Source: Psychromonas sp. L1A2
GTDB lineage: Bacteria > Pseudomonadota > Gammaproteobacteria > Enterobacterales > Psychromonadaceae
Assembly: GCF_009828855.1 (NCBI RefSeq)
Contig: NZ_WUAG01000001.1
Coordinates: forward strand, 434,001 to 498,000
Length of the DNA stretch: 64,000 nt
Reading direction: 5' to 3'
Numbering within the stretch: the first letter of the stretch is position 1; each line of letters starts with the position of its first letter. The notes beneath the pieces were generated by a model. It saw nothing but the letters and a program-made list of their open reading frames with translations, had not been told where the DNA came from and made no database searches. Made by a program: the position numbers and the translations under genes. This document shows, in pieces, positions 1 to 64,000 of this stretch.

Positions 1-491
1 CTGACATTAGCTGGGAAGTTGAAGGCGAAAAAGCAGTACTTGATTACAAAAAAGGCGACGAAATCGAAGCTGTTGTATTACAAGTTGACCCAGAGCGCGA
101 ACGTATCTCTCTAGGTATCAAGCAAATTGCTGCTGACCCATTCAACAACTACCTAGCAGAATTCAAGAAAGGTACTATTGTTAATGGTACTATTTCTGAA
201 GTTGATGCTAAGGGTGCAACTGTTACTCTTACTGAAGGCGTTGAAGGTTACATCCGTGTTGCTGATATTTCACGTGATCGTATCGAAGATGCATCTACAG
301 TACTAAAAGCTGGTGAGCCTGTTGAAGCTAAATACGTTGGTGTTGATCGTAAAAACCGCGTAATTAGCCTGTCTATCAAAGCTAAAGATGAAGCAGATGA
401 GAAAGATGCTATCGATAGCTTGAAGCAACAAGACGAAGCAAGCATGGGTAATGCAATGCTTGACGCGTTTAACGCTGCTAAAGGCAAATAA
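1..491 (+). CDS. rpsA: 30S ribosomal protein S1, C-terminal part (5' end outside window)
   Basis: Reading frame 3 is open from the window edge to a TAA at 489-491 and encodes about 162 residues. The visible part contains the last S1/OB-fold RNA-binding repeats, for example the stretches [20 protein letters not shown] and [20 protein letters not shown], each followed by a [18 protein letters not shown]-type repeat end. S1 binds mRNA on the 30S subunit and helps initiate translation on weakly structured leaders. It is followed by a 12-bp hairpin and then ihfB, the order seen in many gammaproteobacteria. The family assignment is firm; only the missing N-terminal two thirds cannot be judged. Confidence 0.96.
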
Positions 492-492
492 T

Positions 493-520
493 TAAATGTG
501 GCTGGTCGCAGCCACATTTA
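493..520 (+). terminator. Perfect 12-bp hairpin after rpsA
   Basis: Bases 493-504 are exactly complementary to 509-520, with a four-base GTCG loop. No long T-run follows directly (the next T-rich stretch is at 536-542). It could therefore be a weak terminator or a processing/stabilising hairpin between rpsA and ihfB. Confidence 0.5.
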
Positions 521-572
521 AAGCATTAACTGGAGTCTTTTTAATTTGTATTCACATAATACGAGGTAAGTT

Positions 573-860
573 ATGACTAAGTCTGATTTGATCGAAAGAC
601 TAACCAGCAAACACTTTCAATTGTCGGTTAAAGAAGTTGAAGATAGCGTGAAAGAAACGCTAACGCTGATGACTAATTCACTCGCTTCTGGCGAAAGAAT
701 TGAAGTTAGAGGTTTTGGTAGTTTTTCACTACATTATCGTGCCCCACGCGTTGGCCGTAACCCTAAAACAGGGGACAAGGTTGAACTGGGCGGGAAATAT
801 GTTCCTCACTTCAAACCGGGTAAAGCATTGAGAGAACGTGTTAATGCGTTAAATGTCTAA
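573..860 (+). CDS. ihfB: Integration host factor subunit beta
   Basis: A 95-residue HU/IHF-family DNA-bending protein. It starts [10 protein letters not shown] and carries the family signature [21 protein letters not shown], which includes the beta-arm and the proline region that intercalates DNA, with a C-terminal helix after PGKALRERV. Length equals that of typical IhfB (94-95 aa). IHF is a heterodimer with IhfA and bends DNA sharply at specific sites. Here it matters because sigma-54 promoters, of which the window has at least two candidates, often use IHF to loop enhancer-bound activators. The start has a GAGGTAAG ribosome-binding site just upstream, and a strong terminator follows the stop. 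Confidence 0.97.
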
Positions 861-864
861 ATAC

Positions 865-892
865 AAATGGTGCTGAAAAGCACCATTTTTTT
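865..892 (+). terminator. Rho-independent terminator of ihfB
   Basis: A 10-bp stem, AAATGGTGCT (865-874) pairing with 879-888, with a GAAA tetraloop and a run of T to 892. Confidence 0.9.
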
Positions 893-1052
893 AATTTTAA
901 TTTCTATCTACTCTTTTCTGAGTATTTATCTGTTAACTATATTAATTTGATCACTATCTGAGTCGATAATGTTAAACGATTCATATCAATGATTTATTCC
1001 CTGATTGATTTATAATACACTCATCACTTCTTATTCTTGTGTAGGTATCAGT

Positions 1053-1340
1053 ATGAAACGTTTTCTAGCTATATTAATCACAGTAGTATTTTTTATTATC
1101 GTGATTGTATTGGGATTACAAAACCAACAACTCGTTACAGTAAACTATCTTATTGCGCAAAATGAACTACGTCTATCTACTTTGATGGCGATTATATTTT
1201 CCGTGGGATTTGCTATTGCATTATGCTTCGCTAGCTATTTTTACCTAGCGCAGAAAATGAAAATTCGTCAATTAACAAAATTGAATGTAAAGCAACGTAG
1301 AGAGCTTAATGATCTACGTGATAGCATCGAAAAAGATTAA
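1053..1340 (+). CDS. lapA: Lipopolysaccharide assembly protein A (YciS family)
   Basis: A protein of about 95 residues with two predicted membrane helices, FLAILITVVFFIIVIVLGL near the N-terminus and an AIIFSVGFAIALCFASYF segment. A basic, cytoplasmic coiled tail (KMKIRQLTKLNVKQRRELNDL) follows. This is the layout of LapA/YciS, an inner-membrane partner of LapB in lipopolysaccharide assembly. The frame is open from 1005, but the extra N-terminal residues do not look like family sequence, so the ATG at 1053 (MKRFLAIL) is preferred. The gene is six bases upstream of lapB, the usual pair. Function is from family knowledge. Confidence 0.85.
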   Translation: MKRFLAILITVVFFIIVIVLGLQNQQLVTVNYLIAQNELRLSTLMAIIFSVGFAIALCFASYFYLAQKMKIRQLTKLNVKQRRELNDLRDSIEKD

Positions 1341-1346
1341 TTCTTA

Positions 1347-2519
1347 GTGCAAGAGATTTTTTTCCTATTACTGCCCGTTGCAGCCTTTTATGGTTGGTAT
1401 ATGGGTGTGCGCAGTGTTTATCAAAAAAAGCAAAAAAAAGGCAATCAATTAAGCCGGGATTATGTCCAAGGTTTAAACTTTTTATTAAATGAGCAACCCG
1501 ATAAAGCGGTGGATCATTTTATTGCATTGTTAGATGTAGATGATGAAACTATTGAAACGCACCTTGCATTAGGTAACCTATTTCGTCAAAGCGGTGAAGT
1601 AGACCGTGCCATTCGTATCCATCAAAACCTTATTGCTCGTCCTTCTCTAACATTGGAGCAGCGTGATTTAGCAATGTTTCAATTGGGTAAAGACTTTTAT
1701 CAATCTGGATTGTTTGATCGCAGTGAAGAAATTTTCATTCAACTTAAAGAGTCTCCTGAATATAAACAAGCGGCATTAGAGAATTTATTGCTTATTTACC
1801 AACAGTTAAAAGATTGGCAAGAAGCGATTAATTGCACTGAATTAATGAATAAGATCGATAAATCAAAAGCGAAACCCAGAACGCTATCTTATTTGTACTG
1901 TAGTTTGGCTTGTGAAATGAAAAAGCCAGAGCAACAAAAACAAGCCATTAAGTTATATCAAAAAGCATTAGTGACTTTCCCTAAATGTATTCGAGCCTGT
2001 TTAGCGATGGCTGAATATTATGAACAAAACCAGCAACCAGAAAAAGCACTTAGTATTTTAGAGCAAGTGCCTGAGTTAGATATTGACTTCACAGAAGTCA
2101 TTTTAGAAAACTTATATGCGTTACATAAGCAACTGAATACGGAACAAAAATTAATTGCCTATTTACAACGTATTGTTAATTTAGGAGCTGGAGCTAGCGC
2201 CGTTATCCTATTAGCCAAATTAATTGCTGAGTTTAATAGTGTCGAGAAAGCGCAAAACTTTATGTTACAAGAATTACGTCGTAATCCGACTATGAAAGGC
2301 TTTAATCATTTAATGACCTATCATTTGCAACTAGCCCAGTCTGATAACGAAAAAGAAAGTTTAGTATTTTTACATAAATTAGTAAGTGAACAAATTACAT
2401 TGAGGCCACAATATCGTTGTCAAAAATGCGGTTATTCAACTAAAAAATTATTTTGGCAATGCCCATCCTGTAAAAGCTGGGGAAGAATTAAGCCGATCAG
2501 AGGCTTAGACGGCGAATAA
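1347..2519 (+). CDS. lapB: Lipopolysaccharide assembly protein B (YciM), TPR plus rubredoxin-like zinc domain
   Basis: 390 residues, almost exactly the family length. A hydrophobic N-terminal anchor (FFLLLPVAAFYGWYMGV) is followed by tandem tetratricopeptide repeats over roughly residues 30-330. At the C-terminus is a rubredoxin-like metal knuckle with two CxxC pairs (YRCQKCGY and WQCPSC). LapB acts at the inner membrane and works with the FtsH protease to control LpxC, and so the flux into lipid A. Start is GTG. It is a functional companion to the lpxD-fabZ-lpxA-lpxB genes at the far right of the window. Confidence 0.93.
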   Translation: MQEIFFLLLPVAAFYGWYMGVRSVYQKKQKKGNQLSRDYVQGLNFLLNEQPDKAVDHFIALLDVDDETIETHLALGNLFRQSGEVDRAIRIHQNLIARPSLTLEQRDLAMFQLGKDFYQSGLFDRSEEIFIQLKESPEYKQAALENLLLIYQQLKDWQEAINCTELMNKIDKSKAKPRTLSYLYCSLACEMKKPEQQKQAIKLYQKALVTFPKCIRACLAMAEYYEQNQQPEKALSILEQVPELDIDFTEVILENLYALHKQLNTEQKLIAYLQRIVNLGAGASAVILLAKLIAEFNSVEKAQNFMLQELRRNPTMKGFNHLMTYHLQLAQSDNEKESLVFLHKLVSEQITLRPQYRCQKCGYSTKKLFWQCPSCKSWGRIKPIRGLDGE

Positions 2520-2541
2520 AATATTTTAACGTGATATCGAT

Positions 2542-2617
2542 TATAAAACGTAACATTTACTATAAAACGTAACATTTATTATAAAAAGCAACATTACTTA
2601 CAAAACCTAACATCGCT
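2542..2617 (+). repeat. Four gapless copies of a 19-bp tandem repeat before pyrF
   Basis: Units start at 2542, 2561, 2580 and 2599, each exactly 19 bp, of the form TATAAAACGTAACATTTAC. Units 1 and 2 are nearly identical, while units 3 and 4 have drifted. The array fills most of the 124-bp lapB-pyrF gap and ends 26 bp before the pyrF start. Confidence 0.85.
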
Positions 2618-2643
2618 TACACACTGTTTAGATAGGAAAAAAA

Positions 2644-3348
2644 ATGAATCAGCTAACTGATCCTAAAGTTGTTATTGCATTAGATTATGATGACAAACAA
2701 CAAGCATTGGCTTTTATAGAGCAATTAGATCCTGCTACATGTCGCCTAAAAATCGGTAAAGAAATGTTTACACATTTTGGACCTGAATTTGTACAGCTTG
2801 TTGTCGCAAAAGGATTTGACGTATTTTTAGATTTAAAATTTCATGATATTCCAAATACAGTGGCTAAAGCGGTTAAAGCGGCTGCTGATCTCGGTGTGTG
2901 GATGGTTAACGTACATGCCAGTGGTGGGCGACGTATGATGGAAGCCGCTAAAGCAATTTTAGAACCCTATGGTGATAAAGCACCTTTACTAATTGCAGTC
3001 ACTGTTTTAACGAGTATGGACCAAAGTGACTTAACGGAATTAGGTATCAATCTAACTCCTGCAGAGCAAGTCAAGCGTCTTGCTATATTAACTAAGTCAT
3101 CAGGCTTAGATGGTGTAGTTTGCTCTTCACATGAGGCTGAGGAGCTTAAAGCACTGTTAGGTTCCTCATTTAAATTGATTACACCAGGTATTCGACCTGC
3201 AGGATCAGATGCAGGAGACCAACGTCGTATTAAAACACCAAAACAAGCAATCGATAGTGGTTCTGATTATTTAGTGATTGGTCGCCCTATAACACAAGCA
3301 GCAGATCCTGTTACAGTATTAAACGACATTAACGCATCACTCAGTTAA
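2644..3348 (+). CDS. pyrF: Orotidine 5'-phosphate decarboxylase
   Basis: 234 residues, normal for PyrF. It catalyses the last step of UMP synthesis, decarboxylation of OMP. The catalytic Asp-Lys-Asp region is seen as [13 protein letters not shown], a substrate-loop region follows at [10 protein letters not shown], and the phosphate-binding [12 protein letters not shown] and VIGRPIT motifs are present near the C-terminus. It starts at an ATG preceded by an A-rich GATAGGAAAA leader, just after the 19-bp repeat array. The lapA-lapB-pyrF order is standard in gammaproteobacteria. Confidence 0.96.
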
Positions 3349-3378
3349 TGCTAGTGAGTTAAGGAAAGATCTTTTTTT

Positions 3379-4065
3379 ATGAAAAAACTAGATATTACTA
3401 AATACAAAGCGGACTTTATGCAAAAGTTTGCTTTTGATTTTAAGCAGTGGATGTCTCCTGCTATTCGTGACTATTACTCTCTTTTTCTTAAAAATGCGCA
3501 TTACAAACGTGCTCATTTATTGTCATGGGTGAAAGAATATTCAGTTTTAGAAAATGGTCGCTCAGTTAAAGTTGCTCAAAAACCTATTCAAGTTTCATCG
3601 GAAGCGCGTGAACTCTATTTATGTCTTCAATCAAGAATTGGTGATGAAGTGCACGTAGGTGAGTGGTTAACGATCAGCCAGAATTGTGTTGACCAGTTTG
3701 CCAATGTCACTCGAGACCACCAATGGTTACACAACGATGTTGAGCGTGCTGAAAAAGAATCGCCTTTTAAAACCACCATTGCACATGGCTTTTTAACATT
3801 GTCCTTGTTGCCTTACTTAACTGACAGCGTTGATGCAAGCCGTCCCGCTTATGCGAATGCTAAAATGACTGTTAACTATGGTCTTAACCAAGTACGTTTT
3901 CCGTATCCTGTTAAAACGGGTAGTGTGATACGTGCGCACAGTCGTCTAATTAAAGTTTCACCTATCAAACGTGGTTTAGAGATTGAAAAAGAGATCTCCG
4001 TAGAAATCCAAGGAACACGCCGCCCGGGTTGTGTTGCTGTTTCCGTTGTCCGAGTTTATTTTTAA
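3379..4065 (+). CDS. MaoC-like hot-dog dehydratase
   Basis: 228 residues. An N-terminal stretch of about 85 residues without a recognised motif precedes a MaoC/R-specific enoyl-CoA hydratase domain. The hydratase signature is visible: ISQNCVDQFANVTRDHQWLHND, then SPFKTTIAHGFLTLSLLP, giving the Asp/His pair expected of hydratase 2 enzymes. Members hydrate trans-2-enoyl-CoA or act in fatty-acid side pathways. It begins 30 bp after pyrF and ends at a strong terminator, so it is probably the last gene of that unit. The substrate cannot be told from sequence. It is not obviously tied to the acyl block of the glycosylation island. Confidence 0.8.
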   Translation: MKKLDITKYKADFMQKFAFDFKQWMSPAIRDYYSLFLKNAHYKRAHLLSWVKEYSVLENGRSVKVAQKPIQVSSEARELYLCLQSRIGDEVHVGEWLTISQNCVDQFANVTRDHQWLHNDVERAEKESPFKTTIAHGFLTLSLLPYLTDSVDASRPAYANAKMTVNYGLNQVRFPYPVKTGSVIRAHSRLIKVSPIKRGLEIEKEISVEIQGTRRPGCVAVSVVRVYF

Positions 4066-4109
4066 ATTCAATAAGTTAGTGTTTTATTTTTGATAAACCA
4101 CTGAACTTG

Positions 4110-4149
4110 AAAAAGGCGTTAGATTTAAAAAGATCTAACGCCTTTTTTA
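4110..4149 (+). terminator. Strong rho-independent terminator before the flagellin promoter region
   Basis: A 14-bp stem, AAAAGGCGTTAGAT (4111-4124) pairing with 4133-4146, with a short A-rich loop and T-run. It separates housekeeping genes from the flagellar block. Confidence 0.92.
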
Positions 4150-4187
4150 TTTCTTTTAAAAAATACCACTTTATTTCCAAAAAGCCC

Positions 4188-4214
4188 TAAAGCTATTTTT
4201 TTAGCGGTCGATAT
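4188..4214 (+). promoter_or_regulatory. Distal sigma-28-type flagellar promoter
   Basis: TAAA at 4188-4191, 15-bp spacer, GTCGATAT at 4207-4214. This fits the sigma-28 (FliA) consensus TAAA-N15-GCCGATAA with two mismatches. It is about 250 bp before the flagellin ATG and nearly repeats the proximal promoter. Confidence 0.6.
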
Positions 4215-4357
4215 AGTTATTAAGTCTGAACATCGACTGTTTTAAAAATGAACCGTTGCTTTACTTCATTAATATCAACAACAGAAAGTAAGCAAAATAA
4301 ACAATAATTTAAAAACATAGTTTAAAAGCATAGTTTAAAAAAATAGTTGAAAAACAT

Positions 4358-4384
4358 TAAAGTTATTTTTTAAGCGGTCGATAA
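4358..4384 (+). promoter_or_regulatory. Proximal sigma-28 promoter of flagellin
   Basis: TAAA at 4358-4361, exactly 15 bp, then GTCGATAA at 4377-4384, one mismatch from the FliA consensus. Transcription would begin near 4391, leaving a leader of about 70 nt to the start codon. The 4312-4350 stretch just upstream has repeated CATAGTTTAAAA-like words. Confidence 0.8.
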
Positions 4385-4462
4385 AGAATATATGCACCAA
4401 CAAATACTTAATCCTAACTTTATTAAGAGAAGTTAGGTAACAAATAAACCAAGGAGCTCATC

Positions 4463-6130
4463 ATGGCATCAGTAGTAAACACAAATGTAATGTCGCTTAA
4501 TGCACAACGTCAATTAGGCAAAACACAAATGGCGTCTAACGAAGCAATGGAACGTCTATCTTCTGGTTTGCGTATTAACAGCGCAAAAGATGATGCAGCC
4601 GGCCTTGCGATTTCAACTAGTATGAATTCTCAAATCACAGGTTTGAACCAAGCAGTACGTAACTCAAATGATGGTATATCAATGGCGCAAACTGCCGAGG
4701 GTGCGATGGATGAAATGACCAATATCCTGCAACGTATGCGTGAACTATCGGTTCAATCTGCCAATGATACAAACTCTGCAGAAAACCGTAGTGCAATTCA
4801 AGAAGAAGTCGATCAATTAAGCAGTGAGCTTGACCGTATCGCAGATACAACAGAGTTTAATGGTAAAAAATTATTAGATGGCTCTATGGGATCAACTACC
4901 TTACAAATTGGTGCTAACGAAGGGCAAACATTAAGCTTTTCAATTGATTCTGTAACCACTAATGACCTAGGTTTGAACGGCGGTTTAAATAAAGAAGAAT
5001 TAAATGGTGGCCGAGTTAATGCTACGACTGCTGTTGTCGATAAAGCTCTTTCTTTAAATGGTACAGATATTGGGGCGGCTTCCGCTGCAGGTGCCCCTGC
5101 GTTAGTTGATGCTATCAATCTAAAAACAGATGAAACTGGTGTAACAGCCAGTGCATATAACGTAGTTCAAGGTGATCATGACGCCACAGGCGTAACTTCT
5201 GGTCTTCAAATTACTGTTGGAACTGGTGCTGCTGTTACTTTAGGTGCAACATCTTCAATGGGTAATCTTGTTGAAACTATCAATCGTGATGTAGAAGGTG
5301 TAACAGCTTCTCAAGGTGATGATGGTGAATTATTATTGACTAACGATACAGGTGAAACAATCACTATAGGTGGGGCTGTTACGAACTCTGGTTTAACTTT
5401 GGGCGCAAATGGTGGTTATGTTGCGCTAGACAGTGCAGATGATTCACCGATTAAAACTGGTGGTACAGCGCCTGCAAGTGCAGGGTTTTTAATATCTAAT
5501 GGTGCTGATTCAGTAACTGGTGGTGTTGCAACAATTACAGCTGGAATTACAGATGCAGATAAATTAGAGATTAATGGTGTATCTATAGCCGCTGCAGATA
5601 CGACGACTGATATAAAAATGCTTGAACATCTTAATTCATATTCAGATCAAACTGGAGTGACTGTAACAGGAAGTGCAGCAGCAGGATACCAATTTTCTGC
5701 TGAACCTGGAAGAGGCGTGGAAATAACATCAAATGCAGCAACTGAAACAGCAAGAACGGGGACTTCAGGAGCTTTAAAAAAACTAGGTATGGATAGTGAA
5801 ATGGGTGGTAAAGTTATCGATTCACTAGGCACAAACGTATCAACGATGGCTGGTGCTTCAAGTACGATCACTAAAGTTGATGATGCGTTAGCTCAAATCA
5901 GTGCGTCACGTGCAGGCTTAGGTGCGATACAAAACCGTTTAGATTCAACGATTTCTAACTTAGAGAATGTTTCTCAAAATCTATCTGCCTCTAACTCTCG
6001 TATTCAAGATGCCGATTTTGCTGCTGAAACCTCTAATATGAGTAAAGCACAAATCTTACAACAAGCGGGTACGTCAATCCTTTCACAAGCTAACTCATCT
6101 GCACAAAGTGTACTTTCACTACTTGGTTAA
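4463..6130 (+). CDS. fliC: Flagellin
   Basis: 555 residues. Conserved D0/D1 ends are complete: N-terminal MASVVNTNVMSLNAQRQLGK through about residue 140 (LSSGLRINSAKDDAAGLAIS, ELSVQSANDTN), and C-terminal from about residue 465 (SRAGLGAIQNRLDSTISNLE, SNMSKAQILQQAGTSILSQA). Between them is a Thr/Ser/Ala/Gly-rich variable D2/D3 region of some 320 residues, the surface where O-linked sugars are added. Ribosome-binding site AAGGAGCT lies 5 bp before the ATG, and a terminator follows. Only one full flagellin gene is seen here; related bacteria often carry several. The neighbouring pseudaminate island implies the protein is glycosylated. Confidence 0.97.
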   Translation: MASVVNTNVMSLNAQRQLGKTQMASNEAMERLSSGLRINSAKDDAAGLAISTSMNSQITGLNQAVRNSNDGISMAQTAEGAMDEMTNILQRMRELSVQSANDTNSAENRSAIQEEVDQLSSELDRIADTTEFNGKKLLDGSMGSTTLQIGANEGQTLSFSIDSVTTNDLGLNGGLNKEELNGGRVNATTAVVDKALSLNGTDIGAASAAGAPALVDAINLKTDETGVTASAYNVVQGDHDATGVTSGLQITVGTGAAVTLGATSSMGNLVETINRDVEGVTASQGDDGELLLTNDTGETITIGGAVTNSGLTLGANGGYVALDSADDSPIKTGGTAPASAGFLISNGADSVTGGVATITAGITDADKLEINGVSIAAADTTTDIKMLEHLNSYSDQTGVTVTGSAAAGYQFSAEPGRGVEITSNAATETARTGTSGALKKLGMDSEMGGKVIDSLGTNVSTMAGASSTITKVDDALAQISASRAGLGAIQNRLDSTISNLENVSQNLSASNSRIQDADFAAETSNMSKAQILQQAGTSILSQANSSAQSVLSLLG

Positions 6131-6160
6131 GCCACTAGGGTAAGCTAAGTAATTGATTTA

Positions 6161-6188
6161 AAGCCCCCTAGTGATAGGGGGCTTTTTT
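6161..6188 (+). terminator. Flagellin terminator
   Basis: AAGCCCCCTA (6161-6170) pairs with 6175-6184 around a GTGA loop, followed by TTTTTT. Confidence 0.93.
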
Positions 6189-6218
6189 GCTTAATAGAGA
6201 TACTGAAAGAGGTTGATT

Positions 6219-6653
6219 ATGTCAGAACTCAATATCACTAATCCTGTCATGGGAAATCAAACGGTAAACACCGAAAAACCAATAGACGCTACAATACAAT
6301 CAACAGCATCATCGACAAAAGAATCTGCTGCATCTTCCGTTTTAACAATAGGTAATGATGTAGATAAAATAGAAAAAGCGACTGCTGCTTCTGATCAGCG
6401 TGAAAATAATGAAGAAACCAAGGTGCTCACTGCAGATGAAATATCTGAAACAGTAGAAGAGATGAATAGTTTTTTACAGGAAATGAAGCGAAACTTATCT
6501 TTTTCGGTGGATGAGGATTTAGGTAAAAATGTTATTACGGTTAAAGACACTGAAAATGATGAAGTTATTCGCCAGATTCCATCAGAAGATTTAATGGTAT
6601 TACGTAAAAAAATGGATGATGTTGCCGGTATTTTATTTGATACTAAGGTTTGA
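6219..6653 (+). CDS. flaG: FlaG family flagellar protein
   Basis: About 144 residues. The first ~70 are a low-complexity Ser/Thr/Ala/Glu-rich tail. The C-terminal ~75 residues are the FlaG domain, with EEMNSFLQEMKRNLSFSVDE followed by NVITVKDTENDEVIRQIPSE and a final helix. In Vibrio and Pseudomonas, FlaG lies between flagellin and fliD and influences filament length; the mechanism is not settled. A TTG at 6213 is in frame, but the ATG at 6219 has AAGAGG six bases upstream and is preferred. It is probably transcribed by read-through from flagellin or from its own weak promoter. Confidence 0.9.
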   Translation: MSELNITNPVMGNQTVNTEKPIDATIQSTASSTKESAASSVLTIGNDVDKIEKATAASDQRENNEETKVLTADEISETVEEMNSFLQEMKRNLSFSVDEDLGKNVITVKDTENDEVIRQIPSEDLMVLRKKMDDVAGILFDTKV

Positions 6654-6983
6654 CTTTTAGCATTACGTTTTAGCTTTCATTTCTCTTAGTTATTTTATGC
6701 GATAGATTTTAGTTTTTACCTTGGTTTGATATTACAGCGCTATATTAAGTAGCTATATTAGTAGCTATATTAACCACTACATTAAGCGTTCATATTAATT
6801 CGTTAATGAGGTTACTGAACTAAGTTAAATTGACTTTACAGTTAGTAAGGTGGCTTGTTTTTTGCATTTCATATCAAGTTAATAACTTAACTGCTTTATA
6901 AGCATAAATAATAAAAAGTTAATAACATCAATAACGCACAAAGAAATAATACATTAGATTCAATGAATGATTAAGGAACAACA
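6654..6983. other. flaG-fliD intergenic region
   Basis: 330 bp with no plausible gene. It holds three short direct copies of CTATATTA spaced 12-13 bp apart (about 6739-6772) and the sigma-54 promoter described separately at 6851-6866. The leader from that promoter to fliD is AT-rich. Confidence 0.6.
6851..6866 (+). promoter_or_regulatory. Sigma-54 promoter of fliD
   Basis: TGGCTTGTTTTTTGCA matches the -24/-12 consensus TGGCACG-N4-TTGCA, with the invariant GG and GC exactly 10 bp apart. Start would lie about 105 bp before fliD. It fits control by FlrA or FlrC, both encoded in this window. Confidence 0.75.
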
Positions 6984-9044
6984 ATGACTTCAATTACATC
7001 AACAGGTTTAGGCTCTGGACTTGATATCAATAGTATTGTCACAGCCATTGTTGCCGCCGAGCAAGATCCCGCTGCCGCTTCTTTATTAGCGGATGCCACT
7101 GAAGCGACCGAAATGATTTCAGCTTTTGGTACTATTAACAGTGCGTTGTCTGATTTTCAAGATTCCTATTCAGACCTGTCTCGAGCGTCCACTTTTTCTG
7201 CTACTAGTTCAACGAGTAGTGATGAGTCTATTATAAGTGCAACACTCGGTATCGGTGCTGCAACGGGTAGCTGGAGTTTTGAGGTTGAACAACAAGCTCA
7301 AGCACAAAGTATTGTTTCCTCGTCTGCCAATTCTTATTCTGAAGCAACGTCTGAAATTGGCACTGGCACCATTAGTTTTAGCTACGGCACTTATGAAGAT
7401 GATGGTTCTTTCTCAATTAACCCTGATAAAGCGGTTGAAACCTTAACCATTGATCCCGCTAATAACTCGCTTGATAAAATGCGAGATGCGATTAACGAGG
7501 GGGATTATAGTGTGTCAGCTTCTATTATTAATGATGGTACTAATTACCGTTTAATATTAACCAATAAAGAAACCGGCGCAGAGAACGCTTTACAAATAAC
7601 CGTTGCTGATGATGATGGTGATAATGTAGATGCCTCAGGTCTTTCTTCGTTGACTTACTCTAGTAGTGTCAAGCATATGGACGAAACCACTGTCGCTCAA
7701 GATGCTAAAATCATGATGAATGGCATTGAAATTACTCGACCAACCAATGATATAGCAAACGTGATCGAAGGGGTGACCCTCAATGTTGGCGGTAAAACTG
7801 AAGTGGGAAGCACTGTTTCTTTAACTATTAGCCCAGATAACAGTACCGTTGAAGAGCAAATTAATGCATTTGTTGAAAACTATAATAGCACGATCGCACA
7901 AATGAATACCTTGAGCGCCTATGGTGCGGACTCAGAAAGCAATGGCATACTAAGTGGCGATTCAACGGTACGTAATATTAAAAATCAAATGCGTGGTATT
8001 TTAAATACTTCTATATCTCATCTTGATGGTGCAGTGCGTAGTTTTGCTGATATCGGCATGCTAACCAATCGAGATGGAACGTTATCAATCGATTCGGAAA
8101 CATTAAGTAATGTGATGGCTTCTGATATGGAAAGCCTTGCCGAATTCTTTACTGCGTCAGGTGGCGCATCAGATTCATTTATTGATTATGAAAGTAAAAG
8201 TAGCTTTACGATACCAGGCGCCTACGATATCGAGGTTACTAAATTAGCGACTCAAGGTGCATTAACGGGGTCATCTTCTTTTTCTGTGCCATTAACGATA
8301 GATTCAAGTAATGATACTTTTAAAATGCGTTTAGATGGCTTTTTATCTGATGATATTATATTAACGTCGAAAACGTATAACACCATTGAAGAGTTTACCA
8401 CTGAGCTTCAGTCTAAAATTAATTCAGATACTAATTTTGTAGAGAATGGGCTCAATGCGAGCATTCTTGAAAGTGCAGGTATGTTGTCAATGACCTCTAA
8501 TAGTTACGGCTCCTCTTCAACAGTTGCAATAACCGAAATTGAAGACGCTAGCTTTTTTGCTTCAGCATTAGGTTTATCCGTTGCTGGAGGCATTAATGGT
8601 GAGGATGTAGAAGGGTTAATTGATGGAAATGTTGCATTAGGTGATGGGCAGTCGCTGTTATCTGATATAGGGGATTCAAAAGGCCTGCAAGCCGTTATTA
8701 CTGGTGGCGGCTTAGGTGATAGAGGGACTGTCTCTTATTCTCAAGGAATAAGTTCATTATTAGACAATACGTTAGATGGCATTATTGACTCTAATGTTAG
8801 TGCAACCGATGGTGATATCAGTAATAGTGGGTCGACTATTGATAGTAAGTTAGATTCGTTATACAAAGAAATTACCTCATTGGAAGAGCAAGAGGTCACC
8901 TTAAATTATAGAATGGATAACTTAGAAGAACGTTTATATACGCAGTTTAATGCCATGGATATTGCGGTGTCTAACTTGAACTCGTTAATGGATTACTTAG
9001 ATTCTGCCTTAGACTCATTACCTGGCTATACAAATAATAACTAA
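6984..9044 (+). CDS. fliD: Flagellar filament cap protein FliD
   Basis: 686 residues, at the long end for FliD. The N-terminal domain begins MTSITSTGLGSGLDINSIVT, the usual GLGSG(L)DI..IV motif (about residues 6-20). The FliD_C domain follows from about residue 240 (TVAQDAKIMMNGIEITRPTN, SPDNSTVEEQINAFVENYN) and the C-terminus is a coiled coil (SLYKEITSLEEQEVTLNYRM). FliD forms the cap on which secreted flagellin folds. It is driven by the sigma-54 site upstream and converges with the flaI-fliS pair. Its last ~98 codons have a second, divergent copy at 10750-11060. Confidence 0.95.
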   Translation: MTSITSTGLGSGLDINSIVTAIVAAEQDPAAASLLADATEATEMISAFGTINSALSDFQDSYSDLSRASTFSATSSTSSDESIISATLGIGAATGSWSFEVEQQAQAQSIVSSSANSYSEATSEIGTGTISFSYGTYEDDGSFSINPDKAVETLTIDPANNSLDKMRDAINEGDYSVSASIINDGTNYRLILTNKETGAENALQITVADDDGDNVDASGLSSLTYSSSVKHMDETTVAQDAKIMMNGIEITRPTNDIANVIEGVTLNVGGKTEVGSTVSLTISPDNSTVEEQINAFVENYNSTIAQMNTLSAYGADSESNGILSGDSTVRNIKNQMRGILNTSISHLDGAVRSFADIGMLTNRDGTLSIDSETLSNVMASDMESLAEFFTASGGASDSFIDYESKSSFTIPGAYDIEVTKLATQGALTGSSSFSVPLTIDSSNDTFKMRLDGFLSDDIILTSKTYNTIEEFTTELQSKINSDTNFVENGLNASILESAGMLSMTSNSYGSSSTVAITEIEDASFFASALGLSVAGGINGEDVEGLIDGNVALGDGQSLLSDIGDSKGLQAVITGGGLGDRGTVSYSQGISSLLDNTLDGIIDSNVSATDGDISNSGSTIDSKLDSLYKEITSLEEQEVTLNYRMDNLEERLYTQFNAMDIAVSNLNSLMDYLDSALDSLPGYTNNN

Positions 9045-9194
9045 TCATCTTTTTGGCGAATTTGATAAAACGAGTAAAGATAATTATTGATAGGGGTAAT
9101 AAATATTGATTCAATCCCTCTACTCGTATTAAATATTAAAGCTAGCATTGGATTTTTAATATTTTTAATATATTCAAAATATAGTAAAACAATG

Positions 9195-9494
9195 CTATTT
9201 ATAAGCTTTTATCTTCTTTTTGTTACGTTGCAACGTTAATGATTTTTCTTTAAGTTGCTTGGTGTATTGGTCTGCTCTATTTTGTAACTTTTTTACCATT
9301 ACTTTCAAACGTTTCAATGACTCAATGACGGTTAATAAGTCCTCTTCTGAGTAGCTATTTAAACAGTCTTTAACTTGATCTCCAAAAAGATTTTGCTGTT
9401 GCAAAAAACGTTCATGCTCTTCATCATCAAGTAGTTGATTTAGCTTTTTATCAAACTCGAATAAGATTTCAATTTTAGCTTGGATATTAGTCAT
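9195..9494 (-). CDS. flaI: FlaI / FliT-like flagellar protein
   Basis: 99 residues, almost wholly helical and highly charged (FEFDKKLNQLLDDEEHERFL, then a Lys-rich tail LQRNKKKIKAYK). Position next to fliS and fliD and this composition match FlaI of Vibrio, usually regarded as a FliT-type export chaperone; sequence identity alone would be weak. It is the second gene of a minus-strand fliS-flaI unit and converges with fliD, whereas in Vibrio fliD-flaI-fliS lie in one direction. A good ribosome-binding site (AGAGGTAA) precedes the ATG. A decayed copy lies at 32054-32353. Confidence 0.7.
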   Translation of the reverse strand: MTNIQAKIEILFEFDKKLNQLLDDEEHERFLQQQNLFGDQVKDCLNSYSEEDLLTVIESLKRLKVMVKKLQNRADQYTKQLKEKSLTLQRNKKKIKAYK

Positions 9495-9551
9495 TGTTAC
9501 CTCTGCTAACGCGCTTTGTTAGCGATGATCTTTTAACGATGCGACTGTCTA

Positions 9552-9947
9552 TTAACGACTATACTGTTGACGTACATCTAGAGGAATACCGTCCCAACCC
9601 GATTTTATTTCTGTAATGAGTTTAAGTACTTCGGTTAAAGGCTCTGCGCTGTTTTTTCGCGTTGCTTGGTTAACTTGACGTATCATATAAGCGTATAGAT
9701 CATAAAGATTAGTGGATATGTCGCCACCTTTTTTCATGTCTAAACTGTTTTGTAGCTCACCAATTAAGCCGATAACCCTCGTTAACATCTTATTTCTACT
9801 TTCTATATCTTTACGCTCAATAGCACCTTTAGCACCTGCTAAATTTCCTTGTATATGCTGCATTATTAAGGAAATTAAAGTATGTGGATCTGCTTGTTCG
9901 ATATTATTCAGGTTTGAGTTTTGGTATTTTTGGACCGAGCCGCGCAT
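9552..9947 (-). CDS. fliS: Flagellin export chaperone FliS
   Basis: 131 residues with the FliS four-helix pattern: VQKYQN near the start, then ADPHTLISLIMQHIQGNLAG, IGLIGELQNSLDMKKGGDIS, LYDLYAYMIRQVNQAT, and the conserved end EIKSGWDGIP. FliS binds the C-terminal D0 of flagellin in the cytoplasm, prevents early polymerisation and hands it to the export gate. AAGGAAAG before the ATG is a strong ribosome-binding site. It is the intact member of a duplicated pair; the other copy (32390-32787) is frameshifted. Orientation is opposite to flagellin and fliD. Confidence 0.93.
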   Translation of the reverse strand: MRGSVQKYQNSNLNNIEQADPHTLISLIMQHIQGNLAGAKGAIERKDIESRNKMLTRVIGLIGELQNSLDMKKGGDISTNLYDLYAYMIRQVNQATRKNSAEPLTEVLKLITEIKSGWDGIPLDVRQQYSR

Positions 9948-10299
9948 AGTACTTTCCTTGCAAAAATTGAATCTATTGTTATCAGCATGCTTTTACAGTT
10001 TGTAAATGCACTTTTATTTGTTATTGCTTTTTGTCTTATTGAGATTCTTTGTCTCTAGCTTATTTAATAACTCAACATCGTCATTTTTATGGCTATATAA
10101 ATAGCAATATTAATAACTAAGCAATATTTGAGCCTACTATTTTTTATCGGTTATTTCTCCTATTACTTTAGAAGTATTTTGTTAAATGCTAAAATTAAAG
10201 TGCCACTTTATAGTCATTGTCATATTTTTGACGATTTTAAATGCAAATATAAAAAAACACTCTACACTCAAGTTAGTTTAATTTTTATGGATATTGATT
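9948..10299. other. Intergenic between fliS and the flrA fragment
   Basis: 352 bp. The right-hand ~105 bp (from about 10196) is recognisably homologous to the promoter region of intact flrA (from about 33457), sharing the words TTTATAGTCATTGTCAT and TTTTTGAC. The rest shows no gene or repeat that I can support. Confidence 0.6.
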
Positions 10300-10749
10300 A
10301 TGCAGCAGAGACCACCGATTTATTTAGTTGATATGACAGCGCAACAAACAGAAATATTACAAACGGTTTTACACTTTGTTGGCGAATCTTATCTAACTGT
10401 TAATATTGATGATCTAAGCGTATATATAGATTAATAATTGCCTTTGGCTGTTATTTTCTCAGTAATCAAGATAATAATCTCTCTGCAATCGCAATCGATT
10501 TTTCGAAGGTGCCATTTATTAACTTGTCAGGAGAAGTTGATAATATTCCTAGTAGCCATATAGGTATACTTAATTTACCTATTGTTTATGCAGAATTAAC
10601 GCAATTATTGCATTACTGTCAAACCTTTCAGAACCCTCAACATCAGTTGAATAAAGCAAATAAATACCTCATTTCTTCTTTAGTTGGTAAAGGATTGCGC
10701 ATTCAATAGATTCGTTACTTAGTAGAGCAAGTTGCTGAAAGTAATGCCA
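10300..10749 (+). pseudogene. flrA: 5' fragment of flrA (truncated, with stops)
   Basis: Nearly identical by eye to bases 33557-34004, codons 1-150 of intact flrA. Lesions are clear. A CAA has become TAA at about 10434. Two extra bases shift the frame near 10460. A GAG has become TAG at about 10708. Homology stops abruptly after the word GTAATGCCA at 10749, just before the Walker A region, and the next base begins fliD-like sequence. No ATPase or DNA-binding domain remains, so no function is expected. Confidence 0.93.
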
Positions 10750-11060
10750 CTTATCCTGACGGTTTGACAGCCGTGATGAATGATTTATTAGACAGTATCA
10801 TTGATACTAATGTTTCCGAATCTAGTGGTGATGTTAGCTCAAGTCAGGACTCTATTGATGGAAAAATAGATTCTCTTTATAAAAAAATCACCACATTAGA
10901 AGAGCAAAAAGAAGCGCTAATATACCGTACAGATAAACTTGAAACTCGTTTATATAAAGAATTTAATGCGATGGATATCGCTATCTCAACGTTAAATAAT
11001 ACTATGAGTTACTCAACCAGTGCATTAGATGCGTTATCTGGATATACCGAGAATAATTAA
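10750..11060 (+). pseudogene. fliD: Divergent 3' fragment of fliD
   Basis: In frame from about 10752 (YPDGLTAVMNDLLDSIIDTN) to TAA at 11058-11060, this encodes the last ~100 residues of a FliD. It has the C-terminal coiled coil IDSLYKKITTLEEQKEALIY and the end FNAMDIAISTLNNTMSY..GYTENN. By eye it is only about 60% identical in protein to the intact FliD end in this window, so it is not a recent copy. The frame has no stops, but there is no start region or export domain. It is joined directly to the flrA fragment. Confidence 0.88.
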
Positions 11061-11356
11061 TGCTTCATATAATAAAAACTAAAAATGGTTGCTGAATCTA
11101 TCATGCAACCTATTGTTTAATTAAACTATCTAATAACATTCCTCTTATAAAATCAAATGACATATATGACTTGTGTAGGTAACATAAACGACAATATTTA
11201 GTCGCCCCAGTCTCAAAATTGATAGGCTTATTGATTTGCTTTGTCGCTATTACTGGAAATCAGTAAAAATTGTTCTTTTTATTAAGAAACTCTAAATAAT
11301 GATAGGGTTATTCAGATACAGTATCATTCTAAAATATAGGAATTAAAGGGAAAATA
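11061..11356. other. Left edge of the glycosylation island
   Basis: 296 bp with no gene. A possible sigma-70 promoter (TTGTTC at 11270-11275, 17 bp, TAAATA at 11293-11298) could drive the plus-strand island operon; this is a weak call. I see no tRNA, att-like repeat or IS end here. Confidence 0.4.
11270..11298 (+). promoter_or_regulatory. Possible sigma-70 promoter of the plus-strand island operon
   Basis: TTGTTC, 17-bp spacer, TAAATA about 59 bp before the TPR-glycosyltransferase start. No sigma-28 or sigma-54 match was seen in this gap, so island expression may not be under direct flagellar control. Confidence 0.3.
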
Positions 11357-12760
11357 ATGGGCTCTCAAAAATCGATCAATAAGTTAAATAAAGCAAGTGC
11401 TGAAGCTAAAAAAGAGAATTATTTAAAGTCTATCTCTTTATGTAAATCAGTTATTAATAAAGAAAAAAATAGTTCTGCTGCTTATAAGTTGCTTGCCACT
11501 AATTTAATTAAGTTAAATCGATTTTCAGAAGTAGAAATTACATTAAAAAAAGTAATTAAAATAGTTAGCGAAGAGGAATCATACCCTCTGATACATTTAT
11601 TAGGTTGTAATTATCTCAGTCAGGGCAAGCATAATGAAGCCCTTACTTTACTAGAGTCTTTATTTAACAAAACGGGTGATAGTAAAATATTATTAGATAT
11701 TGCATTAGTGTATTTTAATTTAGGTGATTATGAGAATGCGCGAGATGTTTATTTAAAGTTAATCGAATTAGAGCCAAATAACCATCAAGCTAAATTTAAT
11801 TTATACCCCATCTTATTACACTTTCAAGACTTCAAAAATGCTTGGGTTTGTTTCCATAGTCGCCTCGAACGACAAGAGATAAAAGACCAAGTACATTGGT
11901 TTGCACCAAAGTGGAGCGGCGAATCATTAGTCGGCAAAAATATTCTTATTTATCCTGAGCAGGGGATTGGTGATAATCTTCATTACACTGCTTGTTTTGC
12001 TGAAGCGATTGCAGATGCAAAGCAAAGTCACATCGTCTGCGATAATCGCTTAAAAACGCTTTATCAGCATAACTTTCCGAGTGCCGTTATACACTCGTAC
12101 GATGATGTTAATCAGGCTCAAACGATTGGTGCAGAGCTTGATCTACAGATCCTCGTTGGCTCTTTGCCTTATTTATATCGTGATACTCCCGCTTCGTTTG
12201 CAAATCAGAGATCATTAACTATTGCAAAAGAGGTAATTGAGGAAACTGGACGCCAATTATCAAATAACAAATTACGCATCGGTATTTCATGGTTTCATGG
12301 GCGTATAAATGATGGAAATGCGCATTCCATGCCACTCGAAGTACTACTACCTATGCTAAAAATACCAGGTATTGAATGGGTAAATCTACAGTTTGGTGAG
12401 TGGCAGAAAGAAGTGAAAAATATTGAAGAAAAATACCATATCCCGATTACTCATCTTGAAACCTGTACTGCGGCAGGTGACTTTAATCAATATGGTTCGT
12501 TAATTGCCAATTTAGATTTAGTGATTTCTGCCAGTAATGCAGCATTGATGCTCGCCTCTCGTTTAGGGGTGAAAACGTGGATGTTTTTACCAGGTAAATC
12601 GAAAGGTATAAAGATGAATCGAAACCAAGATTCGTTAGCGATTAAAAATCAGCGGGTATTTTATAAAGAGTTAGCGAAATCATGGGAACAGGTAGTTGAA
12701 GATTTTTGTAGTGAACTGAAAGCGCTACCAGAAGTCTCAGCACAGAGTGAGTTATCATGA
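11357..12760 (+). CDS. TPR-containing glycosyltransferase (GT9-like C-terminal domain)
   Basis: 467 residues. Tetratricopeptide repeats occupy roughly residues 1-160 (NYLKSISLCKSVINKEK, DYENARDVYLKLIELEPNNH). The C-terminal ~280 residues resemble the GT-B fold of heptosyltransferase-like GT9 enzymes: LIYPEQGIGDNLHYTACF, then IGISWFHGR, and a late nucleotide-binding region DLVISASNAALMLASRLGVK. Such TPR-GT proteins are found in flagellin glycosylation islands. It is the first gene of the operon, overlaps pseF by 4 bp, and no Maf-type transferase is present. It is therefore my leading candidate for the enzyme that attaches the nonulosonate to flagellin. That role is inference. Confidence 0.75.
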   Translation: MGSQKSINKLNKASAEAKKENYLKSISLCKSVINKEKNSSAAYKLLATNLIKLNRFSEVEITLKKVIKIVSEEESYPLIHLLGCNYLSQGKHNEALTLLESLFNKTGDSKILLDIALVYFNLGDYENARDVYLKLIELEPNNHQAKFNLYPILLHFQDFKNAWVCFHSRLERQEIKDQVHWFAPKWSGESLVGKNILIYPEQGIGDNLHYTACFAEAIADAKQSHIVCDNRLKTLYQHNFPSAVIHSYDDVNQAQTIGAELDLQILVGSLPYLYRDTPASFANQRSLTIAKEVIEETGRQLSNNKLRIGISWFHGRINDGNAHSMPLEVLLPMLKIPGIEWVNLQFGEWQKEVKNIEEKYHIPITHLETCTAAGDFNQYGSLIANLDLVISASNAALMLASRLGVKTWMFLPGKSKGIKMNRNQDSLAIKNQRVFYKELAKSWEQVVEDFCSELKALPEVSAQSELS

Positions 12761-13518
12761 GCAATATTGCCATTATTCCAGCTCGCGGTGGTAGTAAGCG
12801 GATTTCGAACAAAAATATAAAGTTATTTTGTGGCAAGCCCATTATTGCTTATAGCATTGAAGCTGCGTTGCAATCTGGCGTTTTTGATGCTGTTTTAGTG
12901 TCAACAGATAGTGAGGCGATTGCAAATATTGCAAAGCAATATGGCGCTGAAGTTCCTTTTATCCGACCAGATTATTTAGCGGACGATCATACGGGTACAA
13001 CCGATGTGATTGAACATGCTATTACAGAGTGGCAAAATCTCGGTAATAAAATCAACCTCGCTTGCTGCATTTATGCAACTGCACCCTTTTTACAAAAAAA
13101 ATACATTGTAGATGCAATTAATCGCTTAAAAGCACATGCAACTAAACGTTCAGCATTTACTGTGTGTAAATTTAATTATCCTATTCAACGTTCATTTACG
13201 ATTGAATCATCAGACAGTAACGTGACTCCCGTCGATGCATCATCACTTCCTAAACGCTCCCAAGATCTACCGGATGTCTACCATGATGCAGGACAATTTT
13301 ATATTGCCAAAGCAGATGATTTTTTGAATCAATCCTTTAACATTTTCTCTGAAACCTCTATTCCTATTATTCTGCCACATTATTTAGTGCAAGATATTGA
13401 CGATCAAGATGATTGGCGAAGAGCTGAATATATGTATCAGGCATTTATCGCTGACAATGAAAAACTGAATGCTGACGTTATGTGTAAGGACTTAAAAAAT
13501 GTTAGAAAAATCAAATAA
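12757..13518 (+). CDS. pseF: Pseudaminic acid cytidylyltransferase
   Basis: 253 residues of the CMP-sugar transferase family. The nucleotide-binding signature IPARGGSKRISNKNIKLF is at residues 6-23 and a second motif, AVLVSTDSEAIANIA, follows. PseF activates pseudaminic acid with CTP to CMP-Pse, the donor for glycosyltransferases. The start overlaps the upstream gene as ATGAG, and the end overlaps pseI by 20 bp, so the genes are translationally coupled. Adjacent pseI, pseG and pseH make PseF much more likely than the sialic acid enzyme NeuA. Confidence 0.93.
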   Translation: MSNIAIIPARGGSKRISNKNIKLFCGKPIIAYSIEAALQSGVFDAVLVSTDSEAIANIAKQYGAEVPFIRPDYLADDHTGTTDVIEHAITEWQNLGNKINLACCIYATAPFLQKKYIVDAINRLKAHATKRSAFTVCKFNYPIQRSFTIESSDSNVTPVDASSLPKRSQDLPDVYHDAGQFYIAKADDFLNQSFNIFSETSIPIILPHYLVQDIDDQDDWRRAEYMYQAFIADNEKLNADVMCKDLKNVRKIK

Positions 13519-14572
13519 TGAAGTGCATATTCAAAATAGAAAAATCGGGTTAGATCAGCCTCCTTTTGTGATTGCAGAATTATCTGGAAACCATAATCAA
13601 TCTTTAGAACTCGCCTTTAAAATGATAGAAGCCGCCGCTGAATCAGGTGCTGACGCAATTAAGTTACAAACTTATACTGCCGATACAATGACCTTAGATT
13701 GTGAGTTAGATGATTTTCAAATAGCAGATGATGACAATATATGGAAAGGTAACTCGCTTTATAAATTATATGAAAAAGCCCATACCCCATGGGAATGGCA
13801 TCAAGCACTATTTGAAAAAGCGAACGAATTAGGTCTCATTGCATTTAGTTCGCCTTTTGATATTAGCGCGGTGGATTTTTTAGAAACATTAAACGTGCCT
13901 TGTTATAAAATTGCTTCTTTTGAAAATAATGATATTCCGCTTATTAAACGTATCGCTCAGACGGGAAAACCAGTCATTATTTCGACAGGTATGGCTTCTC
14001 TAACAGAAATCTCTGAAGCTGTTGATACACTGCGTGAAAATGGCTGTTCACAAATTATTTTATTAAAGTGCACCAGTGCTTATCCCGCCTCAGCTGCGCA
14101 AGCCAATTTGAAAACTATTCAGCATTTACGCGATACTTTCAAATGTGAAGTGGGTATTTCAGACCATACATTAGGTATAGGTGTTGCTTTGGCGGGCGTT
14201 GCCCTAGGTGCTTCAGTGATTGAAAAACATTTTGTTTTATCACGTGATGCTGGTGGCGTCGATGCCGCATTTTCATTGCAACCTGACGAGTTAACATTAT
14301 TAGTGACTGAAAGTCGTTCAGCCGCTTTAGCGGGTGGAAATATTGTGTACGGTGGAGGTGCTAGCGAGCAAGCATCTAAAAAATATCGTCGCTCAATCTA
14401 TATTTCACAGGATTTAAAAGCTGGCGATATTTTATCTGTTGATAATATCAAAATTGTCCGCCCCGGTTTAGGTTTAGCGCCTAAATATTATGAGATGGCA
14501 CTCGGTCAGAAATTAGTTAAAGATGTACCATTAGGGACTGCATTAAGCTGGGAATTACTTAAAAGTGACTAG
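13499..14572 (+). CDS. pseI: Pseudaminic acid synthase
   Basis: 357 residues. An N-terminal NeuB/PseI TIM barrel (PFVIAELSGNHNQSLELA, DAIKLQTYTADTMTLD, ISDHTLGIGVALAGVALGAS, IEKHFVLSRDAGGVDAAFSL) occupies about residues 20-280. The C-terminal SAF/antifreeze-like domain (RRSIYISQDLKAGDILSVDN) fills the last 60. It condenses 2,4-diacetamido-2,4,6-trideoxy-L-altrose with phosphoenolpyruvate to pseudaminic acid. Motif details (GNHNQ, SRDAGGVD) favour PseI over NeuB. It overlaps both neighbours. Confidence 0.94.
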   Translation: MLEKSNNEVHIQNRKIGLDQPPFVIAELSGNHNQSLELAFKMIEAAAESGADAIKLQTYTADTMTLDCELDDFQIADDDNIWKGNSLYKLYEKAHTPWEWHQALFEKANELGLIAFSSPFDISAVDFLETLNVPCYKIASFENNDIPLIKRIAQTGKPVIISTGMASLTEISEAVDTLRENGCSQIILLKCTSAYPASAAQANLKTIQHLRDTFKCEVGISDHTLGIGVALAGVALGASVIEKHFVLSRDAGGVDAAFSLQPDELTLLVTESRSAALAGGNIVYGGGASEQASKKYRRSIYISQDLKAGDILSVDNIKIVRPGLGLAPKYYEMALGQKLVKDVPLGTALSWELLKSD

Positions 14573-15635
14573 CTTTATAACTACTACTCAGTCAAATACC
14601 AAGGTAAGCCTCTTATTTAGATTTGATGCCTCTGGCCAAATAGGAATAGGCCATGCATTCAGATGTATGGCGCTTATCGAAGTGTTGAGTTTACAGGACA
14701 ATATTACTTGTTTTGTTATTGCACGATCATTGCCTGACTTTATTATTAAAAAATTAGAAGCTTTAAAAGCAAAGTTGTTGATGTTAGATAATGATGTCGA
14801 ATTAACATTTGAAATAGACTCTATAAAAAAATTCGCTTCACAACATCAAGTGACAGCGATTGTTTTAGATGGTTATCAATTTGATGTTCAATATAGACAA
14901 GCGCTTTATGCTTCAAATCTACATGTCATTGCCTTTGATGACTCGAATGAGTTAGAAAATCTATATTGTGACTTAGTGATCAACGCGTTACCTTTTGCTT
15001 CTTCGATTGGTTATGAGAAAAGTGCGCCTCAGGCAACTCATTTATTAGGGCTGGAATACAGCATTATCCGCCAAGAATTCTTACAACAAGAAGTCATTAC
15101 TTTTAAAAAACGAAACAAACTATTAGTTAACTTTGGTGGCAGTGATGTTGCTAATTTAACATTTTCACTGGTCACTAAACTGTTGGATCTGGAGCTAATC
15201 GATAGTCCTGAGGATATTATCGTGATCACGGGAGGCGCTTATTCTTCCCCTGAAAAAATGAATTTATTAGCGTTGAAATTTGGCTTCCAACACATTCATA
15301 ACTGCCAAAATATGGCTGAAATACTACCTCAATGTAAATTGGCTATTTGTGCTCCCGGTTCGATTGTTTATGAATTAGCTTTTTGCGGTGTGCCGAGCAT
15401 CTTTTTAACTGTGGCAGATAATCAATTGTTATCCGCACAAGCCCATCAAAATATTGGCTGGTGTAAAGTTGAGAATGGATTAGAAAATCAGGGGATTGAG
15501 CATGCTTTATTGCATCTTTCTCAATTATGGAGTGCGCCATCAGAATTAATGAAGTTGTTGGAGATCGCGATCAACCTGATTGATGGGAAAGGTGTTAAAC
15601 GGATCTGCTCTGCGATCAAGGACTTACTGATATGA
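14565..15635 (+). CDS. pseG: UDP-2,4-diacetamido-2,4,6-trideoxy-beta-L-altropyranose hydrolase
   Basis: 356 residues, GT-B-like fold related to MurG. The N-terminal LFRFDASGQIGIGHAFRCMA contains the conserved G-x-GH-x-x-R nucleotide loop with the catalytic His. A central VNFGGSDVANLT and a late CAPGSIVYELAFCGVPS form the UDP-binding half. PseG removes UDP from the altrose intermediate before PseI acts. Start is GTG, overlapping pseI by 8 bp. The C-terminal end overlaps pseH by ATGA. Assignment is strong from motif and context. Confidence 0.92.
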   Translation: MTSFITTTQSNTKVSLLFRFDASGQIGIGHAFRCMALIEVLSLQDNITCFVIARSLPDFIIKKLEALKAKLLMLDNDVELTFEIDSIKKFASQHQVTAIVLDGYQFDVQYRQALYASNLHVIAFDDSNELENLYCDLVINALPFASSIGYEKSAPQATHLLGLEYSIIRQEFLQQEVITFKKRNKLLVNFGGSDVANLTFSLVTKLLDLELIDSPEDIIVITGGAYSSPEKMNLLALKFGFQHIHNCQNMAEILPQCKLAICAPGSIVYELAFCGVPSIFLTVADNQLLSAQAHQNIGWCKVENGLENQGIEHALLHLSQLWSAPSELMKLLEIAINLIDGKGVKRICSAIKDLLI

Positions 15636-16207
15636 AGTTACAAGGCTATGGCATCGAATTATCTGAAGTAACAGAAGATAAAATTGAAAAAATACGTCTC
15701 TGGCGTAATCACCCTGACATCGCGAGTGTAATGTTAGATAAAACGGAGATAACGCCTACTCAGCAACTGGCTTGGTTTGACTCGTTAGCCTGTAAAAACG
15801 ATCGCTTATATTTATTGATCAGCTACAAGGGTGAGGATATCGGCATGATCTCCGCTTTGTCTGTAACCCCAAATAATGTTAGCACTGACTCAAAACCACA
15901 AAATTTACCTCTGTCACAGGCAGAAAAAATTGCACCAGGTCTGTATATTGAACCAAATAGTAAATATAAAAATAGTGTCTTAGCATTTAGCCCATCCCTT
16001 GTTTTTATTGAATACTTATTTAAACAAGGTTGTTGTACAGAGTTAGAGGCACAGGTGTTTGAGCATAATGAAAGTGCTATTCGTTACAATAAAATGCTTG
16101 GATATAAGGAGGGTGTTGTGGATGACCAAGGCCTATTAACCATGACGCTTAATATTATCGACTTTGAAAGTGCAAAAGATAAATTAAGTAAAATATTACG
16201 ATTTTAA
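15632..16207 (+). CDS. pseH: UDP-4-amino-4,6-dideoxy-N-acetyl-beta-L-altrosamine N-acetyltransferase
   Basis: 191 residues, GNAT fold. The start VTEDKIEKIRLWRNHPDIAS, with its LWRNHP motif, is typical of PseH, and the acetyl-CoA-binding part is around YIEPNSKYKNSVLAFSPSLV and LEAQVFEHNESAIRYNKMLG. PseH acetylates the 4-amino group made by PseC. Pse pathway neighbours support the call. There is a somewhat long insertion (about residues 85-110) that could change acyl-donor choice. That point is of interest because an acyl carrier protein gene follows directly. Confidence 0.88.
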   Translation: MKLQGYGIELSEVTEDKIEKIRLWRNHPDIASVMLDKTEITPTQQLAWFDSLACKNDRLYLLISYKGEDIGMISALSVTPNNVSTDSKPQNLPLSQAEKIAPGLYIEPNSKYKNSVLAFSPSLVFIEYLFKQGCCTELEAQVFEHNESAIRYNKMLGYKEGVVDDQGLLTMTLNIIDFESAKDKLSKILRF

Positions 16208-16242
16208 AGTAACTTATATTCGCAGAATAAACTGAGATTTTT

Positions 16243-16488
16243 ATGACAGATACAAACAGATTGGTGAACGTTTTTGTAACCGCGTTAGAAATACCTGAAA
16301 GTGAAGTCAATGACGATTTGAAATATGACCAACATAAACGTTGGGATTCGATGGCTCATATGATTCTAATTGCACAATTAGAAGGTGAGTTTGATGTGAT
16401 GTTTGATATTGATGACATCATTGATATGAGTTCATTTGTGCAAGCTAAACTTATTTTGAAAAAATATAACGCTGATTTGTCGTTATAA
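16243..16488 (+). CDS. Acyl carrier protein
   Basis: 81 residues. The 4'-phosphopantetheine attachment motif is WDSMAHM with Ser36; the usual helix II follows (LIAQLEGEFDVMFDIDDIID). The acidic composition fits a carrier protein. It differs from housekeeping AcpP, where the motif is DSLD, so it is a specialised carrier. It starts the acyl block inside the glycosylation operon and is likely to hold a substrate for the SDR reductase, AMP ligase and LuxE/LuxC-like proteins that follow. The phosphopantetheinyl transferase would be supplied from elsewhere. Confidence 0.9.
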   Translation: MTDTNRLVNVFVTALEIPESEVNDDLKYDQHKRWDSMAHMILIAQLEGEFDVMFDIDDIIDMSSFVQAKLILKKYNADLSL

Positions 16489-16506
16489 ATCGATAGGAAA
16501 TGTTGA

Positions 16507-17235
16507 ATGATTGTTCTGGTAACGGGTGCTTATGGCGGTATAGGGCGTAGTGTATGTATTGCATATTTAAAGCAAGCAACGACGTTAATTATTTCAGGTC
16601 GAGATCCAATTAAGCTTGATGCCTTGTTATTGGAGCTACAACATATCTCCGATATTAATATTATCGCGATAGTGGCTGACGTGACCGATGAAGTACAAAT
16701 ATCTGCCATGTTTAAACAGATTGCAACGCAGAAAAAAAGATTAGATGTACTCGTTCATTGTGCAGGCATTTTAACGCAAAAAACTCTTATGTTAACCAGA
16801 CTCAGTGAGATGCAGCAGGATCTCAATACTAACTTGCTCAGCAGTATTTTATTTTGTCAGCAAGCCAGTAAATTAATGCTTCGTAACAAGTCTGGCGTGA
16901 TCACCTTAATAAGTTCAATTATTGCTTCGCAAGGTAGTGCGGGGCAAAGTGTCTATGGAGCTTCTAAAGCAGGCATTGAGGGCTTAGTTAAATCCCTCGC
17001 TAAAGAGTTAGGCTCTATTGGCATTCGTATTAACGCATTAGCACCGGGTTTTATTAATTCCGAATTAGTGGCCAATTATGACGAGCAAGAAAAACAATTA
17101 TTAGCAGAAAAAACCTGTTTAAAAAGGATCGGTGAAGTGGAAGATATCGCTCCGGTTGTTACTTTCTTATCATCAAATGGCGCACGTTATATTACAGGGC
17201 AAGTGATCGCTGTAGATGGAGGATTAGCTTTGTGA
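16507..17235 (+). CDS. SDR-family oxidoreductase (FabG-like, probable 3-oxoacyl-ACP reductase)
   Basis: 242 residues. The NAD(P)-binding TGAYGGIG is at residues 6-13, NNAG is replaced by HCAG (about 84-87), the catalytic Ser is near 136, and the Tyr-x-x-x-Lys pair is Y150/K154 in YGASK. The C-terminus IRINALAPGFINSELV and ITGQVIAVDGGLAL is classic FabG style. It sits 18 bp after the carrier protein gene and overlaps the next gene by four bases (GTGA). Reduction of a carrier-bound 3-oxoacyl group is the most likely job, but a sugar or keto-acid substrate cannot be excluded. Confidence 0.85.
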   Translation: MIVLVTGAYGGIGRSVCIAYLKQATTLIISGRDPIKLDALLLELQHISDINIIAIVADVTDEVQISAMFKQIATQKKRLDVLVHCAGILTQKTLMLTRLSEMQQDLNTNLLSSILFCQQASKLMLRNKSGVITLISSIIASQGSAGQSVYGASKAGIEGLVKSLAKELGSIGIRINALAPGFINSELVANYDEQEKQLLAEKTCLKRIGEVEDIAPVVTFLSSNGARYITGQVIAVDGGLAL

Positions 17236-18686
17236 GTTTAGTGGAACAAGGAGAATTAACTTTTTGGAATACTAGCCGATTAGCAAAGTGTTATGGTAAT
17301 CATATCGCTTTCATTGAAAACGAAGTAGAAAATGTCCGAACAGTTAGTTATCAAGAATTAGAGCACTTAGTCATCGAAGCTAAACAAAAACTGTCTAGTT
17401 ACCACAGCGAATTAAATAACAAACTATTGATCATGCTGGTGGCGAATAATTCTATTGAAAGTGTGGTTTATTATCTTGCTGCTTTACAACTCGGGCAGTC
17501 CATTTGGTGGGTAGAAAAAGACAGTGAAAAAGAACGATTACACTCGTTACAAACACACTACGGTGTTAATTTACTAATTAATAATGGGAAAATTCAAGTA
17601 TTAGATTCAACACCTGTTGCACTACATGATGATTTAGCGTTATTAATCACGACCTCTGGTAGTACAGGTAGCCCAACACTGGTTAAACTAAGTTATCAGA
17701 ATATTCATAGTAACTGTGTTGCTATCGGCAAAGCGCTCACATTAACCGCTTCTGATATGACGGTCACCACTTTACCTTTGCAATATAGTTTTGGGCTTTC
17801 TATTCTCAACACTCACTTAAATGCGGGCAGTACAATAATATTGACTGACGCTTCTTTAATGAGTCGTGATTTTTGGTCTCTATTCAAAGCCTATCCAATC
17901 AAATGTTTATATGGTGTGCCTTACACTTTTGAGATGTTATTAAAGCTATCGTTGCCTCGCTTACCGTTTAAGTCGTTACGTTTTATGGCGGTTGCAGGGG
18001 GGAAGTTGAGTGCAGATAAAGTGACCTTGGTGAATGATTATTGCCTGAGTAAAAACTGTGAATTTTACGTGATGTATGGGCAAACAGAAGCCAGTGCCAG
18101 AATGACCGTATTAGCGCCTGAAAAAGCGAAAATAAAACCGATGTCGATCGGACAACCCATCGCAGGTAAATTATGGTTGGAAGATGGACAAGGCAATGTC
18201 ATTGAACAGACTGATAGTAAAGGAGAGCTGTGCTATCAAGGTGATAATGTCATGATGGGTATAGCACAAGAAAAAGCAGACTTATTATTACCGGCGCACA
18301 CTTCAGTATTAAAAACCGGTGATGTAGGCATTGTTGATAAGGAAGGTGATTATCAAATTGTTGGGCGTTTAAAACGCATGATTAAAGTGCTAGGGCATCG
18401 TATTAATTTAGATGAAATAGAACGATTTTTTAGTGATAAAAGTCAGTCGGTTATTTGTACGGGCGAAGACGATATGATTTTTTGTTATCTTATCAATAGC
18501 TTGCAAAACAAACTGCAACTGAGTAAGTGCCAACAGTCATTAAACAATCACCTTTCCGTGCATTCAAATTATAGCCAGTGGACAGTGATTGAAGAGATCC
18601 CTTATCTCAGTTCAGGCAAGATAAATTATCCCCGACTTAAGCAATTACGGTTTGAGAGTGATGCTTCCCAAAAGGAGCAAAAATGA
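17232..18686 (+). CDS. AMP-dependent acyl ligase (ANL superfamily)
   Basis: 484 residues with GTG start. The P-loop-like adenylation motif is LLITTSGSTGSPTLVKLSYQ (about residues 136-155), MYGQTEASARM is the A5 motif, and KTGDVGIVDKEGDYQIVGR with MIKVLGHRINLDEIE gives A7-A8. The final A10 Lys is seen in LSSGKINYPRLKQL. It forms acyl-adenylates and transfers the acyl group to CoA or a carrier protein; the adjacent acyl carrier protein makes that the likely acceptor. It is shorter than long-chain acyl-CoA synthetases, closer to acyl-ACP ligases. It overlaps both neighbours. Confidence 0.85.
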   Translation: MSLVEQGELTFWNTSRLAKCYGNHIAFIENEVENVRTVSYQELEHLVIEAKQKLSSYHSELNNKLLIMLVANNSIESVVYYLAALQLGQSIWWVEKDSEKERLHSLQTHYGVNLLINNGKIQVLDSTPVALHDDLALLITTSGSTGSPTLVKLSYQNIHSNCVAIGKALTLTASDMTVTTLPLQYSFGLSILNTHLNAGSTIILTDASLMSRDFWSLFKAYPIKCLYGVPYTFEMLLKLSLPRLPFKSLRFMAVAGGKLSADKVTLVNDYCLSKNCEFYVMYGQTEASARMTVLAPEKAKIKPMSIGQPIAGKLWLEDGQGNVIEQTDSKGELCYQGDNVMMGIAQEKADLLLPAHTSVLKTGDVGIVDKEGDYQIVGRLKRMIKVLGHRINLDEIERFFSDKSQSVICTGEDDMIFCYLINSLQNKLQLSKCQQSLNNHLSVHSNYSQWTVIEEIPYLSSGKINYPRLKQLRFESDASQKEQK

Positions 18687-19744
18687 ATTGGGAACAATTA
18701 ATGACGCTACCTGCTTATGATTTAAATTCGCAAGACAAAGCCAATGTATTTACGCCTGCATTAATGGCGCTATCACAACATCATTATACTCACAGCGAAG
18801 ATTACCGTTTAATTATTGATTCATTATATAAAGAGGTTTTTGAGCAAGGTGAAGTTCCTGCTTTAAACGTAGGATTATTTAAGCACCATCTCCTTAAAAG
18901 CATTCCGATTGAGAATATATTTAGGATCACTACCTCCTCAGGCACTACGTCACAGCAAGTTTCCCAAATCGTATTAGACAAAGAGAATACATTACGTCAG
19001 CAAAAAATATTAGCGACCATCCTTAAGCATTGGTTGGGTAGCAAACGCCTACCAATGTTGATCATCGATCATCCTAATGTAATTAAAGATAAATTCTCCT
19101 ATTCTGCTCGTGGCGTTGGTATACAAGGTATGTCGTTGTTTGGTCATGATCATACTTATGCACTTAATGAAGACATGACCATTAATATTGGCGCTGTCAG
19201 TCAATTTTTTGACAAGTATAAAGATCAAAAGGTATTTATCTTTGGTTTTACCTTTGTAGTCTGGCAATACTTTATTAAACAACTTGCTTTGCAGCAAACT
19301 AGTTTCCAAGTCAATGAAGCTGTTTTATTACATAGTGGAGGATGGAAAAAGCTACTCGATCAAGCTGTGTCCAATGATGCTTTTAAACAGCAAGTTCAAA
19401 CAACGCTAGGTTCAGTTCAAGTACATAATTTTTATGGCATGGTAGAGCAAACTGGCACTATTTATGTTGAATGTGAGTCGGGGTACTTACATTGCCCTGT
19501 TTGGAGTGATGTCACTATTCTCAATAAAAAAACGCTCAAGCCGGAAATACATGGGATTGAAGGTATTATTCAAGTGAGCTCATTATTACCCACTAGTTAT
19601 CCAGGGCACCGTTTATTAACGGAAGATCTCGGCGTGATGCTAGGAGAGGATGACTGTACTTGTGGTCGTCATGGTAAATATTTTTTAGTCAACGGCCGCT
19701 TAGCCAAAGCGGAAGTAAGGGGCTGTAGTGATACTCAATCTTAA
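18683..19744 (+). CDS. LuxE-like acyl-protein synthetase
   Basis: 353 residues, close to LuxE length (about 370). The adenylate-forming motif ITTSSGTTSQQ lies near residue 81, a central YGMVEQTGTIYVECESGYLH resembles the family's YG-E/Q-T motif, and the Cys-rich end EDDCTCGRHGKYFLVNGRLA with a late Cys in VRGCSD is where LuxE carries its acyl-enzyme Cys. LuxE activates a fatty acid and passes it to LuxC. No luxA, luxB or luxD is present, so this is not bioluminescence. It overlaps the ligase gene by ATGA and the LuxC-like gene by 17 bp. Confidence 0.83.
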   Translation: MNWEQLMTLPAYDLNSQDKANVFTPALMALSQHHYTHSEDYRLIIDSLYKEVFEQGEVPALNVGLFKHHLLKSIPIENIFRITTSSGTTSQQVSQIVLDKENTLRQQKILATILKHWLGSKRLPMLIIDHPNVIKDKFSYSARGVGIQGMSLFGHDHTYALNEDMTINIGAVSQFFDKYKDQKVFIFGFTFVVWQYFIKQLALQQTSFQVNEAVLLHSGGWKKLLDQAVSNDAFKQQVQTTLGSVQVHNFYGMVEQTGTIYVECESGYLHCPVWSDVTILNKKTLKPEIHGIEGIIQVSSLLPTSYPGHRLLTEDLGVMLGEDDCTCGRHGKYFLVNGRLAKAEVRGCSDTQS

Positions 19745-20909
19745 AGAATTTGAAATTAACGTTTTATTTCCGAATAATCACTCCTATCAAATTGATTCGT
19801 CTATAACGAGATCTCCATTTTCTGAGCCATTAATGTCACAACTCATTCAATTGGGCGAGTTTTTAATGACGAATGGACGTGCTGAGCCGAGTATTGTTGC
19901 CGCAGGTTATTGGTTACGTAAAAGCCATTTGCTAAGTATTAAAGCGGAGTATCCAATCTCACAATTAAAAGCAAAAGGGGCTGTGTTTCATATTGCGCCC
20001 GGCAATGTGGATACCTTGTTTTTTTATTCCATGATCATCTCTGTCTTATGCGGTAATCAAACTATTTTAAGAGTAAGTAATAATGTCAGTGCGGAAGCGC
20101 AAACGTTGTTAGATCTCTTGAATCAATTTAATGCTCAATTAGAAACAGAGCATGTCATTGCCTCACTATTAACTGTTATTCAATATCAACGTGATGACAT
20201 TATTACTGCCAAAATATCCAGTGCTTGTGATAGCCGAGTGATATGGGGCGGAAACGAAAGTATCGATCATATTTGTCAGTTTCCTCTCGTAAACGGGAAT
20301 TCTGACAATATTTGTTTTCCTGATAGATATTCCGTTGCTGTTATACAACTTAAAGATGAAGTGGAGATTAATAGCGCAGTAGATAATTTATTACGCGATA
20401 TAAAACCCTATCACCAACAAGCGTGCTCATCGCCTAAAGTGGTTTATTGGTTAAATACGGCACATAGCTTGCAAGATAAGTTTTGGTTGTTATTAGATCA
20501 ACGATTAAGCCAACAAAAGAGCTTAGAAGCAACAGAACTGATTGCGCAGTTATTGTATATACAACGACTACCATTGTTACTTAGTGCAGATAAAGTTGAT
20601 AAAAATAAATGTTTATTAAAAAAATATGATCTATTGCAGGTGTTGGAGATTGAATCCATCAGCCTTAATAGCATAAAGTCACATAGTGGTCTTTGGGTGT
20701 TATTAAGCTTACAAATTAATAGTTTAGGTGATATTGAATTGTTTGAACATTGCCAAACAATGACCGTGTCAGGATTTGATAAATCACAATGTAAGCATTG
20801 GCAAAGTACGACGTTACAACCACTGAAACGGATAGTCCCAGCGGGGCAGGCATTGGCATTTTCCCATCTATGGGATGGTGTCAATTTGATTGAAAATTTA
20901 ACATCATAA
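19728..20909 (+). CDS. LuxC-like acyl-CoA/acyl-protein reductase
   Basis: 393 residues, aldehyde-dehydrogenase-related LuxC family; shorter than lux-operon LuxC (about 480). HIAPGNVDTLFFYSMIISVL (about residues 88-107) and LCGNQTILRVSN form the nucleotide-binding half. The expected catalytic Cys is in HQQACSSPKVVYW, at about residue 233. It reduces an activated acyl group to an aldehyde with NADPH. GTG start within the LuxE-like gene. With that gene it forms the minimal fatty-acid reductase pair, here inside a sugar cluster, which suggests an aldehyde intermediate in glycan decoration (inference). Confidence 0.83.
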   Translation: MILNLKEFEINVLFPNNHSYQIDSSITRSPFSEPLMSQLIQLGEFLMTNGRAEPSIVAAGYWLRKSHLLSIKAEYPISQLKAKGAVFHIAPGNVDTLFFYSMIISVLCGNQTILRVSNNVSAEAQTLLDLLNQFNAQLETEHVIASLLTVIQYQRDDIITAKISSACDSRVIWGGNESIDHICQFPLVNGNSDNICFPDRYSVAVIQLKDEVEINSAVDNLLRDIKPYHQQACSSPKVVYWLNTAHSLQDKFWLLLDQRLSQQKSLEATELIAQLLYIQRLPLLLSADKVDKNKCLLKKYDLLQVLEIESISLNSIKSHSGLWVLLSLQINSLGDIELFEHCQTMTVSGFDKSQCKHWQSTTLQPLKRIVPAGQALAFSHLWDGVNLIENLTS

Positions 20910-20924
20910 CATTCAGGAGAACCT

Positions 20925-21735
20925 ATGTTTTACGAGTTAGCATCGCCAACATTTGGAGATGAAGAACATGCAGCTTTAAACAAAGTGATAGAAAGTGGCT
21001 TTTTTTCTATGGGAAAATACGTCGCTGAATTCGAAAAACAATTTGCTGAATATCATGATAAAAAATATGCAGTAATGGTGAACTCTGGTTCATCACAAAT
21101 TTAATTGCGACCGCTACGCTGTGTTACAAAAAAGATAGCCCATAAAACTTGGAGATGAAGTCATTGTGCCTGCTATTTCTTGGGTGAATACTTACCATCC
21201 ACTACAGCAAAATGACTTAAAGTTAAAATTTGTAGATGTGCAGTTAAACAACTTAAATATCGATATTAACCAATTAGAGAAAGCATTAACTAAAGTTACC
21301 AAAATGATTGTAGGCGTCAGTATTCTAGGTAACCCTACTGCGTTAGATGTGTTGCGAAGATTTGCAGATAAATATAGTTATATTTTTTAGAAGATAATTG
21401 TGAATCACTTGATGCTGAGTTAAACAATCAAAAAACTGGTACATTCGGCGATATTGGTACCTTTAGCTTTTTCTTTTGGCATCATATTTCGACAATGGAA
21501 GAGGGAGTGTTGCTCACTGACGATGATGAACTTTGTCAGCTTGCTTTGTCACTTCGTAATCATGGCTGGACGTGAGGTCAACCTGATGACTCCTGCATAT
21601 TCGAAAGGAAACAAGATGATTTTAATGAAGCTTATCGCTTTATATCAACAGGTTATAATGTCAGGCCGACTGAACTATGCGGCGGTAATGACCATTCCTA
21701 CCGCGACCGATAAATCAGAATTTATTAGTGTTTGA
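20925..21735 (+). pseudogene. Broken DegT/ColD-like aminotransferase gene
   Basis: A clear start (AGGAGA before ATG; MFYELASPTFGDEEHAALNK, VIESGFFSMGKYVAEFEKQF) is followed by a TAA after MVNSGSSQ. Fragments in other frames continue the family: PAISWVNTYHPLQQNDLKLK, EDNCESLDAELNNQKTGTFG, then TFSFFWHHISTMEEGVLLTD, a TGA within SLRNHGWT-GQP, and STGYNVRPTELCGG. The HHIST motif, with His where most family members have Lys, recalls ColD/RfbH-type dehydratases. At least two frameshifts and two stops make it dead. It was the last gene of the plus operon. Confidence 0.88.
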
Positions 21736-21759
21736 TAAATACAAAGTTCAGATAGAATT

Positions 21760-21780
21760 CTCTTAGTTCATTACTAAGAG
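21760..21780. terminator. Hairpin between the two convergent island operons
   Basis: CTCTTAGT (21760-21767) is perfectly complementary to 21773-21780 around a five-base loop. There is no strong T-run on either side. Its place between convergent transcripts suggests bidirectional termination. Confidence 0.45.
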
Positions 21781-21787
21781 TAATCGC

Positions 21788-22972
21788 TCACTCTTGGTAA
21801 TAAGTGAAATCTAAAACTTCCGATATTTTTTTTCCTGCATCTAGCATTTTAAAACGAGAGGCATAAGACATAATAACAATATTCTTTTCACCTTTTTCAT
21901 AGGCCTGTTGCGGTGTAATGACATCGCGTCCTTCAAAAATAGTACCTTCATTAGCCCAGGAATCGAGCATATAGTTCACTGTTAATGAGTCTGGCATAGA
22001 CTGAATAAATAATTTAGACAGTATATCGATACCCCAAAGTGAGCATGCTGTAATACCTTTATGTTGCAATTGAGCAAAAACATTAACTAGTACCTCTGAG
22101 GACATATCTTGTTCGTTGGGAGAGAAAAATTCCACACTCTGTGAAACAATGTTTTTTTCCAATTTGATGTTTTTATCGAACATAAAAGCATCCTCTTTAT
22201 GCCAGAGTTGAACGTCATACTTATTATTTTTACTGGAGTGAACTCCACTACCATCATTACCTATATTTTGTACCAGTGATTGCTTAGGGTGAACACTGAA
22301 CATATTGGTTTGGGTTTGTAAAAAGCATGCTTTGTTATCTAGACCATCAATATGTCCAAGTGACTCTGCTCTAAAACGATTAATGAGGTCTCGCCCATGG
22401 TTTTGGTTGATATGGTCGATAGCAGAAGGATTGTTAATTATTTTTTGATAATCATTACTCGTTATTTCAGGTATTAACTCAACTTTATCCTCCCACATAC
22501 CAACTCCCCAACCGACTAGCCTAGGAAGTGCGATGACATCATGTTGTTTTTGAGTTTCAGTCAGTTTAAAGTCTGGTGTGTATCCGCATATACTAAGAAC
22601 ACTTGGGAAGTCTTGGTAGAAATTTAAACTCTCATTCATAAATGTTATGAAGTGTGCGGATGTAATATTATCATCTTCTAAAAATATGACTTTTCCATAT
22701 TTTTTTAATAAATATTGAATACCGCCTCGATTATTAGCAACGCGATCATTTACAAGGCGCTTAAACGCTATGACTTCTTTAAATCCTGTTATTGTTGTTA
22801 AATATTCCCTTAATCTATTTACCCCTTCCTCATCTCCTTCCTGAGCGGCATCAGAAAAAATATATAGTGTACTTAGTTGAGCTAGATGGTTTGATTGTAA
22901 CGCTCTAATAGTCAACTTGAGGTGGCTAAGGCGATTGTAAGTACCTATTGCAATAGGGGCTAAATTTTGCAT
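21788..22972 (-). CDS. GT-A fold glycosyltransferase
   Basis: About 394 residues. The N-terminal ~230 look like a GT2/GT13-type domain: LAPIAIGTYNRLSHLKLTIR at the start, then KVIFLEDDNITSAHFITFMN with the metal-binding acidic DD, and a later LWHKEDAFMFD. The C-terminal ~120 residues (LWGIDILSKLFIQSMPDSLT) look like a separate Rossmann-like module that I cannot name. The frame is open to an ATG at 23038, inside the upstream gene. The ATG at 22972 has AGAAAGG eight bases before it and lies 29 bp after that gene, so I prefer it. It is the last gene of the minus operon and a second candidate transferase for the flagellar glycan. Confidence 0.78.
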   Translation of the reverse strand: MQNLAPIAIGTYNRLSHLKLTIRALQSNHLAQLSTLYIFSDAAQEGDEEGVNRLREYLTTITGFKEVIAFKRLVNDRVANNRGGIQYLLKKYGKVIFLEDDNITSAHFITFMNESLNFYQDFPSVLSICGYTPDFKLTETQKQHDVIALPRLVGWGVGMWEDKVELIPEITSNDYQKIINNPSAIDHINQNHGRDLINRFRAESLGHIDGLDNKACFLQTQTNMFSVHPKQSLVQNIGNDGSGVHSSKNNKYDVQLWHKEDAFMFDKNIKLEKNIVSQSVEFFSPNEQDMSSEVLVNVFAQLQHKGITACSLWGIDILSKLFIQSMPDSLTVNYMLDSWANEGTIFEGRDVITPQQAYEKGEKNIVIMSYASRFKMLDAGKKISEVLDFTYYQE

Positions 22973-23001
22973 GTGTAAACCTTTCTGATAACCAATAGAC
23001 G

Positions 23002-24075
23002 CTACTTTTGAATCGATGCTTTTTCTAAGGTATTGCATATTGCATCAATTTTTATTTTATCAATATGATTACCTACTGGCACATTAATGAATAAGGAGTT
23101 ATTAAGGTTATGTTCAATGACTTTGTTCTGAAAATTATGATTTATACCATGGTTAAATGGCGAGGTTATTTTTATGTTTTTTAAGTTGGGTGAGAGTGTT
23201 AAATTTTCTACTTTAACGACTATTGAGCTATAGTTTTTATCCTCATTATCGCTTGAATTCACTATATTGAAGCCTTTCATTTGTGAAAAACATTGTGCGT
23301 AATGGGCGTGTTGAAGTATATTTCTTTCTCTATTTTTATCCATATCTTCAATGCTCAACAATGCAATCGCTGCTTGTGCTTCTGATATTCTCCCGTTTCC
23401 TGTTATGGGAACGCTAACCACTTCTCCTGCACCATAGCTACTTCTGATGTTTCTTATTTTTTTGGCAAGCTCGTCATCATTAGTACAAACGATAGCGCTT
23501 TCTGCCCCATTAATTAACTCACTTTGTGAAAATGAAAATACTTCTAAAGCACCAAAAGATCCTATTTTCACGTTATTTAGCTTCTCTCCGAATGAGGATC
23601 TGGCATCAAAATATAATTTAATATTATTTTTTTTGGCTATTTCTTGCAGAGCTTTAGCTTCGTCTGCTTCCATCATTAAATGATTACCTAAAATCGCAGA
23701 GACTTCATCATCAATGTAATGTTCAATAGTTGACGTTTTTATTGCTAAAGTTTGTTCATCAACTTCACAGACAATTGGTGTTAAATTATTCCAATATAAT
23801 GAGTTTAACGCAGAAGGTGATATAAACGGAGAGCATATTACTTTGCCTGATAAATTGAGTGCTTTAGCTGAAATAACTAACGCAATAGCATCATTTGTCA
23901 TCGCAATAGCATGCTTCACTTCGAGCAACTCCTCTACTGTACTTTCAAGTTTCTGCGTGAAGGGGCCATGGTTGGTGTAGTATCGATTAGAAAAAATAGT
24001 GGAGAGTGAAGCTTCCAATTTCTCCCATTTAGGAAAATTATTCTGTCCAAGCGAGTCAATATCATTAAGGTTCAT
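23002..24075 (-). CDS. DegT/DnrJ/EryC1/StrS-like protein lacking the PLP lysine
   Basis: 357 residues. Overall fold motifs align with the sugar aminotransferase family: IFSNRYYTNHGPFTQKLEST, VICSPFISPSALNSLYWNNL, IKLYFDARSSFGEKL, then IGSFGALEVFSFSQSELING. The last motif is where the family has SFHxTKxxxxGEGG. Here the Lys that forms the Schiff base is Glu (S-E-L). The Asp that holds the PLP pyridine nitrogen (FDARS) is kept. It may be catalytically inactive, use PMP or PLP without covalent linkage, or serve as partner of the intact paralogue 2 bp away (24078-25253). Confidence 0.78.
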   Translation of the reverse strand: MNLNDIDSLGQNNFPKWEKLEASLSTIFSNRYYTNHGPFTQKLESTVEELLEVKHAIAMTNDAIALVISAKALNLSGKVICSPFISPSALNSLYWNNLTPIVCEVDEQTLAIKTSTIEHYIDDEVSAILGNHLMMEADEAKALQEIAKKNNIKLYFDARSSFGEKLNNVKIGSFGALEVFSFSQSELINGAESAIVCTNDDELAKKIRNIRSSYGAGEVVSVPITGNGRISEAQAAIALLSIEDMDKNRERNILQHAHYAQCFSQMKGFNIVNSSDNEDKNYSSIVVKVENLTLSPNLKNIKITSPFNHGINHNFQNKVIEHNLNNSLFINVPVGNHIDKIKIDAICNTLEKASIQK

Positions 24076-24077
24076 AT

Positions 24078-25253
24078 TTATAATCTCTCTTTGATTTCTT
24101 GTGAGTTGTAATGAATAATCTTAAGGTAATGAACTACTTTATGTATATCCTCTAATGAAAGAAACTCCCCACTTGGCATTAGTATATATTGCTCAGATAC
24201 ATTGTTGGCATGAATAATGTTGCCTGATATTGTCGGGTAATCTGTTTCTTTTGTATGCAATACTGGCCAATAATAGGGTCTGGCTAATATATTATCTTGA
24301 TGCATTAAAGTAAGCGTTTCTTGGCGACTTAAAGGCCAGTTATCTTCTAACTTAATTAATATGTTTTTATAGCCTCTTGCTTCTTGCTCATCATATTCAA
24401 CCAGTGTAACTGATGGTAATGTTTTTAATAATTGTTTATATAAATAATATCGCGCTTTGTTACGCTCTATCTGTGGTCCTAGTTCTGCAAGGCCGATTAA
24501 CCCCATTGCTGCATGTACTTCATTTAACTCTGTATTGAGTCCATTAGATATTATTGCATTATTGTTATTTAAGCCATTGCACCTTAACTCTCTTAATTTT
24601 TCTGCAAGTTGTGTATCATTTGTTGTGATGTAACCTGCTTCAAAGCCATTAATTAGTTTACTGGCATGCATAGAAAAACATTCAGCGGCCCCAAAACTTC
24701 CAATTTTTTTATTTTTTAATGTGCCTACACCCGCTTCAACAGAATCGAATAAAACGGGGATACTATACTTTTTGCCTAAACGCTCGAAAGCGTGCATATC
24801 ACAGACTTTAACAATAGGTTGTGCAATAAGTAATAAGCCTGTATCTGAATTGATACAAGACTCAACCGTTGCAACTGTCGCGCCTAACCCTTTGGGGTCG
24901 ATATCACAAAAATGAGGAGTTAAATTTAGCCATGCAGTAATATCTGCGAGTCGTCTATAAGTCATTGTTGGCATAATAACTTCTGTTTTATGCGGTAAGC
25001 ATAAGGCTTGAATAGTTAGTACCATCCCCCACAACCCATTACAGAATGCAATACATTCATTGGTTCCATGTATTTTTGAAAGCTTGTTTTCAAAATCTAG
25101 TACTTGCTTCCCCTGCTTAAAATTTTTGTTTTCATAACTTTGTTTTACTTTTTCAATGAAATTATCAAAATTAGGTTTAACTAAGTTTGATGTTGACTTA
25201 ATTTCAGAAAATATAGGAGTTGAGCTTTTAATAAAAATATCTTCAAATTTCAT
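24078..25253 (-). CDS. DegT/DnrJ/EryC1/StrS family aminotransferase
   Basis: 391 residues. PLP enzymes of this family move an amino group to a keto sugar nucleotide. Visible motifs: FCNGLWGMVLTIQAL (phosphate-binding region), VIMPTMTYRRLADITAWLNL, VLFDSVEAGVGTL with the PLP-ring Asp, and CFSMHASKLINGFEAGYITT with the catalytic Lys. It lies 2 bp from the Lys-less paralogue downstream and begins right after the methyltransferase gene. The substrate is not readable from sequence; sugar clusters with WbqC proteins often make 3- or 4-amino-6-deoxyhexoses. Confidence 0.85.
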   Translation of the reverse strand: MKFEDIFIKSSTPIFSEIKSTSNLVKPNFDNFIEKVKQSYENKNFKQGKQVLDFENKLSKIHGTNECIAFCNGLWGMVLTIQALCLPHKTEVIMPTMTYRRLADITAWLNLTPHFCDIDPKGLGATVATVESCINSDTGLLLIAQPIVKVCDMHAFERLGKKYSIPVLFDSVEAGVGTLKNKKIGSFGAAECFSMHASKLINGFEAGYITTNDTQLAEKLRELRCNGLNNNNAIISNGLNTELNEVHAAMGLIGLAELGPQIERNKARYYLYKQLLKTLPSVTLVEYDEQEARGYKNILIKLEDNWPLSRQETLTLMHQDNILARPYYWPVLHTKETDYPTISGNIIHANNVSEQYILMPSGEFLSLEDIHKVVHYLKIIHYNSQEIKERL

Positions 25254-25964
25254 TCATTTCTCTATATTTATTCTAGTAAGTAAAACATCATAACGGTAAT
25301 GAGCAGCATAAAAATGTGTAGGCATGTGTATAAACTCAGTATGCCAACCGCAGGATTCTGCTAATACTTTAAATTTATTTTTGCTTCGCCAGTGACCAAT
25401 TGATGATTGTGGATCATCTAAGTATTTATTTTTTAATTCTTTTGTATGATAAAAGCTATCAGCTTTATCACGATCAGGTAAGTTACCAATAAAAATAAGA
25501 TCCACATTATTGAATCTTTTATTTAAGCTAGTTAATACTTGTATTGCTTGCGTATCGTCAAAATAAGCGAAAGCACCATAACAGAGTACTTTGTTAAATT
25601 TTTCTGTACTTAATGATGTGGAACAAAAATCAACGGCATCTTCAACTTGAAATACAAATTCATTTTTTTCAAAGTTATCTTTTGCGATGTCAATTAAATA
25701 TTCAGAGAAGTCTATTCCGAGGAAACTTTCAATTTTTTCAAAAAATAATGTCGATAACGCACCATTTCCACACCCTAGATCTAATATATTATCTTTTTTT
25801 ATAAACTTTAACTGTGTACATATCTGTTCATAAATTAATGAAATTTGTTCTTCACTAATCGCCTCTCCGTTGACTGTTCTGCATATTTGTCCCCAAAAAT
25901 CTTTAGGATCACAGGTTTTAGGATATTGCTGATGAAGATCTTTCCCATATTTTAGATTTTTCAT
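25254..25964 (-). CDS. SAM-dependent class I methyltransferase
   Basis: 236 residues from the ATG at 25964. Motif I, ILDLGCGNGALSTLFFEKIE, lies near residue 65 and motif II is FLGIDFSEYLIDIAKDNF; a post-motif, KVLCYGAFAYFDD, follows. The frame runs up to a TTG at 26009 inside the end of the WbqC gene, but the ATG at 25964 has GAAGGCAAG upstream and is preferred. It is likely to methylate a sugar or an acyl amide group of the flagellar glycan. The target is unknown. It forms part of a tight five-gene minus-strand unit (26748 to 21788). Confidence 0.82.
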   Translation of the reverse strand: MKNLKYGKDLHQQYPKTCDPKDFWGQICRTVNGEAISEEQISLIYEQICTQLKFIKKDNILDLGCGNGALSTLFFEKIESFLGIDFSEYLIDIAKDNFEKNEFVFQVEDAVDFCSTSLSTEKFNKVLCYGAFAYFDDTQAIQVLTSLNKRFNNVDLIFIGNLPDRDKADSFYHTKELKNKYLDDPQSSIGHWRSKNKFKVLAESCGWHTEFIHMPTHFYAAHYRYDVLLTRINIEK

Positions 25965-25998
25965 TTTTTTCTTGCCTTCAAGTACTATTTTTTTGGTT

Positions 25999-26748
25999 TT
26001 ATTTGGCAATAACCTGTTGATCTAATTCTTTGTAAGAGTTAATTCTGTATTTATTAAGCATAAGCTTTATATCGTGCGGACTATTCCACATCATAATATC
26101 AATGATCGATAACCCGACGCTAAATGGGGATCTACTTTGAGAATATGTTGGTAAGTCAGATGTTAAAAAAGAGAGTTGGATATTATTCTTGATGAATGCT
26201 TCTTCATTAAATATCTTGAAACCACTAGGAGGGTTAACATATTCCGAAGCATGATGAGCTTTAGCAATATTCAGCGCCCAATCACCAGGTGAAGTAATGA
26301 TGCTGTCATCAAAATTCATTTCTGAAAATAAACTATATTGAAAATCTATTCCTAGATAATCACAGGTGTTTACTAAAGAGTTAACTAATACATTATTAAG
26401 TTTTGTATGGGGTGGAAGAATACTTTCTTTTACTATTTCAATTGTTTGATTATAAAAAGGCGCAATTTTTTTATAATGCGTTAACTTCCCAAGTATTTGT
26501 TTTTGCCAAGTAATATTATTATTTATATCTATTTCATTAATCTGGGATAAATTGGAATGTTTTTTTAATGGGATAGTTACATATTGCCAATCTTTGCTTT
26601 GCTCTGGGTGTAGTATTCTATTGCGATTAACCCAGCTTTTTGATGAAAACTGAATACTGTCAAAAACAATCCATTTATCAGTATGTTGAATTAATTGTAA
26701 ATAGCCCAAATAAGGAAAAAAATAGGGTTGCATTATACCAATTTTCAA
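25999..26748 (-). CDS. WbqC family protein
   Basis: 249 residues starting MKIGIMQPYFFPYLGYLQLI, the hallmark of the WbqC family (QPxxFPxxGY), with VFDSIQFSSKSWVNRNRI next. Members occur in O-antigen and flagellin-sugar clusters of Gram-negative bacteria; the reaction is not firmly established in my knowledge, although a role in acylating amino sugars has been considered. It opens the downstream minus-strand unit (WbqC, methyltransferase, two DegT proteins, glycosyltransferase). Upstream is a 344-bp gap that could hold its promoter. Confidence 0.85.
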   Translation of the reverse strand: MKIGIMQPYFFPYLGYLQLIQHTDKWIVFDSIQFSSKSWVNRNRILHPEQSKDWQYVTIPLKKHSNLSQINEIDINNNITWQKQILGKLTHYKKIAPFYNQTIEIVKESILPPHTKLNNVLVNSLVNTCDYLGIDFQYSLFSEMNFDDSIITSPGDWALNIAKAHHASEYVNPPSGFKIFNEEAFIKNNIQLSFLTSDLPTYSQSRSPFSVGLSIIDIMMWNSPHDIKLMLNKYRINSYKELDQQVIAK

Positions 26749-27092
26749 TGTTAATTAATCCTAAAGTAAAGGTTGCTAGTGTATTGATTTAATAATTTGA
26801 TCGCATATATTTGAGACTAATAGTATTCCGCAATAAATTCCAATTAAAATTTTATTTCTGCAAGTGTGTTGACAGTTTAAAGAGGCTTCCATTTTTATCA
26901 TGATAGCTTATATGTATTTTGTAACCTTTTGTGGTCAAGCCATCCAGAAAAAGGTGGGAGCGCTATGACAGCTACCGCTCAACCTTTTTAGAGCTTCGAG
27001 TTAAAGCAAGCTAACCGTTGGATCCCTAGTCTATTCCTGTAATAACTTAAAATTTAATAACGCTCTTCATCAGATAAATAATCACTAGCAGC
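26749..27092. other. Gap between WbqC and methyltransferase genes
   Basis: 344 bp without a credible gene. It contains an imperfect inverted repeat at about 26949-26990, AAAAAGGTGGGAGCG against CGCTCAACCTTTTTA, ending in T on the plus strand and in T-rich sequence on the minus strand. This could be the terminator of the 27093-28061 transcript or a decayed mobile-element end. Nothing else is clear. Confidence 0.4.
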
Positions 27093-28061
27093 TTACTTTT
27101 TACACTTTAAATAGACCAAGTATGCTATAGGGTATTCATCTGAATCTGAAATATCAAAGTAATTGTTGTTGAAAAAAGCGCTTACTTTATCTCTATCATC
27201 TCTAAGATCTGCTTTACCTGAAAAATGATCAAGAAAAGCAAAAGCTAAGCCTGTTGTTAGTGTACCGCTAGGCTTCATCGAAATGTCAATATTTTGAGCT
27301 ACAGCAAAGGCTTTTATATCATCAAGCTTGGGAAGTGAGCACTCTAAATGCTCTTTTGCCCACTCTGCGTTGGTTATTTCTATGAATAACTCCAATCTTT
27401 CACGTACAAACGTGCCATCAATATGAAATGGATTTAATAAAATAACACCATTCTTTGCTTTTGACATTAGTTGGTTAAGAAATAGAGTTCGTCTCTCAAC
27501 CGGAATATGTTCTAACACATGGCAAGCGACAACGTAATCAAATGATTTATCTTCAAATGGTAAGTCTGTTCCTGAAATACAATTAGTTGTTGGCTCAGCC
27601 AAACAATAATGCGTGGCCTCAGGGAGAAACGAAGCAAGTTGTCCTTCACTACCCCCAACATCTAATACTGATATATTTTTATTTTCAGCCCTCAAAATAA
27701 GTTCATTACACAAGGTCTTAAACCTAAAGTATTGATTGTGAGGGATGTTTTTATGCTCTGGTATTGCATCTCGTAACTTTTCTTCAAATAATTTATCTTC
27801 ATTAATAACAGCTCCCAAATACTTGGCTGTTTTAAACTCAGCATATGCTAGAAAATTTCTGTTGATCTCAAATAAATAATTTGCATAGTCTAAATGTTCA
27901 TTAGCGTTAAGGGGGTGCTTTTTTAATCTCATCATAAACTTAGCAATAGTTTCTGCTTTCAACTGCGGCTCTCTTTCCGTTATTTTTTGTTGATGACTTG
28001 GTACTCTATTAATTTTCAATCCCACTGTTAACAACAATCGCTTTGTTAGTGTTTTAAACAT
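27093..28061 (-). CDS. Methyltransferase with N-terminal helical region
   Basis: 322 residues. The first ~110 are helical with a short TPR-like part (HLDYANYLFEINRNFLAYAE). The methyltransferase type-11 domain follows: ISVLDVGGSEGQLASFLPEA (motif I with DVGGSEG), then DLPFEDKSFDYVVACHVLEH (motif IV), and a C-terminal helical cap. SAM use is likely, target unknown. It stands alone between two non-coding gaps of 344 and 598 bp, so it may have its own promoter and could have arrived separately from the tight operons on either side. Confidence 0.8.
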   Translation of the reverse strand: MFKTLTKRLLLTVGLKINRVPSHQQKITEREPQLKAETIAKFMMRLKKHPLNANEHLDYANYLFEINRNFLAYAEFKTAKYLGAVINEDKLFEEKLRDAIPEHKNIPHNQYFRFKTLCNELILRAENKNISVLDVGGSEGQLASFLPEATHYCLAEPTTNCISGTDLPFEDKSFDYVVACHVLEHIPVERRTLFLNQLMSKAKNGVILLNPFHIDGTFVRERLELFIEITNAEWAKEHLECSLPKLDDIKAFAVAQNIDISMKPSGTLTTGLAFAFLDHFSGKADLRDDRDKVSAFFNNNYFDISDSDEYPIAYLVYLKCKK

Positions 28062-28659
28062 TTACTTTTCCTTAGTTGTTTAAGCCAATAGTAATCTTTA
28101 TAAAATCACCATGAGCACATTTCATACCACATTGTGTATAGATAGAAAAATGCTCACCTCTTATTTCCTATTTTCATTGTTATGATGAAGTGAAAGATTG
28201 ATATTTATTCCCTGTTATTCAACTACTACAAAATAACAGGCGAAAATACAGCCCTATCGTTGTAGTATTAACCAGTTGCTTTTGTTTATGATTAACTTAC
28301 CTTTATTCACATTAATTCATTTAACCGCTACAGGGGAGCGGTTTTTAGCAAGTAAGCCAATTCTCGTCAGCCCCAGCCGCACACTCGACTTTGTCAACTT
28401 TCATAACTAATCGTCGTTAAATTACGAATGTTGTATGAAGTAATTCAAAGGATATATTCCTCAACATTACTGTTAAAAAAAGTGTTATTTGGAATAGTGA
28501 CCGCACCAATTAATACGCTATCAAATATTGTTTGCGGCAAAATAACTCGATTAAGATTATTCGAATCAACCAAGTTTTCATGGCGGCTCACTGCATATGA
28601 TCTAACTGTGCTTTCGTTTTGCTAGTCAAGAAATTTACCAGCTTTGAGATGATTTATAT
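28062..28659. other. 598-bp gap in the minus-strand island half
   Basis: Holds a plus-strand hairpin with T-run (AACCGCT 28323-28329 against 28337-28343, then TTT) and a 9-bp inverted repeat, CCTGTTATT 28211-28219 against 28232-28240. A plus frame at 28428-28625 (65 codons) has no ribosome-binding site or family signal, so I do not call it. The gap looks like decayed intergenic or mobile-element debris. Confidence 0.4.
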
Positions 28660-29754
28660 TTATTCCTTGGTGTTTATATTTATTGTATTTATTACTATTT
28701 CAATAATTTTATTTTGCATATCTAGTGATAATCCCGGATAAATTGGCAAGCAGAGTATCCTTGCTGAGATACTTCTTGAAATAGGCGAATATTGTTTCGG
28801 CTCAATATAATTTAACGTATCTAAAGATGGACAAAAATAGCGTCTGGGGAATATGTCTTCGCTATTTAGGGCTTGTTGTAACGCCTGCATTTGTTCTTTA
28901 TTTTCTAACAGAAGTGGGAAATAACTATAATTTAAAGTTGCTTGCTTGTTTTGCACTGGGAACTCAACAGACCCATTGAGTTTATTTATGTAGTTTTTAT
29001 AGATTGTTTTTCGCTGTTTGAAAATAAAGTCAATATCGTCGAGAACACATAATCCCATTGCAGCTTCAAACTCATTCATTTTTGCATTTGTCCCCAAGCT
29101 AGGGATTGACTCTTGGCTCTCTATTCCAAAATTTATTAACTCACGAGTTTTTTTTACCAGAGAATCATCATTAATAACTAATGCCCCCCCTTCAATTGTC
29201 TGAAATAGCTTAGTTGCATGGAAGCTTAACGTTGAAATGTCACCATGATTCAATATGCTTTTACCTTTATATGTCACACCAAAAGCATGGGCTGCATCGT
29301 AAATAACTTTTAAGCTGTGCTTTTTTGAAATCTTTTTAATTTCTTCAATATTACAGCTATTTCCAAAAATATGAACTGGCACAATCGCAGAGGTGTTTGG
29401 GGTAATAAGTCCTTCTAATTTTGTTTCATCTATGTTTAATGTTTCCTCATGAATATCACAAAAAATAGGATTTAGATTATTAGTTACCAATGAGCTTGTG
29501 GTCGCAACAAAGCTAAATGGGGTAGTGATTACATCTCCTTTGAGGCTTAAAGCTCTATAAGCTATCTCTAGCGCTATTGTACCGTTGGCCACCAAAACAA
29601 TGTTCTTCACGCCTAAATATACCGCTAATCTTCGCTCAAGCTTTTGGACCATAGGACCATTATTCGTTATCCAGCCATTTTTATATATCTCATCAACATA
29701 TTCTTTATATTTTTCTTTGTTGGGCAGGTACGGGCTAGTAATATTTATCATCAT
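28660..29754 (-). CDS. DegT/DnrJ/EryC1/StrS family sugar aminotransferase (VioA/FdtB-like)
   Basis: 364 residues. Complete family motif set: NGWITNNGPMVQKLERRLAV, VLVANGTIALEIAYRAL, VITTPFSFVATTSSLV, KVIYDAAHAFGVTYKGKS (PLP-ring Asp) and LSFHATKLFQTIEGGALVIN (catalytic Lys). The N-terminal 'ITNNGP' type and length resemble enzymes that aminate dTDP-4-keto-6-deoxyhexoses. It lies 91 bp downstream of pseC in the same direction, probably the same transcript. It is unlikely to be redundant with PseC because the two differ clearly in substrate-binding regions. Confidence 0.85.
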   Translation of the reverse strand: MMINITSPYLPNKEKYKEYVDEIYKNGWITNNGPMVQKLERRLAVYLGVKNIVLVANGTIALEIAYRALSLKGDVITTPFSFVATTSSLVTNNLNPIFCDIHEETLNIDETKLEGLITPNTSAIVPVHIFGNSCNIEEIKKISKKHSLKVIYDAAHAFGVTYKGKSILNHGDISTLSFHATKLFQTIEGGALVINDDSLVKKTRELINFGIESQESIPSLGTNAKMNEFEAAMGLCVLDDIDFIFKQRKTIYKNYINKLNGSVEFPVQNKQATLNYSYFPLLLENKEQMQALQQALNSEDIFPRRYFCPSLDTLNYIEPKQYSPISRSISARILCLPIYPGLSLDMQNKIIEIVINTININTKE

Positions 29755-29845
29755 TATTCCAATTTAATTTTTATCAGTTCGAGATAACTATTTTCCACAC
29801 TACCATTAAAAAAGAGCAAATTATGTGGCAAAATAGCTATCCGAA

Positions 29846-32028
<2,183 letters not shown>

Positions 32029-32053
32029 TTAAATAACTAAGTAGCTAAATATT

Positions 32054-32353
32054 TTATTTATATGCTTGTATCTTTTTTTATTACAATGTAATTTTAAAGA
32101 CTTTTCTTTCAACAGTTTAGTATAAATAACAACTCGTTGTTGCAATGATTCTACCATGCTTTTAAGGCGTTTAAGATGCTCAATAACATTAATTAGTTCA
32201 TCTTCTGAATGGTTATTAAGAAAATTTTTAAGTTGATCGCCAAACAGGTTTTGCTGTTATAGAAATAATTCATATTCTTCTTCATCAAGCAGTTGGTTAA
32301 GTTTTTTTAAAATCCAAATAAGATTCAAGCTTAACTTGGGTGTTGGGTGTTGG
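32054..32353 (-). pseudogene. flaI: Decayed second copy of flaI
   Basis: Translation of the minus strand follows the intact flaI at 9195-9494 closely in the middle (QQNLFGDQLKNFL, SEDELINVIEHLKRLKSMV). The copy carries a TAG/TAA-type stop where intact flaI has LQQQ (forward CTGTTATAG, about 32265), an indel near 32305, and an extra A near the C-terminus. The start region is overwritten by a TTGGGTG heptamer repeat, with no start codon. It is non-functional. Confidence 0.88.
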
Positions 32354-32360
32354 GTGTTGG
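32336..32360. repeat. Heptanucleotide microsatellite TTGGGTG
   Basis: Three full TTGGGTG units at 32336, 32343 and 32350 plus TTGG. It replaces the start codon region of the decayed flaI copy. Confidence 0.85.
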
Positions 32361-32389
32361 TTATTTAAGTCTCTGCCTAAATCCTGTTA

Positions 32390-32787
32390 TTAACGATTAT
32401 ATTGCTGACGTATATCTTGTGGAATACCATCCCAACCTGATTTTATTTCGCTGATTAAGCTTATTATTTCAGTTAATGACTCACAATTATTTTTGATATT
32501 TACCTGAGTGACTTGTGAAATTATATAAGCGTATAAGTTATAAATATTTTCAAATATTTCACCGCCTTTTTCCATATCTAAACTATTTTGCAACCCCCCA
32601 ATAAGTCCAATTACTTTTTTTAAGCATACGATTTTTATTTTCAAAATCTTTACGCTCAATCGCACCTTTATCTGCCGCTGCGAGCCTATAACATGCTGCA
32701 TTATCAATGAAATAAGCGTATGTGGATCTGCATTTTCAACTTGTGACAAGCCGTATTTCGAGATTGTCTGATCGATGAACGAGTCAT
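32390..32787 (-). pseudogene. fliS: Frameshifted second copy of fliS
   Basis: Both ends match FliS (NADPHTLISLIMQH near the start; SEIKSGWDGIPQDIRQQYNR at the end). About 27 residues in the middle are out of frame: one base is missing after the MQH codons, and one A is added in an A7 run near 32617, which restores the frame. The family sequence can be read in the other frame there (DKGAIERKDFENKNRMLKK). The N-terminal start region (ATG at 32785-32787) is also out of frame. An intact FliS lies at 9552-9947, so this copy is expected to be dead. Confidence 0.85.
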
Positions 32788-32944
32788 AAAGTCCCTTTAG
32801 CTAACTTATGTTTTTGATTCTAAATTTAATTAATTATTTAATATCTGCTCATAGGTTGGATCTTAAGAAAAAAACAAATTGAAAACATGTTCTGAATTTG
32901 ATCTGATAGTAATCGCCAAACCAATATCAATAGTAAATCAGAGT

Positions 32945-33413
32945 ATGCGTATAGATAATACTGAGTTACAACAAATAACAAAAGTCCTTGGAGAATTAAA
33001 AATTAATGACATAGGTAAGCATGTTAATTTTTGCAATCGTCAAAGGGTTATCAAACCCTTTGAGTTAATGATGTCACTGGGTGATAAATCAGTAGATATC
33101 GTCACTGATTTGCACCGTTATTTTGTGAAACTAACAGACACTGATGTGCACTATAAGCCCTTTCATAATCAGCTTAGCAAGCCTGAATTTGTTGATTTCA
33201 TAAAATCATTGCTCAGCGTTGCTATGAAAGAATGGCAACAGCAAGTACAGGCGACAAAAAACAGAACTATCTGCTTTTAAAAGTATTGTATTGCAAGATG
33301 GTAGCTCGTTTGCTGTTCACGATAGTTTATATGAGCCTTTTAAAGGTCGTTTTACCAAAATAAGTCCAGCAGCGATAGAAGTGCATGTCAGTTGGGATTT
33401 ATTACAGAGCTAA
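32945..33413 (+). pseudogene. N-terminal remnant of an IS4-family transposase
   Basis: MRIDNTELQQITKVLGELKI, then LHRYFVKLTDTDVHYKPFHN and QLSKPEFVDFIKSLL match the N-terminal region of a group of IS4-type DDE transposases. A frameshift at about 33262 is followed in another frame by LSAFKSIVLQDGSSFAVHDS, which holds the first catalytic Asp, and FKGRFTKISPAAIEVHVSWD. The frame ends with TAA at 33411-33413. The second and third catalytic residues are missing, and I can see no terminal inverted repeats. It lies between the fliS remnant and flrA. Family recognition is from motif memory. Confidence 0.75.
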
Positions 33414-33556
33414 TACTATTATATGCTCTACCACTAAAGTTTTAGTTAGAGAAAATGTGTCATTTTATAGTCATTGTCATCTTTTTGACTAATTTTCAAT
33501 GCAAACCGTAAAAAATGTTCTATTATAACCGTAGTTTATTTTTATGAGTATTGATT

Positions 33557-35002
33557 ATGACACTGCGCCCACCGATTTATTTAGTTGATATGACAGCACA
33601 ACAAACAGAAATATTACAAACGGTTTTACACTTTGTTGGCGAATCTTATCTAACTGTTAATATTGATGATCTAAGCACACATGTAAATCAATCATTGCCT
33701 TTGGCTGTTATTTTGAGTAATCAAGATAATAATCTCTCTGCAATCGCAAGCGATTTTCCGAAGGTGCCATTTATTAGCTTATCAGGAGAAGTTGATAATA
33801 TTCATAGTAACCATATAGGTATGCTTAATTTACCTATTGTTTATGCAGAATTAACGCAATTATTGCATTACTGTCAAACCTTTCAGAACCCTCAACATCA
33901 GTTGAATAAAGCAAATAAATACCTCATTTCTTCTTTAGTTGGTAAAGGATTGCGCATTCAAGAGATTCGTTACTTAGTGGAGCAAGTTGCTGAAAGTAAT
34001 GCCAATGTGTTGGTCTTAGGTGAATCGGGAACGGGTAAAGAAGTTGTCGCACGTGCTATCCATGAAGTTTCTAACCGTAGTAAAGGACCTTTTGTGCCCG
34101 TTAACTGTGGCGCTATTCCAGCTGAACTTTTAGAGAGTGAATTATTTGGACATGAAAAAGGGGCCTTCACCGGTGCTTTTTCTGCTAGAAAAGGTCGTTT
34201 TGAATTAGCAGAAGGCGGTACGCTATTTCTGGATGAAATTGGTGATATGCCAATGCCAATGCAAGTTAAATTATTACGAGTGTTACAAGAAAGAACCTTC
34301 GAACGCGTTGGTGGTACTAAATCATTACAAGCTGATGTGCGTATTATTGCGGCTACACATCGTCACTTAGAAGATATGATCATCGCTGGGACATTCCGCG
34401 AGGATTTATTCTATCGCTTAAATGTATTCCCAATAGAAAAGCCTGCATTACGCGATCGCCAAGAAGATATTCCTTTACTATTACAAGAGCTTTTATCTCG
34501 TTTAGAAGTTGAGCATAAAGCAACACTGCGTTTTACTCAGCGCGCTTTAGAGTCATTAATGCAGCATAGCTGGCCTGGTAATATACGTGAGTTATCTAAT
34601 TTATTAGAGCGTCTGTTGATATTACATAGTAATAAAATTATTGATATTAATGAGTTACCTGTTAAATATCGTTACCTTGATGAACAAGGCGAAATGGTTG
34701 AGCATATTCAATATAACCCAGAAGAAGAAGCGCTACTGGAACGTGATGCTTTATCGGGTATGTTTGGAGATGCGCCTATTTTATCTGACGAAAGTGATGA
34801 AGAGTCACAAGGTTTTTTAGGGAACTTACCTGCTGAAGGGATGAATTTAAAAAATAAATTGGTTGAGTTTGAAATGGAAATGATTCGCCAAGCAATTGAT
34901 TCACAAGATGGTGTGGTGTCACATGCCGCTGAGTTGTTATCTATGCGCCGCACGACATTAGTTGAAAAGATGAAAAAATATGGATTAAACAAAGAGGGGT
35001 AG
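33557..35002 (+). CDS. flrA: Flagellar master regulator, sigma-54-dependent activator FlrA (FleQ)
   Basis: 481 residues. The N-terminal ~120 residues form the FleQ receiver-like domain without a clear phosphorylatable Asp. The AAA+ domain has Walker A GESGTGKE (155-162), the sigma-54 contact loop GAFTGA, Walker B LFLDEIG and a sensor region. A Fis-type helix-turn-helix lies at the end ([20 protein letters not shown]). FlrA switches on class II flagellar genes, including flrBC, at sigma-54 promoters. The ORF reaches a TTG at 33551; the ATG at 33557 is preferred. The first 150 codons are duplicated as a pseudogene at 10300-10749. Confidence 0.95.
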
Positions 35003-35025
35003 TTCGTTTTTCTTGACCCCTAAAA

Positions 35026-35059
35026 AGCCGTGTAATGTTAATAGATTACACGGATTTTT
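35026..35059 (+). terminator. flrA terminator
   Basis: CCGTGTAAT (35028-35036) pairs with 35045-35053, followed by ATTTTT. Confidence 0.88.
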
Positions 35060-35129
35060 GCTGTCATTTTTATGGCGGGTTACTTTTATTTTTCTGTTAT
35101 CTTACTGTTAAGTAATAGTATTTTTTGGT

Positions 35130-35145
35130 TGGCATAATAAGTGCT
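35130..35145 (+). promoter_or_regulatory. Sigma-54 promoter of flrBC
   Basis: TGGCATAATAAGTGCT: the invariant GG and GC are exactly 10 bp apart, as in the -24/-12 class, with an imperfect -12 half. It is 37 bp before flrB, matching the known FlrA-dependent expression of flrBC in Vibrio. Confidence 0.65.
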
Positions 35146-35181
35146 TAGTAGTGATATCTATACTCATTTTTAGGTGTTGCT

Positions 35182-36291
35182 ATGACAGTTCATCAATCAA
35201 CAAACAATCCATCATTAGAAACAGAGAGCTATGTCGGTGAGCTTCAGCAGTTACGTGCTCAAGCCAATTACATGGGGCAATTGTATAATGAGCTACCTTC
35301 TGGGCTTATTGTCATAGATGGTAACGGTATTGTTGGTCAAGCAAATCGAGTTGCCGTGCAATTATTAGGTGAGCCATTAGAAAATATGCGCTGGAGTGAT
35401 GTCATTAAGCGTTCATTTAGCCCTAAAAATGATGATGGTCATGAAATATCGTTAAAAAATGGCCGTCGTATTCAATTATCAATTTCTTCTTTAGAGGGCC
35501 AACCTGGCCAGCTTATTTTATTAACGGATTTAACACATACCCGTCAATTACAAGAGCATGTTGCAACCTTAAAGCGTTTATCTTCTTTAGGGAAAATGGT
35601 GGCTTCATTAGCACACCAAATCCGCACTCCATTATCTGCTGCTATGTTGTATGGCGCAAACTTAGCTAATAAAACACTTAATGAAAGTTCTCGTTTACGA
35701 TTTCAGGGTAAGTTAATGAATCGTTTGCAAGATTTAGAAACGCAGGTAAACGACATGTTGTTATTTGCTAGAAGTGGTGAGCAAAAAATAGTTGAGGAGG
35801 TCTCTGTTGCCACATTGTTAGAACAAGTGCAAGAGGCAAGTGATGCGATGATCTCTAATGTTGAAGGTAACTTACAATGCAAGTTGCCTGATCCTGATTT
35901 ATTCATTCTAGCGAATAAAAATGCCTTAACTAGCGCGATGACTAATTTAATATCCAATGCAGTTGAAGCAACGGGTAAAGGTGCTCAACTCTACATTAGT
36001 GCGGTTCAGAGAGGGCACGATAAATTAGAAATATCTGTTATGGATAATGGCCCAGGAATTGAAAAACAACGTCTAGCCAAAGTGATGGAAGCTTTTTATA
36101 CCACCAAGTCACAGGGTACAGGATTAGGTTTAGCTGTTGTACAAGGGGTTGTCCAGTCACATAAAGGTAGCGTAGAGGTGAAATCTGAAGTGGGCAAAGG
36201 TAGCTGTTTTACACTCGTATTACCGTTACACCGTATTGGTAGTAAAACTAATCAATTTAATGCTCAAATGAATAAAGTGATAGGAGCTTAA
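35182..36291 (+). CDS. flrB: Flagellar sensor histidine kinase FlrB (FleS)
   Basis: 369 residues, cytoplasmic (no membrane segment). An N-terminal coiled part leads into a PAS-like domain at about residues 36-115 (LPSGLIVIDGNGIVGQANRV). The HisKA helix carries the phospho-acceptor His145 in SLAHQIRTPLS. The HATPase domain has N-box LISNAVEAT, G1 DNGPGIE and G2 GTGLGLAVVQG. It phosphorylates FlrC, which is encoded 1 bp downstream. A ribosome-binding site (AGGTG) precedes the ATG. Confidence 0.95.
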   Translation: MTVHQSTNNPSLETESYVGELQQLRAQANYMGQLYNELPSGLIVIDGNGIVGQANRVAVQLLGEPLENMRWSDVIKRSFSPKNDDGHEISLKNGRRIQLSISSLEGQPGQLILLTDLTHTRQLQEHVATLKRLSSLGKMVASLAHQIRTPLSAAMLYGANLANKTLNESSRLRFQGKLMNRLQDLETQVNDMLLFARSGEQKIVEEVSVATLLEQVQEASDAMISNVEGNLQCKLPDPDLFILANKNALTSAMTNLISNAVEATGKGAQLYISAVQRGHDKLEISVMDNGPGIEKQRLAKVMEAFYTTKSQGTGLGLAVVQGVVQSHKGSVEVKSEVGKGSCFTLVLPLHRIGSKTNQFNAQMNKVIGA

Positions 36292-36292
36292 T

Positions 36293-37798
36293 ATGTTGAA
36301 TGCTAAATCTCAGGGTAAATTGTTAGTTGTTGAAGATGATGCTGGTTTACGTGAGGCTTTAATTGATACGTTATTATTAGCGGGTTATGACTGTGAAGAA
36401 GTTGATAGTGCAGAGTCTGCATTAGTTGAGCTTAATAATGCGAAGGTCAATAACGCTTGCTACGATTTAGTGATTAGTGATATTCAAATGGGTGGTATGA
36501 GTGGCTTAACGCTATTAAAAAATATTAAGAACAAGTACCCTGAAATACCTGTTTTATTAATGACGGCTTATGCGACTATTGATGACGCTGTTAAAGCAAT
36601 TCGTGATGGGGCAATTGATTACCTTGCTAAACCCTTTTCACCGGAAGTTTTATTAAATCAAGTTAGTCGTTATGCGCCTGTTTATAAGGTGTCGTCACGC
36701 ACGCCTGTTTTCGGTGATTCGAGTACGGCGGCTTTATTTAAAGTGGCTGATAAAGTCGCTGCGACTGATGCATCGGTTATGATAACTGGCCCAAGTGGGT
36801 CAGGGAAAGAAGTGTTGTCGCGCTATTTACATGATAAATCATCGCGAAAAGACGAAGCTTTTGTTGCCATTAACTGTGGTGCAATTCCAGATACTATGCT
36901 CGAATCTACTTTATTTGGGTATGAAAAAGGGGCCTTTACTGGTGCAATTCAAGCGTGCCCTGGTAAATTTGAACAAGCACAAAACGGGACTATTTTATTA
37001 GATGAAATCACTGAAATGCCACTAGAGCTTCAGGTAAAATTATTACGTGTTTTACAAGAAAAAGAAGTCGAGCGTTTAGGCTCTCGTAAAACCATTAAAT
37101 TAAATGTACGAGTGTTAGCGACAAGTAACCGTGACCTAAAAAAAGCAGTCGAGGCAGGCACTTTTCGTGAAGATTTATATTATCGTCTTAATGTATTCCC
37201 ATTACAGTGGTTACCATTACAACAACGCAAAGGCGATATTCTTCCACTTGCAGAGCATTTGTTAGCACATCATGCGATGGAGCAATCATCGGCTATTCCT
37301 GTGTTATCTGAACAAGCGAAGCAACGTTTATCCTCTTATGCTTGGCCTGGCAATGTACGTGAACTTGATAATGTCATGCAGCGCGCATTGATTTTATCGA
37401 GCAGTCAAACCATTGGTTGTGATGCATTGATTTTAGAAGATCAGCAATTTGAGCATATTTTACAGTCAGTGAGTGATGATACTTCTTTTGATGAGAAGAG
37501 TGAGGCTGATAGTTCTGCGTTTACTACCGATGTTATTAAGCATGCAGCTGAATGTGTGCCAGTAGTGGATAGCGTCATAAAAAATACCCCTATAAATACT
37601 ATTCCTACAACTCAACCCATTATTGAGGAAGTATTAGGGCAAGGCTTAAAACAACAAGAGCAAAAAATCATTTTAGATGCATTGCAAACTTGCCGAGGTA
37701 AACGCAAAGATGTCGCTGAATTATTAGGAATTAGCCCTCGTACTTTACGTTATAAAATTGCACGTATGAAAGAACAAGGTATCGCATTGCCTGTTTAG
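36293..37798 (+). CDS. flrC: Flagellar response regulator FlrC (FleR), sigma-54 activator
   Basis: 501 residues. The receiver domain occupies residues 8-130 with phospho-Asp63 (DLVISDIQM), acidic pair E14-D15-D16 and the switch Thr/Lys (LMTAYA, LAKPF). The AAA+ domain has GPSGSGKE, GAFTGA and LLDEITEMP. A linker of about 90 residues leads to a Fis-type helix-turn-helix (RKDVAELLGISPRTLRYKIA). It activates class III flagellar genes, probably fliD here. In Vibrio, flrC is followed by fliE-fliF; here an iron transporter follows. Confidence 0.95.
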   Translation: MLNAKSQGKLLVVEDDAGLREALIDTLLLAGYDCEEVDSAESALVELNNAKVNNACYDLVISDIQMGGMSGLTLLKNIKNKYPEIPVLLMTAYATIDDAVKAIRDGAIDYLAKPFSPEVLLNQVSRYAPVYKVSSRTPVFGDSSTAALFKVADKVAATDASVMITGPSGSGKEVLSRYLHDKSSRKDEAFVAINCGAIPDTMLESTLFGYEKGAFTGAIQACPGKFEQAQNGTILLDEITEMPLELQVKLLRVLQEKEVERLGSRKTIKLNVRVLATSNRDLKKAVEAGTFREDLYYRLNVFPLQWLPLQQRKGDILPLAEHLLAHHAMEQSSAIPVLSEQAKQRLSSYAWPGNVRELDNVMQRALILSSSQTIGCDALILEDQQFEHILQSVSDDTSFDEKSEADSSAFTTDVIKHAAECVPVVDSVIKNTPINTIPTTQPIIEEVLGQGLKQQEQKIILDALQTCRGKRKDVAELLGISPRTLRYKIARMKEQGIALPV

Positions 37799-37942
37799 TT
37801 TTTTATCATTAATTATAGATTGTAAATTCTGAAGGGAAATTCTAAACATTGACATCAAGCTGTTGATTTTTAGCCTTTTGAATTTCCTGTTGATTTATTT
37901 TATTTCTTATCGCAAATAGTTATAAAAATTAAACTTGTAAAT

Positions 37943-37961
37943 AGTAATTGTTATCATTACA
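37943..37961 (+). promoter_or_regulatory. Fur-box-like site before the iron transporter
   Basis: AGTAATTGTTATCATTACA matches the 19-bp Fur consensus GATAATGATAATCATTATC at 12 positions and is partly palindromic. It lies about 42 bp before the start of the Fe(III)-binding protein gene, where a repressor would block transcription. Confidence 0.55.
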
Positions 37962-38002
37962 ATGCCAGTTCTTAATAATTATGCTATTTAAAGGAATAAT
38001 TG

Positions 38003-39022
38003 ATGTCTATTCAAAAAGGTTTAACTATCTTACTTGCAGGTGCGTCTGTGCTAACAAGTTCAATGTCTTTTGCTGCTGAAGAAGTGAATGTTTACTCTTA
38101 CCGTCAACCGTTTTTAATTGAACCAATGATGAAAGAGTTCACTGCTGAAACAGGCGTCAAAGTAAATGTTTTATTCGCTAAAAAAGGCTTAATTGAACGC
38201 ATTAAACGTGAAGGAGAGTTATCTAAAGCTGACCTTATGTTAACGTCAGACTTCAGTCGTTTAGCTTTATTTACTGAAGATGGCTTAGCGCAACCAGTTG
38301 AGAGCGATGTGTTAGATAAAAATATCCCAAGTAAATTCCATGGTGCGACAAAAGAATGGTTTGCATTAACTAGCCGAGCTCGTACTATTTACTCTTCAGT
38401 TGAGCGTGTTGGCCCTACACCGAATATTACGTACCAAGATTTAGCAACACCTGCTTTTAAAGGCAAGGTATGTATGCGTTCAGGTAAACATCCTTACAAT
38501 ATCTCGCTATTAGCATCAATTATCGCTCATGAAGGCGAAGCTAAAGCAAAAACATGGTTAGAAGGTTTAAAAGCTAACTTAGCACGTAAACCACAAGGTA
38601 ATGATCGTGCTCAAGTGAAAGCAGTTAAAGAAGGTTTATGTGATTACGCATTAACTAACAGCTACTACTTAGGTAAAATGTTAAACGATCCTAAACAAGT
38701 TTCTTGGGCTGAAGCCGTTCACATTAACTTCCCTAATCAAGCAACTACGGGTACACACGTAAATGTAAGTGGTATTTCTTTAGCTAAATATGCTCCTAAT
38801 AAAGAAAATGCAATTAAGCTGATGGAATTTTTATCGGGTGATGTAGCACAAGGAATGTATGCTGAGATTAACTATGAATATCCTGTTAAAGAAGACGTAA
38901 AACCTTCTAAATTGGTTGCATCTTGGGGCGAGTTTAAGCAAGACGATATCAAATTATCTGATATAGCTGCACAACATAAAACGGCTATTAAGTTAATGGA
39001 TGAAGTGAAATTTGATCTCTAA
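38003..39022 (+). CDS. fbpA: Fe(III) ABC transporter, periplasmic substrate-binding protein
   Basis: 339 residues. The signal peptide MSIQKGLTILLAGASVLTSS has a probable cut after FAA before EEVNVYSYR. Family motifs of the FbpA/FutA class include LFAKKGLIERIKREGELSKA, VGPTPNITYQDLATPAFKGK and LTNSYYLGKML, with the Tyr pair that would bind ferric iron. The frame extends to a TTG at 38000; the ATG at 38003 has AAGGA seven bases upstream. A Fur-like box precedes it and the permease and ATPase genes follow. Confidence 0.9.
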   Translation: MSIQKGLTILLAGASVLTSSMSFAAEEVNVYSYRQPFLIEPMMKEFTAETGVKVNVLFAKKGLIERIKREGELSKADLMLTSDFSRLALFTEDGLAQPVESDVLDKNIPSKFHGATKEWFALTSRARTIYSSVERVGPTPNITYQDLATPAFKGKVCMRSGKHPYNISLLASIIAHEGEAKAKTWLEGLKANLARKPQGNDRAQVKAVKEGLCDYALTNSYYLGKMLNDPKQVSWAEAVHINFPNQATTGTHVNVSGISLAKYAPNKENAIKLMEFLSGDVAQGMYAEINYEYPVKEDVKPSKLVASWGEFKQDDIKLSDIAAQHKTAIKLMDEVKFDL

Positions 39023-40646
39023 GTCTTCATATTTATACAAGTTACTGCCTTGGGCGGTAACTTGTATTTTGTTATGTCCAATCATTGCTATTTTTTTAAG
39101 TGCTTTTGTCATCGATGAAAGTGGTAGCTTTTCACATCTTATTGATACCGTTTTACTCACCTACATTAGCAATTCCATTCTCGTTATTTTATTCGTTGTT
39201 TTACTGAGTATTTTATTTGCGATGCCTTGCGCTTGGTTTGTCGCTTGTTGTGATTTCCCTTCTCGTGAAAAACTCCAATGGGCGTTAATGCTGCCTCTGG
39301 CGATGCCGCCTTATATTATTGCTATCGTTTATACCGATTTATTAGATTTTACCGGACCAGTACAACTTGCTTTACGGGAGTTGTTTAGCTGGCAGTCTAT
39401 TGATGATTATTACTTTCCTGATATTCGCACCATTTTTGGTGCTTCTGTCATTTTGGCGTTATCACTTTTCCCTTATTTATATTTGTTATTACGTAGTGCT
39501 TTTTTAACGCAATCTGCAGGCTTGTTTCAAGCGGCTAGAACACTGGGTTTATCTCCAATCCAAGCATTTTGGCGAGTCAGTATTCCTCTCTCTCGTTCTG
39601 CTATGGCGGTCGGTGTTTCATTAATTGCGATGGAAACCTTAGGTGATTTTGCGACGGTGAATTATTTTGCTGTGCATACTCTAACCACTGCAATATACGA
39701 CACTTGGTTGGAACTCGGAAGTTTAACTACGGCTGCCAAAATATCTTCAATGATGTTATTAGCTATTGTGGTTCTTATCTCTTTAGAAAACTATAGTCGC
39801 CGTAAACAACAAGTTTATCAACGTAATAGTAATGGCAGTGTAGACCTTCGTTTTACCTTAACCGGTTGGAAGAAGTGGGGCGTATTGGGTTTTACTTGGT
39901 CTTTAGTCAGTTTTTCGCTGTTTATTCCTATTGCTACTTTAGTATATTATGCCGTTCACTATTTTACAGAGTCGTTAAATGATGACTTAATTAATTATAC
40001 GATGAACAGTTTATGGCTCGCTTTTCTCGTCGCTATCTTAGCGTTAGCAGTTGCACTCATTGTTAATTTTTATCAACGTTTAAGCCCCGGGTTTGCTGCT
40101 AAATCAGCGATACGCTTATCTTCTCTTGGTTATGCCGTACCTGGCACGGTCGTTGCGATTGGTGTTTTGATACCGTTAACCAGTTTTGATTTATTGTTAA
40201 ACGATTTCTTATTAAGTTGGGATTTACCTCCCGTAGGCTTAATACTATCAGGTTCATTAGTTATTTTAGTACTTGGTTATTTAGTACGCTTCAGCGCAAT
40301 TGCGGTAGGCAGTGTGGATAGTAGTTTAGTGCAGGTTTCACCTTCTCTGGAACTGGCTTCTAGAACATTAGGCAATGGACCTATTAAAACATTGTGGCGA
40401 GTTAATATTCCTTTAATTAAAAAAGGTATGTTAACCGCATTTATTTTGGTATTTATCGAAGCAATGAAAGAGTTACCTGCCGCGTTACTTTTGCGCCCAT
40501 TTAATTTTGAAACATTAGCAACTTATGTTTATCAATTTGTTTCTGACGAAATGATAGAATACGCAGCATTGCCTGCTTTGATGATAATCGCATTAGGCTT
40601 AATTCCATTTATTGTTGTGAATCGTTTGCTGGAGAAAAAGCGTTAA
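39012..40646 (+). CDS. fbpB: Fe(III) ABC transporter permease (fused, two BPD domains)
   Basis: 544 residues with about 12 membrane helices. There are two copies of the binding-protein-dependent permease module, each with the EAA-type loop: AARTLGLSPIQAFWRVSIPL near residue 175 and ASRTLGNGPIKTLWRVNIPL near residue 455. This fused form is typical of FbpB/SfuB. Start is TTG at 39012, overlapping the fbpA end by 11 bp, with GAAGTGAAA upstream. It forms the channel together with the ATPase that overlaps its end. Confidence 0.9.
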   Translation: MISKSSYLYKLLPWAVTCILLCPIIAIFLSAFVIDESGSFSHLIDTVLLTYISNSILVILFVVLLSILFAMPCAWFVACCDFPSREKLQWALMLPLAMPPYIIAIVYTDLLDFTGPVQLALRELFSWQSIDDYYFPDIRTIFGASVILALSLFPYLYLLLRSAFLTQSAGLFQAARTLGLSPIQAFWRVSIPLSRSAMAVGVSLIAMETLGDFATVNYFAVHTLTTAIYDTWLELGSLTTAAKISSMMLLAIVVLISLENYSRRKQQVYQRNSNGSVDLRFTLTGWKKWGVLGFTWSLVSFSLFIPIATLVYYAVHYFTESLNDDLINYTMNSLWLAFLVAILALAVALIVNFYQRLSPGFAAKSAIRLSSLGYAVPGTVVAIGVLIPLTSFDLLLNDFLLSWDLPPVGLILSGSLVILVLGYLVRFSAIAVGSVDSSLVQVSPSLELASRTLGNGPIKTLWRVNIPLIKKGMLTAFILVFIEAMKELPAALLLRPFNFETLATYVYQFVSDEMIEYAALPALMIIALGLIPFIVVNRLLEKKR

Positions 40647-41713
40647 TGAGTGCGTTAAAAATTGAAAACCTCAGTTGTTCATATCAAAAAACAGCTGTTT
40701 TAGAAGCCTTAGATTTAACTTTAAATGATAATGAAATAGTGTGTTTACTGGGTGAGAGTGGCTGCGGGAAAACAACATTGCTAAGAGCTGTTGCCGGCTT
40801 ACAAACAGAACTAACAGGCAAAATTAGTATTCGACAAAAAGTGTTAAACGATGAAAAAACTTATACACCACCAGAGCAAAGAAAAATAGGGCTGATCTTT
40901 CAAGATTATGCACTTTTCCCGCATTTGAATGTATTTGATAATGTGGCTTTCTCACTGACTAATAAGCTCTCTAAAGCAGAGAAACAGCAGCGTGTTGACA
41001 GTGTTTTATCATTAGTTCAATTGAGTGAGTTGGCTAAACGCTTTCCACATCAGTTATCGGGTGGGCAACAGCAACGTATTGCTATTGCACGAGCTCTCGC
41101 TTATCAACCTGAATTAATGTTATTAGACGAACCCTTTTCTAACTTAGATCAACATGTTCGTTTTCAACTTATTAATGAAATCCGCCAACTATTTAAACAA
41201 CATCAAATGAGTGCATTATTTGTCACCCACTCGAAAGAAGAAGGTTTTGCTTTTGCGGATCGTATTGCATTAATGCAAGCGGGAAAAATTGTACAAATAG
41301 ACACGGCACAAAAATTATATCGCCAACCTAATTCAGCGTACGTTGCGGACTTTATGGGGCAATCAAATTATATAGATGTCACTGTCGTTGATAAATTCAG
41401 TTATCAGGGCTGTTTTGGTTTATTAGGCAGTAATAGTGTCATTGAGCATAGTATTGGTAAGCAACTGCGTTTATTGCTTCGTCCTGAGCATATTAATATT
41501 GTGCCTGACTTAAATGGTTTAGCGATGGTTAAACAAGTCGATTTTCAAGGGGCAATGCAACAAATTACGGTTCAGTTTAATCAACAGAGTTTCATTGTTA
41601 GGCATAGTAATCACTGTAATGATTGTTTACAGTTTGAGGTTGGTGATAAAGTCACTTTAACGGTCTTAAACCATGACTTTGTAACCTTTGAGTCTGAAAC
41701 TAATACTGAATAA
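40646..41713 (+). CDS. fbpC: Fe(III) ABC transporter ATP-binding protein
   Basis: 355 residues. Walker A GESGCGKTT at about 36-44, Q-loop FQDYALFPHL, signature LSGGQQQRIAIARAL, Walker B LMLLDEPFSNLD, H-loop VTHSKEE. The C-terminal ~110 residues form a TOBE-like regulatory domain (LRLLLRPEHINIV). The start codon overlaps the fbpB stop (TAATG). The nearest families are FbpC and other iron or spermidine importers; the partner genes favour iron. Confidence 0.9.
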   Translation: MSALKIENLSCSYQKTAVLEALDLTLNDNEIVCLLGESGCGKTTLLRAVAGLQTELTGKISIRQKVLNDEKTYTPPEQRKIGLIFQDYALFPHLNVFDNVAFSLTNKLSKAEKQQRVDSVLSLVQLSELAKRFPHQLSGGQQQRIAIARALAYQPELMLLDEPFSNLDQHVRFQLINEIRQLFKQHQMSALFVTHSKEEGFAFADRIALMQAGKIVQIDTAQKLYRQPNSAYVADFMGQSNYIDVTVVDKFSYQGCFGLLGSNSVIEHSIGKQLRLLLRPEHINIVPDLNGLAMVKQVDFQGAMQQITVQFNQQSFIVRHSNHCNDCLQFEVGDKVTLTVLNHDFVTFESETNTE

Positions 41714-41736
41714 TATTAATGAAATGATTCATCATT

Positions 41737-41775
41737 AAAAAGCCCGTTATGTGGAAAACATAATGGGCTTTTTTG
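41737..41775. terminator. Bidirectional terminator between fbpC and glnD
   Basis: AAAAGCCCGTTATGT pairs with ACATAATGGGCTTTT (one G-T pair) and is followed by TTTT on the plus strand. The A-run on the other side makes it usable by the convergent glnD transcript. Confidence 0.9.
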
Positions 41776-41819
41776 TGATTTGAACTAAACGCTTTCATTT
41801 AAATAAGCTATTTAGAAAA

Positions 41820-42968
41820 TTAAGTGCTTGGACTCAATTCATACATCAAACTCGCTTTTAAACTTTCTTCTTGCTCTTTAGTTAATGAATCGCCATCAGC
41901 TGTAGAGACAATAAATAAATCCTCTGCTCGTTCACCTATAGTCGATATTTTCGCGGTATCAAGCATTAAACCATGATCTACAAAAACCGTTCCAATATTG
42001 GCTAAAATACCTGGTGCATCAAATGCGACAACTTCGATTTGTGTACGTTTACGACGCGTTGGTAAGAAGGTGATTTTAGGTTCAAATTTAAAGGGACGTT
42101 TAACACGCTCTAATCGAATTAAGTTTGAGTTAATCACATCAGGTTTTAATAATGTATCAATAATGGCTTCACGTAAACGTTGGATTTTATCGTCATCAAT
42201 ATGTTCGCCATCTTCTTCCAATACTGTAAAAGTGCTTAGCGCATAGTTATCTCGACTGGATAGAATTTTTGCATCATGAACACTGAGCTTTTTATTATCG
42301 ATTTCAGTCACAACAGAAGAGAACAAGATCGGCATATCTTTATGATAGACAAAGATCTCGCTACCACCGCGTGCATTTTTAGTACTTATTAATACCATAG
42401 GCTTGCTATGATCTTTATGCTCTAACAAGTGCTGCGTGTGCCAGCAAATTTGTGCCGAGGTATAACGGAAAAAGTAGTTTAATCTAAAACGTTTCCACAA
42501 CGGTTTAACTTTATCTTCACTAATCCCTAACCCTGCTAAAATACCAAGCGCCTTAAGCTGACGATCGCGAATACGATCGCGAATATCTGGTGGGTTTTCT
42601 AAACCACGTCGTAACATGGTGAGTGTCTTATAATATAAATCTCTTAATAGAGAAGCTTTCCAACTATTCCATGTGTCTTCATTGGTTGCACAAATATCGG
42701 CAACGGTTAAGCAATATAATAAGTTAAGGTGTTTTTCATCTCTGACTGTTTTAGCAAATTCAATGATCACATTTGGATCACTAATATCTCGACGTTGAGC
42801 AGTCACTGACATGGTTAAGTGATGTTCAACTAACCAAGCAACCGCTTTACTTTCATAACGGCTAAGGCCATGCAACCCACAAAAGGCGAGTGCATCGACG
42901 GCACCTAAAGTTGAATGATCGCCTTGTTGCCCTTTGGCAATATCATGAAATATAGCCGCTAAAAACAA
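41820..42968 (-). CDS. glnD: GlnD uridylyltransferase/uridylyl-removing enzyme, C-terminal part
   Basis: 382 residues shown from the first ATG after the frameshift; the family frame actually continues from about 43046. It begins within the HD domain (FLAAIFHDIAKGQQGDHSTL), which removes UMP from PII, and ends with two ACT domains (VEVVAFDAPGILANIGTVFV, AKISTIGERAEDLFIVST) that sense glutamine. With the upstream piece, the span 41820-44431 is 2612 bp. That is one base short of 871 codons, the normal GlnD size, so this is one gene split by a single-base loss. Confidence 0.85.
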   Translation of the reverse strand: MFLAAIFHDIAKGQQGDHSTLGAVDALAFCGLHGLSRYESKAVAWLVEHHLTMSVTAQRRDISDPNVIIEFAKTVRDEKHLNLLYCLTVADICATNEDTWNSWKASLLRDLYYKTLTMLRRGLENPPDIRDRIRDRQLKALGILAGLGISEDKVKPLWKRFRLNYFFRYTSAQICWHTQHLLEHKDHSKPMVLISTKNARGGSEIFVYHKDMPILFSSVVTEIDNKKLSVHDAKILSSRDNYALSTFTVLEEDGEHIDDDKIQRLREAIIDTLLKPDVINSNLIRLERVKRPFKFEPKITFLPTRRKRTQIEVVAFDAPGILANIGTVFVDHGLMLDTAKISTIGERAEDLFIVSTADGDSLTKEQEESLKASLMYELSPST

Positions 42969-43006
42969 TAACTCAGGTTTTTCTAATGATCGAAATATTT
43001 CATGTG

Positions 43007-44431
43007 CTAAAGGGTGATCGCTTTTACTTTTTGGATAATTATAAATAAATTTACAAGTTTATGTGTATGCGCATCTACGGTATAAGCATGGAATAGATCA
43101 AATTGCATTTGCCCCACAATACGGCTCCACTGTGGGATATAAGCGGCTAATACACCGTATTCATACATTAATGTGAAAGGCAGTCCCATACCGCGAGGAT
43201 GCTTAATAATTTCCATAAAAATAGTGCGACACTCTGGAATATTTTGTAGCCAGTGTGTTAAACAACGTCTTGCTTCTCGAAGCTCACGTAAAGTGCTCGA
43301 GTAAATTCCTTTAATGCGTTTATCATCGGCAATGTGTACAAATAATTGTAAAATAGATTCAGGGTTATCCTGGAAATAACCAGAAGAGGTTAGCTCTATC
43401 TTATTACCTCGGATTCTAAAGTGTTCATCTATCTCATGAAACTCTGTCGCGACATTACCTAAAATAGCCTCATTAAAATATTGTAATAACATTTCATTAA
43501 GCTCTTTCACTCGGCGAATGGTTTGATAGAACATTTTCATCATTTGTTCTACGGCTTCATTACGTTGACCGGTATAACCTAGCAGTTTAGCAACATCACT
43601 TTGGAAATCGAAAAGTAAACGGTTATCAGGGCGGTTTGTAACAGTATGCAGGGCAAATCGAATTGTCCATAATTGCGACTGACAATCACTTATTTCATGA
43701 TATTCAGCCTGAGTAATATAACCATATGACGTTAACTCTAAAAGGCTATGTGCATCAAAATGACGTTTTGAAACCCACGCAATAGTTTGTATATCACGTA
43801 GTCCACCACAGCCATTTTTAATATCAGGTTCTAGATTGTAACCATCGCCTCGGCAGTTTTTATGACGTCCAAACTGTTCTTCTTTTTTTACGGTAAAAAA
43901 TTGTGCTGATGGCCAGAAGTCACTTTCACCAATGACGTTTTGTAATTTTTCAAAGGTTTTTTCATTACCTTTAATTAAGCGTGATTCGATCATGCTGGTT
44001 GCGATGGTAATGTCTGCTTTACCTTGTTCTATGCAATCATTTATTGTGCGAACACTATTACCAACATCAAGTTTTAAATCCCATAGTAGGGTGATCAGTT
44101 GTCCTATTTTTTCTTCAGACTCTTTACTAAAACCATGATCAGATAAAATTAATAAGTCGATATCAGACTTTGGATGTAATTCACCTCGACCATATCCGCC
44201 AACCGCAAGTAGACTTAAATCAAAGCTTTCATTTAACCCAACTAGATCCCATAAACGGCTTAATAATTCGTCCACATAAAGTGCACGCATTGATACGATA
44301 TCATTAATGTGCTTTTTAGCTTTGAATTGTTCAAGTTGCCAGTCTGAAAATTGTTGTAGGTGTTGTTTGATAAAAGAAATGGTGAGATCTTGTTGCTGAA
44401 TATGTAGCGGGGAATAGTGTTCAAAGTCCAT
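43007..44431 (-). CDS. glnD: GlnD, N-terminal part (nucleotidyltransferase), ends at frameshift
   Basis: 474 residues. The nucleotidyltransferase domain has the active-site motif VGGYGRGELHPKSDIDLLIL (about residues 82-101), which uridylylates PII. A helical region with NGCGGLRDIQTIAWVSKRHF follows, then the start of the HD region (FDLFHAYTVDAHTHKLVNLF). After LVNLF the frame gives IIIQKVKAITL and stops, while the family sequence continues in the -1 frame (YNYPKSKSDHPLAHEIFRSL). The break is within about 43041-43052. Either a real mutation or a sequencing error. Confidence 0.85.
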   Translation of the reverse strand: MDFEHYSPLHIQQQDLTISFIKQHLQQFSDWQLEQFKAKKHINDIVSMRALYVDELLSRLWDLVGLNESFDLSLLAVGGYGRGELHPKSDIDLLILSDHGFSKESEEKIGQLITLLWDLKLDVGNSVRTINDCIEQGKADITIATSMIESRLIKGNEKTFEKLQNVIGESDFWPSAQFFTVKKEEQFGRHKNCRGDGYNLEPDIKNGCGGLRDIQTIAWVSKRHFDAHSLLELTSYGYITQAEYHEISDCQSQLWTIRFALHTVTNRPDNRLLFDFQSDVAKLLGYTGQRNEAVEQMMKMFYQTIRRVKELNEMLLQYFNEAILGNVATEFHEIDEHFRIRGNKIELTSSGYFQDNPESILQLFVHIADDKRIKGIYSSTLRELREARRCLTHWLQNIPECRTIFMEIIKHPRGMGLPFTLMYEYGVLAAYIPQWSRIVGQMQFDLFHAYTVDAHTHKLVNLFIIIQKVKAITL

Positions 44432-44448
44432 TTAAAGCCTCAATGTTG

Positions 44449-44482
44449 AAGCCTGCATTACTTACGTTAAGAAAGCAGGCTT
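44449..44482 (-). terminator. Inverted repeat between map and glnD
   Basis: AAGCCTGC (44449-44456) pairs with 44475-44482, with an 18-bp loop that can itself fold (CTTACGTTAAG). There is no T-run, so it may be an attenuator rather than a full terminator. Confidence 0.35.
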
Positions 44483-44491
44483 AATTCATAT

Positions 44492-45280
44492 TTATTCTGG
44501 GTTAATGATACGCTCAATTGTTTCTTCTGGGCGCAGTGTCAAAATCTCAACACCTGTTTCAGTCACTAATAATGTATGCTCCCATTGCATAGATAATTTT
44601 TTATCTTTGGTTACAACAGTCCATTCATCTTTTAATACTTTACAATCACGTTTACCAGCATTAAGCATTGGTTCAATAGTAAAACATTGACCCGCTTTTA
44701 ATACTTCGCCAGTGCCTTTCTTACCGTAGTGCAATACTTGCGGTTCTTCATGGAATCCAGCGCCAATACCGTGTCCACAATATTCACGTACGATTGAATA
44801 GTTGTGATTTTCTGCGTGTTTTTGGATAGCCGCACCGATATCGCCTAAACGAGCACCAGGCTTAACCATTTTAATACCGATGTATAAACATTCTTGTGTT
44901 ACACGCGCTAAACGATCAGCTAAGATAGATGGTTTTCCAACCATAAACATTTTAGACGTGTCACCGTGATAACCATCTTTAATAACAGTGATATCAATAT
45001 TTAATACATCACCTTCTTTTAAAGGTTTATCGTTGGGAATGCCATGGCATACGACATAGTTTAATGAAGTACAAATAGATTTAGGAAAACCGTGGTAATT
45101 CAATGGAGCTGGAATCCCTCCTTGCTCATTAACAATAAAATCATGGCATAGTTGATTTAGTTCGTTAGTGGTAACCCCTTTTTTAACATAAGGTTCAATC
45201 ATGGTTAATACATCTGCAGCTTGTTGGCCAGCAATACGCATTTTTTCTATTTCTTGAGCAGTTTTAATTAGTCCAGACAT
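44492..45280 (-). CDS. map: Methionine aminopeptidase
   Basis: 262 residues, type I. The metal ligands are in place: Asp pair in NIDITVIKDGYHGDTSKMF, His in YCGHGIGAGFHEEPQVLHYG, and Glu in FTIEPMLNAGK and QWEHTLLVT. It removes the initiator Met from nascent proteins. It is divergent from rpsB, the usual arrangement, with glnD downstream on the same strand. Confidence 0.97.
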   Translation of the reverse strand: MSGLIKTAQEIEKMRIAGQQAADVLTMIEPYVKKGVTTNELNQLCHDFIVNEQGGIPAPLNYHGFPKSICTSLNYVVCHGIPNDKPLKEGDVLNIDITVIKDGYHGDTSKMFMVGKPSILADRLARVTQECLYIGIKMVKPGARLGDIGAAIQKHAENHNYSIVREYCGHGIGAGFHEEPQVLHYGKKGTGEVLKAGQCFTIEPMLNAGKRDCKVLKDEWTVVTKDKKLSMQWEHTLLVTETGVEILTLRPEETIERIINPE

Positions 45281-45574
45281 GTCATATCTCTATACTTTGA
45301 ATAAAATGTTTATACCGTAACTATAAAGAGTTTTAGTCTCTGGTGCTAGATAAAATAACACTAACAAACCCCCACAGCGAACGTGGATTTCATCTCAGAA
45401 AAGGATGTTTAAAAATATGGTAATTAATACACTATTTATTGAGATATTTGCTTCGCTGTGGTATAAAGCGCTCCGAGATTGATAGATTAATTTTTTAGTC
45501 GCTTTCTTAAATAATCAGGATAATCCATTCATCATATTTAATGTGTTGAATTTAAAGGATTATTACTTAAATAA

Positions 45575-45650
45575 CACACACGCATCGACACGTCACTCGG
45601 GGTGCCTTTTTCTGTTTAAGAAATTAATGGTCGAGTGTATGGGATGTGTG
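45575..45650 (+). promoter_or_regulatory. Structured rpsB mRNA leader
   Basis: Within the 399-bp map-rpsB gap, CACACA (45575-45580) can pair with TGTGTG (45645-45650) and CACTCG (45594-45599) with CGAGTG (45632-45637), giving a nested stem just before the rpsB ribosome-binding site (AAAAGGAAA). S2 is known to repress its own operon through the rpsB leader in E. coli; that this element does the same is inferred. The other part of the gap (45281-45570) contains AT-rich sequence that should hold the map and rpsB promoters, but I cannot assign them with confidence. Confidence 0.5.
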
Positions 45651-45679
45651 GAGGCCTAACCCCCTAAAAGGAAATTCAA

Positions 45680-46411
45680 ATGGCAACAGTATCAATGCGC
45701 GATATGCTACAAGCAGGCGTTCACTTCGGTCACCAAACTCGTTACTGGAACCCAAAAATGAAACCATTCATTTTTGGTGCTCGTAATAAAGTTCATATCA
45801 TCAACCTTGAAAAAACAGTTCCTATGTTTAACCAAGCGCTTAACTTCCTAGAAGCTAAAGCATCTAAAAAAGGTAAAATCCTTTTTGTTGGTACTAAACG
45901 CGCAGCTTCAGAAGCTGTTAAAGAAGCTGCAATCGCATGTGACCAATTCTACGTTGATCACCGCTGGTTAGGTGGTATGTTGACTAACTGGAAAACAGTT
46001 CGTCAATCAATCAAGCGTTTGAAAGATCTTGAAGTTCAAAGCCAAGACGGTACTTTTGACAAGTTAACTAAGAAAGAAGCGCTTATGCGTACTCGTGAAT
46101 TAGAGAAACTTGAAAAAACACTTGGTGGTATCAAAAACATGGGCGGTATCCCAGATGTAATCTTCGTAATCGATGCTGATCACGAGCACATTGCAATTAA
46201 AGAAGCGAATAACCTAGGAATTCCTGTTATCGCTGTTGTAGATACTAACTCTTGTCCTGATAACATCGATTACATCGTACCTGGTAATGATGATGCTATC
46301 CGTGCAGTTAAGCTTTACTTAAATGCAGCTGCTGAAGCTGTTAAAGAAGGCCGTACTGTAGAAGTAGTAGTAGCTGAAGGCTTCGTTGAAGAAGAAACAG
46401 CTGAAAAATAA
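45680..46411 (+). CDS. rpsB: 30S ribosomal protein S2
   Basis: 243 residues. Signatures: [40 protein letters not shown], and [21 protein letters not shown]2 joins late to the 30S head and is needed for S1 binding. It starts the conserved rpsB-tsf-pyrH-frr series. Confidence 0.98.
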
Positions 46412-46460
46412 GTCCTTCTAATAATAGAAGCTCTTATTAACCAATCATTGGTTGGTTATC

Positions 46461-46485
46461 AGGGGTCTATATGACCCCTTTTTTA
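46461..46485 (+). terminator. rpsB-tsf intergenic attenuator
   Basis: AGGGGTC (46461-46467) pairs with 46473-46479 around a five-base loop, then TTTTTT. It probably lets only part of the transcripts continue into tsf. Confidence 0.85.
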
Positions 46486-46510
46486 TAGAATTAAAATAGG
46501 AAATCAAACA

Positions 46511-47380
46511 ATGGCTATTACAGCTCAGCAAGTTAAAGAACTTCGTGACCGCACAGCTGCGGGTATGATGGATTGTAAAAAAGCATTAGTTGAAGCAGAT
46601 GGCGACATCGAGCTTGCAATTGAAAACATGCGTAAATCAGGTGCAATCAAAGCAGCTAAAAAAGCAGGCCGTATTGCTGCTGAAGGTGCTATTTTTGCAA
46701 AAACAAATGGCTCTACTGCGCTAATCATCGAAGTTAACTGTGAAACAGACTTCGTTGCTATGGATAAAAGCTTCTTAGCATTTGCTGAAAAAGTAGCTGA
46801 TATCGCACTTGCAAACAAAATTGATACTGTTGAAGCTCTTAGCTCACAAGCGTTCGATGACACTACTGTTGAAGAAGCGCGTGAACTTTTAGTTGCTAAA
46901 ATTGGTGAAAACATTTCTGTACGTCGTTTACAAATCGTTGAAGGTGAAAACCTTGGCGCTTACGTACATGGCCGTAAAATCGGTGTTGTTTCTGTGCTAA
47001 CTGGCGGCGACGCTGATCTAGCTAAAGATATCGCAATGCACGTTGCTGCTGCATCTCCTCAGTTTGTTAAACCTGAAGATGTACCTGCAGACGTAGTTGC
47101 TAAAGAAAAAGAAATTCAATTACAAATTGCAATCGAAAGCGGTAAACCTGCTGAGATCGCAGAGAAGATGGTTAATGGTCGTATGGCTAAATTTACTGGT
47201 GAAGTAAGTTTAACTGGTCAATCTTTCATTAAAGACCCATCAATTTCTGTTGCTAAACTTCTTAAAGGTGCGAGTGCAGACGTTGTCTCTTTCATCCGTT
47301 TAGAAGTTGGTGAAGGTATTGAAAAGAAAACTGAAGATTTTGCTGCTGAAGTTGCTGCAACAATGGCTGCTGCTAAGTAA
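46511..47380 (+). CDS. tsf: Elongation factor Ts
   Basis: 289 residues. Starts [20 protein letters not shown] with the family's [16 protein letters not shown] signature, then [20 protein letters not shown] and a dimerisation region ([20 protein letters not shown]). It exchanges GDP for GTP on EF-Tu. Standard neighbour of rpsB. Confidence 0.98.
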
Positions 47381-47428
47381 TTTTATTCAGGCGCAATAGG
47401 TGATGTTTTTAGCATTGATCCATTGTAA

Positions 47429-47459
47429 AAAGAACCGCGGCTTAGCTGCGGTTCTTTTA
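47429..47459 (+). terminator. tsf terminator
   Basis: AGAACCGC (47431-47438) pairs with 47448-47455, extended by flanking A and T, followed by TTTT. Confidence 0.88.
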
Positions 47460-47575
47460 TATTAAAAAGTAAGATAATTTGCCTGTTAAATGGCCAATTT
47501 AAGACCTATTTTTTAAATTTATTTTTATAATTTTTTTAAAAAAATCGGTATTATTTCAACTTAAGGAATGAAATT

Positions 47576-48316
47576 ATGAGCACTAACCCTAAATCTGCTT
47601 ATCGTCGTATTTTATTAAAATTGAGTGGCGAAGCACTCGTTGGTGAAGAGGGGTTCGGTATTGATCCTAAAGTATTGGATCGTATGGCATTAGAGATTAA
47701 ATCTCTGATCGAATCTGGTGTACAAGTTGGTTTAGTAATTGGTGGTGGTAATATCTTCCGTGGTGCAGGGCTAGCACAAGCTGGTATGAACCGTGTTGTT
47801 GGCGACCATATGGGAATGCTAGCAACCGTAATGAATGGGTTAGCAATGCGTGATGCATTACACCGTTCACATGTGAATTCTCGTTTAATGTCTGCAATAC
47901 CATTAAATGGTGTGTGTGATGATTACAACTGGGCTGAAGCGATTAAGTATTTGAAGTTAGGTACAGTAGTTATTTTTGCTGCAGGTACAGGTAACCCATT
48001 TTTTACTACTGACTCAGCAGCTTGTTTACGTGGTATTGAGATAGAGGCTGATGCAGTATTGAAAGGCACAAAAGTAGATGGTGTTTATGACGCAGATCCA
48101 GTTAAAAATCCAGATGCTAAATTATACAGTGTTTTAGATTACCAAACCGTTTTAGAAAAAGAATTACAAGTAATGGATTTAGCTGCCTTTACATTAGCAA
48201 GAGACCATAGTTTACCGATTCGTGTATTTAACATGAATAAACCGGGTGCATTAAGTCGTGTGGTATTGGGTGGTGATGAAGGTACAACTATCACTCATGC
48301 TGAAGAAAATATTTAA
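47576..48316 (+). CDS. pyrH: UMP kinase
   Basis: 246 residues of the amino-acid-kinase fold. [20 protein letters not shown] is the N-terminal phosphate-binding motif, [16 protein letters not shown] the second glycine loop, [20 protein letters not shown] the catalytic region, and [16 protein letters not shown] the end. It phosphorylates UMP to UDP as a hexamer. It complements pyrF at the left of the window. Ribosome-binding site AAGGAATGAA. Confidence 0.97.
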
Positions 48317-48431
48317 TTAAATATATTCTTATTCGAGTAACTAATAATTAAGATATGTAACTATTAATAATTCTTGTTGCCATATTGAGTAACAAAGTTT
48401 GATAATGAACCAATAAGTTAGGAAAGTAGAT

Positions 48432-48989
48432 ATGATTAACGAAATCAAAGATGATGCACAAACGCGAATGAATAAAAGCATCGAGTCATTTAAAAGCCAA
48501 TTAGCGAAAGTACGTACTGGCCGAGCTCACCCGAGTTTACTTGATGGTATTATGGTGCCATATTACGGTTCAAATACACCATTACGTCAAGTGGGTAATG
48601 TATCTACTGAAGATGCACGTACATTAACAATTACAGTATTTGATGCGACATTAATCGCAGCTGTTGAAAAAGCGATCATGGGATCTAACTTAGGTTTGAA
48701 CCCGATGTCTGCTGGTACCGTTATTCGTATTCCTTTACCACCGTTAACTGAAGAACGTCGTAAAGACCTTATTAAAGTTGTTCGTGGTGAAGCAGAAAGT
48801 ACTCGTGTTGCGATTCGTAATATTCGTCGTGATGCAAATGGCGATTTTAAAGACCTAGAAAAAGAAAAAGAAATCAGTGAAGATCAGCAGCGTCAAGGTG
48901 AAGAGTTAGTACAAAAAGTCACTAATGAAAGCATCAAGAAAGTAGATGAAGTATTAGCGGTTAAAGAAGCTGAATTGTTAGAAGTTTAA
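48432..48989 (+). CDS. frr: Ribosome recycling factor
   Basis: 185 residues, the exact family length. Starts [20 protein letters not shown], followed by [20 protein letters not shown] and the hinge region [20 protein letters not shown]. The C-terminal helix follows. With EF-G it splits the post-termination ribosome. Confidence 0.97.
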
Positions 48990-49008
48990 TTTTAACTCAT
49001 ATTCAATT

Positions 49009-49048
49009 AATGCACCTCCTACTAAGTATTTGGTGCATTTTATTTTTT
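49009..49048 (+). terminator. frr-uppS hairpin
   Basis: AATGCACC (49009-49016) pairs with 49032-49039, followed by a T-rich tract (TTATTTTTTG). The loop is 15 nt, so termination may be partial. Confidence 0.6.
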
Positions 49049-49061
49049 GTAAAGGATTACT

Positions 49062-49790
49062 GTGACGTTTGAAAATAATTTCCCTAAGCATGTTGCGATC
49101 ATTATGGATGGCAATGGCCGTTGGTCTGAAAGACAAGGAAAACACCGTATTTTTGGTCACAAACACGGTGTAAAAGCGCTGCGTAAAACAATTACTTTCG
49201 CAAGAGATAATAAACTTGAAGCATTGACTATTTTTGCTTTTAGTAGTGAAAATTGGAAACGTCCTGAACAAGAAGTCAGTATGTTAATGGAGTTGTTTTT
49301 TATTGTGCTAGGGCGCGAAATAAAAAAACTGCATAAAAGTAATATCAAGCTAAACATTATTGGTGATATATCTGGTTTTAGTGACCGATTACAAAAAAAA
49401 GTACATGAAGGACAAGAGTTAACAAAAAATAATACTGGTTTAGCACTCAATGTTGCTGCGAATTACGGTGGACGTTGGGATATGACTAATGCGACTAGAA
49501 AAATTGCTGCTCAGGTTCAAAGTGGCGAATTAAATATTGATGATATCGATGAAGAGTTAGTCGGTCAGACATTAACATTAGGTGACTTACCCGATGTTGA
49601 TTTAATGATTCGTACTGGCGGCGATTATCGTATTAGTAATTTTTTATTGTGGCAACTTGCTTATGCTGAAATGTATTTTACTGACGTATTATGGCCAGAT
49701 TTTGATGGTGAAGCCTTCCAATTAGCATTAGATGTATTTTCAGGTAAAGAGCGACGTTTTGGACAAACTAGCGCGCAAGTAAACTGCTAA
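49062..49790 (+). CDS. uppS: Undecaprenyl diphosphate synthase (cis-prenyltransferase)
   Basis: 242 residues. HVAIIMDGNGRWSERQGKHR has the catalytic Asp16, followed by the pyrophosphate-binding region GHKHGVKALRKTI; later FAFSSENWKRP and the end motif VDLMIRTGGDYRISNFLLWQ and AEMYFTDVLWPDF. It makes the C55 lipid carrier used for peptidoglycan and O-antigen. GTG start with AAAGGA upstream. Confidence 0.97.
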   Translation: MTFENNFPKHVAIIMDGNGRWSERQGKHRIFGHKHGVKALRKTITFARDNKLEALTIFAFSSENWKRPEQEVSMLMELFFIVLGREIKKLHKSNIKLNIIGDISGFSDRLQKKVHEGQELTKNNTGLALNVAANYGGRWDMTNATRKIAAQVQSGELNIDDIDEELVGQTLTLGDLPDVDLMIRTGGDYRISNFLLWQLAYAEMYFTDVLWPDFDGEAFQLALDVFSGKERRFGQTSAQVNC

Positions 49791-49840
49791 TTTTACCGGA
49801 AGACAACTTTTAGCCTACAGATAAAAAACGGGAATTTTCT

Positions 49841-50692
49841 GTGAAGCAACGAATTATAACTGCGCTTGTATTAGCGCCATTAGCCATTGCGGCTATTTTC
49901 TTTTTACCACTTAAATTCTTTATGTTATTTGCTGCAGGTGTGTTTTTACTAGCAAGTAAAGAATGGGCTGGCTTTGTTAGTAAAGAACCTTCTTCAGCGA
50001 CTCTCTATATTTTTGGTTTAATCCTAGGTATTACACTAATGCTAATGCCTGCCGGTGCTATTTGGGTGTCTGAATTACCTAATCAATACATTATTTCGGG
50101 CCTCTCGGTTGCTGCCGTCTGGTGGTGTATTGCTTTAGTGATGGTAGTTCGTTATCCAACTTCTGCCACGCTTTGGCGATCAAATAAAGTGCTCAAAAGT
50201 ATTTTTGGTTTATTAACGTTAATTCCATTTTTTTGGGGGCTGGTTGTATTACGTTCAATGAATATGCACCATGACTTTTACTTTGGAGCACAGTTGGTGA
50301 TGTATGTTTGTTTATTGGTGTGGGCTGCTGATTCTGGCGCTTACTTTGCTGGTAAACAGTTTGGTAAACATAAATTAGCCCCTAACGTAAGCCCAGGTAA
50401 GACTATTGAAGGACTTGTTGGTGGTTTATTAAGTGCAATGATTGTTGCTTACTTTGCCAGTTCTTTCTTTGCTATATCGGCTGACAAAATGACCTTGTTT
50501 TTTGCTGCTTCACTAATAACGACTTTAGTCTCGGCTTTAGGTGATTTAACTGAAAGTGTGTTTAAGCGTGAAGCTGGCTTAAAAGACAGTAGTAACTTAT
50601 TACCGGGACATGGTGGGATATTAGACCGTATTGATAGTTTAACCGCCGCTGTTCCCGTATTTGCCTTTATATATATCTATTGGTTAATTTAA
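49841..50692 (+). CDS. cdsA: Phosphatidate cytidylyltransferase (CDP-diglyceride synthase)
   Basis: 283 residues with about eight membrane helices. The C-terminal signature is [20 protein letters not shown] with the family's S-x(2)-KR-x(4)-KDxxxxxPGHGGxxDR form ([14 protein letters not shown]). Starts at GTG ([18 protein letters not shown]). It makes CDP-diacylglycerol in the inner membrane. Two bases separate its stop from dxr. Confidence 0.95.
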
Positions 50693-50694
50693 CC

Positions 50695-51891
50695 ATGAAG
50701 AATTTAGCGGTATTAGGTGCGACAGGGTCTATTGGAGATAGTACGTTAAGTGTATGTCGTCATAACCCTGGCTTATACAATGTTGAATTTTTATATGCAG
50801 CAACTAATGTCGATAAGATGTTAGCGCTGTGTATTGAATTTGAACCAGCTTATGTTGCCTTATCTAATGATCTAGCTTCTTTGCAGTTAAAACAACAATT
50901 GCAAGATCGCAAACTCAATTGCCAAGTGTTACCTGAAACTGAAGTACTGTCTTTGTTGGGAAGTCCTGAAATAGATTCTGTGATGGCTGCGATAGTCGGT
51001 GCTGCTGGTTTAAAAACGACACTTGCAGCGGTTTATGCAGGAAAAGAAATTTTCTTAGCAAATAAAGAGTCATTAGTGATGTCTGGTGCATTATTCATTG
51101 ATGCCGTTAAGCAATCTGGAGCAAAATTGTGGCCAGTAGATAGCGAGCACAATGCCATATATCAATCAATGTCGCCAATGTTGCAAGAAAATATCGGACA
51201 TTGTGATTTAAACGCTGGTGGCGTATCAAAAATCTTACTAACCGGATCTGGCGGGCCTTTCTTAAATAAAGCATTAAATGAATTTACTAGTATTACCCCC
51301 GATGCTGCCATTAAACATCCTAACTGGTCGATGGGACCTAAGATCTCAATTGACTCGGCTACCATGATGAATAAAGGCCTTGAGTACATTGAAGCAAGAT
51401 GGTTATTTAACACCAATAAAGAACAGCTCAAAGTTATCATACACCCTCAATCAGTTATCCATTCAATGGTTCAATACAAAGACGGTAGTGTTATTTCTCA
51501 AATGGGTAATGCTGATATGCGTATTCCTATTGCGCATGTGATGGGGGGCGAAAAGCGAATTATAAGTGGTGCAGAAGGCTTTGATTTCTTCAACAGTGCA
51601 AACTTTACTTTTGTGGAGCCAGATTATAATCGCTATCCTTGTTTAAAGTTAGCAATACAAGCTTGTTATGAAGGTCAACATGCAACAACCACACTTAATG
51701 CTGCTAATGAGATTGCAGTACAAGCTTTCTTAGATGAACGTATTAAATTTACTAATATATCTACGATTGTTGAACATGTGTTGAATCAATTAACGCATCA
51801 AGCCGTATCGTCGATTGACGAGTTATTAGTTATAGATAAAATGGCAAGAGACTCAGCGGTTGAATTGATTAATAGAGGTATCGTTTGTTAG
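50695..51891 (+). CDS. dxr: 1-deoxy-D-xylulose 5-phosphate reductoisomerase
   Basis: 398 residues from the ATG at 50695 ([20 protein letters not shown]), chosen because the frame to TTG at 50680 would overlap cdsA. The NADPH loop is [10 protein letters not shown], and the catalytic metal site is [12 protein letters not shown] with Asp and Glu, then [20 protein letters not shown]. It is the committed step of the MEP isoprenoid path that feeds UppS. The end overlaps rseP by 7 bp. Confidence 0.96.
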
Positions 51892-53261
51892 ATTTTATTT
51901 GGAATACTGCTTCATTTATTATTGCCTTAAGTATTTTAGTTGCCATTCATGAATATGGTCATTTCTGGGTAGCCCGTCGTTGTAACGTTAAAGTACATCG
52001 TTTTTCCATTGGTTTCGGCAAAGTACTTTTTAAAAAGTTAGATAAACAGGGGACTGAGTTTGTTATTGCTGCTATTCCGTTAGGCGGTTACGTTAAAATG
52101 CTTGATGGTCGTGTTGAAGAAGTACCTGAAGAATTATCTGAATTTGCCTTTGATAAAAAAACAGTGTGGCAACGTATTGCTATTGTTGCTGCAGGACCGA
52201 TTGCAAACTTCTTATTGGCGATTGTTGCATTCTTCTTGATGTATACGATAGGTGTAAACAGTGCTAAACCAATTATCAGTGATGTCGCTGAAAACTCTCC
52301 TGCAAGTGTTATCTCAGAACAAAAGAAATTCCAAATTACAGCTGTAAATGGTCAAGACGTTAACGACTGGGAAGCTTTAAATCTAATGCTTGTGGCTCAA
52401 ATAGGTGAGTCTAATTTTGATTTAAGTATTACACCATTTATGAGTACAAACTCACAAATAGTTAATGAACCAAGCCAAACTTATACAGTCTCATTAGACA
52501 ATTGGAAGTTTGATCCTAAAAAAGAATCGGTTATTAGGAGCTTAGGTTTTGTACCTTATTCTCCTAAAGTGTATCTAGTCGCTGATTCTGTTGCTGATGA
52601 TAGTGCATCACAACGTAGTGGTTTAACGGTCGGTGATAAACTTATTTCAATTGACGGTATTAAACTAAATGACTGGCAACAATTTGTTAAAATCATTCAG
52701 AAAAATGCAAACAATCCACTGCAACTGACGATTGAAAGAAATAGTAGTCATAAAGTATTAACGCTCGTACCAGACTCTCGTGAAGTATCTGATGGTCAAA
52801 TTCAAGGTTATATTGGTCTTGCTCCTAAGGTCGACGTATATCCTGATGAGTTTAGAGTAAGCTTAAAATACGGTTTAGTAGAAGCGTTTACTAAAGGCCT
52901 CGATAAAACATGGCAGTTAACGGAACTAACTTTTTCTACCCTCGTTAAGTTGGTAACAGGTGATTTGTCTGTTAAAAATTTAAGTGGTCCGGTTGGTATT
53001 GCAAAAGGTGCTGGAATGAGTGCTGATTATGGGGTAGCTTACTTCCTTGGGTTTATTGCCCTAATCAGCGTTAATTTAGGCATAATGAATTTGATTCCAT
53101 TACCCGTGTTAGATGGTGGACATTTAATGTACTACTTTATCGAAGCGATAACGGGTAAACCTGTGTCTGAAAAAATACAAGAAGTTGGTTTTAAAATAGG
53201 TGCCGCTGTATTAATGACATTTATGTCAATCGCGATATTGAACGACTTTAATTTATTATAA
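51885..53261 (+). CDS. rseP: Site-2 metalloprotease RseP
   Basis: 458 residues. The zinc site HEYGH is in the first helix at residues 22-26 and the second ligand motif LPVLDGGHL is near 410. Two periplasmic PDZ domains are between (about 115-200 and 215-300, e.g. [20 protein letters not shown]). It cuts the anti-sigma factor RseA in the envelope stress response. TTG start, with AGAGG at 51874-51878 nine bases upstream. Confidence 0.95.
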
Positions 53262-53376
53262 AATACGAATAGAATTTTAATGATAGCTGTTATCATTTAA
53301 TTGTGTTGTTATTAGCTCGATTACGAGTGCATTTAAACTATTTTTGCACGAAGTGCACTAAAGGATTTTGTAGATA

Positions 53377-55794
53377 ATGTTTAAGAAATATTTATTGGCT
53401 ATAACGCTAACTGTTACAGGGTGCTTTACGGGTCTTGCTTCGGCGGAAGAATTTACTGTCTCTGATTTACAATTCAAAGGACTTCAACGTGTGACGATTG
53501 GTGCTGCATTATTAAGCTTACCAATACGTGAAGGTGATGTAGTTGATGACTATGATTTGTCACAAGCCATTAAAAAGTTATATAGCACTAGTTACTTTGA
53601 ATCTATTCAATTATTTAGAGATGATTCTGTTCTTATTTTTAAAGTAAAAGAACGTCCAACGATCAGCGCAATAGAATTAACAGGTAATAATAAATTATCT
53701 GAAGAACAAATATTAGATTCACTTAAGTCTTCTTCTATTAAGGTGGGTGACACGCTCGATAGAACAACATTAACCAGTATTGAAAAAAGCTTAGAAGATT
53801 TCTACCACAGTGTTGGTAAATACAGTGCACAGGTTGAAACAATTATTACCTCTTTACCAAGAAACCGTGTTTCAGTGCAATTTGTATTTCGTGAAGGTTT
53901 AACAGCAAAAATAGAACAAATTAATATTGTTGGTAATAACGTTTATTCAGATACTCAGTTATTAAAACGATTAACTTTAAGTGATTCTGGAGGCTGGTGG
54001 GATCTATTTGCAGATGATAATTACCAAAAGCAAAAGTTAGCTGGTGATTTAGAAGTCATTAATAGTTATTACTTAGATCGCGGTTATATTCGCTTTAAAA
54101 TTGATGAAACACAAGTGTCCTTAAGACCAAATAAAAAAGGTGTTTATGTAACAGTAAACGTTAACGAAGGTGATATTTATAAAGTTAACGATGTTACTTT
54201 TATTGGTGATCTACTTGGTCATGATGAAGATATTAAGAGTTTGGTTGCATTCTCAAAAGGAGATATTTATGCAGCATCAGATGTGTCTGCTTCAGAGCAA
54301 AGTATTCGTAAATATTTTGGCCGTTTAGGCTACGCCTTCCCAGAAATTAATGCTTATCCTGAGATTGATGATGAAACTAATACGGTAGTGGTTAACTTTT
54401 CTGTTGACCCAGGTCAAAGAGGTTACGTGCGTTATATTAATATTTCCGGTAATACAACGACAAAAGATGTTGTTTTACGCCGTGAAATGCGTCAAATGGA
54501 AGGAGGATGGTTATCTAGCGAAGCACTTGAGACATCTCGTGCACGTTTAAATCGTTTAGGTTTCTTTTCAACTGTAGATATCAAAACTGATCGTGTTAGT
54601 GATGATCTTGTGGATGTTAATGTAAATGTTGAAGAACAATCTTCTGGTAGTTTTAATGCTGGTGTTGGTTTTGGTACTGATTCTGGCATTAGTTTAAGTG
54701 GTGGAATTCAACAAAGTAACTTTTTAGGTAGTGGTGATAAGGTTTCATTACAAACTAAACTTAATGACTTTAGTGTCAGTACCGATCTTAGTTATGATAC
54801 ACCTTACTTAACTAAAGATGGTGTAAGTGGTGGTATTCGTCTTTATTACGATAAGTTTGAAGCTGCCGACGCTAATATCGTAGACTTTACTAATACAACT
54901 TATGGCCTGCGTCTCAGCTCTGGCTTTCCTATCAATGAAATTAATCGCTTGGGTCTTAGTGTCGGGTGGGAAAATAACGGGATTTCACGAGTAAATGGCT
55001 TTGCACAATTAGATAAATTTTGGGAAATCTATGGTTCATTACAAGACTCTGACGGCAGTGCAAACTTTAAAAACTTTGATTTAACCGGAACTTGGTCCCG
55101 TAATAATCTCGATAGAGGTCAGCTTGCTACGCAAGGTATGTCTCATACATTACGCGCTAAAGTAACTGTACCTGGTTCTGATCTTCAATACTTTAAACTT
55201 AATTTCGATATTCGTAATTACCAACGTTTAAGTGATGATGGTGATTGGACAACCCTATTAAGAGGTAGTTTAGGCTACGGGAATGGTTATGGTAAATTTG
55301 AAGGTAGTGACCAAATTTTACCCTTTTTTGAAAACTATTATGTCGGTGGTTATCGAACAGTACGTGGTTTCGCAAGCAATAGTATTGGACCTCGTGCGAT
55401 TAATACTGGCAGAGATAGTGGTATTGCTACTGCAAGTTATAGCGATAGCTCGATAGGCGGAAATGCAAAATATACATTAAGTGCGGAACTTATCTTCCCA
55501 GTGCCGTTCTTAGATGAAGCTTATTCCCGCCAAGTGAGAAGTAGTTTGTTTGTTGATGCTGGTGAAGTATGGGATACAGAGTTTGATTATGATGCTTTTA
55601 AAGACATTTGTTCATTCAATTGTGATTTTGCAGGTGATTTTTCTAAGCCTGGGCGTATTCGAGCATCATTGGGTACCCAGTTAACTTGGGTTTCTCCTCT
55701 AGGGCCGCTTGTATTTACTTTAGCGGTTCCATTAAAAGACTATGCAGGTGATACAACTGAAATATTCTCATTCAATATCGGTGATACGTTCTAG
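53377..55794 (+). CDS. bamA: Outer membrane protein assembly factor BamA
   Basis: 805 residues. The signal peptide ([23 protein letters not shown]) is followed by [20 protein letters not shown], the first POTRA domain. Five POTRA repeats run to about 420, then the 16-strand beta-barrel. The VRGF lock motif is seen in [16 protein letters not shown], and the C-terminal Phe in FSFNIGDTF is the outer-membrane sorting signal. It inserts beta-barrel proteins. It sits 115 bp after rseP. Confidence 0.97.
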
Positions 55795-55888
55795 TTAAAT
55801 TATAGGCTAGCTTTAAGCTCAAATAGTGTGCTTTATTTCACACTTCTTTTTTATTTAAATAACAATTTTATTAATACGGAGTTACAAC

Positions 55889-56398
55889 ATGAAGACCTTT
55901 TTTAAAGTTATTACATTAGCAACTGCAATGGGTACAATGTCTGCGGCTAATGCTGCTGATGTACAAAAAATTGGTGTGGTATTTCCATCAAAAGTGATGC
56001 AAGAGTCTCCACAACGTGAACGTATCATTAAAAAATTAGAGTCTGAATTTAAAGGTCGTTATGAAAAACTTCAGTCTTTAGAAAAAGAAATAAAAAATCT
56101 GCAAACTAAAATCAAAAAAGATGGTGAGTTATTAGGTAAGAATGAAGTCACTGGGTTACAACGCCAAATTGAAGTTAAAGTATCTGAATACAAATTAAGC
56201 CGTAAAGCATTTGAAGAAGACCAGCGTCGTCGTCAAAGTGAAGAGCAGCAAAAATCATTAGCAGTCGTTCGTGATGTTATCAACACTATTGCTAAAGAAG
56301 GTCAATATGATCTTATTTTAAATGGTGAGCAAATTGTATTTTCAAAACCAGGTTTAGATATTTCAGACAAAGTTATTCAAGAAATCAGTACTAAATAG
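55889..56398 (+). CDS. skp: Periplasmic chaperone Skp/OmpH
   Basis: 169 residues. The signal peptide ends at SAANA before ADVQKIGVVFPSKVM. A long coiled-coil arm follows (roughly residues 45-120, LESEFKGRYEKLQSLEKEIK), with the short beta-body at the end. It is a trimeric chaperone that hands outer-membrane proteins to BamA. It is followed at 8 bp by lpxD, the standard order. Confidence 0.95.
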   Translation: MKTFFKVITLATAMGTMSAANAADVQKIGVVFPSKVMQESPQRERIIKKLESEFKGRYEKLQSLEKEIKNLQTKIKKDGELLGKNEVTGLQRQIEVKVSEYKLSRKAFEEDQRRRQSEEQQKSLAVVRDVINTIAKEGQYDLILNGEQIVFSKPGLDISDKVIQEISTK

Positions 56399-56406
56399 GT
56401 TTAATT

Positions 56407-57429
56407 ATGGCTTATTCATTAGCAAGTTTAGCAACTCAGTTATCTGCTCAATTGGGTGGTGACGGAGAATTAGAAATACTGCGTTTAGCTACCTTTGATG
56501 GTGCTAAGCAAGGAGACATTACTTTTGTCTCGGATAAAAAACTACTGACGCGCCTAAGTGAGTGTCAAGCAAGCGCAATTGTATTACCTACTGCATTAAA
56601 AGAGACGTATCAAGGTAATGCTTTATTCATGGATAACCCTTATGTTGGGTATGCGTTATTAGCTCGTTTATTTGATACCACGCCAAACCTTTCGGTTATG
56701 ATTGCAGATTCAGCTCAAATACATGAATCAGCTATTATCGGTGAAAATGTCGCGATTGCCGAAAATGTAGTGATTGGAGAGAATGTTAAAGTTGGTGATA
56801 ACAGCCAAATCTTTGCTAATACTGTGATTGCACAAGGGACTGAGTTAGGTAAAGCTTGTAAAATTTATCCTAATGTTTCTATTTATCATAATAGTCAAAT
56901 TGGCAACGATGTTATTATCCATGCGAATACGGTAATTGGTTCTGATGGTTTCGGTAATGCACCGTATCAAGGAACTTGGGTTAAAATTCCACAAATTGGT
57001 AAAGTGATTATCGGTGATGATGTTGAGATTGGTTCATGTACCTCCATTGATAGAGGTGCATTATCAGATACAATCATTGGTAGTGGTGTGAGAATTGATA
57101 ATCAATGTCAAATTGCACATAACGTACAAATTGGCGAACATACAGCTATTGCTGGCGGCAGTAATATCGCAGGTAGTACTACTATTGGTAAACATTGTAT
57201 TATTGGTGGCAGTGTGGCAATGAATGGTCATATCTCCATTGTTGATAATGTTATCATTACTGGTGACAGTATGGTTATGCGTAGTATTAAGAAAGCAGGG
57301 ATTTACTCTTCAGGTATTCCTACTCAAGAAAATAAAGCGTGGCGTAAAACGGCGGCTTATACATTAAAAATCGAAGAGTTATTCAAACGAGTTAAATCGC
57401 TTGAGAAACAAATTGAAGATAAAAACTAA
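56407..57429 (+). CDS. lpxD: UDP-3-O-(3-hydroxyacyl)glucosamine N-acyltransferase
   Basis: 340 residues. An N-terminal uridine-binding domain (about 1-100) precedes a left-handed beta-helix of hexapeptide repeats (about 100-300). The catalytic His is in [20 protein letters not shown], and [20 protein letters not shown] is the family's pantetheine region. Third step of lipid A synthesis, using 3-hydroxyacyl-ACP. Confidence 0.96.
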
Positions 57430-57440
57430 GGAAATCAATC

Positions 57441-57893
57441 GTGTCTAACGAATTAAATAGTCTTGATATTAAGGAGATCATGGATCTTCTACCGCATCGT
57501 TACCCATTTTTATTAATCGATCGTGTAGTTGATTATGTACCTGGTGAAACATTATCTGGTTACAAAAATGTCTCTTTTAATGAACCTCAGTTCACAGGAC
57601 ATTTTCCAGGCACGCCAGTTTTTCCTGGTGTCATGATCTTAGAAGCTTTAGCACAAGCAACAGGGGTTTTAGCTTTTGCTACATATGGAAAACCTGCTGA
57701 AAATGAACTATATTTTTTAGCCTCTATTGATAAAGTACGCTTTAGAAAACCAGTTGTACCTGGTGATAGACTTGACTTAGAAGTTATTTACCTTAAAGAA
57801 CGACGTGGAATGGGTAAATTTGAATGTGTTGCAAAAGTTGACGGTGACATAGTCTGCCAAGCAATGATTATGTGCGCAAGAAGAGAGATTTAA
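57441..57893 (+). CDS. fabZ: 3-hydroxyacyl-ACP dehydratase FabZ
   Basis: 150 residues, hot-dog fold. [20 protein letters not shown] gives the start of the domain. The catalytic His54 and Glu68 are in [20 protein letters not shown]. It removes water from 3-hydroxyacyl-ACP and so competes with LpxA and LpxD for the same substrate; it sits between those genes. GTG start. The stop overlaps the lpxA start by one base. Confidence 0.96.
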
Positions 57894-58681
57894 TGATTGA
57901 TTCAACAGCAAAAATTCATCCAACTGCAATAATTCATGAGAATGCGATTATTGGAAAGAACGTAGAGGTCGGTCCTTATAGCATCATCGGCGATAATGTT
58001 GAAATTGGTGATGATTGCTGGATTGGTCCACATGTTGTCGTTAAAGGCACCACTAAAATGGGTAAAGGTAATAAAATTTACCAATTTGCTTCAGTGGGCG
58101 AAGATTGCCAAGATTTAAAATATAACGGCGAAACAACTTTTTTAGAAATTGGCGATAATAATGTTTTTCGTGAAAGTTGTACTATTCATCGTGGTACTGC
58201 TCAAGATGAAAGTCTGACTAAAATTGGTAATAATTGTTTGTTAATGGCTTACGTACATGTCGCTCATGATTGCATACTTGGTAATAACATTATCTTGTCA
58301 AATAATGCAACGTTAGCGGGGCATAGTAAACTGGCTAATAATGTTATTATTGGTGGGTTAACTGCCTTGCATCAATTCACTCGAGTAGGCGAGTATGCAA
58401 TGATCGGTGGTTGTTCTGCTGTGAATAAAGATATTCCTCCTTACTTTATGGCATCAGGTAATTACGTACAAGCTCAAGGGATTAACTCTGTTGGCTTGAA
58501 GCGTCATGGATTTAGTAGTGCGACGATTATGGAAATCAAACGTGCATATAAATCACTATGTCGTAATGGTAATACGTTAGCGGAAGCAAAAGCTGAAATA
58601 GCAGAAAATGTTGCTGATTGCCCTGAGTTAAAAATATTGTTGGATTTTATTTCAGATGAAAATCGCGGTATTGTTCGTTAA
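57893..58681 (+). CDS. lpxA: UDP-N-acetylglucosamine O-acyltransferase
   Basis: 262 residues, the same as E. coli LpxA. Left-handed beta-helix hexapeptide repeats run through residues 1-190, with catalytic His125 in AYVHVAHDCILGNN and a helical C-terminus (AQGINSVGLKRHGFSSATIM). The frame extends to 57872, but the ATG at 57893 gives the conserved start [15 protein letters not shown]. First step of lipid A synthesis. Confidence 0.97.
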   Translation: MIDSTAKIHPTAIIHENAIIGKNVEVGPYSIIGDNVEIGDDCWIGPHVVVKGTTKMGKGNKIYQFASVGEDCQDLKYNGETTFLEIGDNNVFRESCTIHRGTAQDESLTKIGNNCLLMAYVHVAHDCILGNNIILSNNATLAGHSKLANNVIIGGLTALHQFTRVGEYAMIGGCSAVNKDIPPYFMASGNYVQAQGINSVGLKRHGFSSATIMEIKRAYKSLCRNGNTLAEAKAEIAENVADCPELKILLDFISDENRGIVR

Positions 58682-58709
58682 AGCATTTGCTTATAGCGTC
58701 TAAAAAACT

Positions 58710-58733
58710 AGGCTCTTTTGAGCCTTTTTTTTT
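58710..58733 (+). terminator. Terminator between lpxA and lpxB
   Basis: AGGCTC (58710-58715), TTTT loop, GAGCCT, then eight T. It suggests that lpxB-rnhB-dnaE is at least partly a separate transcript. Confidence 0.9.
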
Positions 58734-58801
58734 ATCTGATTTTTATTTTAATATATGAAAATAAATACGCTGTTGCGTTACTTACACAAAAGAAGAAAAT
58801 A

Positions 58802-59941
58802 ATGACTAAACCATTACGTATTGGATTAATAGCAGGTGAAACATCCGGTGATATTCTGGGTGAAGGTTTAATTAAAGCACTCAAAAAGCAATATCCTGAT
58901 GCTATTTTTGAAGGCATTGCTGGGCCTCGTATGATTGCGCAAGGTTGTACCGCTTTACATCCTCTCGAAGCATTGTCTGTGATGGGGTTTGTTGAAGTGT
59001 TAGGTAAATTACGTAGTATTTTACGCATTCGAAAATCAATTACCCAACATTTCATTAATAATCCACCTGATATATTTATTGGTATCGATGCACCTGATTT
59101 TAATTTAACAGTTGAGCTTAAATTAAAACAACAGGGCATTAAAACTATCCATTACGTTAGTCCCTCTGTTTGGGCTTGGAAGCAATGGCGTATTCATAAA
59201 ATAGCTAAAGCGACTGATTTAGTGTTAGCATTTTTGCCCTTTGAAAAAGCTTTCTACGATAAATTCGATGTACCATGTCAGTTCATTGGGCATACACTTG
59301 CGGATCAGTTACCTCTGATTCGTGATAAATCAGGTGCACGCGAGCAACTTAATATTCCACTAAATGATAAAGTTCTAGCTATTTTACCTGGTAGCCGTAA
59401 AGCCGAAATTGAAATGCTTGGCCCTATCTTTTTACAAGCTGCTGAGATTATTCATCAAAAATACCCTGATTATCGATTTACAGTACCAATGGTCAACGAT
59501 CGTCGTAAAGAGCAATTTCAAGCACAAATAGATGAATTTACACCTGCATTGCCAATTACTTTATTTGATGGACAATCCAGTGCCATTTTACAATCTGCGG
59601 ATATGGTTTTATTAGCTTCTGGTACCGCAGCATTAGAAGCTATGTTAGCCAAAGCGCCAATGGTTGTGGCTTATAAAGTAAAACCTATTACGTATTTAAT
59701 CGCTAAATCATTAGCTAATATTAAATACACGTCACTGCCTAATTTAATTGCTGATAGAGAAGTGGTAAAAGAACTTAATCAACATGACTGTACTGTTGAT
59801 AAAATTGTAGAAGAGCTACAACGTTTAATTGATCATGATGCACAGAAGATGATTGAAACTTTTACTGAATTACATCAGTTAATTCGCTGTGACGCAGATA
59901 CACAAGCTGCTAATGCTGTAATTAAGCTATTAAATCGTTAA
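58802..59941 (+). CDS. lpxB: Lipid-A-disaccharide synthase
   Basis: 379 residues from the ATG at 58802 (MTKPLRIGLIAGETSGDILG). An upstream in-frame start at 58718 would begin inside the terminator and is rejected. GT19 motifs: AGETSGDILGEGLIKALK, SPSVWAWKQWRIHKIAKATD, AILPGSRKAEIEMLGPIFLQ and ASGTAALEAMLAKAPMVVAY. It condenses UDP-diacylglucosamine with lipid X to the lipid A disaccharide. Confidence 0.96.
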   Translation: MTKPLRIGLIAGETSGDILGEGLIKALKKQYPDAIFEGIAGPRMIAQGCTALHPLEALSVMGFVEVLGKLRSILRIRKSITQHFINNPPDIFIGIDAPDFNLTVELKLKQQGIKTIHYVSPSVWAWKQWRIHKIAKATDLVLAFLPFEKAFYDKFDVPCQFIGHTLADQLPLIRDKSGAREQLNIPLNDKVLAILPGSRKAEIEMLGPIFLQAAEIIHQKYPDYRFTVPMVNDRRKEQFQAQIDEFTPALPITLFDGQSSAILQSADMVLLASGTAALEAMLAKAPMVVAYKVKPITYLIAKSLANIKYTSLPNLIADREVVKELNQHDCTVDKIVEELQRLIDHDAQKMIETFTELHQLIRCDADTQAANAVIKLLNR

Positions 59942-59983
59942 TCTTTTAACAAATATTTGCTCCAACAATTGAGACAATTAAAA

Positions 59984-60595
59984 ATGAAAGTAGATTTTCC
60001 TGACGTTATTTATCCTGACTTGCAGTATATTGCTGGAGTCGATGAAGTAGGACGCGGTCCATTAGTAGGCGATGTTGTTACGGCAGCGGTTATTTTAGAT
60101 CCTAATAAACCGATTACAGGCTTAACGGATTCAAAGAAATTAAGTGAAAAAAAGTTAGCGTTATTATTTGATGCGATTAATGAAAATGCATTATCTGTTA
60201 GTATCGGACGAGCTTCTCCATCAGAAATAGATCAGTTAAATATTCTGCATGCCACTATGTTGGCAATGCAAAGAGCAGTAGAAGGTCTTTCTGTAACGCC
60301 TGATTTTGTATTTATTGATGGAAACCGTTGCCCTGTTTTAGCAATGCCTAGTGAAGCCATTGTTAAAGGTGATTTACGTGTTGCTGAAATAAGTGCTGCT
60401 TCTATTATTGCTAAAGTGACACGTGACCGTGAAATGGTTGAGTTAGATAAGCTTTACCCACAATATGGTTTTGCGAAGCATAAAGGTTATCCAACAAAAG
60501 CACATTTTGAGGCGATAGAAGCTCATGGTGTTACCGCTGAATATCGACAAAGTTTTAAACCAGTTAAAGCTATTTTAGCTTTGACTTCAAAGTAG
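59984..60595 (+). CDS. rnhB: Ribonuclease HII
   Basis: 203 residues from the ATG at 59984. The catalytic motif [20 protein letters not shown] holds Asp20-Glu21, followed by [23 protein letters not shown], and the KVTRDREM and HKGYPTKAH motifs. It removes ribonucleotides from RNA-DNA hybrids. A TTG at 59957 is also in frame but lacks a ribosome-binding site. Confidence 0.95.
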
Positions 60596-60601
60596 AGTGT
60601 T

Positions 60602-63600
60602 ATGCCAGAAATGAGCAATGAAGTATCTATAATGACCACATCGGAAAACTCACCTAAATTTGTACATCTACGAGTACATAGTGACTTTTCAATGGTTGAT
60701 GGTTTAACTAAAGTTAAACCGCTCGTTGCAAAAACGGCAGCACTAAAAATGCCTGCGCTTGCGATAACCGATCAAACTAACTTTTGTGGTTTGGTCAAAT
60801 TTTATAGTGCTGCGCATGGTGCTGGTGTTAAACCTATTATTGGTGCTGATTTTTGGGTTAAAAGTGAGTTGTTAGGCGACCAACAATTTCGTTTAACAGC
60901 ATTAGCTATGAATGCCGAAGGTTATAAAAATGTGACTGAGCTTATCTCTAAAGCTTATTTACGCGGGCATGTTAAAGGGCGAGCGGTAATAGAACAATCT
61001 TGGTTAATAGATCATCAAGAAGGTGTTATTTTATTATCGGGAGCCAAAGACGGTGACCTAGGTAAAATGCTATTAAAAGGGAACCAAGTTGCCGTTGCTG
61101 AAATTACTGCATTTTATAAAACACATTTTCCAAATCGTTATTATTTAGAGCTGATTCGCACTAATCGAGCTCAAGAAGAAGATTATTTGCATTTAGCCAT
61201 TGATTTGGCGGCCCAACAAGGATTGCCTGTTGTTGCCACTAATGAAGTTATCTTTGCTGAACAATCATTGTTTGATGCGCATGATATTCGTGTCTGTATT
61301 AACCAAGGTTATGCATTAGGTGATGAGAAACGTCCTAAAGATTACAGCCCAGAGCAATATTTACGTAGTGAAGAAGAGATGTGTGAACTCTTTTCTGATA
61401 TTCCTGAAGCCCTACAAAATAGTGTTGAAATAGCCAAACGTTGTAACGTTACTTTACGCTTAGGAGAGTATTTTTTACCTGACTTTCCAACCAATGGCAT
61501 GCCAATGGATGAGTTCTTCTGTGAAGCATCACGTGAGGGGCTAGAAGCACGTCTAGAATTCCTGTTTGATAAAGACAGTCCAGAGTTTGCTGCCATAAGA
61601 AAACCTTACGATGAACGTTTAGAGATTGAATTAGGCGTTATTAACAAAATGGGCTTTCCTGGTTACTTCTTGATCGTAATGGAATTTATTCAATGGAGTA
61701 AAGATAACAATATTCCTGTTGGACCCGGCCGTGGTTCAGGTGCTGGTTCACTGGTAGCTTATGCTTTAAAAATTACCGATTTAGACCCATTAGAATTCGA
61801 ATTACTTTTTGAACGATTTTTAAACCCTGAGCGTGTTTCTATGCCCGATTTTGATATCGATTTCTGCATGGATAGACGTGATGAAGTAATCGATCACGTT
61901 GCACAATTGTATGGGCGTGATGCGGTATCGCAAATCATTACCTTCGGTACGATGGCTGCAAAAGCGGTTATTCGAGATGTAGGGCGAGTGTTAGGTCACG
62001 CTTATGGCTTTGTTGATAGCATTTCTAAATTAGTGCCGCCAACGCCAGGCATGACACTAACCAAAGCGTTTGAAGAAGAGCCTCGTTTACAAGAACGTTA
62101 CGACTCAAGTGAAGATGTTCGCGCTTTAATTGATATGTGCCGCACACTTGAAGGGACTATCCGTAATGCAGGTAAGCATGCTGGTGGTGTGGTTATATCA
62201 CCAACCACCATTACAGACTTTGCTCCATTATATTGTGACGATGAAGGTAATAATCCAGTAACACAATTTGATAAAAATGATGTCGAAACCGCTGGTTTAG
62301 TTAAGTTCGACTTCTTAGGGTTAAGAACATTGACCATCGTTCAGTGGGCATTAGATATGGCTAATGCACATAAACATGAACGTGGTGAAGAACCTATTTA
62401 TATTGAAAAAATAGATCTCACTGAACCGGCTTGTTTTGAACTGCTAAAGCGTTATGAAACAACGGCTGTTTTCCAGTTAGAGTCCCGCGGTATGAAGGAT
62501 CTAATCCGTCGCCTACAGCCTGACTGTTTTGAAGATATGATCGCATTAGTGGCCTTGTTCCGTCCGGGCCCACTTCAATCAGGCATGGTAGATAACTTCA
62601 TCGAACGTAAGCATGGCCGTGAGGTAGTATCTTATCCAGATGAAAAGTGGCAGCATGAATCATTAAAAGAAATTCTGTCACCCACCTACGGCATTATTTT
62701 ATACCAAGAACAAGTTATGCAGATTGCACAGGTATTATCTGGCTACACATTAGGTGGTGCCGATATGTTACGTCGTGCAATGGGGAAGAAAAAGCCAGAA
62801 GAGATGGCAAAGCAACGTGCTACTTTTGAATCTGGTGCGATCGAGAATGGTATTGATGGCGAGCTTGCCATGAAAATATTTGACTTAGTAGAGAAGTTTG
62901 CCGGTTATGGGTTTAACAAATCTCACTCTGCTGCTTATGCTCTGGTATCTTACCAAACCCTATGGATGAAAACCTTTTATCCGTCTTACTTCATGGCTGC
63001 GGTTATGTCTGCCGATATGGATAACACTGATAAAGTAGTTATCTTAGTCGATGAATGTCAGAACATGGGGTTAACGCTATGTCCACCTGATGTGAATGAA
63101 GGCTTATTTAAATTTAACGTCGATAAAGATCTACGTATTATTTACGGTATCGGCGCGATTAAAGGGGTAGGCGAAGGCCCAATAGATGCCATTATTGAGG
63201 CCAGAACTGAAGGCGGAAAATTTAAAGACTTATTTGATTTTTGTACGCGTGTTGATTTGAAACGTTGTGGTAAACGTATTATTGAAAAACTCATCCTAGC
63301 GGGGGCATTAGATAATTTGGGGCCACATCGTGCTGCCTTAATGGCTAACTTAAGTGATGCATTAACCGCTGCTGCACAATATAAAAAAGCTGAGTCATCA
63401 GGTCAAACTGATTTATTCGGTGTATTAACAACCGATGATGATGAAATTGAGAATAAATTTTCGGTAGTAGAAAAATGGCCTGAAAAACAATGGTTAAAAG
63501 GTGAAAAAGATACGCTTGGATTATATTTAACGGGACATCCTATTAACCAATATGAGCCTCATTTACGCGCCATTAACTGCCTTAAGCTAGTTAATTTAGC

Positions 63601-64000
63601 GGTAAACGGACGAGGTCAAAATAGCCGAGTTTGCGGACTCGTCTTAGCGATGCGAGTAATGGTAACAAAAGCCGGTAAACGTATGGGAATTTTGACTCTC
63701 GACGATAAAAGCGCTCGAATGGATGTGACCGTTTTTGCTGATTTATTGGACCAACATGAAGCGTTATTATTTACTGATAATATCGTGGTATTGCAAGGGC
63801 AAGTTAGTGAAGATTATTTCAATGGCGGTTTGAAAATGAATGCGCGTGAAGTAATGAGTATCGACCAAGCAAGAGAAAGGTTTGCGAGTAAATTACGGTT
63901 GAATATTTCATCAAATATCTTACAACGTCAATCAATGCCAGAATTTGAATCTCGTTTAAAAAGTATTTTAACGCCTGCTTCTGGTGGTTTGTGTCCTGTG
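60602..64000 (+). CDS. dnaE: DNA polymerase III alpha subunit (3' end outside window)
   Basis: The frame is open from ATG 60602 ([16 protein letters not shown]) to the window edge, 1133 codons with no stop; full-length proteins have about 1160. The N-terminal PHP domain begins at [20 protein letters not shown]. The polymerase active-site Asp pair is in [19 protein letters not shown] (about residues 416-421). The fingers-type region ([28 protein letters not shown]), helix-hairpin-helix and OB-fold parts follow. Two other in-frame ATGs, at codons 4 and 11, could be the real start. It lies 6 bp after rnhB. Confidence 0.97.

Follow-up and report, generated by a model that had tools for sequence, protein, structure and literature searches.

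A LuxE/LuxC-containing gene block beside a variant PseH: a candidate tailoring cassette for pseudaminic acid in Psychromonas

Introduction

What do relatives of the luminescence proteins LuxE and LuxC do inside a pseudaminate operon? In the 64,000-nucleotide stretch of the Psychromonas sp. L1A2 genome that was analyzed (hereafter, the window), five intact ORFs at 16243-20909 lie immediately 3' of pseH, and code for an acyl carrier protein (ACP), an SDR, an AMP-forming acid ligase, and LuxE-like and LuxC-like proteins. A preliminary description of this DNA read them as a non-luminous acyl pathway linked to the flagellar nonulosonate, and stated that no characterised enzyme set of this exact kind was known. 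The latter statement has to be amended. The order pseH-orf1-orf2-orf3-luxE-luxC is already published for Aeromonas AH-3, the five genes are present in the Group II flagellin glycosylation islands of 98 Aeromonas strains (PMC7874193), and comparable genes occur in islands of Enterobacteriaceae (PMC4875605). The block is uncharacterised in both papers, where the roles offered are a vague "liposugar" and "fatty acid synthesis"; the papers that we read describe neither enzyme assays nor mutants for it, which counts against the explanation favored here. According to this explanation, to which we assign a probability of about 0.5, the block serves as a tailoring cassette: its enzymes prepare a short polar acyl group (dihydroxybutyryl) on the ACP, and a PseH variant adds this group to a pseudaminic acid precursor. 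New relative to the literature are the PseH subfamily, the kinship of LuxE to a tetronate-type fusion, and the fit to a mass of 376.148.

Results

The pse genes of the window form two separate sets. On the forward strand, pseF (CMP-pseudaminate synthase, 12757..13518; TIGR03584, 308.5 bits, cut-off 205.7), pseI (pseudaminic acid synthase, 13499..14572; TIGR03586, 492.4 bits, cut-off 340.25) and pseG (UDP-sugar hydrolase, 14565..15635; TIGR03590, 181.5 bits, cut-off 153.55) are followed by the gene for a GNAT-fold PseH variant (15632..16207), the proposed acyltransferase of the block. The block itself consists of a dedicated ACP with a WDSM motif (16243..16488; PF00550 (PP-binding), 22.4 bits, cut-off 20.8), a FabG-like SDR, the proposed semialdehyde reductase (16507..17235; PF13561 (adh_short_C2), 178 bits), an AMP-forming acid ligase, the proposed ACP loader (17232..18686; PF00501 (AMP-binding), 142.7 bits), a LuxE-like acyl-protein synthetase (18683..19744; PF04443, 153.4 bits), and a LuxC-like acyl reductase (19728..20909; PF05893, 100.9 bits), the last four also scoring above their cut-offs. 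The gaps from PseH onward are 35, 18, -4, -4 and -17 bases, in agreement with the earlier description of five overlapping or tightly spaced genes right after pseH. The G+C content of the block (37.6%, versus 36.5% for the window) is no outlier. The second set, on the reverse strand, includes pseC (29846..31003; TIGR03588, 560 bits, cut-off 423.5) and pseB (31000..32001; TIGR03589, 563.3 bits, cut-off 407.75).

This layout resembles that of the Aeromonas Group II islands in the five shared genes, which in AH-3 have the identical order directly 3' of pseH, in the two separate pse sets, and in the flagellar context. Unlike the window, these islands have a GT2 gene (fgi-1) after luxC, plus Maf. 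In the window, the GT2 gene is absent from this position, which is occupied by the remnant of a DegT/PseC-like aminotransferase gene in three forward-strand pieces (20958..21677; matches to TIGR03588), two of them with in-frame stops; there are no PF01973 matches genome-wide and hence no Maf-type glycosyltransferase beside pseI. The forward-strand gene 5' of pseF (11357..12760) encodes a protein for which Pfam reports TPR only; judging by PMC7591256, we guess that it is possibly an FlmG-like flagellin glycosyltransferase. An anti-phage defence role was dropped, given that the five block proteins have no PADLOC matches.

Conservation of catalytic residues was counted over scored, near-full-length, non-identical rows of the family alignments, with near-identical or odd-length rows removed. 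W34-D35-S36 of the ACP is kept in 98/98 rows, Cys348 of LuxE, the putative acyl-accepting residue, in 110/110, Lys463 of the AMP ligase in 106/106, Ser137/Tyr150/Lys154 of the SDR in 99% of 98 rows, and Cys233 of LuxC in 99% of 109. The latter belongs to a QQAC motif that aligns with QQAC of luminescence LuxC (7xc6). The carrier Ser36 and the LuxC catalytic cysteine that had been singled out previously are thus borne out.

Two partially overlapping samples of loci, with at least five contigs apparently common to both, were used to assess the spread of the block. The order sample comprised 51 genomes with PF05893, of which 49 contexts were examined, the exceptions being G143 (short contig) and the genome of the window itself; the named scan comprised 80 loci found via LuxE alone, where all DegT-like proteins are labelled PseC and all NeuB-like ones PseI, and the PseB training set held one wrong short row (184 aa). 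Some ORFs of the locus contexts were chosen by length, and their strand may be wrong. Beside LuxE in the named scan, there is an AMP ligase in 79/80 loci, LuxC in 76/80 and an ACP in 72/80. PseH lies directly 5' of the block in 28/36 order-sample and 25/76 named-scan loci with AMP ligase, LuxE and LuxC (core loci). This adjacency exceeds chance and is consistent with the suggested link to the flagellar nonulosonate. Five PseH-linked core loci from four genomes (L061, L069 = L142, L078, L083) have no SDR, which speaks against the favored explanation. Wide occurrence without sugar genes had been named as an argument against a sugar pathway, and on this point the picture is mixed. The ACP-ligase-LuxE-LuxC core is spread over many phyla and is common outside pse loci. 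Some of these non-pse loci lie beside transketolase, ThDP/NeuB-like or DegT genes (the transketolase and ThDP identities are Pfam-confirmed in L172 and L159 only, and assigned by similarity to these two elsewhere), and 30 of the 76 named core loci match none of the three scored contexts.

Luminescence is ruled out, as previously proposed, because the genome has no luciferase pair: a genome-wide search for luxAB yielded a single, distant luciferase-superfamily match (PF00296, at C1:1602047), and a luciferase gene adjoins none of the core loci (0/36 in the order sample and 0/76 in the named scan). Compared to the LuxCDE fatty acid reductase (7xc6), the block keeps the positions of the LuxE acyl-Cys and the LuxC catalytic Cys, but is distant in sequence, has neither a luciferase pair nor LuxD, and includes the ACP, the ligase and the SDR in addition.

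Judged by sequence, the nearer relative of the block LuxE is a tetronate-type fusion of LuxE and LuxC, and not the LuxE of luminescence. The block LuxE scores 174 bits against the fusion and at most 68 bits against lux LuxE, and in a LuxE tree, five fusions group with block LuxE, apart from five lux LuxE (96*), although this tree was built by a quick method, its lux branches are long, and its root position is uncertain. The tetronate-type loci compared were L055, L056 and L216-L218, the V. cholerae O1 genes being known from papers. L055 consists of an ACP, a 473-aa ligase, an Fe-ADH and an 825-aa LuxE-LuxC fusion, and L056 has ORFs of equal sizes; like the block, this pathway brings together ACP, AMP ligase, LuxE and LuxC functions, but LuxE and LuxC are fused in L055, and an Fe-ADH replaces the SDR. 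Other comparisons count against the favored explanation. The block LuxC is only marginally nearer to the fusion (66.6 bits) than to lux LuxC (at most 50.1), the fusion's own LuxC scores higher against lux LuxC than against block LuxC, and the block AMP ligase matches the tetronate-type ligase at 80.9 bits and 23%, which is ordinary kinship (in a separate search, 56.9 bits were reached by an unrelated ligase from this genome).

In the available excerpts of the literature, the tetronate genes of V. cholerae O1 are VC0248-VC0252 (rfbKLMNO / wbe), with WbeL of 471 aa (PMC3441752); RfbL reportedly activates 2,4-dihydroxybutanoic acid, the putative acceptor being CoA or the carrier RfbK (PMC12208996), and RfbN contains a LuxE domain (PMC4772473). 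As far as these excerpts go, the N-acyl group of a surface sugar depends on a carrier, an acid ligase and a protein with a LuxE domain, as proposed for the block, the sugar being perosamine and not pseudaminate (PMC3441752). The sfmABCDE genes of Shewanella oneidensis, which according to the portion of PMC3765264 consulted include NeuB and a 3-oxoacyl-ACP-type reductase, are not a match: the five genes described there do not include LuxE, LuxC or an AMP ligase.

The "liposugar" put forward in PMC7874193 and PMC4875605, i.e., a fatty acid or aldehyde that ends up in a lipid moiety of the glycan on the flagellum, would agree with the long-chain specificity of luminescence LuxE/LuxC (per NCBIfam names). 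We consider it very unlikely in view of the distance between block LuxE and lux LuxE and of an AH-3 pseudaminic acid derivative just 60 Da heavier than diacetyl Pse; as weak evidence on the substrate, the top-scoring solved relatives of the AMP ligase are oxalate-CoA ligases, with short-acid ligases ranking first.

The preliminary description overlooked a change in PseH itself. The window PseH has a GNAT fold and lies inside a pse operon, yet it scores below the curated TIGR03585 cut-off (64 versus 93.1 bits) and is remodelled in the GNAT pyrophosphate loop. Block-adjacent PseH sequences (58, or 54 after removal of identical ones) were gathered with window-derived models, by which an ordinary PseH beside a block may be missed. 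An earlier block-free set had been picked by score over the TIGR03585 cut-off, a choice that favors ordinary PseH; the conclusions rest on a set picked by PseI context, namely, the 77 genomes lacking the block whose PseI match reached E <=1e-140 (those with weaker PseI were left out); their 77 pse loci yielded 60 PseH-like proteins, with none in 17 loci. One clade of the PseH tree (support 100/99) contains 53/54 block-adjacent PseH and 0/60 block-free proteins; L167 (Clostridiaceae), scored as block-adjacent, sits outside. At the level of sequence, the PseH adjoining the block is a separate subfamily. In one genus (g35), taken to be Aeromonas from its gene order and from a Maf-type gene plus GT2 in one member, L081, the PseH type differs between block-bearing and block-free members. 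The strict pattern of glycine motif A is present in 2/54 block-adjacent PseH (both via flanking residues) versus 48/60 block-free proteins, the 12 exceptions among the latter including 8 with G-x-A. Against TIGR03585, block-adjacent L070 scores 99.1, above the cut-off, and L024, L061 and L124 score 84.9, 76.5 and 80.0. Ordinary-type PseH occurs in two block-bearing genomes, between ligase and LuxC in G347 (L116), and on another contig than the block in G143 (L104).

The predicted model of the window PseH (pLDDT 94.4) resembles PseH 4ri1 (Z 19.9) and FdhC 5ktc (Z 19.6), and ties with other GNATs including acetyl-CoA enzymes, e.g., SpeG 8fv1 (Z 19.5), which counts against the favored explanation. 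FdhC is a GNAT-fold enzyme that handles a hydroxyacyl group of nucleotide-linked amino sugars, and its structure was determined with a 3-hydroxybutanoylamino sugar; unlike the donor proposed here, this structure contains coenzyme A. We know of no link between FdhC and LuxE/LuxC. The PseH variant is likely to be the acyltransferase of the block, and it probably transfers a short polar acyl donor.

The AH-3 flagellin carries a Pse derivative of 376.14, which stays in place upon fgi-1 deletion, and a terminal 102 Da moiety, which is lost in this mutant (PMC7874193). The calculated mass of Pse5Ac with dihydroxybutyryl is 376.1482. Several other combinations are isobaric with 376.148 and count against a unique assignment: acetyl + O-methylglyceryl, formyl + di-O-methylglyceryl, glycolyl + hydroxybutyryl, and two lactyl groups. 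Also unfavorable is a figure legend in the paper on AH-1, whose sugar is 403 Da, that mentions a "376 Da sugar" with no explanation.

These masses bear on the 3-keto reduction previously ascribed to the SDR, which would yield a 3-hydroxyacyl-ACP (e.g., 3-hydroxybutyryl) for PseH, with LuxE/LuxC acting elsewhere. The SDR is FabG-like (TIGR01830, 214.3 bits, under the cut-off of 297.75), and the sugar bound to FdhC would suit such an acyl group. Nevertheless, we prefer aldehyde reduction because the block has no ketosynthase and because Pse with 3-hydroxybutyryl has a calculated mass of 360.153, not the 376.14 of AH-3. The 3-keto route, which we regard as unlikely, also leaves LuxE/LuxC unaccounted for, despite the presence of LuxC and the AMP ligase beside LuxE in nearly all named-scan loci.

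Equally improbable, in our view, is that the aldehyde made by LuxC is itself the product, being transaminated by an adjoining DegT protein or attached to the glycan beyond pseudaminic acid, e.g., as the AH-3 end group. The DegT-like gene 3' of LuxC in L124, L125 and L126, the remnant in the window, and the mass of C4H6O3 (102.03), nominally that of the 102 Da moiety, are compatible with this possibility. However, the window DegT gene is broken, the fgi-1 mutant loses the 102 Da moiety but keeps 376 Da, and neither the ACP nor the close association of the block with a single clade of PseH is accounted for.

Discussion

From the observed gene content and order, catalytic residues, and PseH subfamily with its linkage, we infer the substrates, the acyl-ACP donor and the product of a pathway for the tailoring cassette. 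LuxE would activate one carboxyl of a C4 diacid, for which malate is our best guess, as a thioester on Cys348; LuxC would accept the acyl group on Cys233 and reduce it to the semialdehyde; and the SDR would convert this aldehyde to an alcohol. The resulting acid would be a dihydroxybutyrate, namely the 2,4-isomer in the case of malate reduction at C4. The AMP ligase would then activate the other carboxyl and attach the dihydroxybutyrate to the ACP at Ser36. The presence of both LuxE and the AMP ligase as acid-activating enzymes would make sense for a diacid, either end of which has to be activated. Finally, the PseH variant would transfer the acyl group to the 4-amino group of the UDP-sugar, resulting in pseudaminic acid with dihydroxybutyryl in place of acetyl on N7, i.e., a predicted residue Pse5Ac7(dihydroxybutyryl) of 376.148 Da. 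That the acyl group is specifically dihydroxybutyryl has, in our estimate, slightly less than an even chance.

The proposal offers a testable identity for the 376 Da pseudaminic acid derivative of AH-3 and a function for the five-gene block of the Group II islands. It also points to a candidate subfamily of PseH acyltransferases that may use acyl-ACP, and to numerous LuxE/LuxC modules unconnected with light production, whose chemistry has yet to be described. More tentatively, ACP-AMP ligase-LuxE-LuxC might be a module of wide distribution, not tied to luminescence, in which one end of a small diacid becomes an aldehyde and the other is kept for a dedicated ACP. Its partners would vary: a reductase and an acyl-ACP-dependent PseH for N-acylation of pseudaminate, a split transketolase for two-carbon extension, or a ThDP enzyme and a NeuB-like synthase for new higher acids. 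If this doubtful generalization is true, the LuxE/LuxC pair would work mainly in glycan chemistry, and light production would be a specialised application of it.

The block and its island

The five genes that directly follow pseH (the block: an acyl carrier protein, ACP; an SDR reductase; an AMP ligase; and LuxE-like and LuxC-like proteins) are real, as the preliminary description had observed. At 16243-20909 the five open reading frames (ORFs) are intact and tightly spaced, their products exceed the Pfam cut-offs for PP-binding, SDR, AMP-binding, LuxE and LuxC, respectively, and the catalytic residues are kept across family alignments of 98-110 rows. Upstream are pseF, pseI and pseG, identified by family profile search, and pseH, which scores below the PseH cut-off; pseB and pseC lie on the opposite strand (29.8-32.0 kb). 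Flagellin, flaG and fliD-like ORFs, assigned by eye rather than by family search, are found upstream at 4463-9044, and a FleQ-type regulator at 33551-35002. The locus is a flagellar glycosylation island. Since PF01973 (Maf-type) has no match anywhere in the genome, the 467-aa TPR protein preceding pseF (11357-12760), of which Pfam recognises the TPR part only, may be an FlmG-like flagellin glycosyltransferase. Immediately after LuxC, a three-piece remnant of a DegT/PseC-like aminotransferase is present (20958-21677); the comparison loci L124, L125 and L126 have a DegT-like gene at the corresponding position.

It had also been stated that no characterised set of this kind was known. As a gene set, the block is not new: five ORFs were described downstream of pseH in Aeromonas piscicola AH-3, and Aeromonas Group II islands (98 strains) carry ACP, 3-oxoacyl-ACP reductase, AMP-dependent synthetase, luxE and luxC (PMC7874193), while for enterobacterial islands 73 strains with LuxE and 80 with LuxC were reported (PMC4875605). 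Both papers belong to the open-licence literature that joins PseH with pseudaminic acid (Pse) and an acyl carrier protein. The functional part of the statement stands in the literature covered, where a liposugar component is suggested for Aeromonas (PMC7874193) and likewise for the enterobacterial islands (PMC4875605).

Distribution

PF05893 was detected at E <= 1e-10 in 51 of 394 genomes of Enterobacterales, and the core genes (AMP ligase, LuxE and LuxC) were close together in 36 of the 49 contexts fetched. Among these 36 loci, 35 have ACP, 30 have SDR, 28 have PseH directly upstream and none has luciferase. The 13 contexts outside the core count include 3 with luciferase and 2 with AMP ligase and LuxE fused in a single ORF after PseH (L060, 877 aa; L066, 935 aa), among others. 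In Psychromonas the block is an accessory island, because 3 of the 24 genomes sampled have LuxC of the block kind.

Named genomes, some of them shared with the order sample, were also scanned with a LuxE profile; 80 of at least 569 loci were kept, with the core in 76 of these and the AMP ligase in 79. Among the matches listed, the 76 core loci include ACP in 71, SDR in 55, PseH upstream in 25, a split transketolase in 11 and a ThDP enzyme in 10; 30 have neither PseH upstream nor either of these two partners. Taxonomically, the loci range over Pseudomonadota, Bacillota, Spirochaetota, Bacteroidota, Melainabacteria and others.

The two-subunit transketolase adjoins ACP-ligase-LuxE-LuxC in several phyla (L149, L151, L154, L158, L163, L166, L172, L190 and others; identity Pfam-confirmed in L172, by similarity in the rest); in the open-licence literature searched, no paper mentions transketolase and acyl carrier protein together with LuxE and LuxC. 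A ThDP enzyme with a NeuB-like synthase adjoins the same genes in L144, L145, L156, L159, L176, L181, L189 and L195, with FabA-like and metallo-beta-lactamase-fold proteins additionally in L159. A 773-aa ORF of L062 matches both LuxE and LuxC; in L057 and L058, near which no pse genes are labelled, ORFs of 811 and 806 aa with a strong LuxC match follow a 380-aa LuxE-like ORF.

PseH next to the block

For a block-free comparison we used 77 pse loci picked by PseI, 60 of which have a PseH-like protein. In a tree of these 60 and 54 block-adjacent PseH, 53 of the 54 form one clade (support 100/99) containing none of the 60; only L167, encoded in a Clostridiaceae genome, lies outside it. The GNAT glycine motif binds the CoA pyrophosphate. 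Its strict pattern is found in 48 of 60 block-free PseH versus 2 of 54 block-adjacent ones, both of which match through flanking letters. Of the 12 block-free proteins failing it, 8 have G-x-A, and the motif loop of the block clade has two additional residues. We infer a switch of acyl donor in block-adjacent PseH, in the simplest case to the acyl-ACP of the block. However, G347 is a counter-example, a block-bearing genome with ordinary-type PseH, G143 possibly another, and the block PseH of L070 scores over the PseH cut-off. The predicted structure of the window PseH is a GNAT fold (pLDDT 94.4), which alone cannot identify the donor, because the top structural matches (2qml, PseH 4ri1, FdhC 5ktc, SpeG 8fv1) are all within 1 Z.

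Proposed pathway and predicted masses

We infer all substrates of the block enzymes as follows. LuxE and the AMP ligase are two acid activators, and both would be needed for a diacid, which has two ends: one end would be reduced by LuxC to an aldehyde, and the other loaded onto ACP. Reduction of malate at C4, for instance, would yield 2,4-dihydroxybutyrate. In pse loci, SDR would complete the reduction, and the acyl group would then be transferred by PseH; elsewhere, the aldehyde would pass to the transketolase or ThDP enzyme.

Vibrio cholerae O1 offers a parallel, with a ligase, a putative carrier and a LuxE-domain protein for sugar acylation; its sugar is perosamine, acylated with 3-deoxy-L-glycero-tetronate (VC0248-VC0252 are named as tetronate genes; PMC3441752). 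For RfbL, activation of 2,4-dihydroxybutanoic acid is described, with CoA or the carrier RfbK as the putative acceptor (PMC12208996), and RfbN is described with a LuxE domain (PMC4772473). The tetronate-type locus L055 encodes ACP, a 473-aa ligase, a 374-aa Fe-ADH and an 825-aa LuxE-LuxC fusion, with matching ORF sizes in L056; of the 227 genomes of that genus, 4 have a match at least 76% identical to the fusion, L055's own included. The window LuxE is closer to this fusion (33% identity, 174 bits) than to luminescence LuxE (24%, 68 bits at best). LuxC is less clear (66.6 bits versus 50.1 at best for luminescence LuxC), the LuxC part of the fusion itself scoring higher with luminescence LuxC, and the AMP ligases share generic kinship only.

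The calculated mass of the diacetyl Pse residue is 316.127; replacing one acetyl by 3-hydroxybutyryl gives 360.153, and by dihydroxybutyryl 376.148, a value with isobaric alternatives. Block-bearing AH-3 has a Pse derivative reported at 376.14, retained in the mutant of the GT2 gene fgi-1 (PMC7874193). Aeromonas AH-1 is described with a single Pse derivative of 403 Da, and a legend mentions 376, without explanation. Among the open-licence papers listed for dihydroxybutyryl or tetronyl, none mentions pseudaminic acid. The proposed pathway gives a specific prediction, decidable by one deletion and one mass spectrum.
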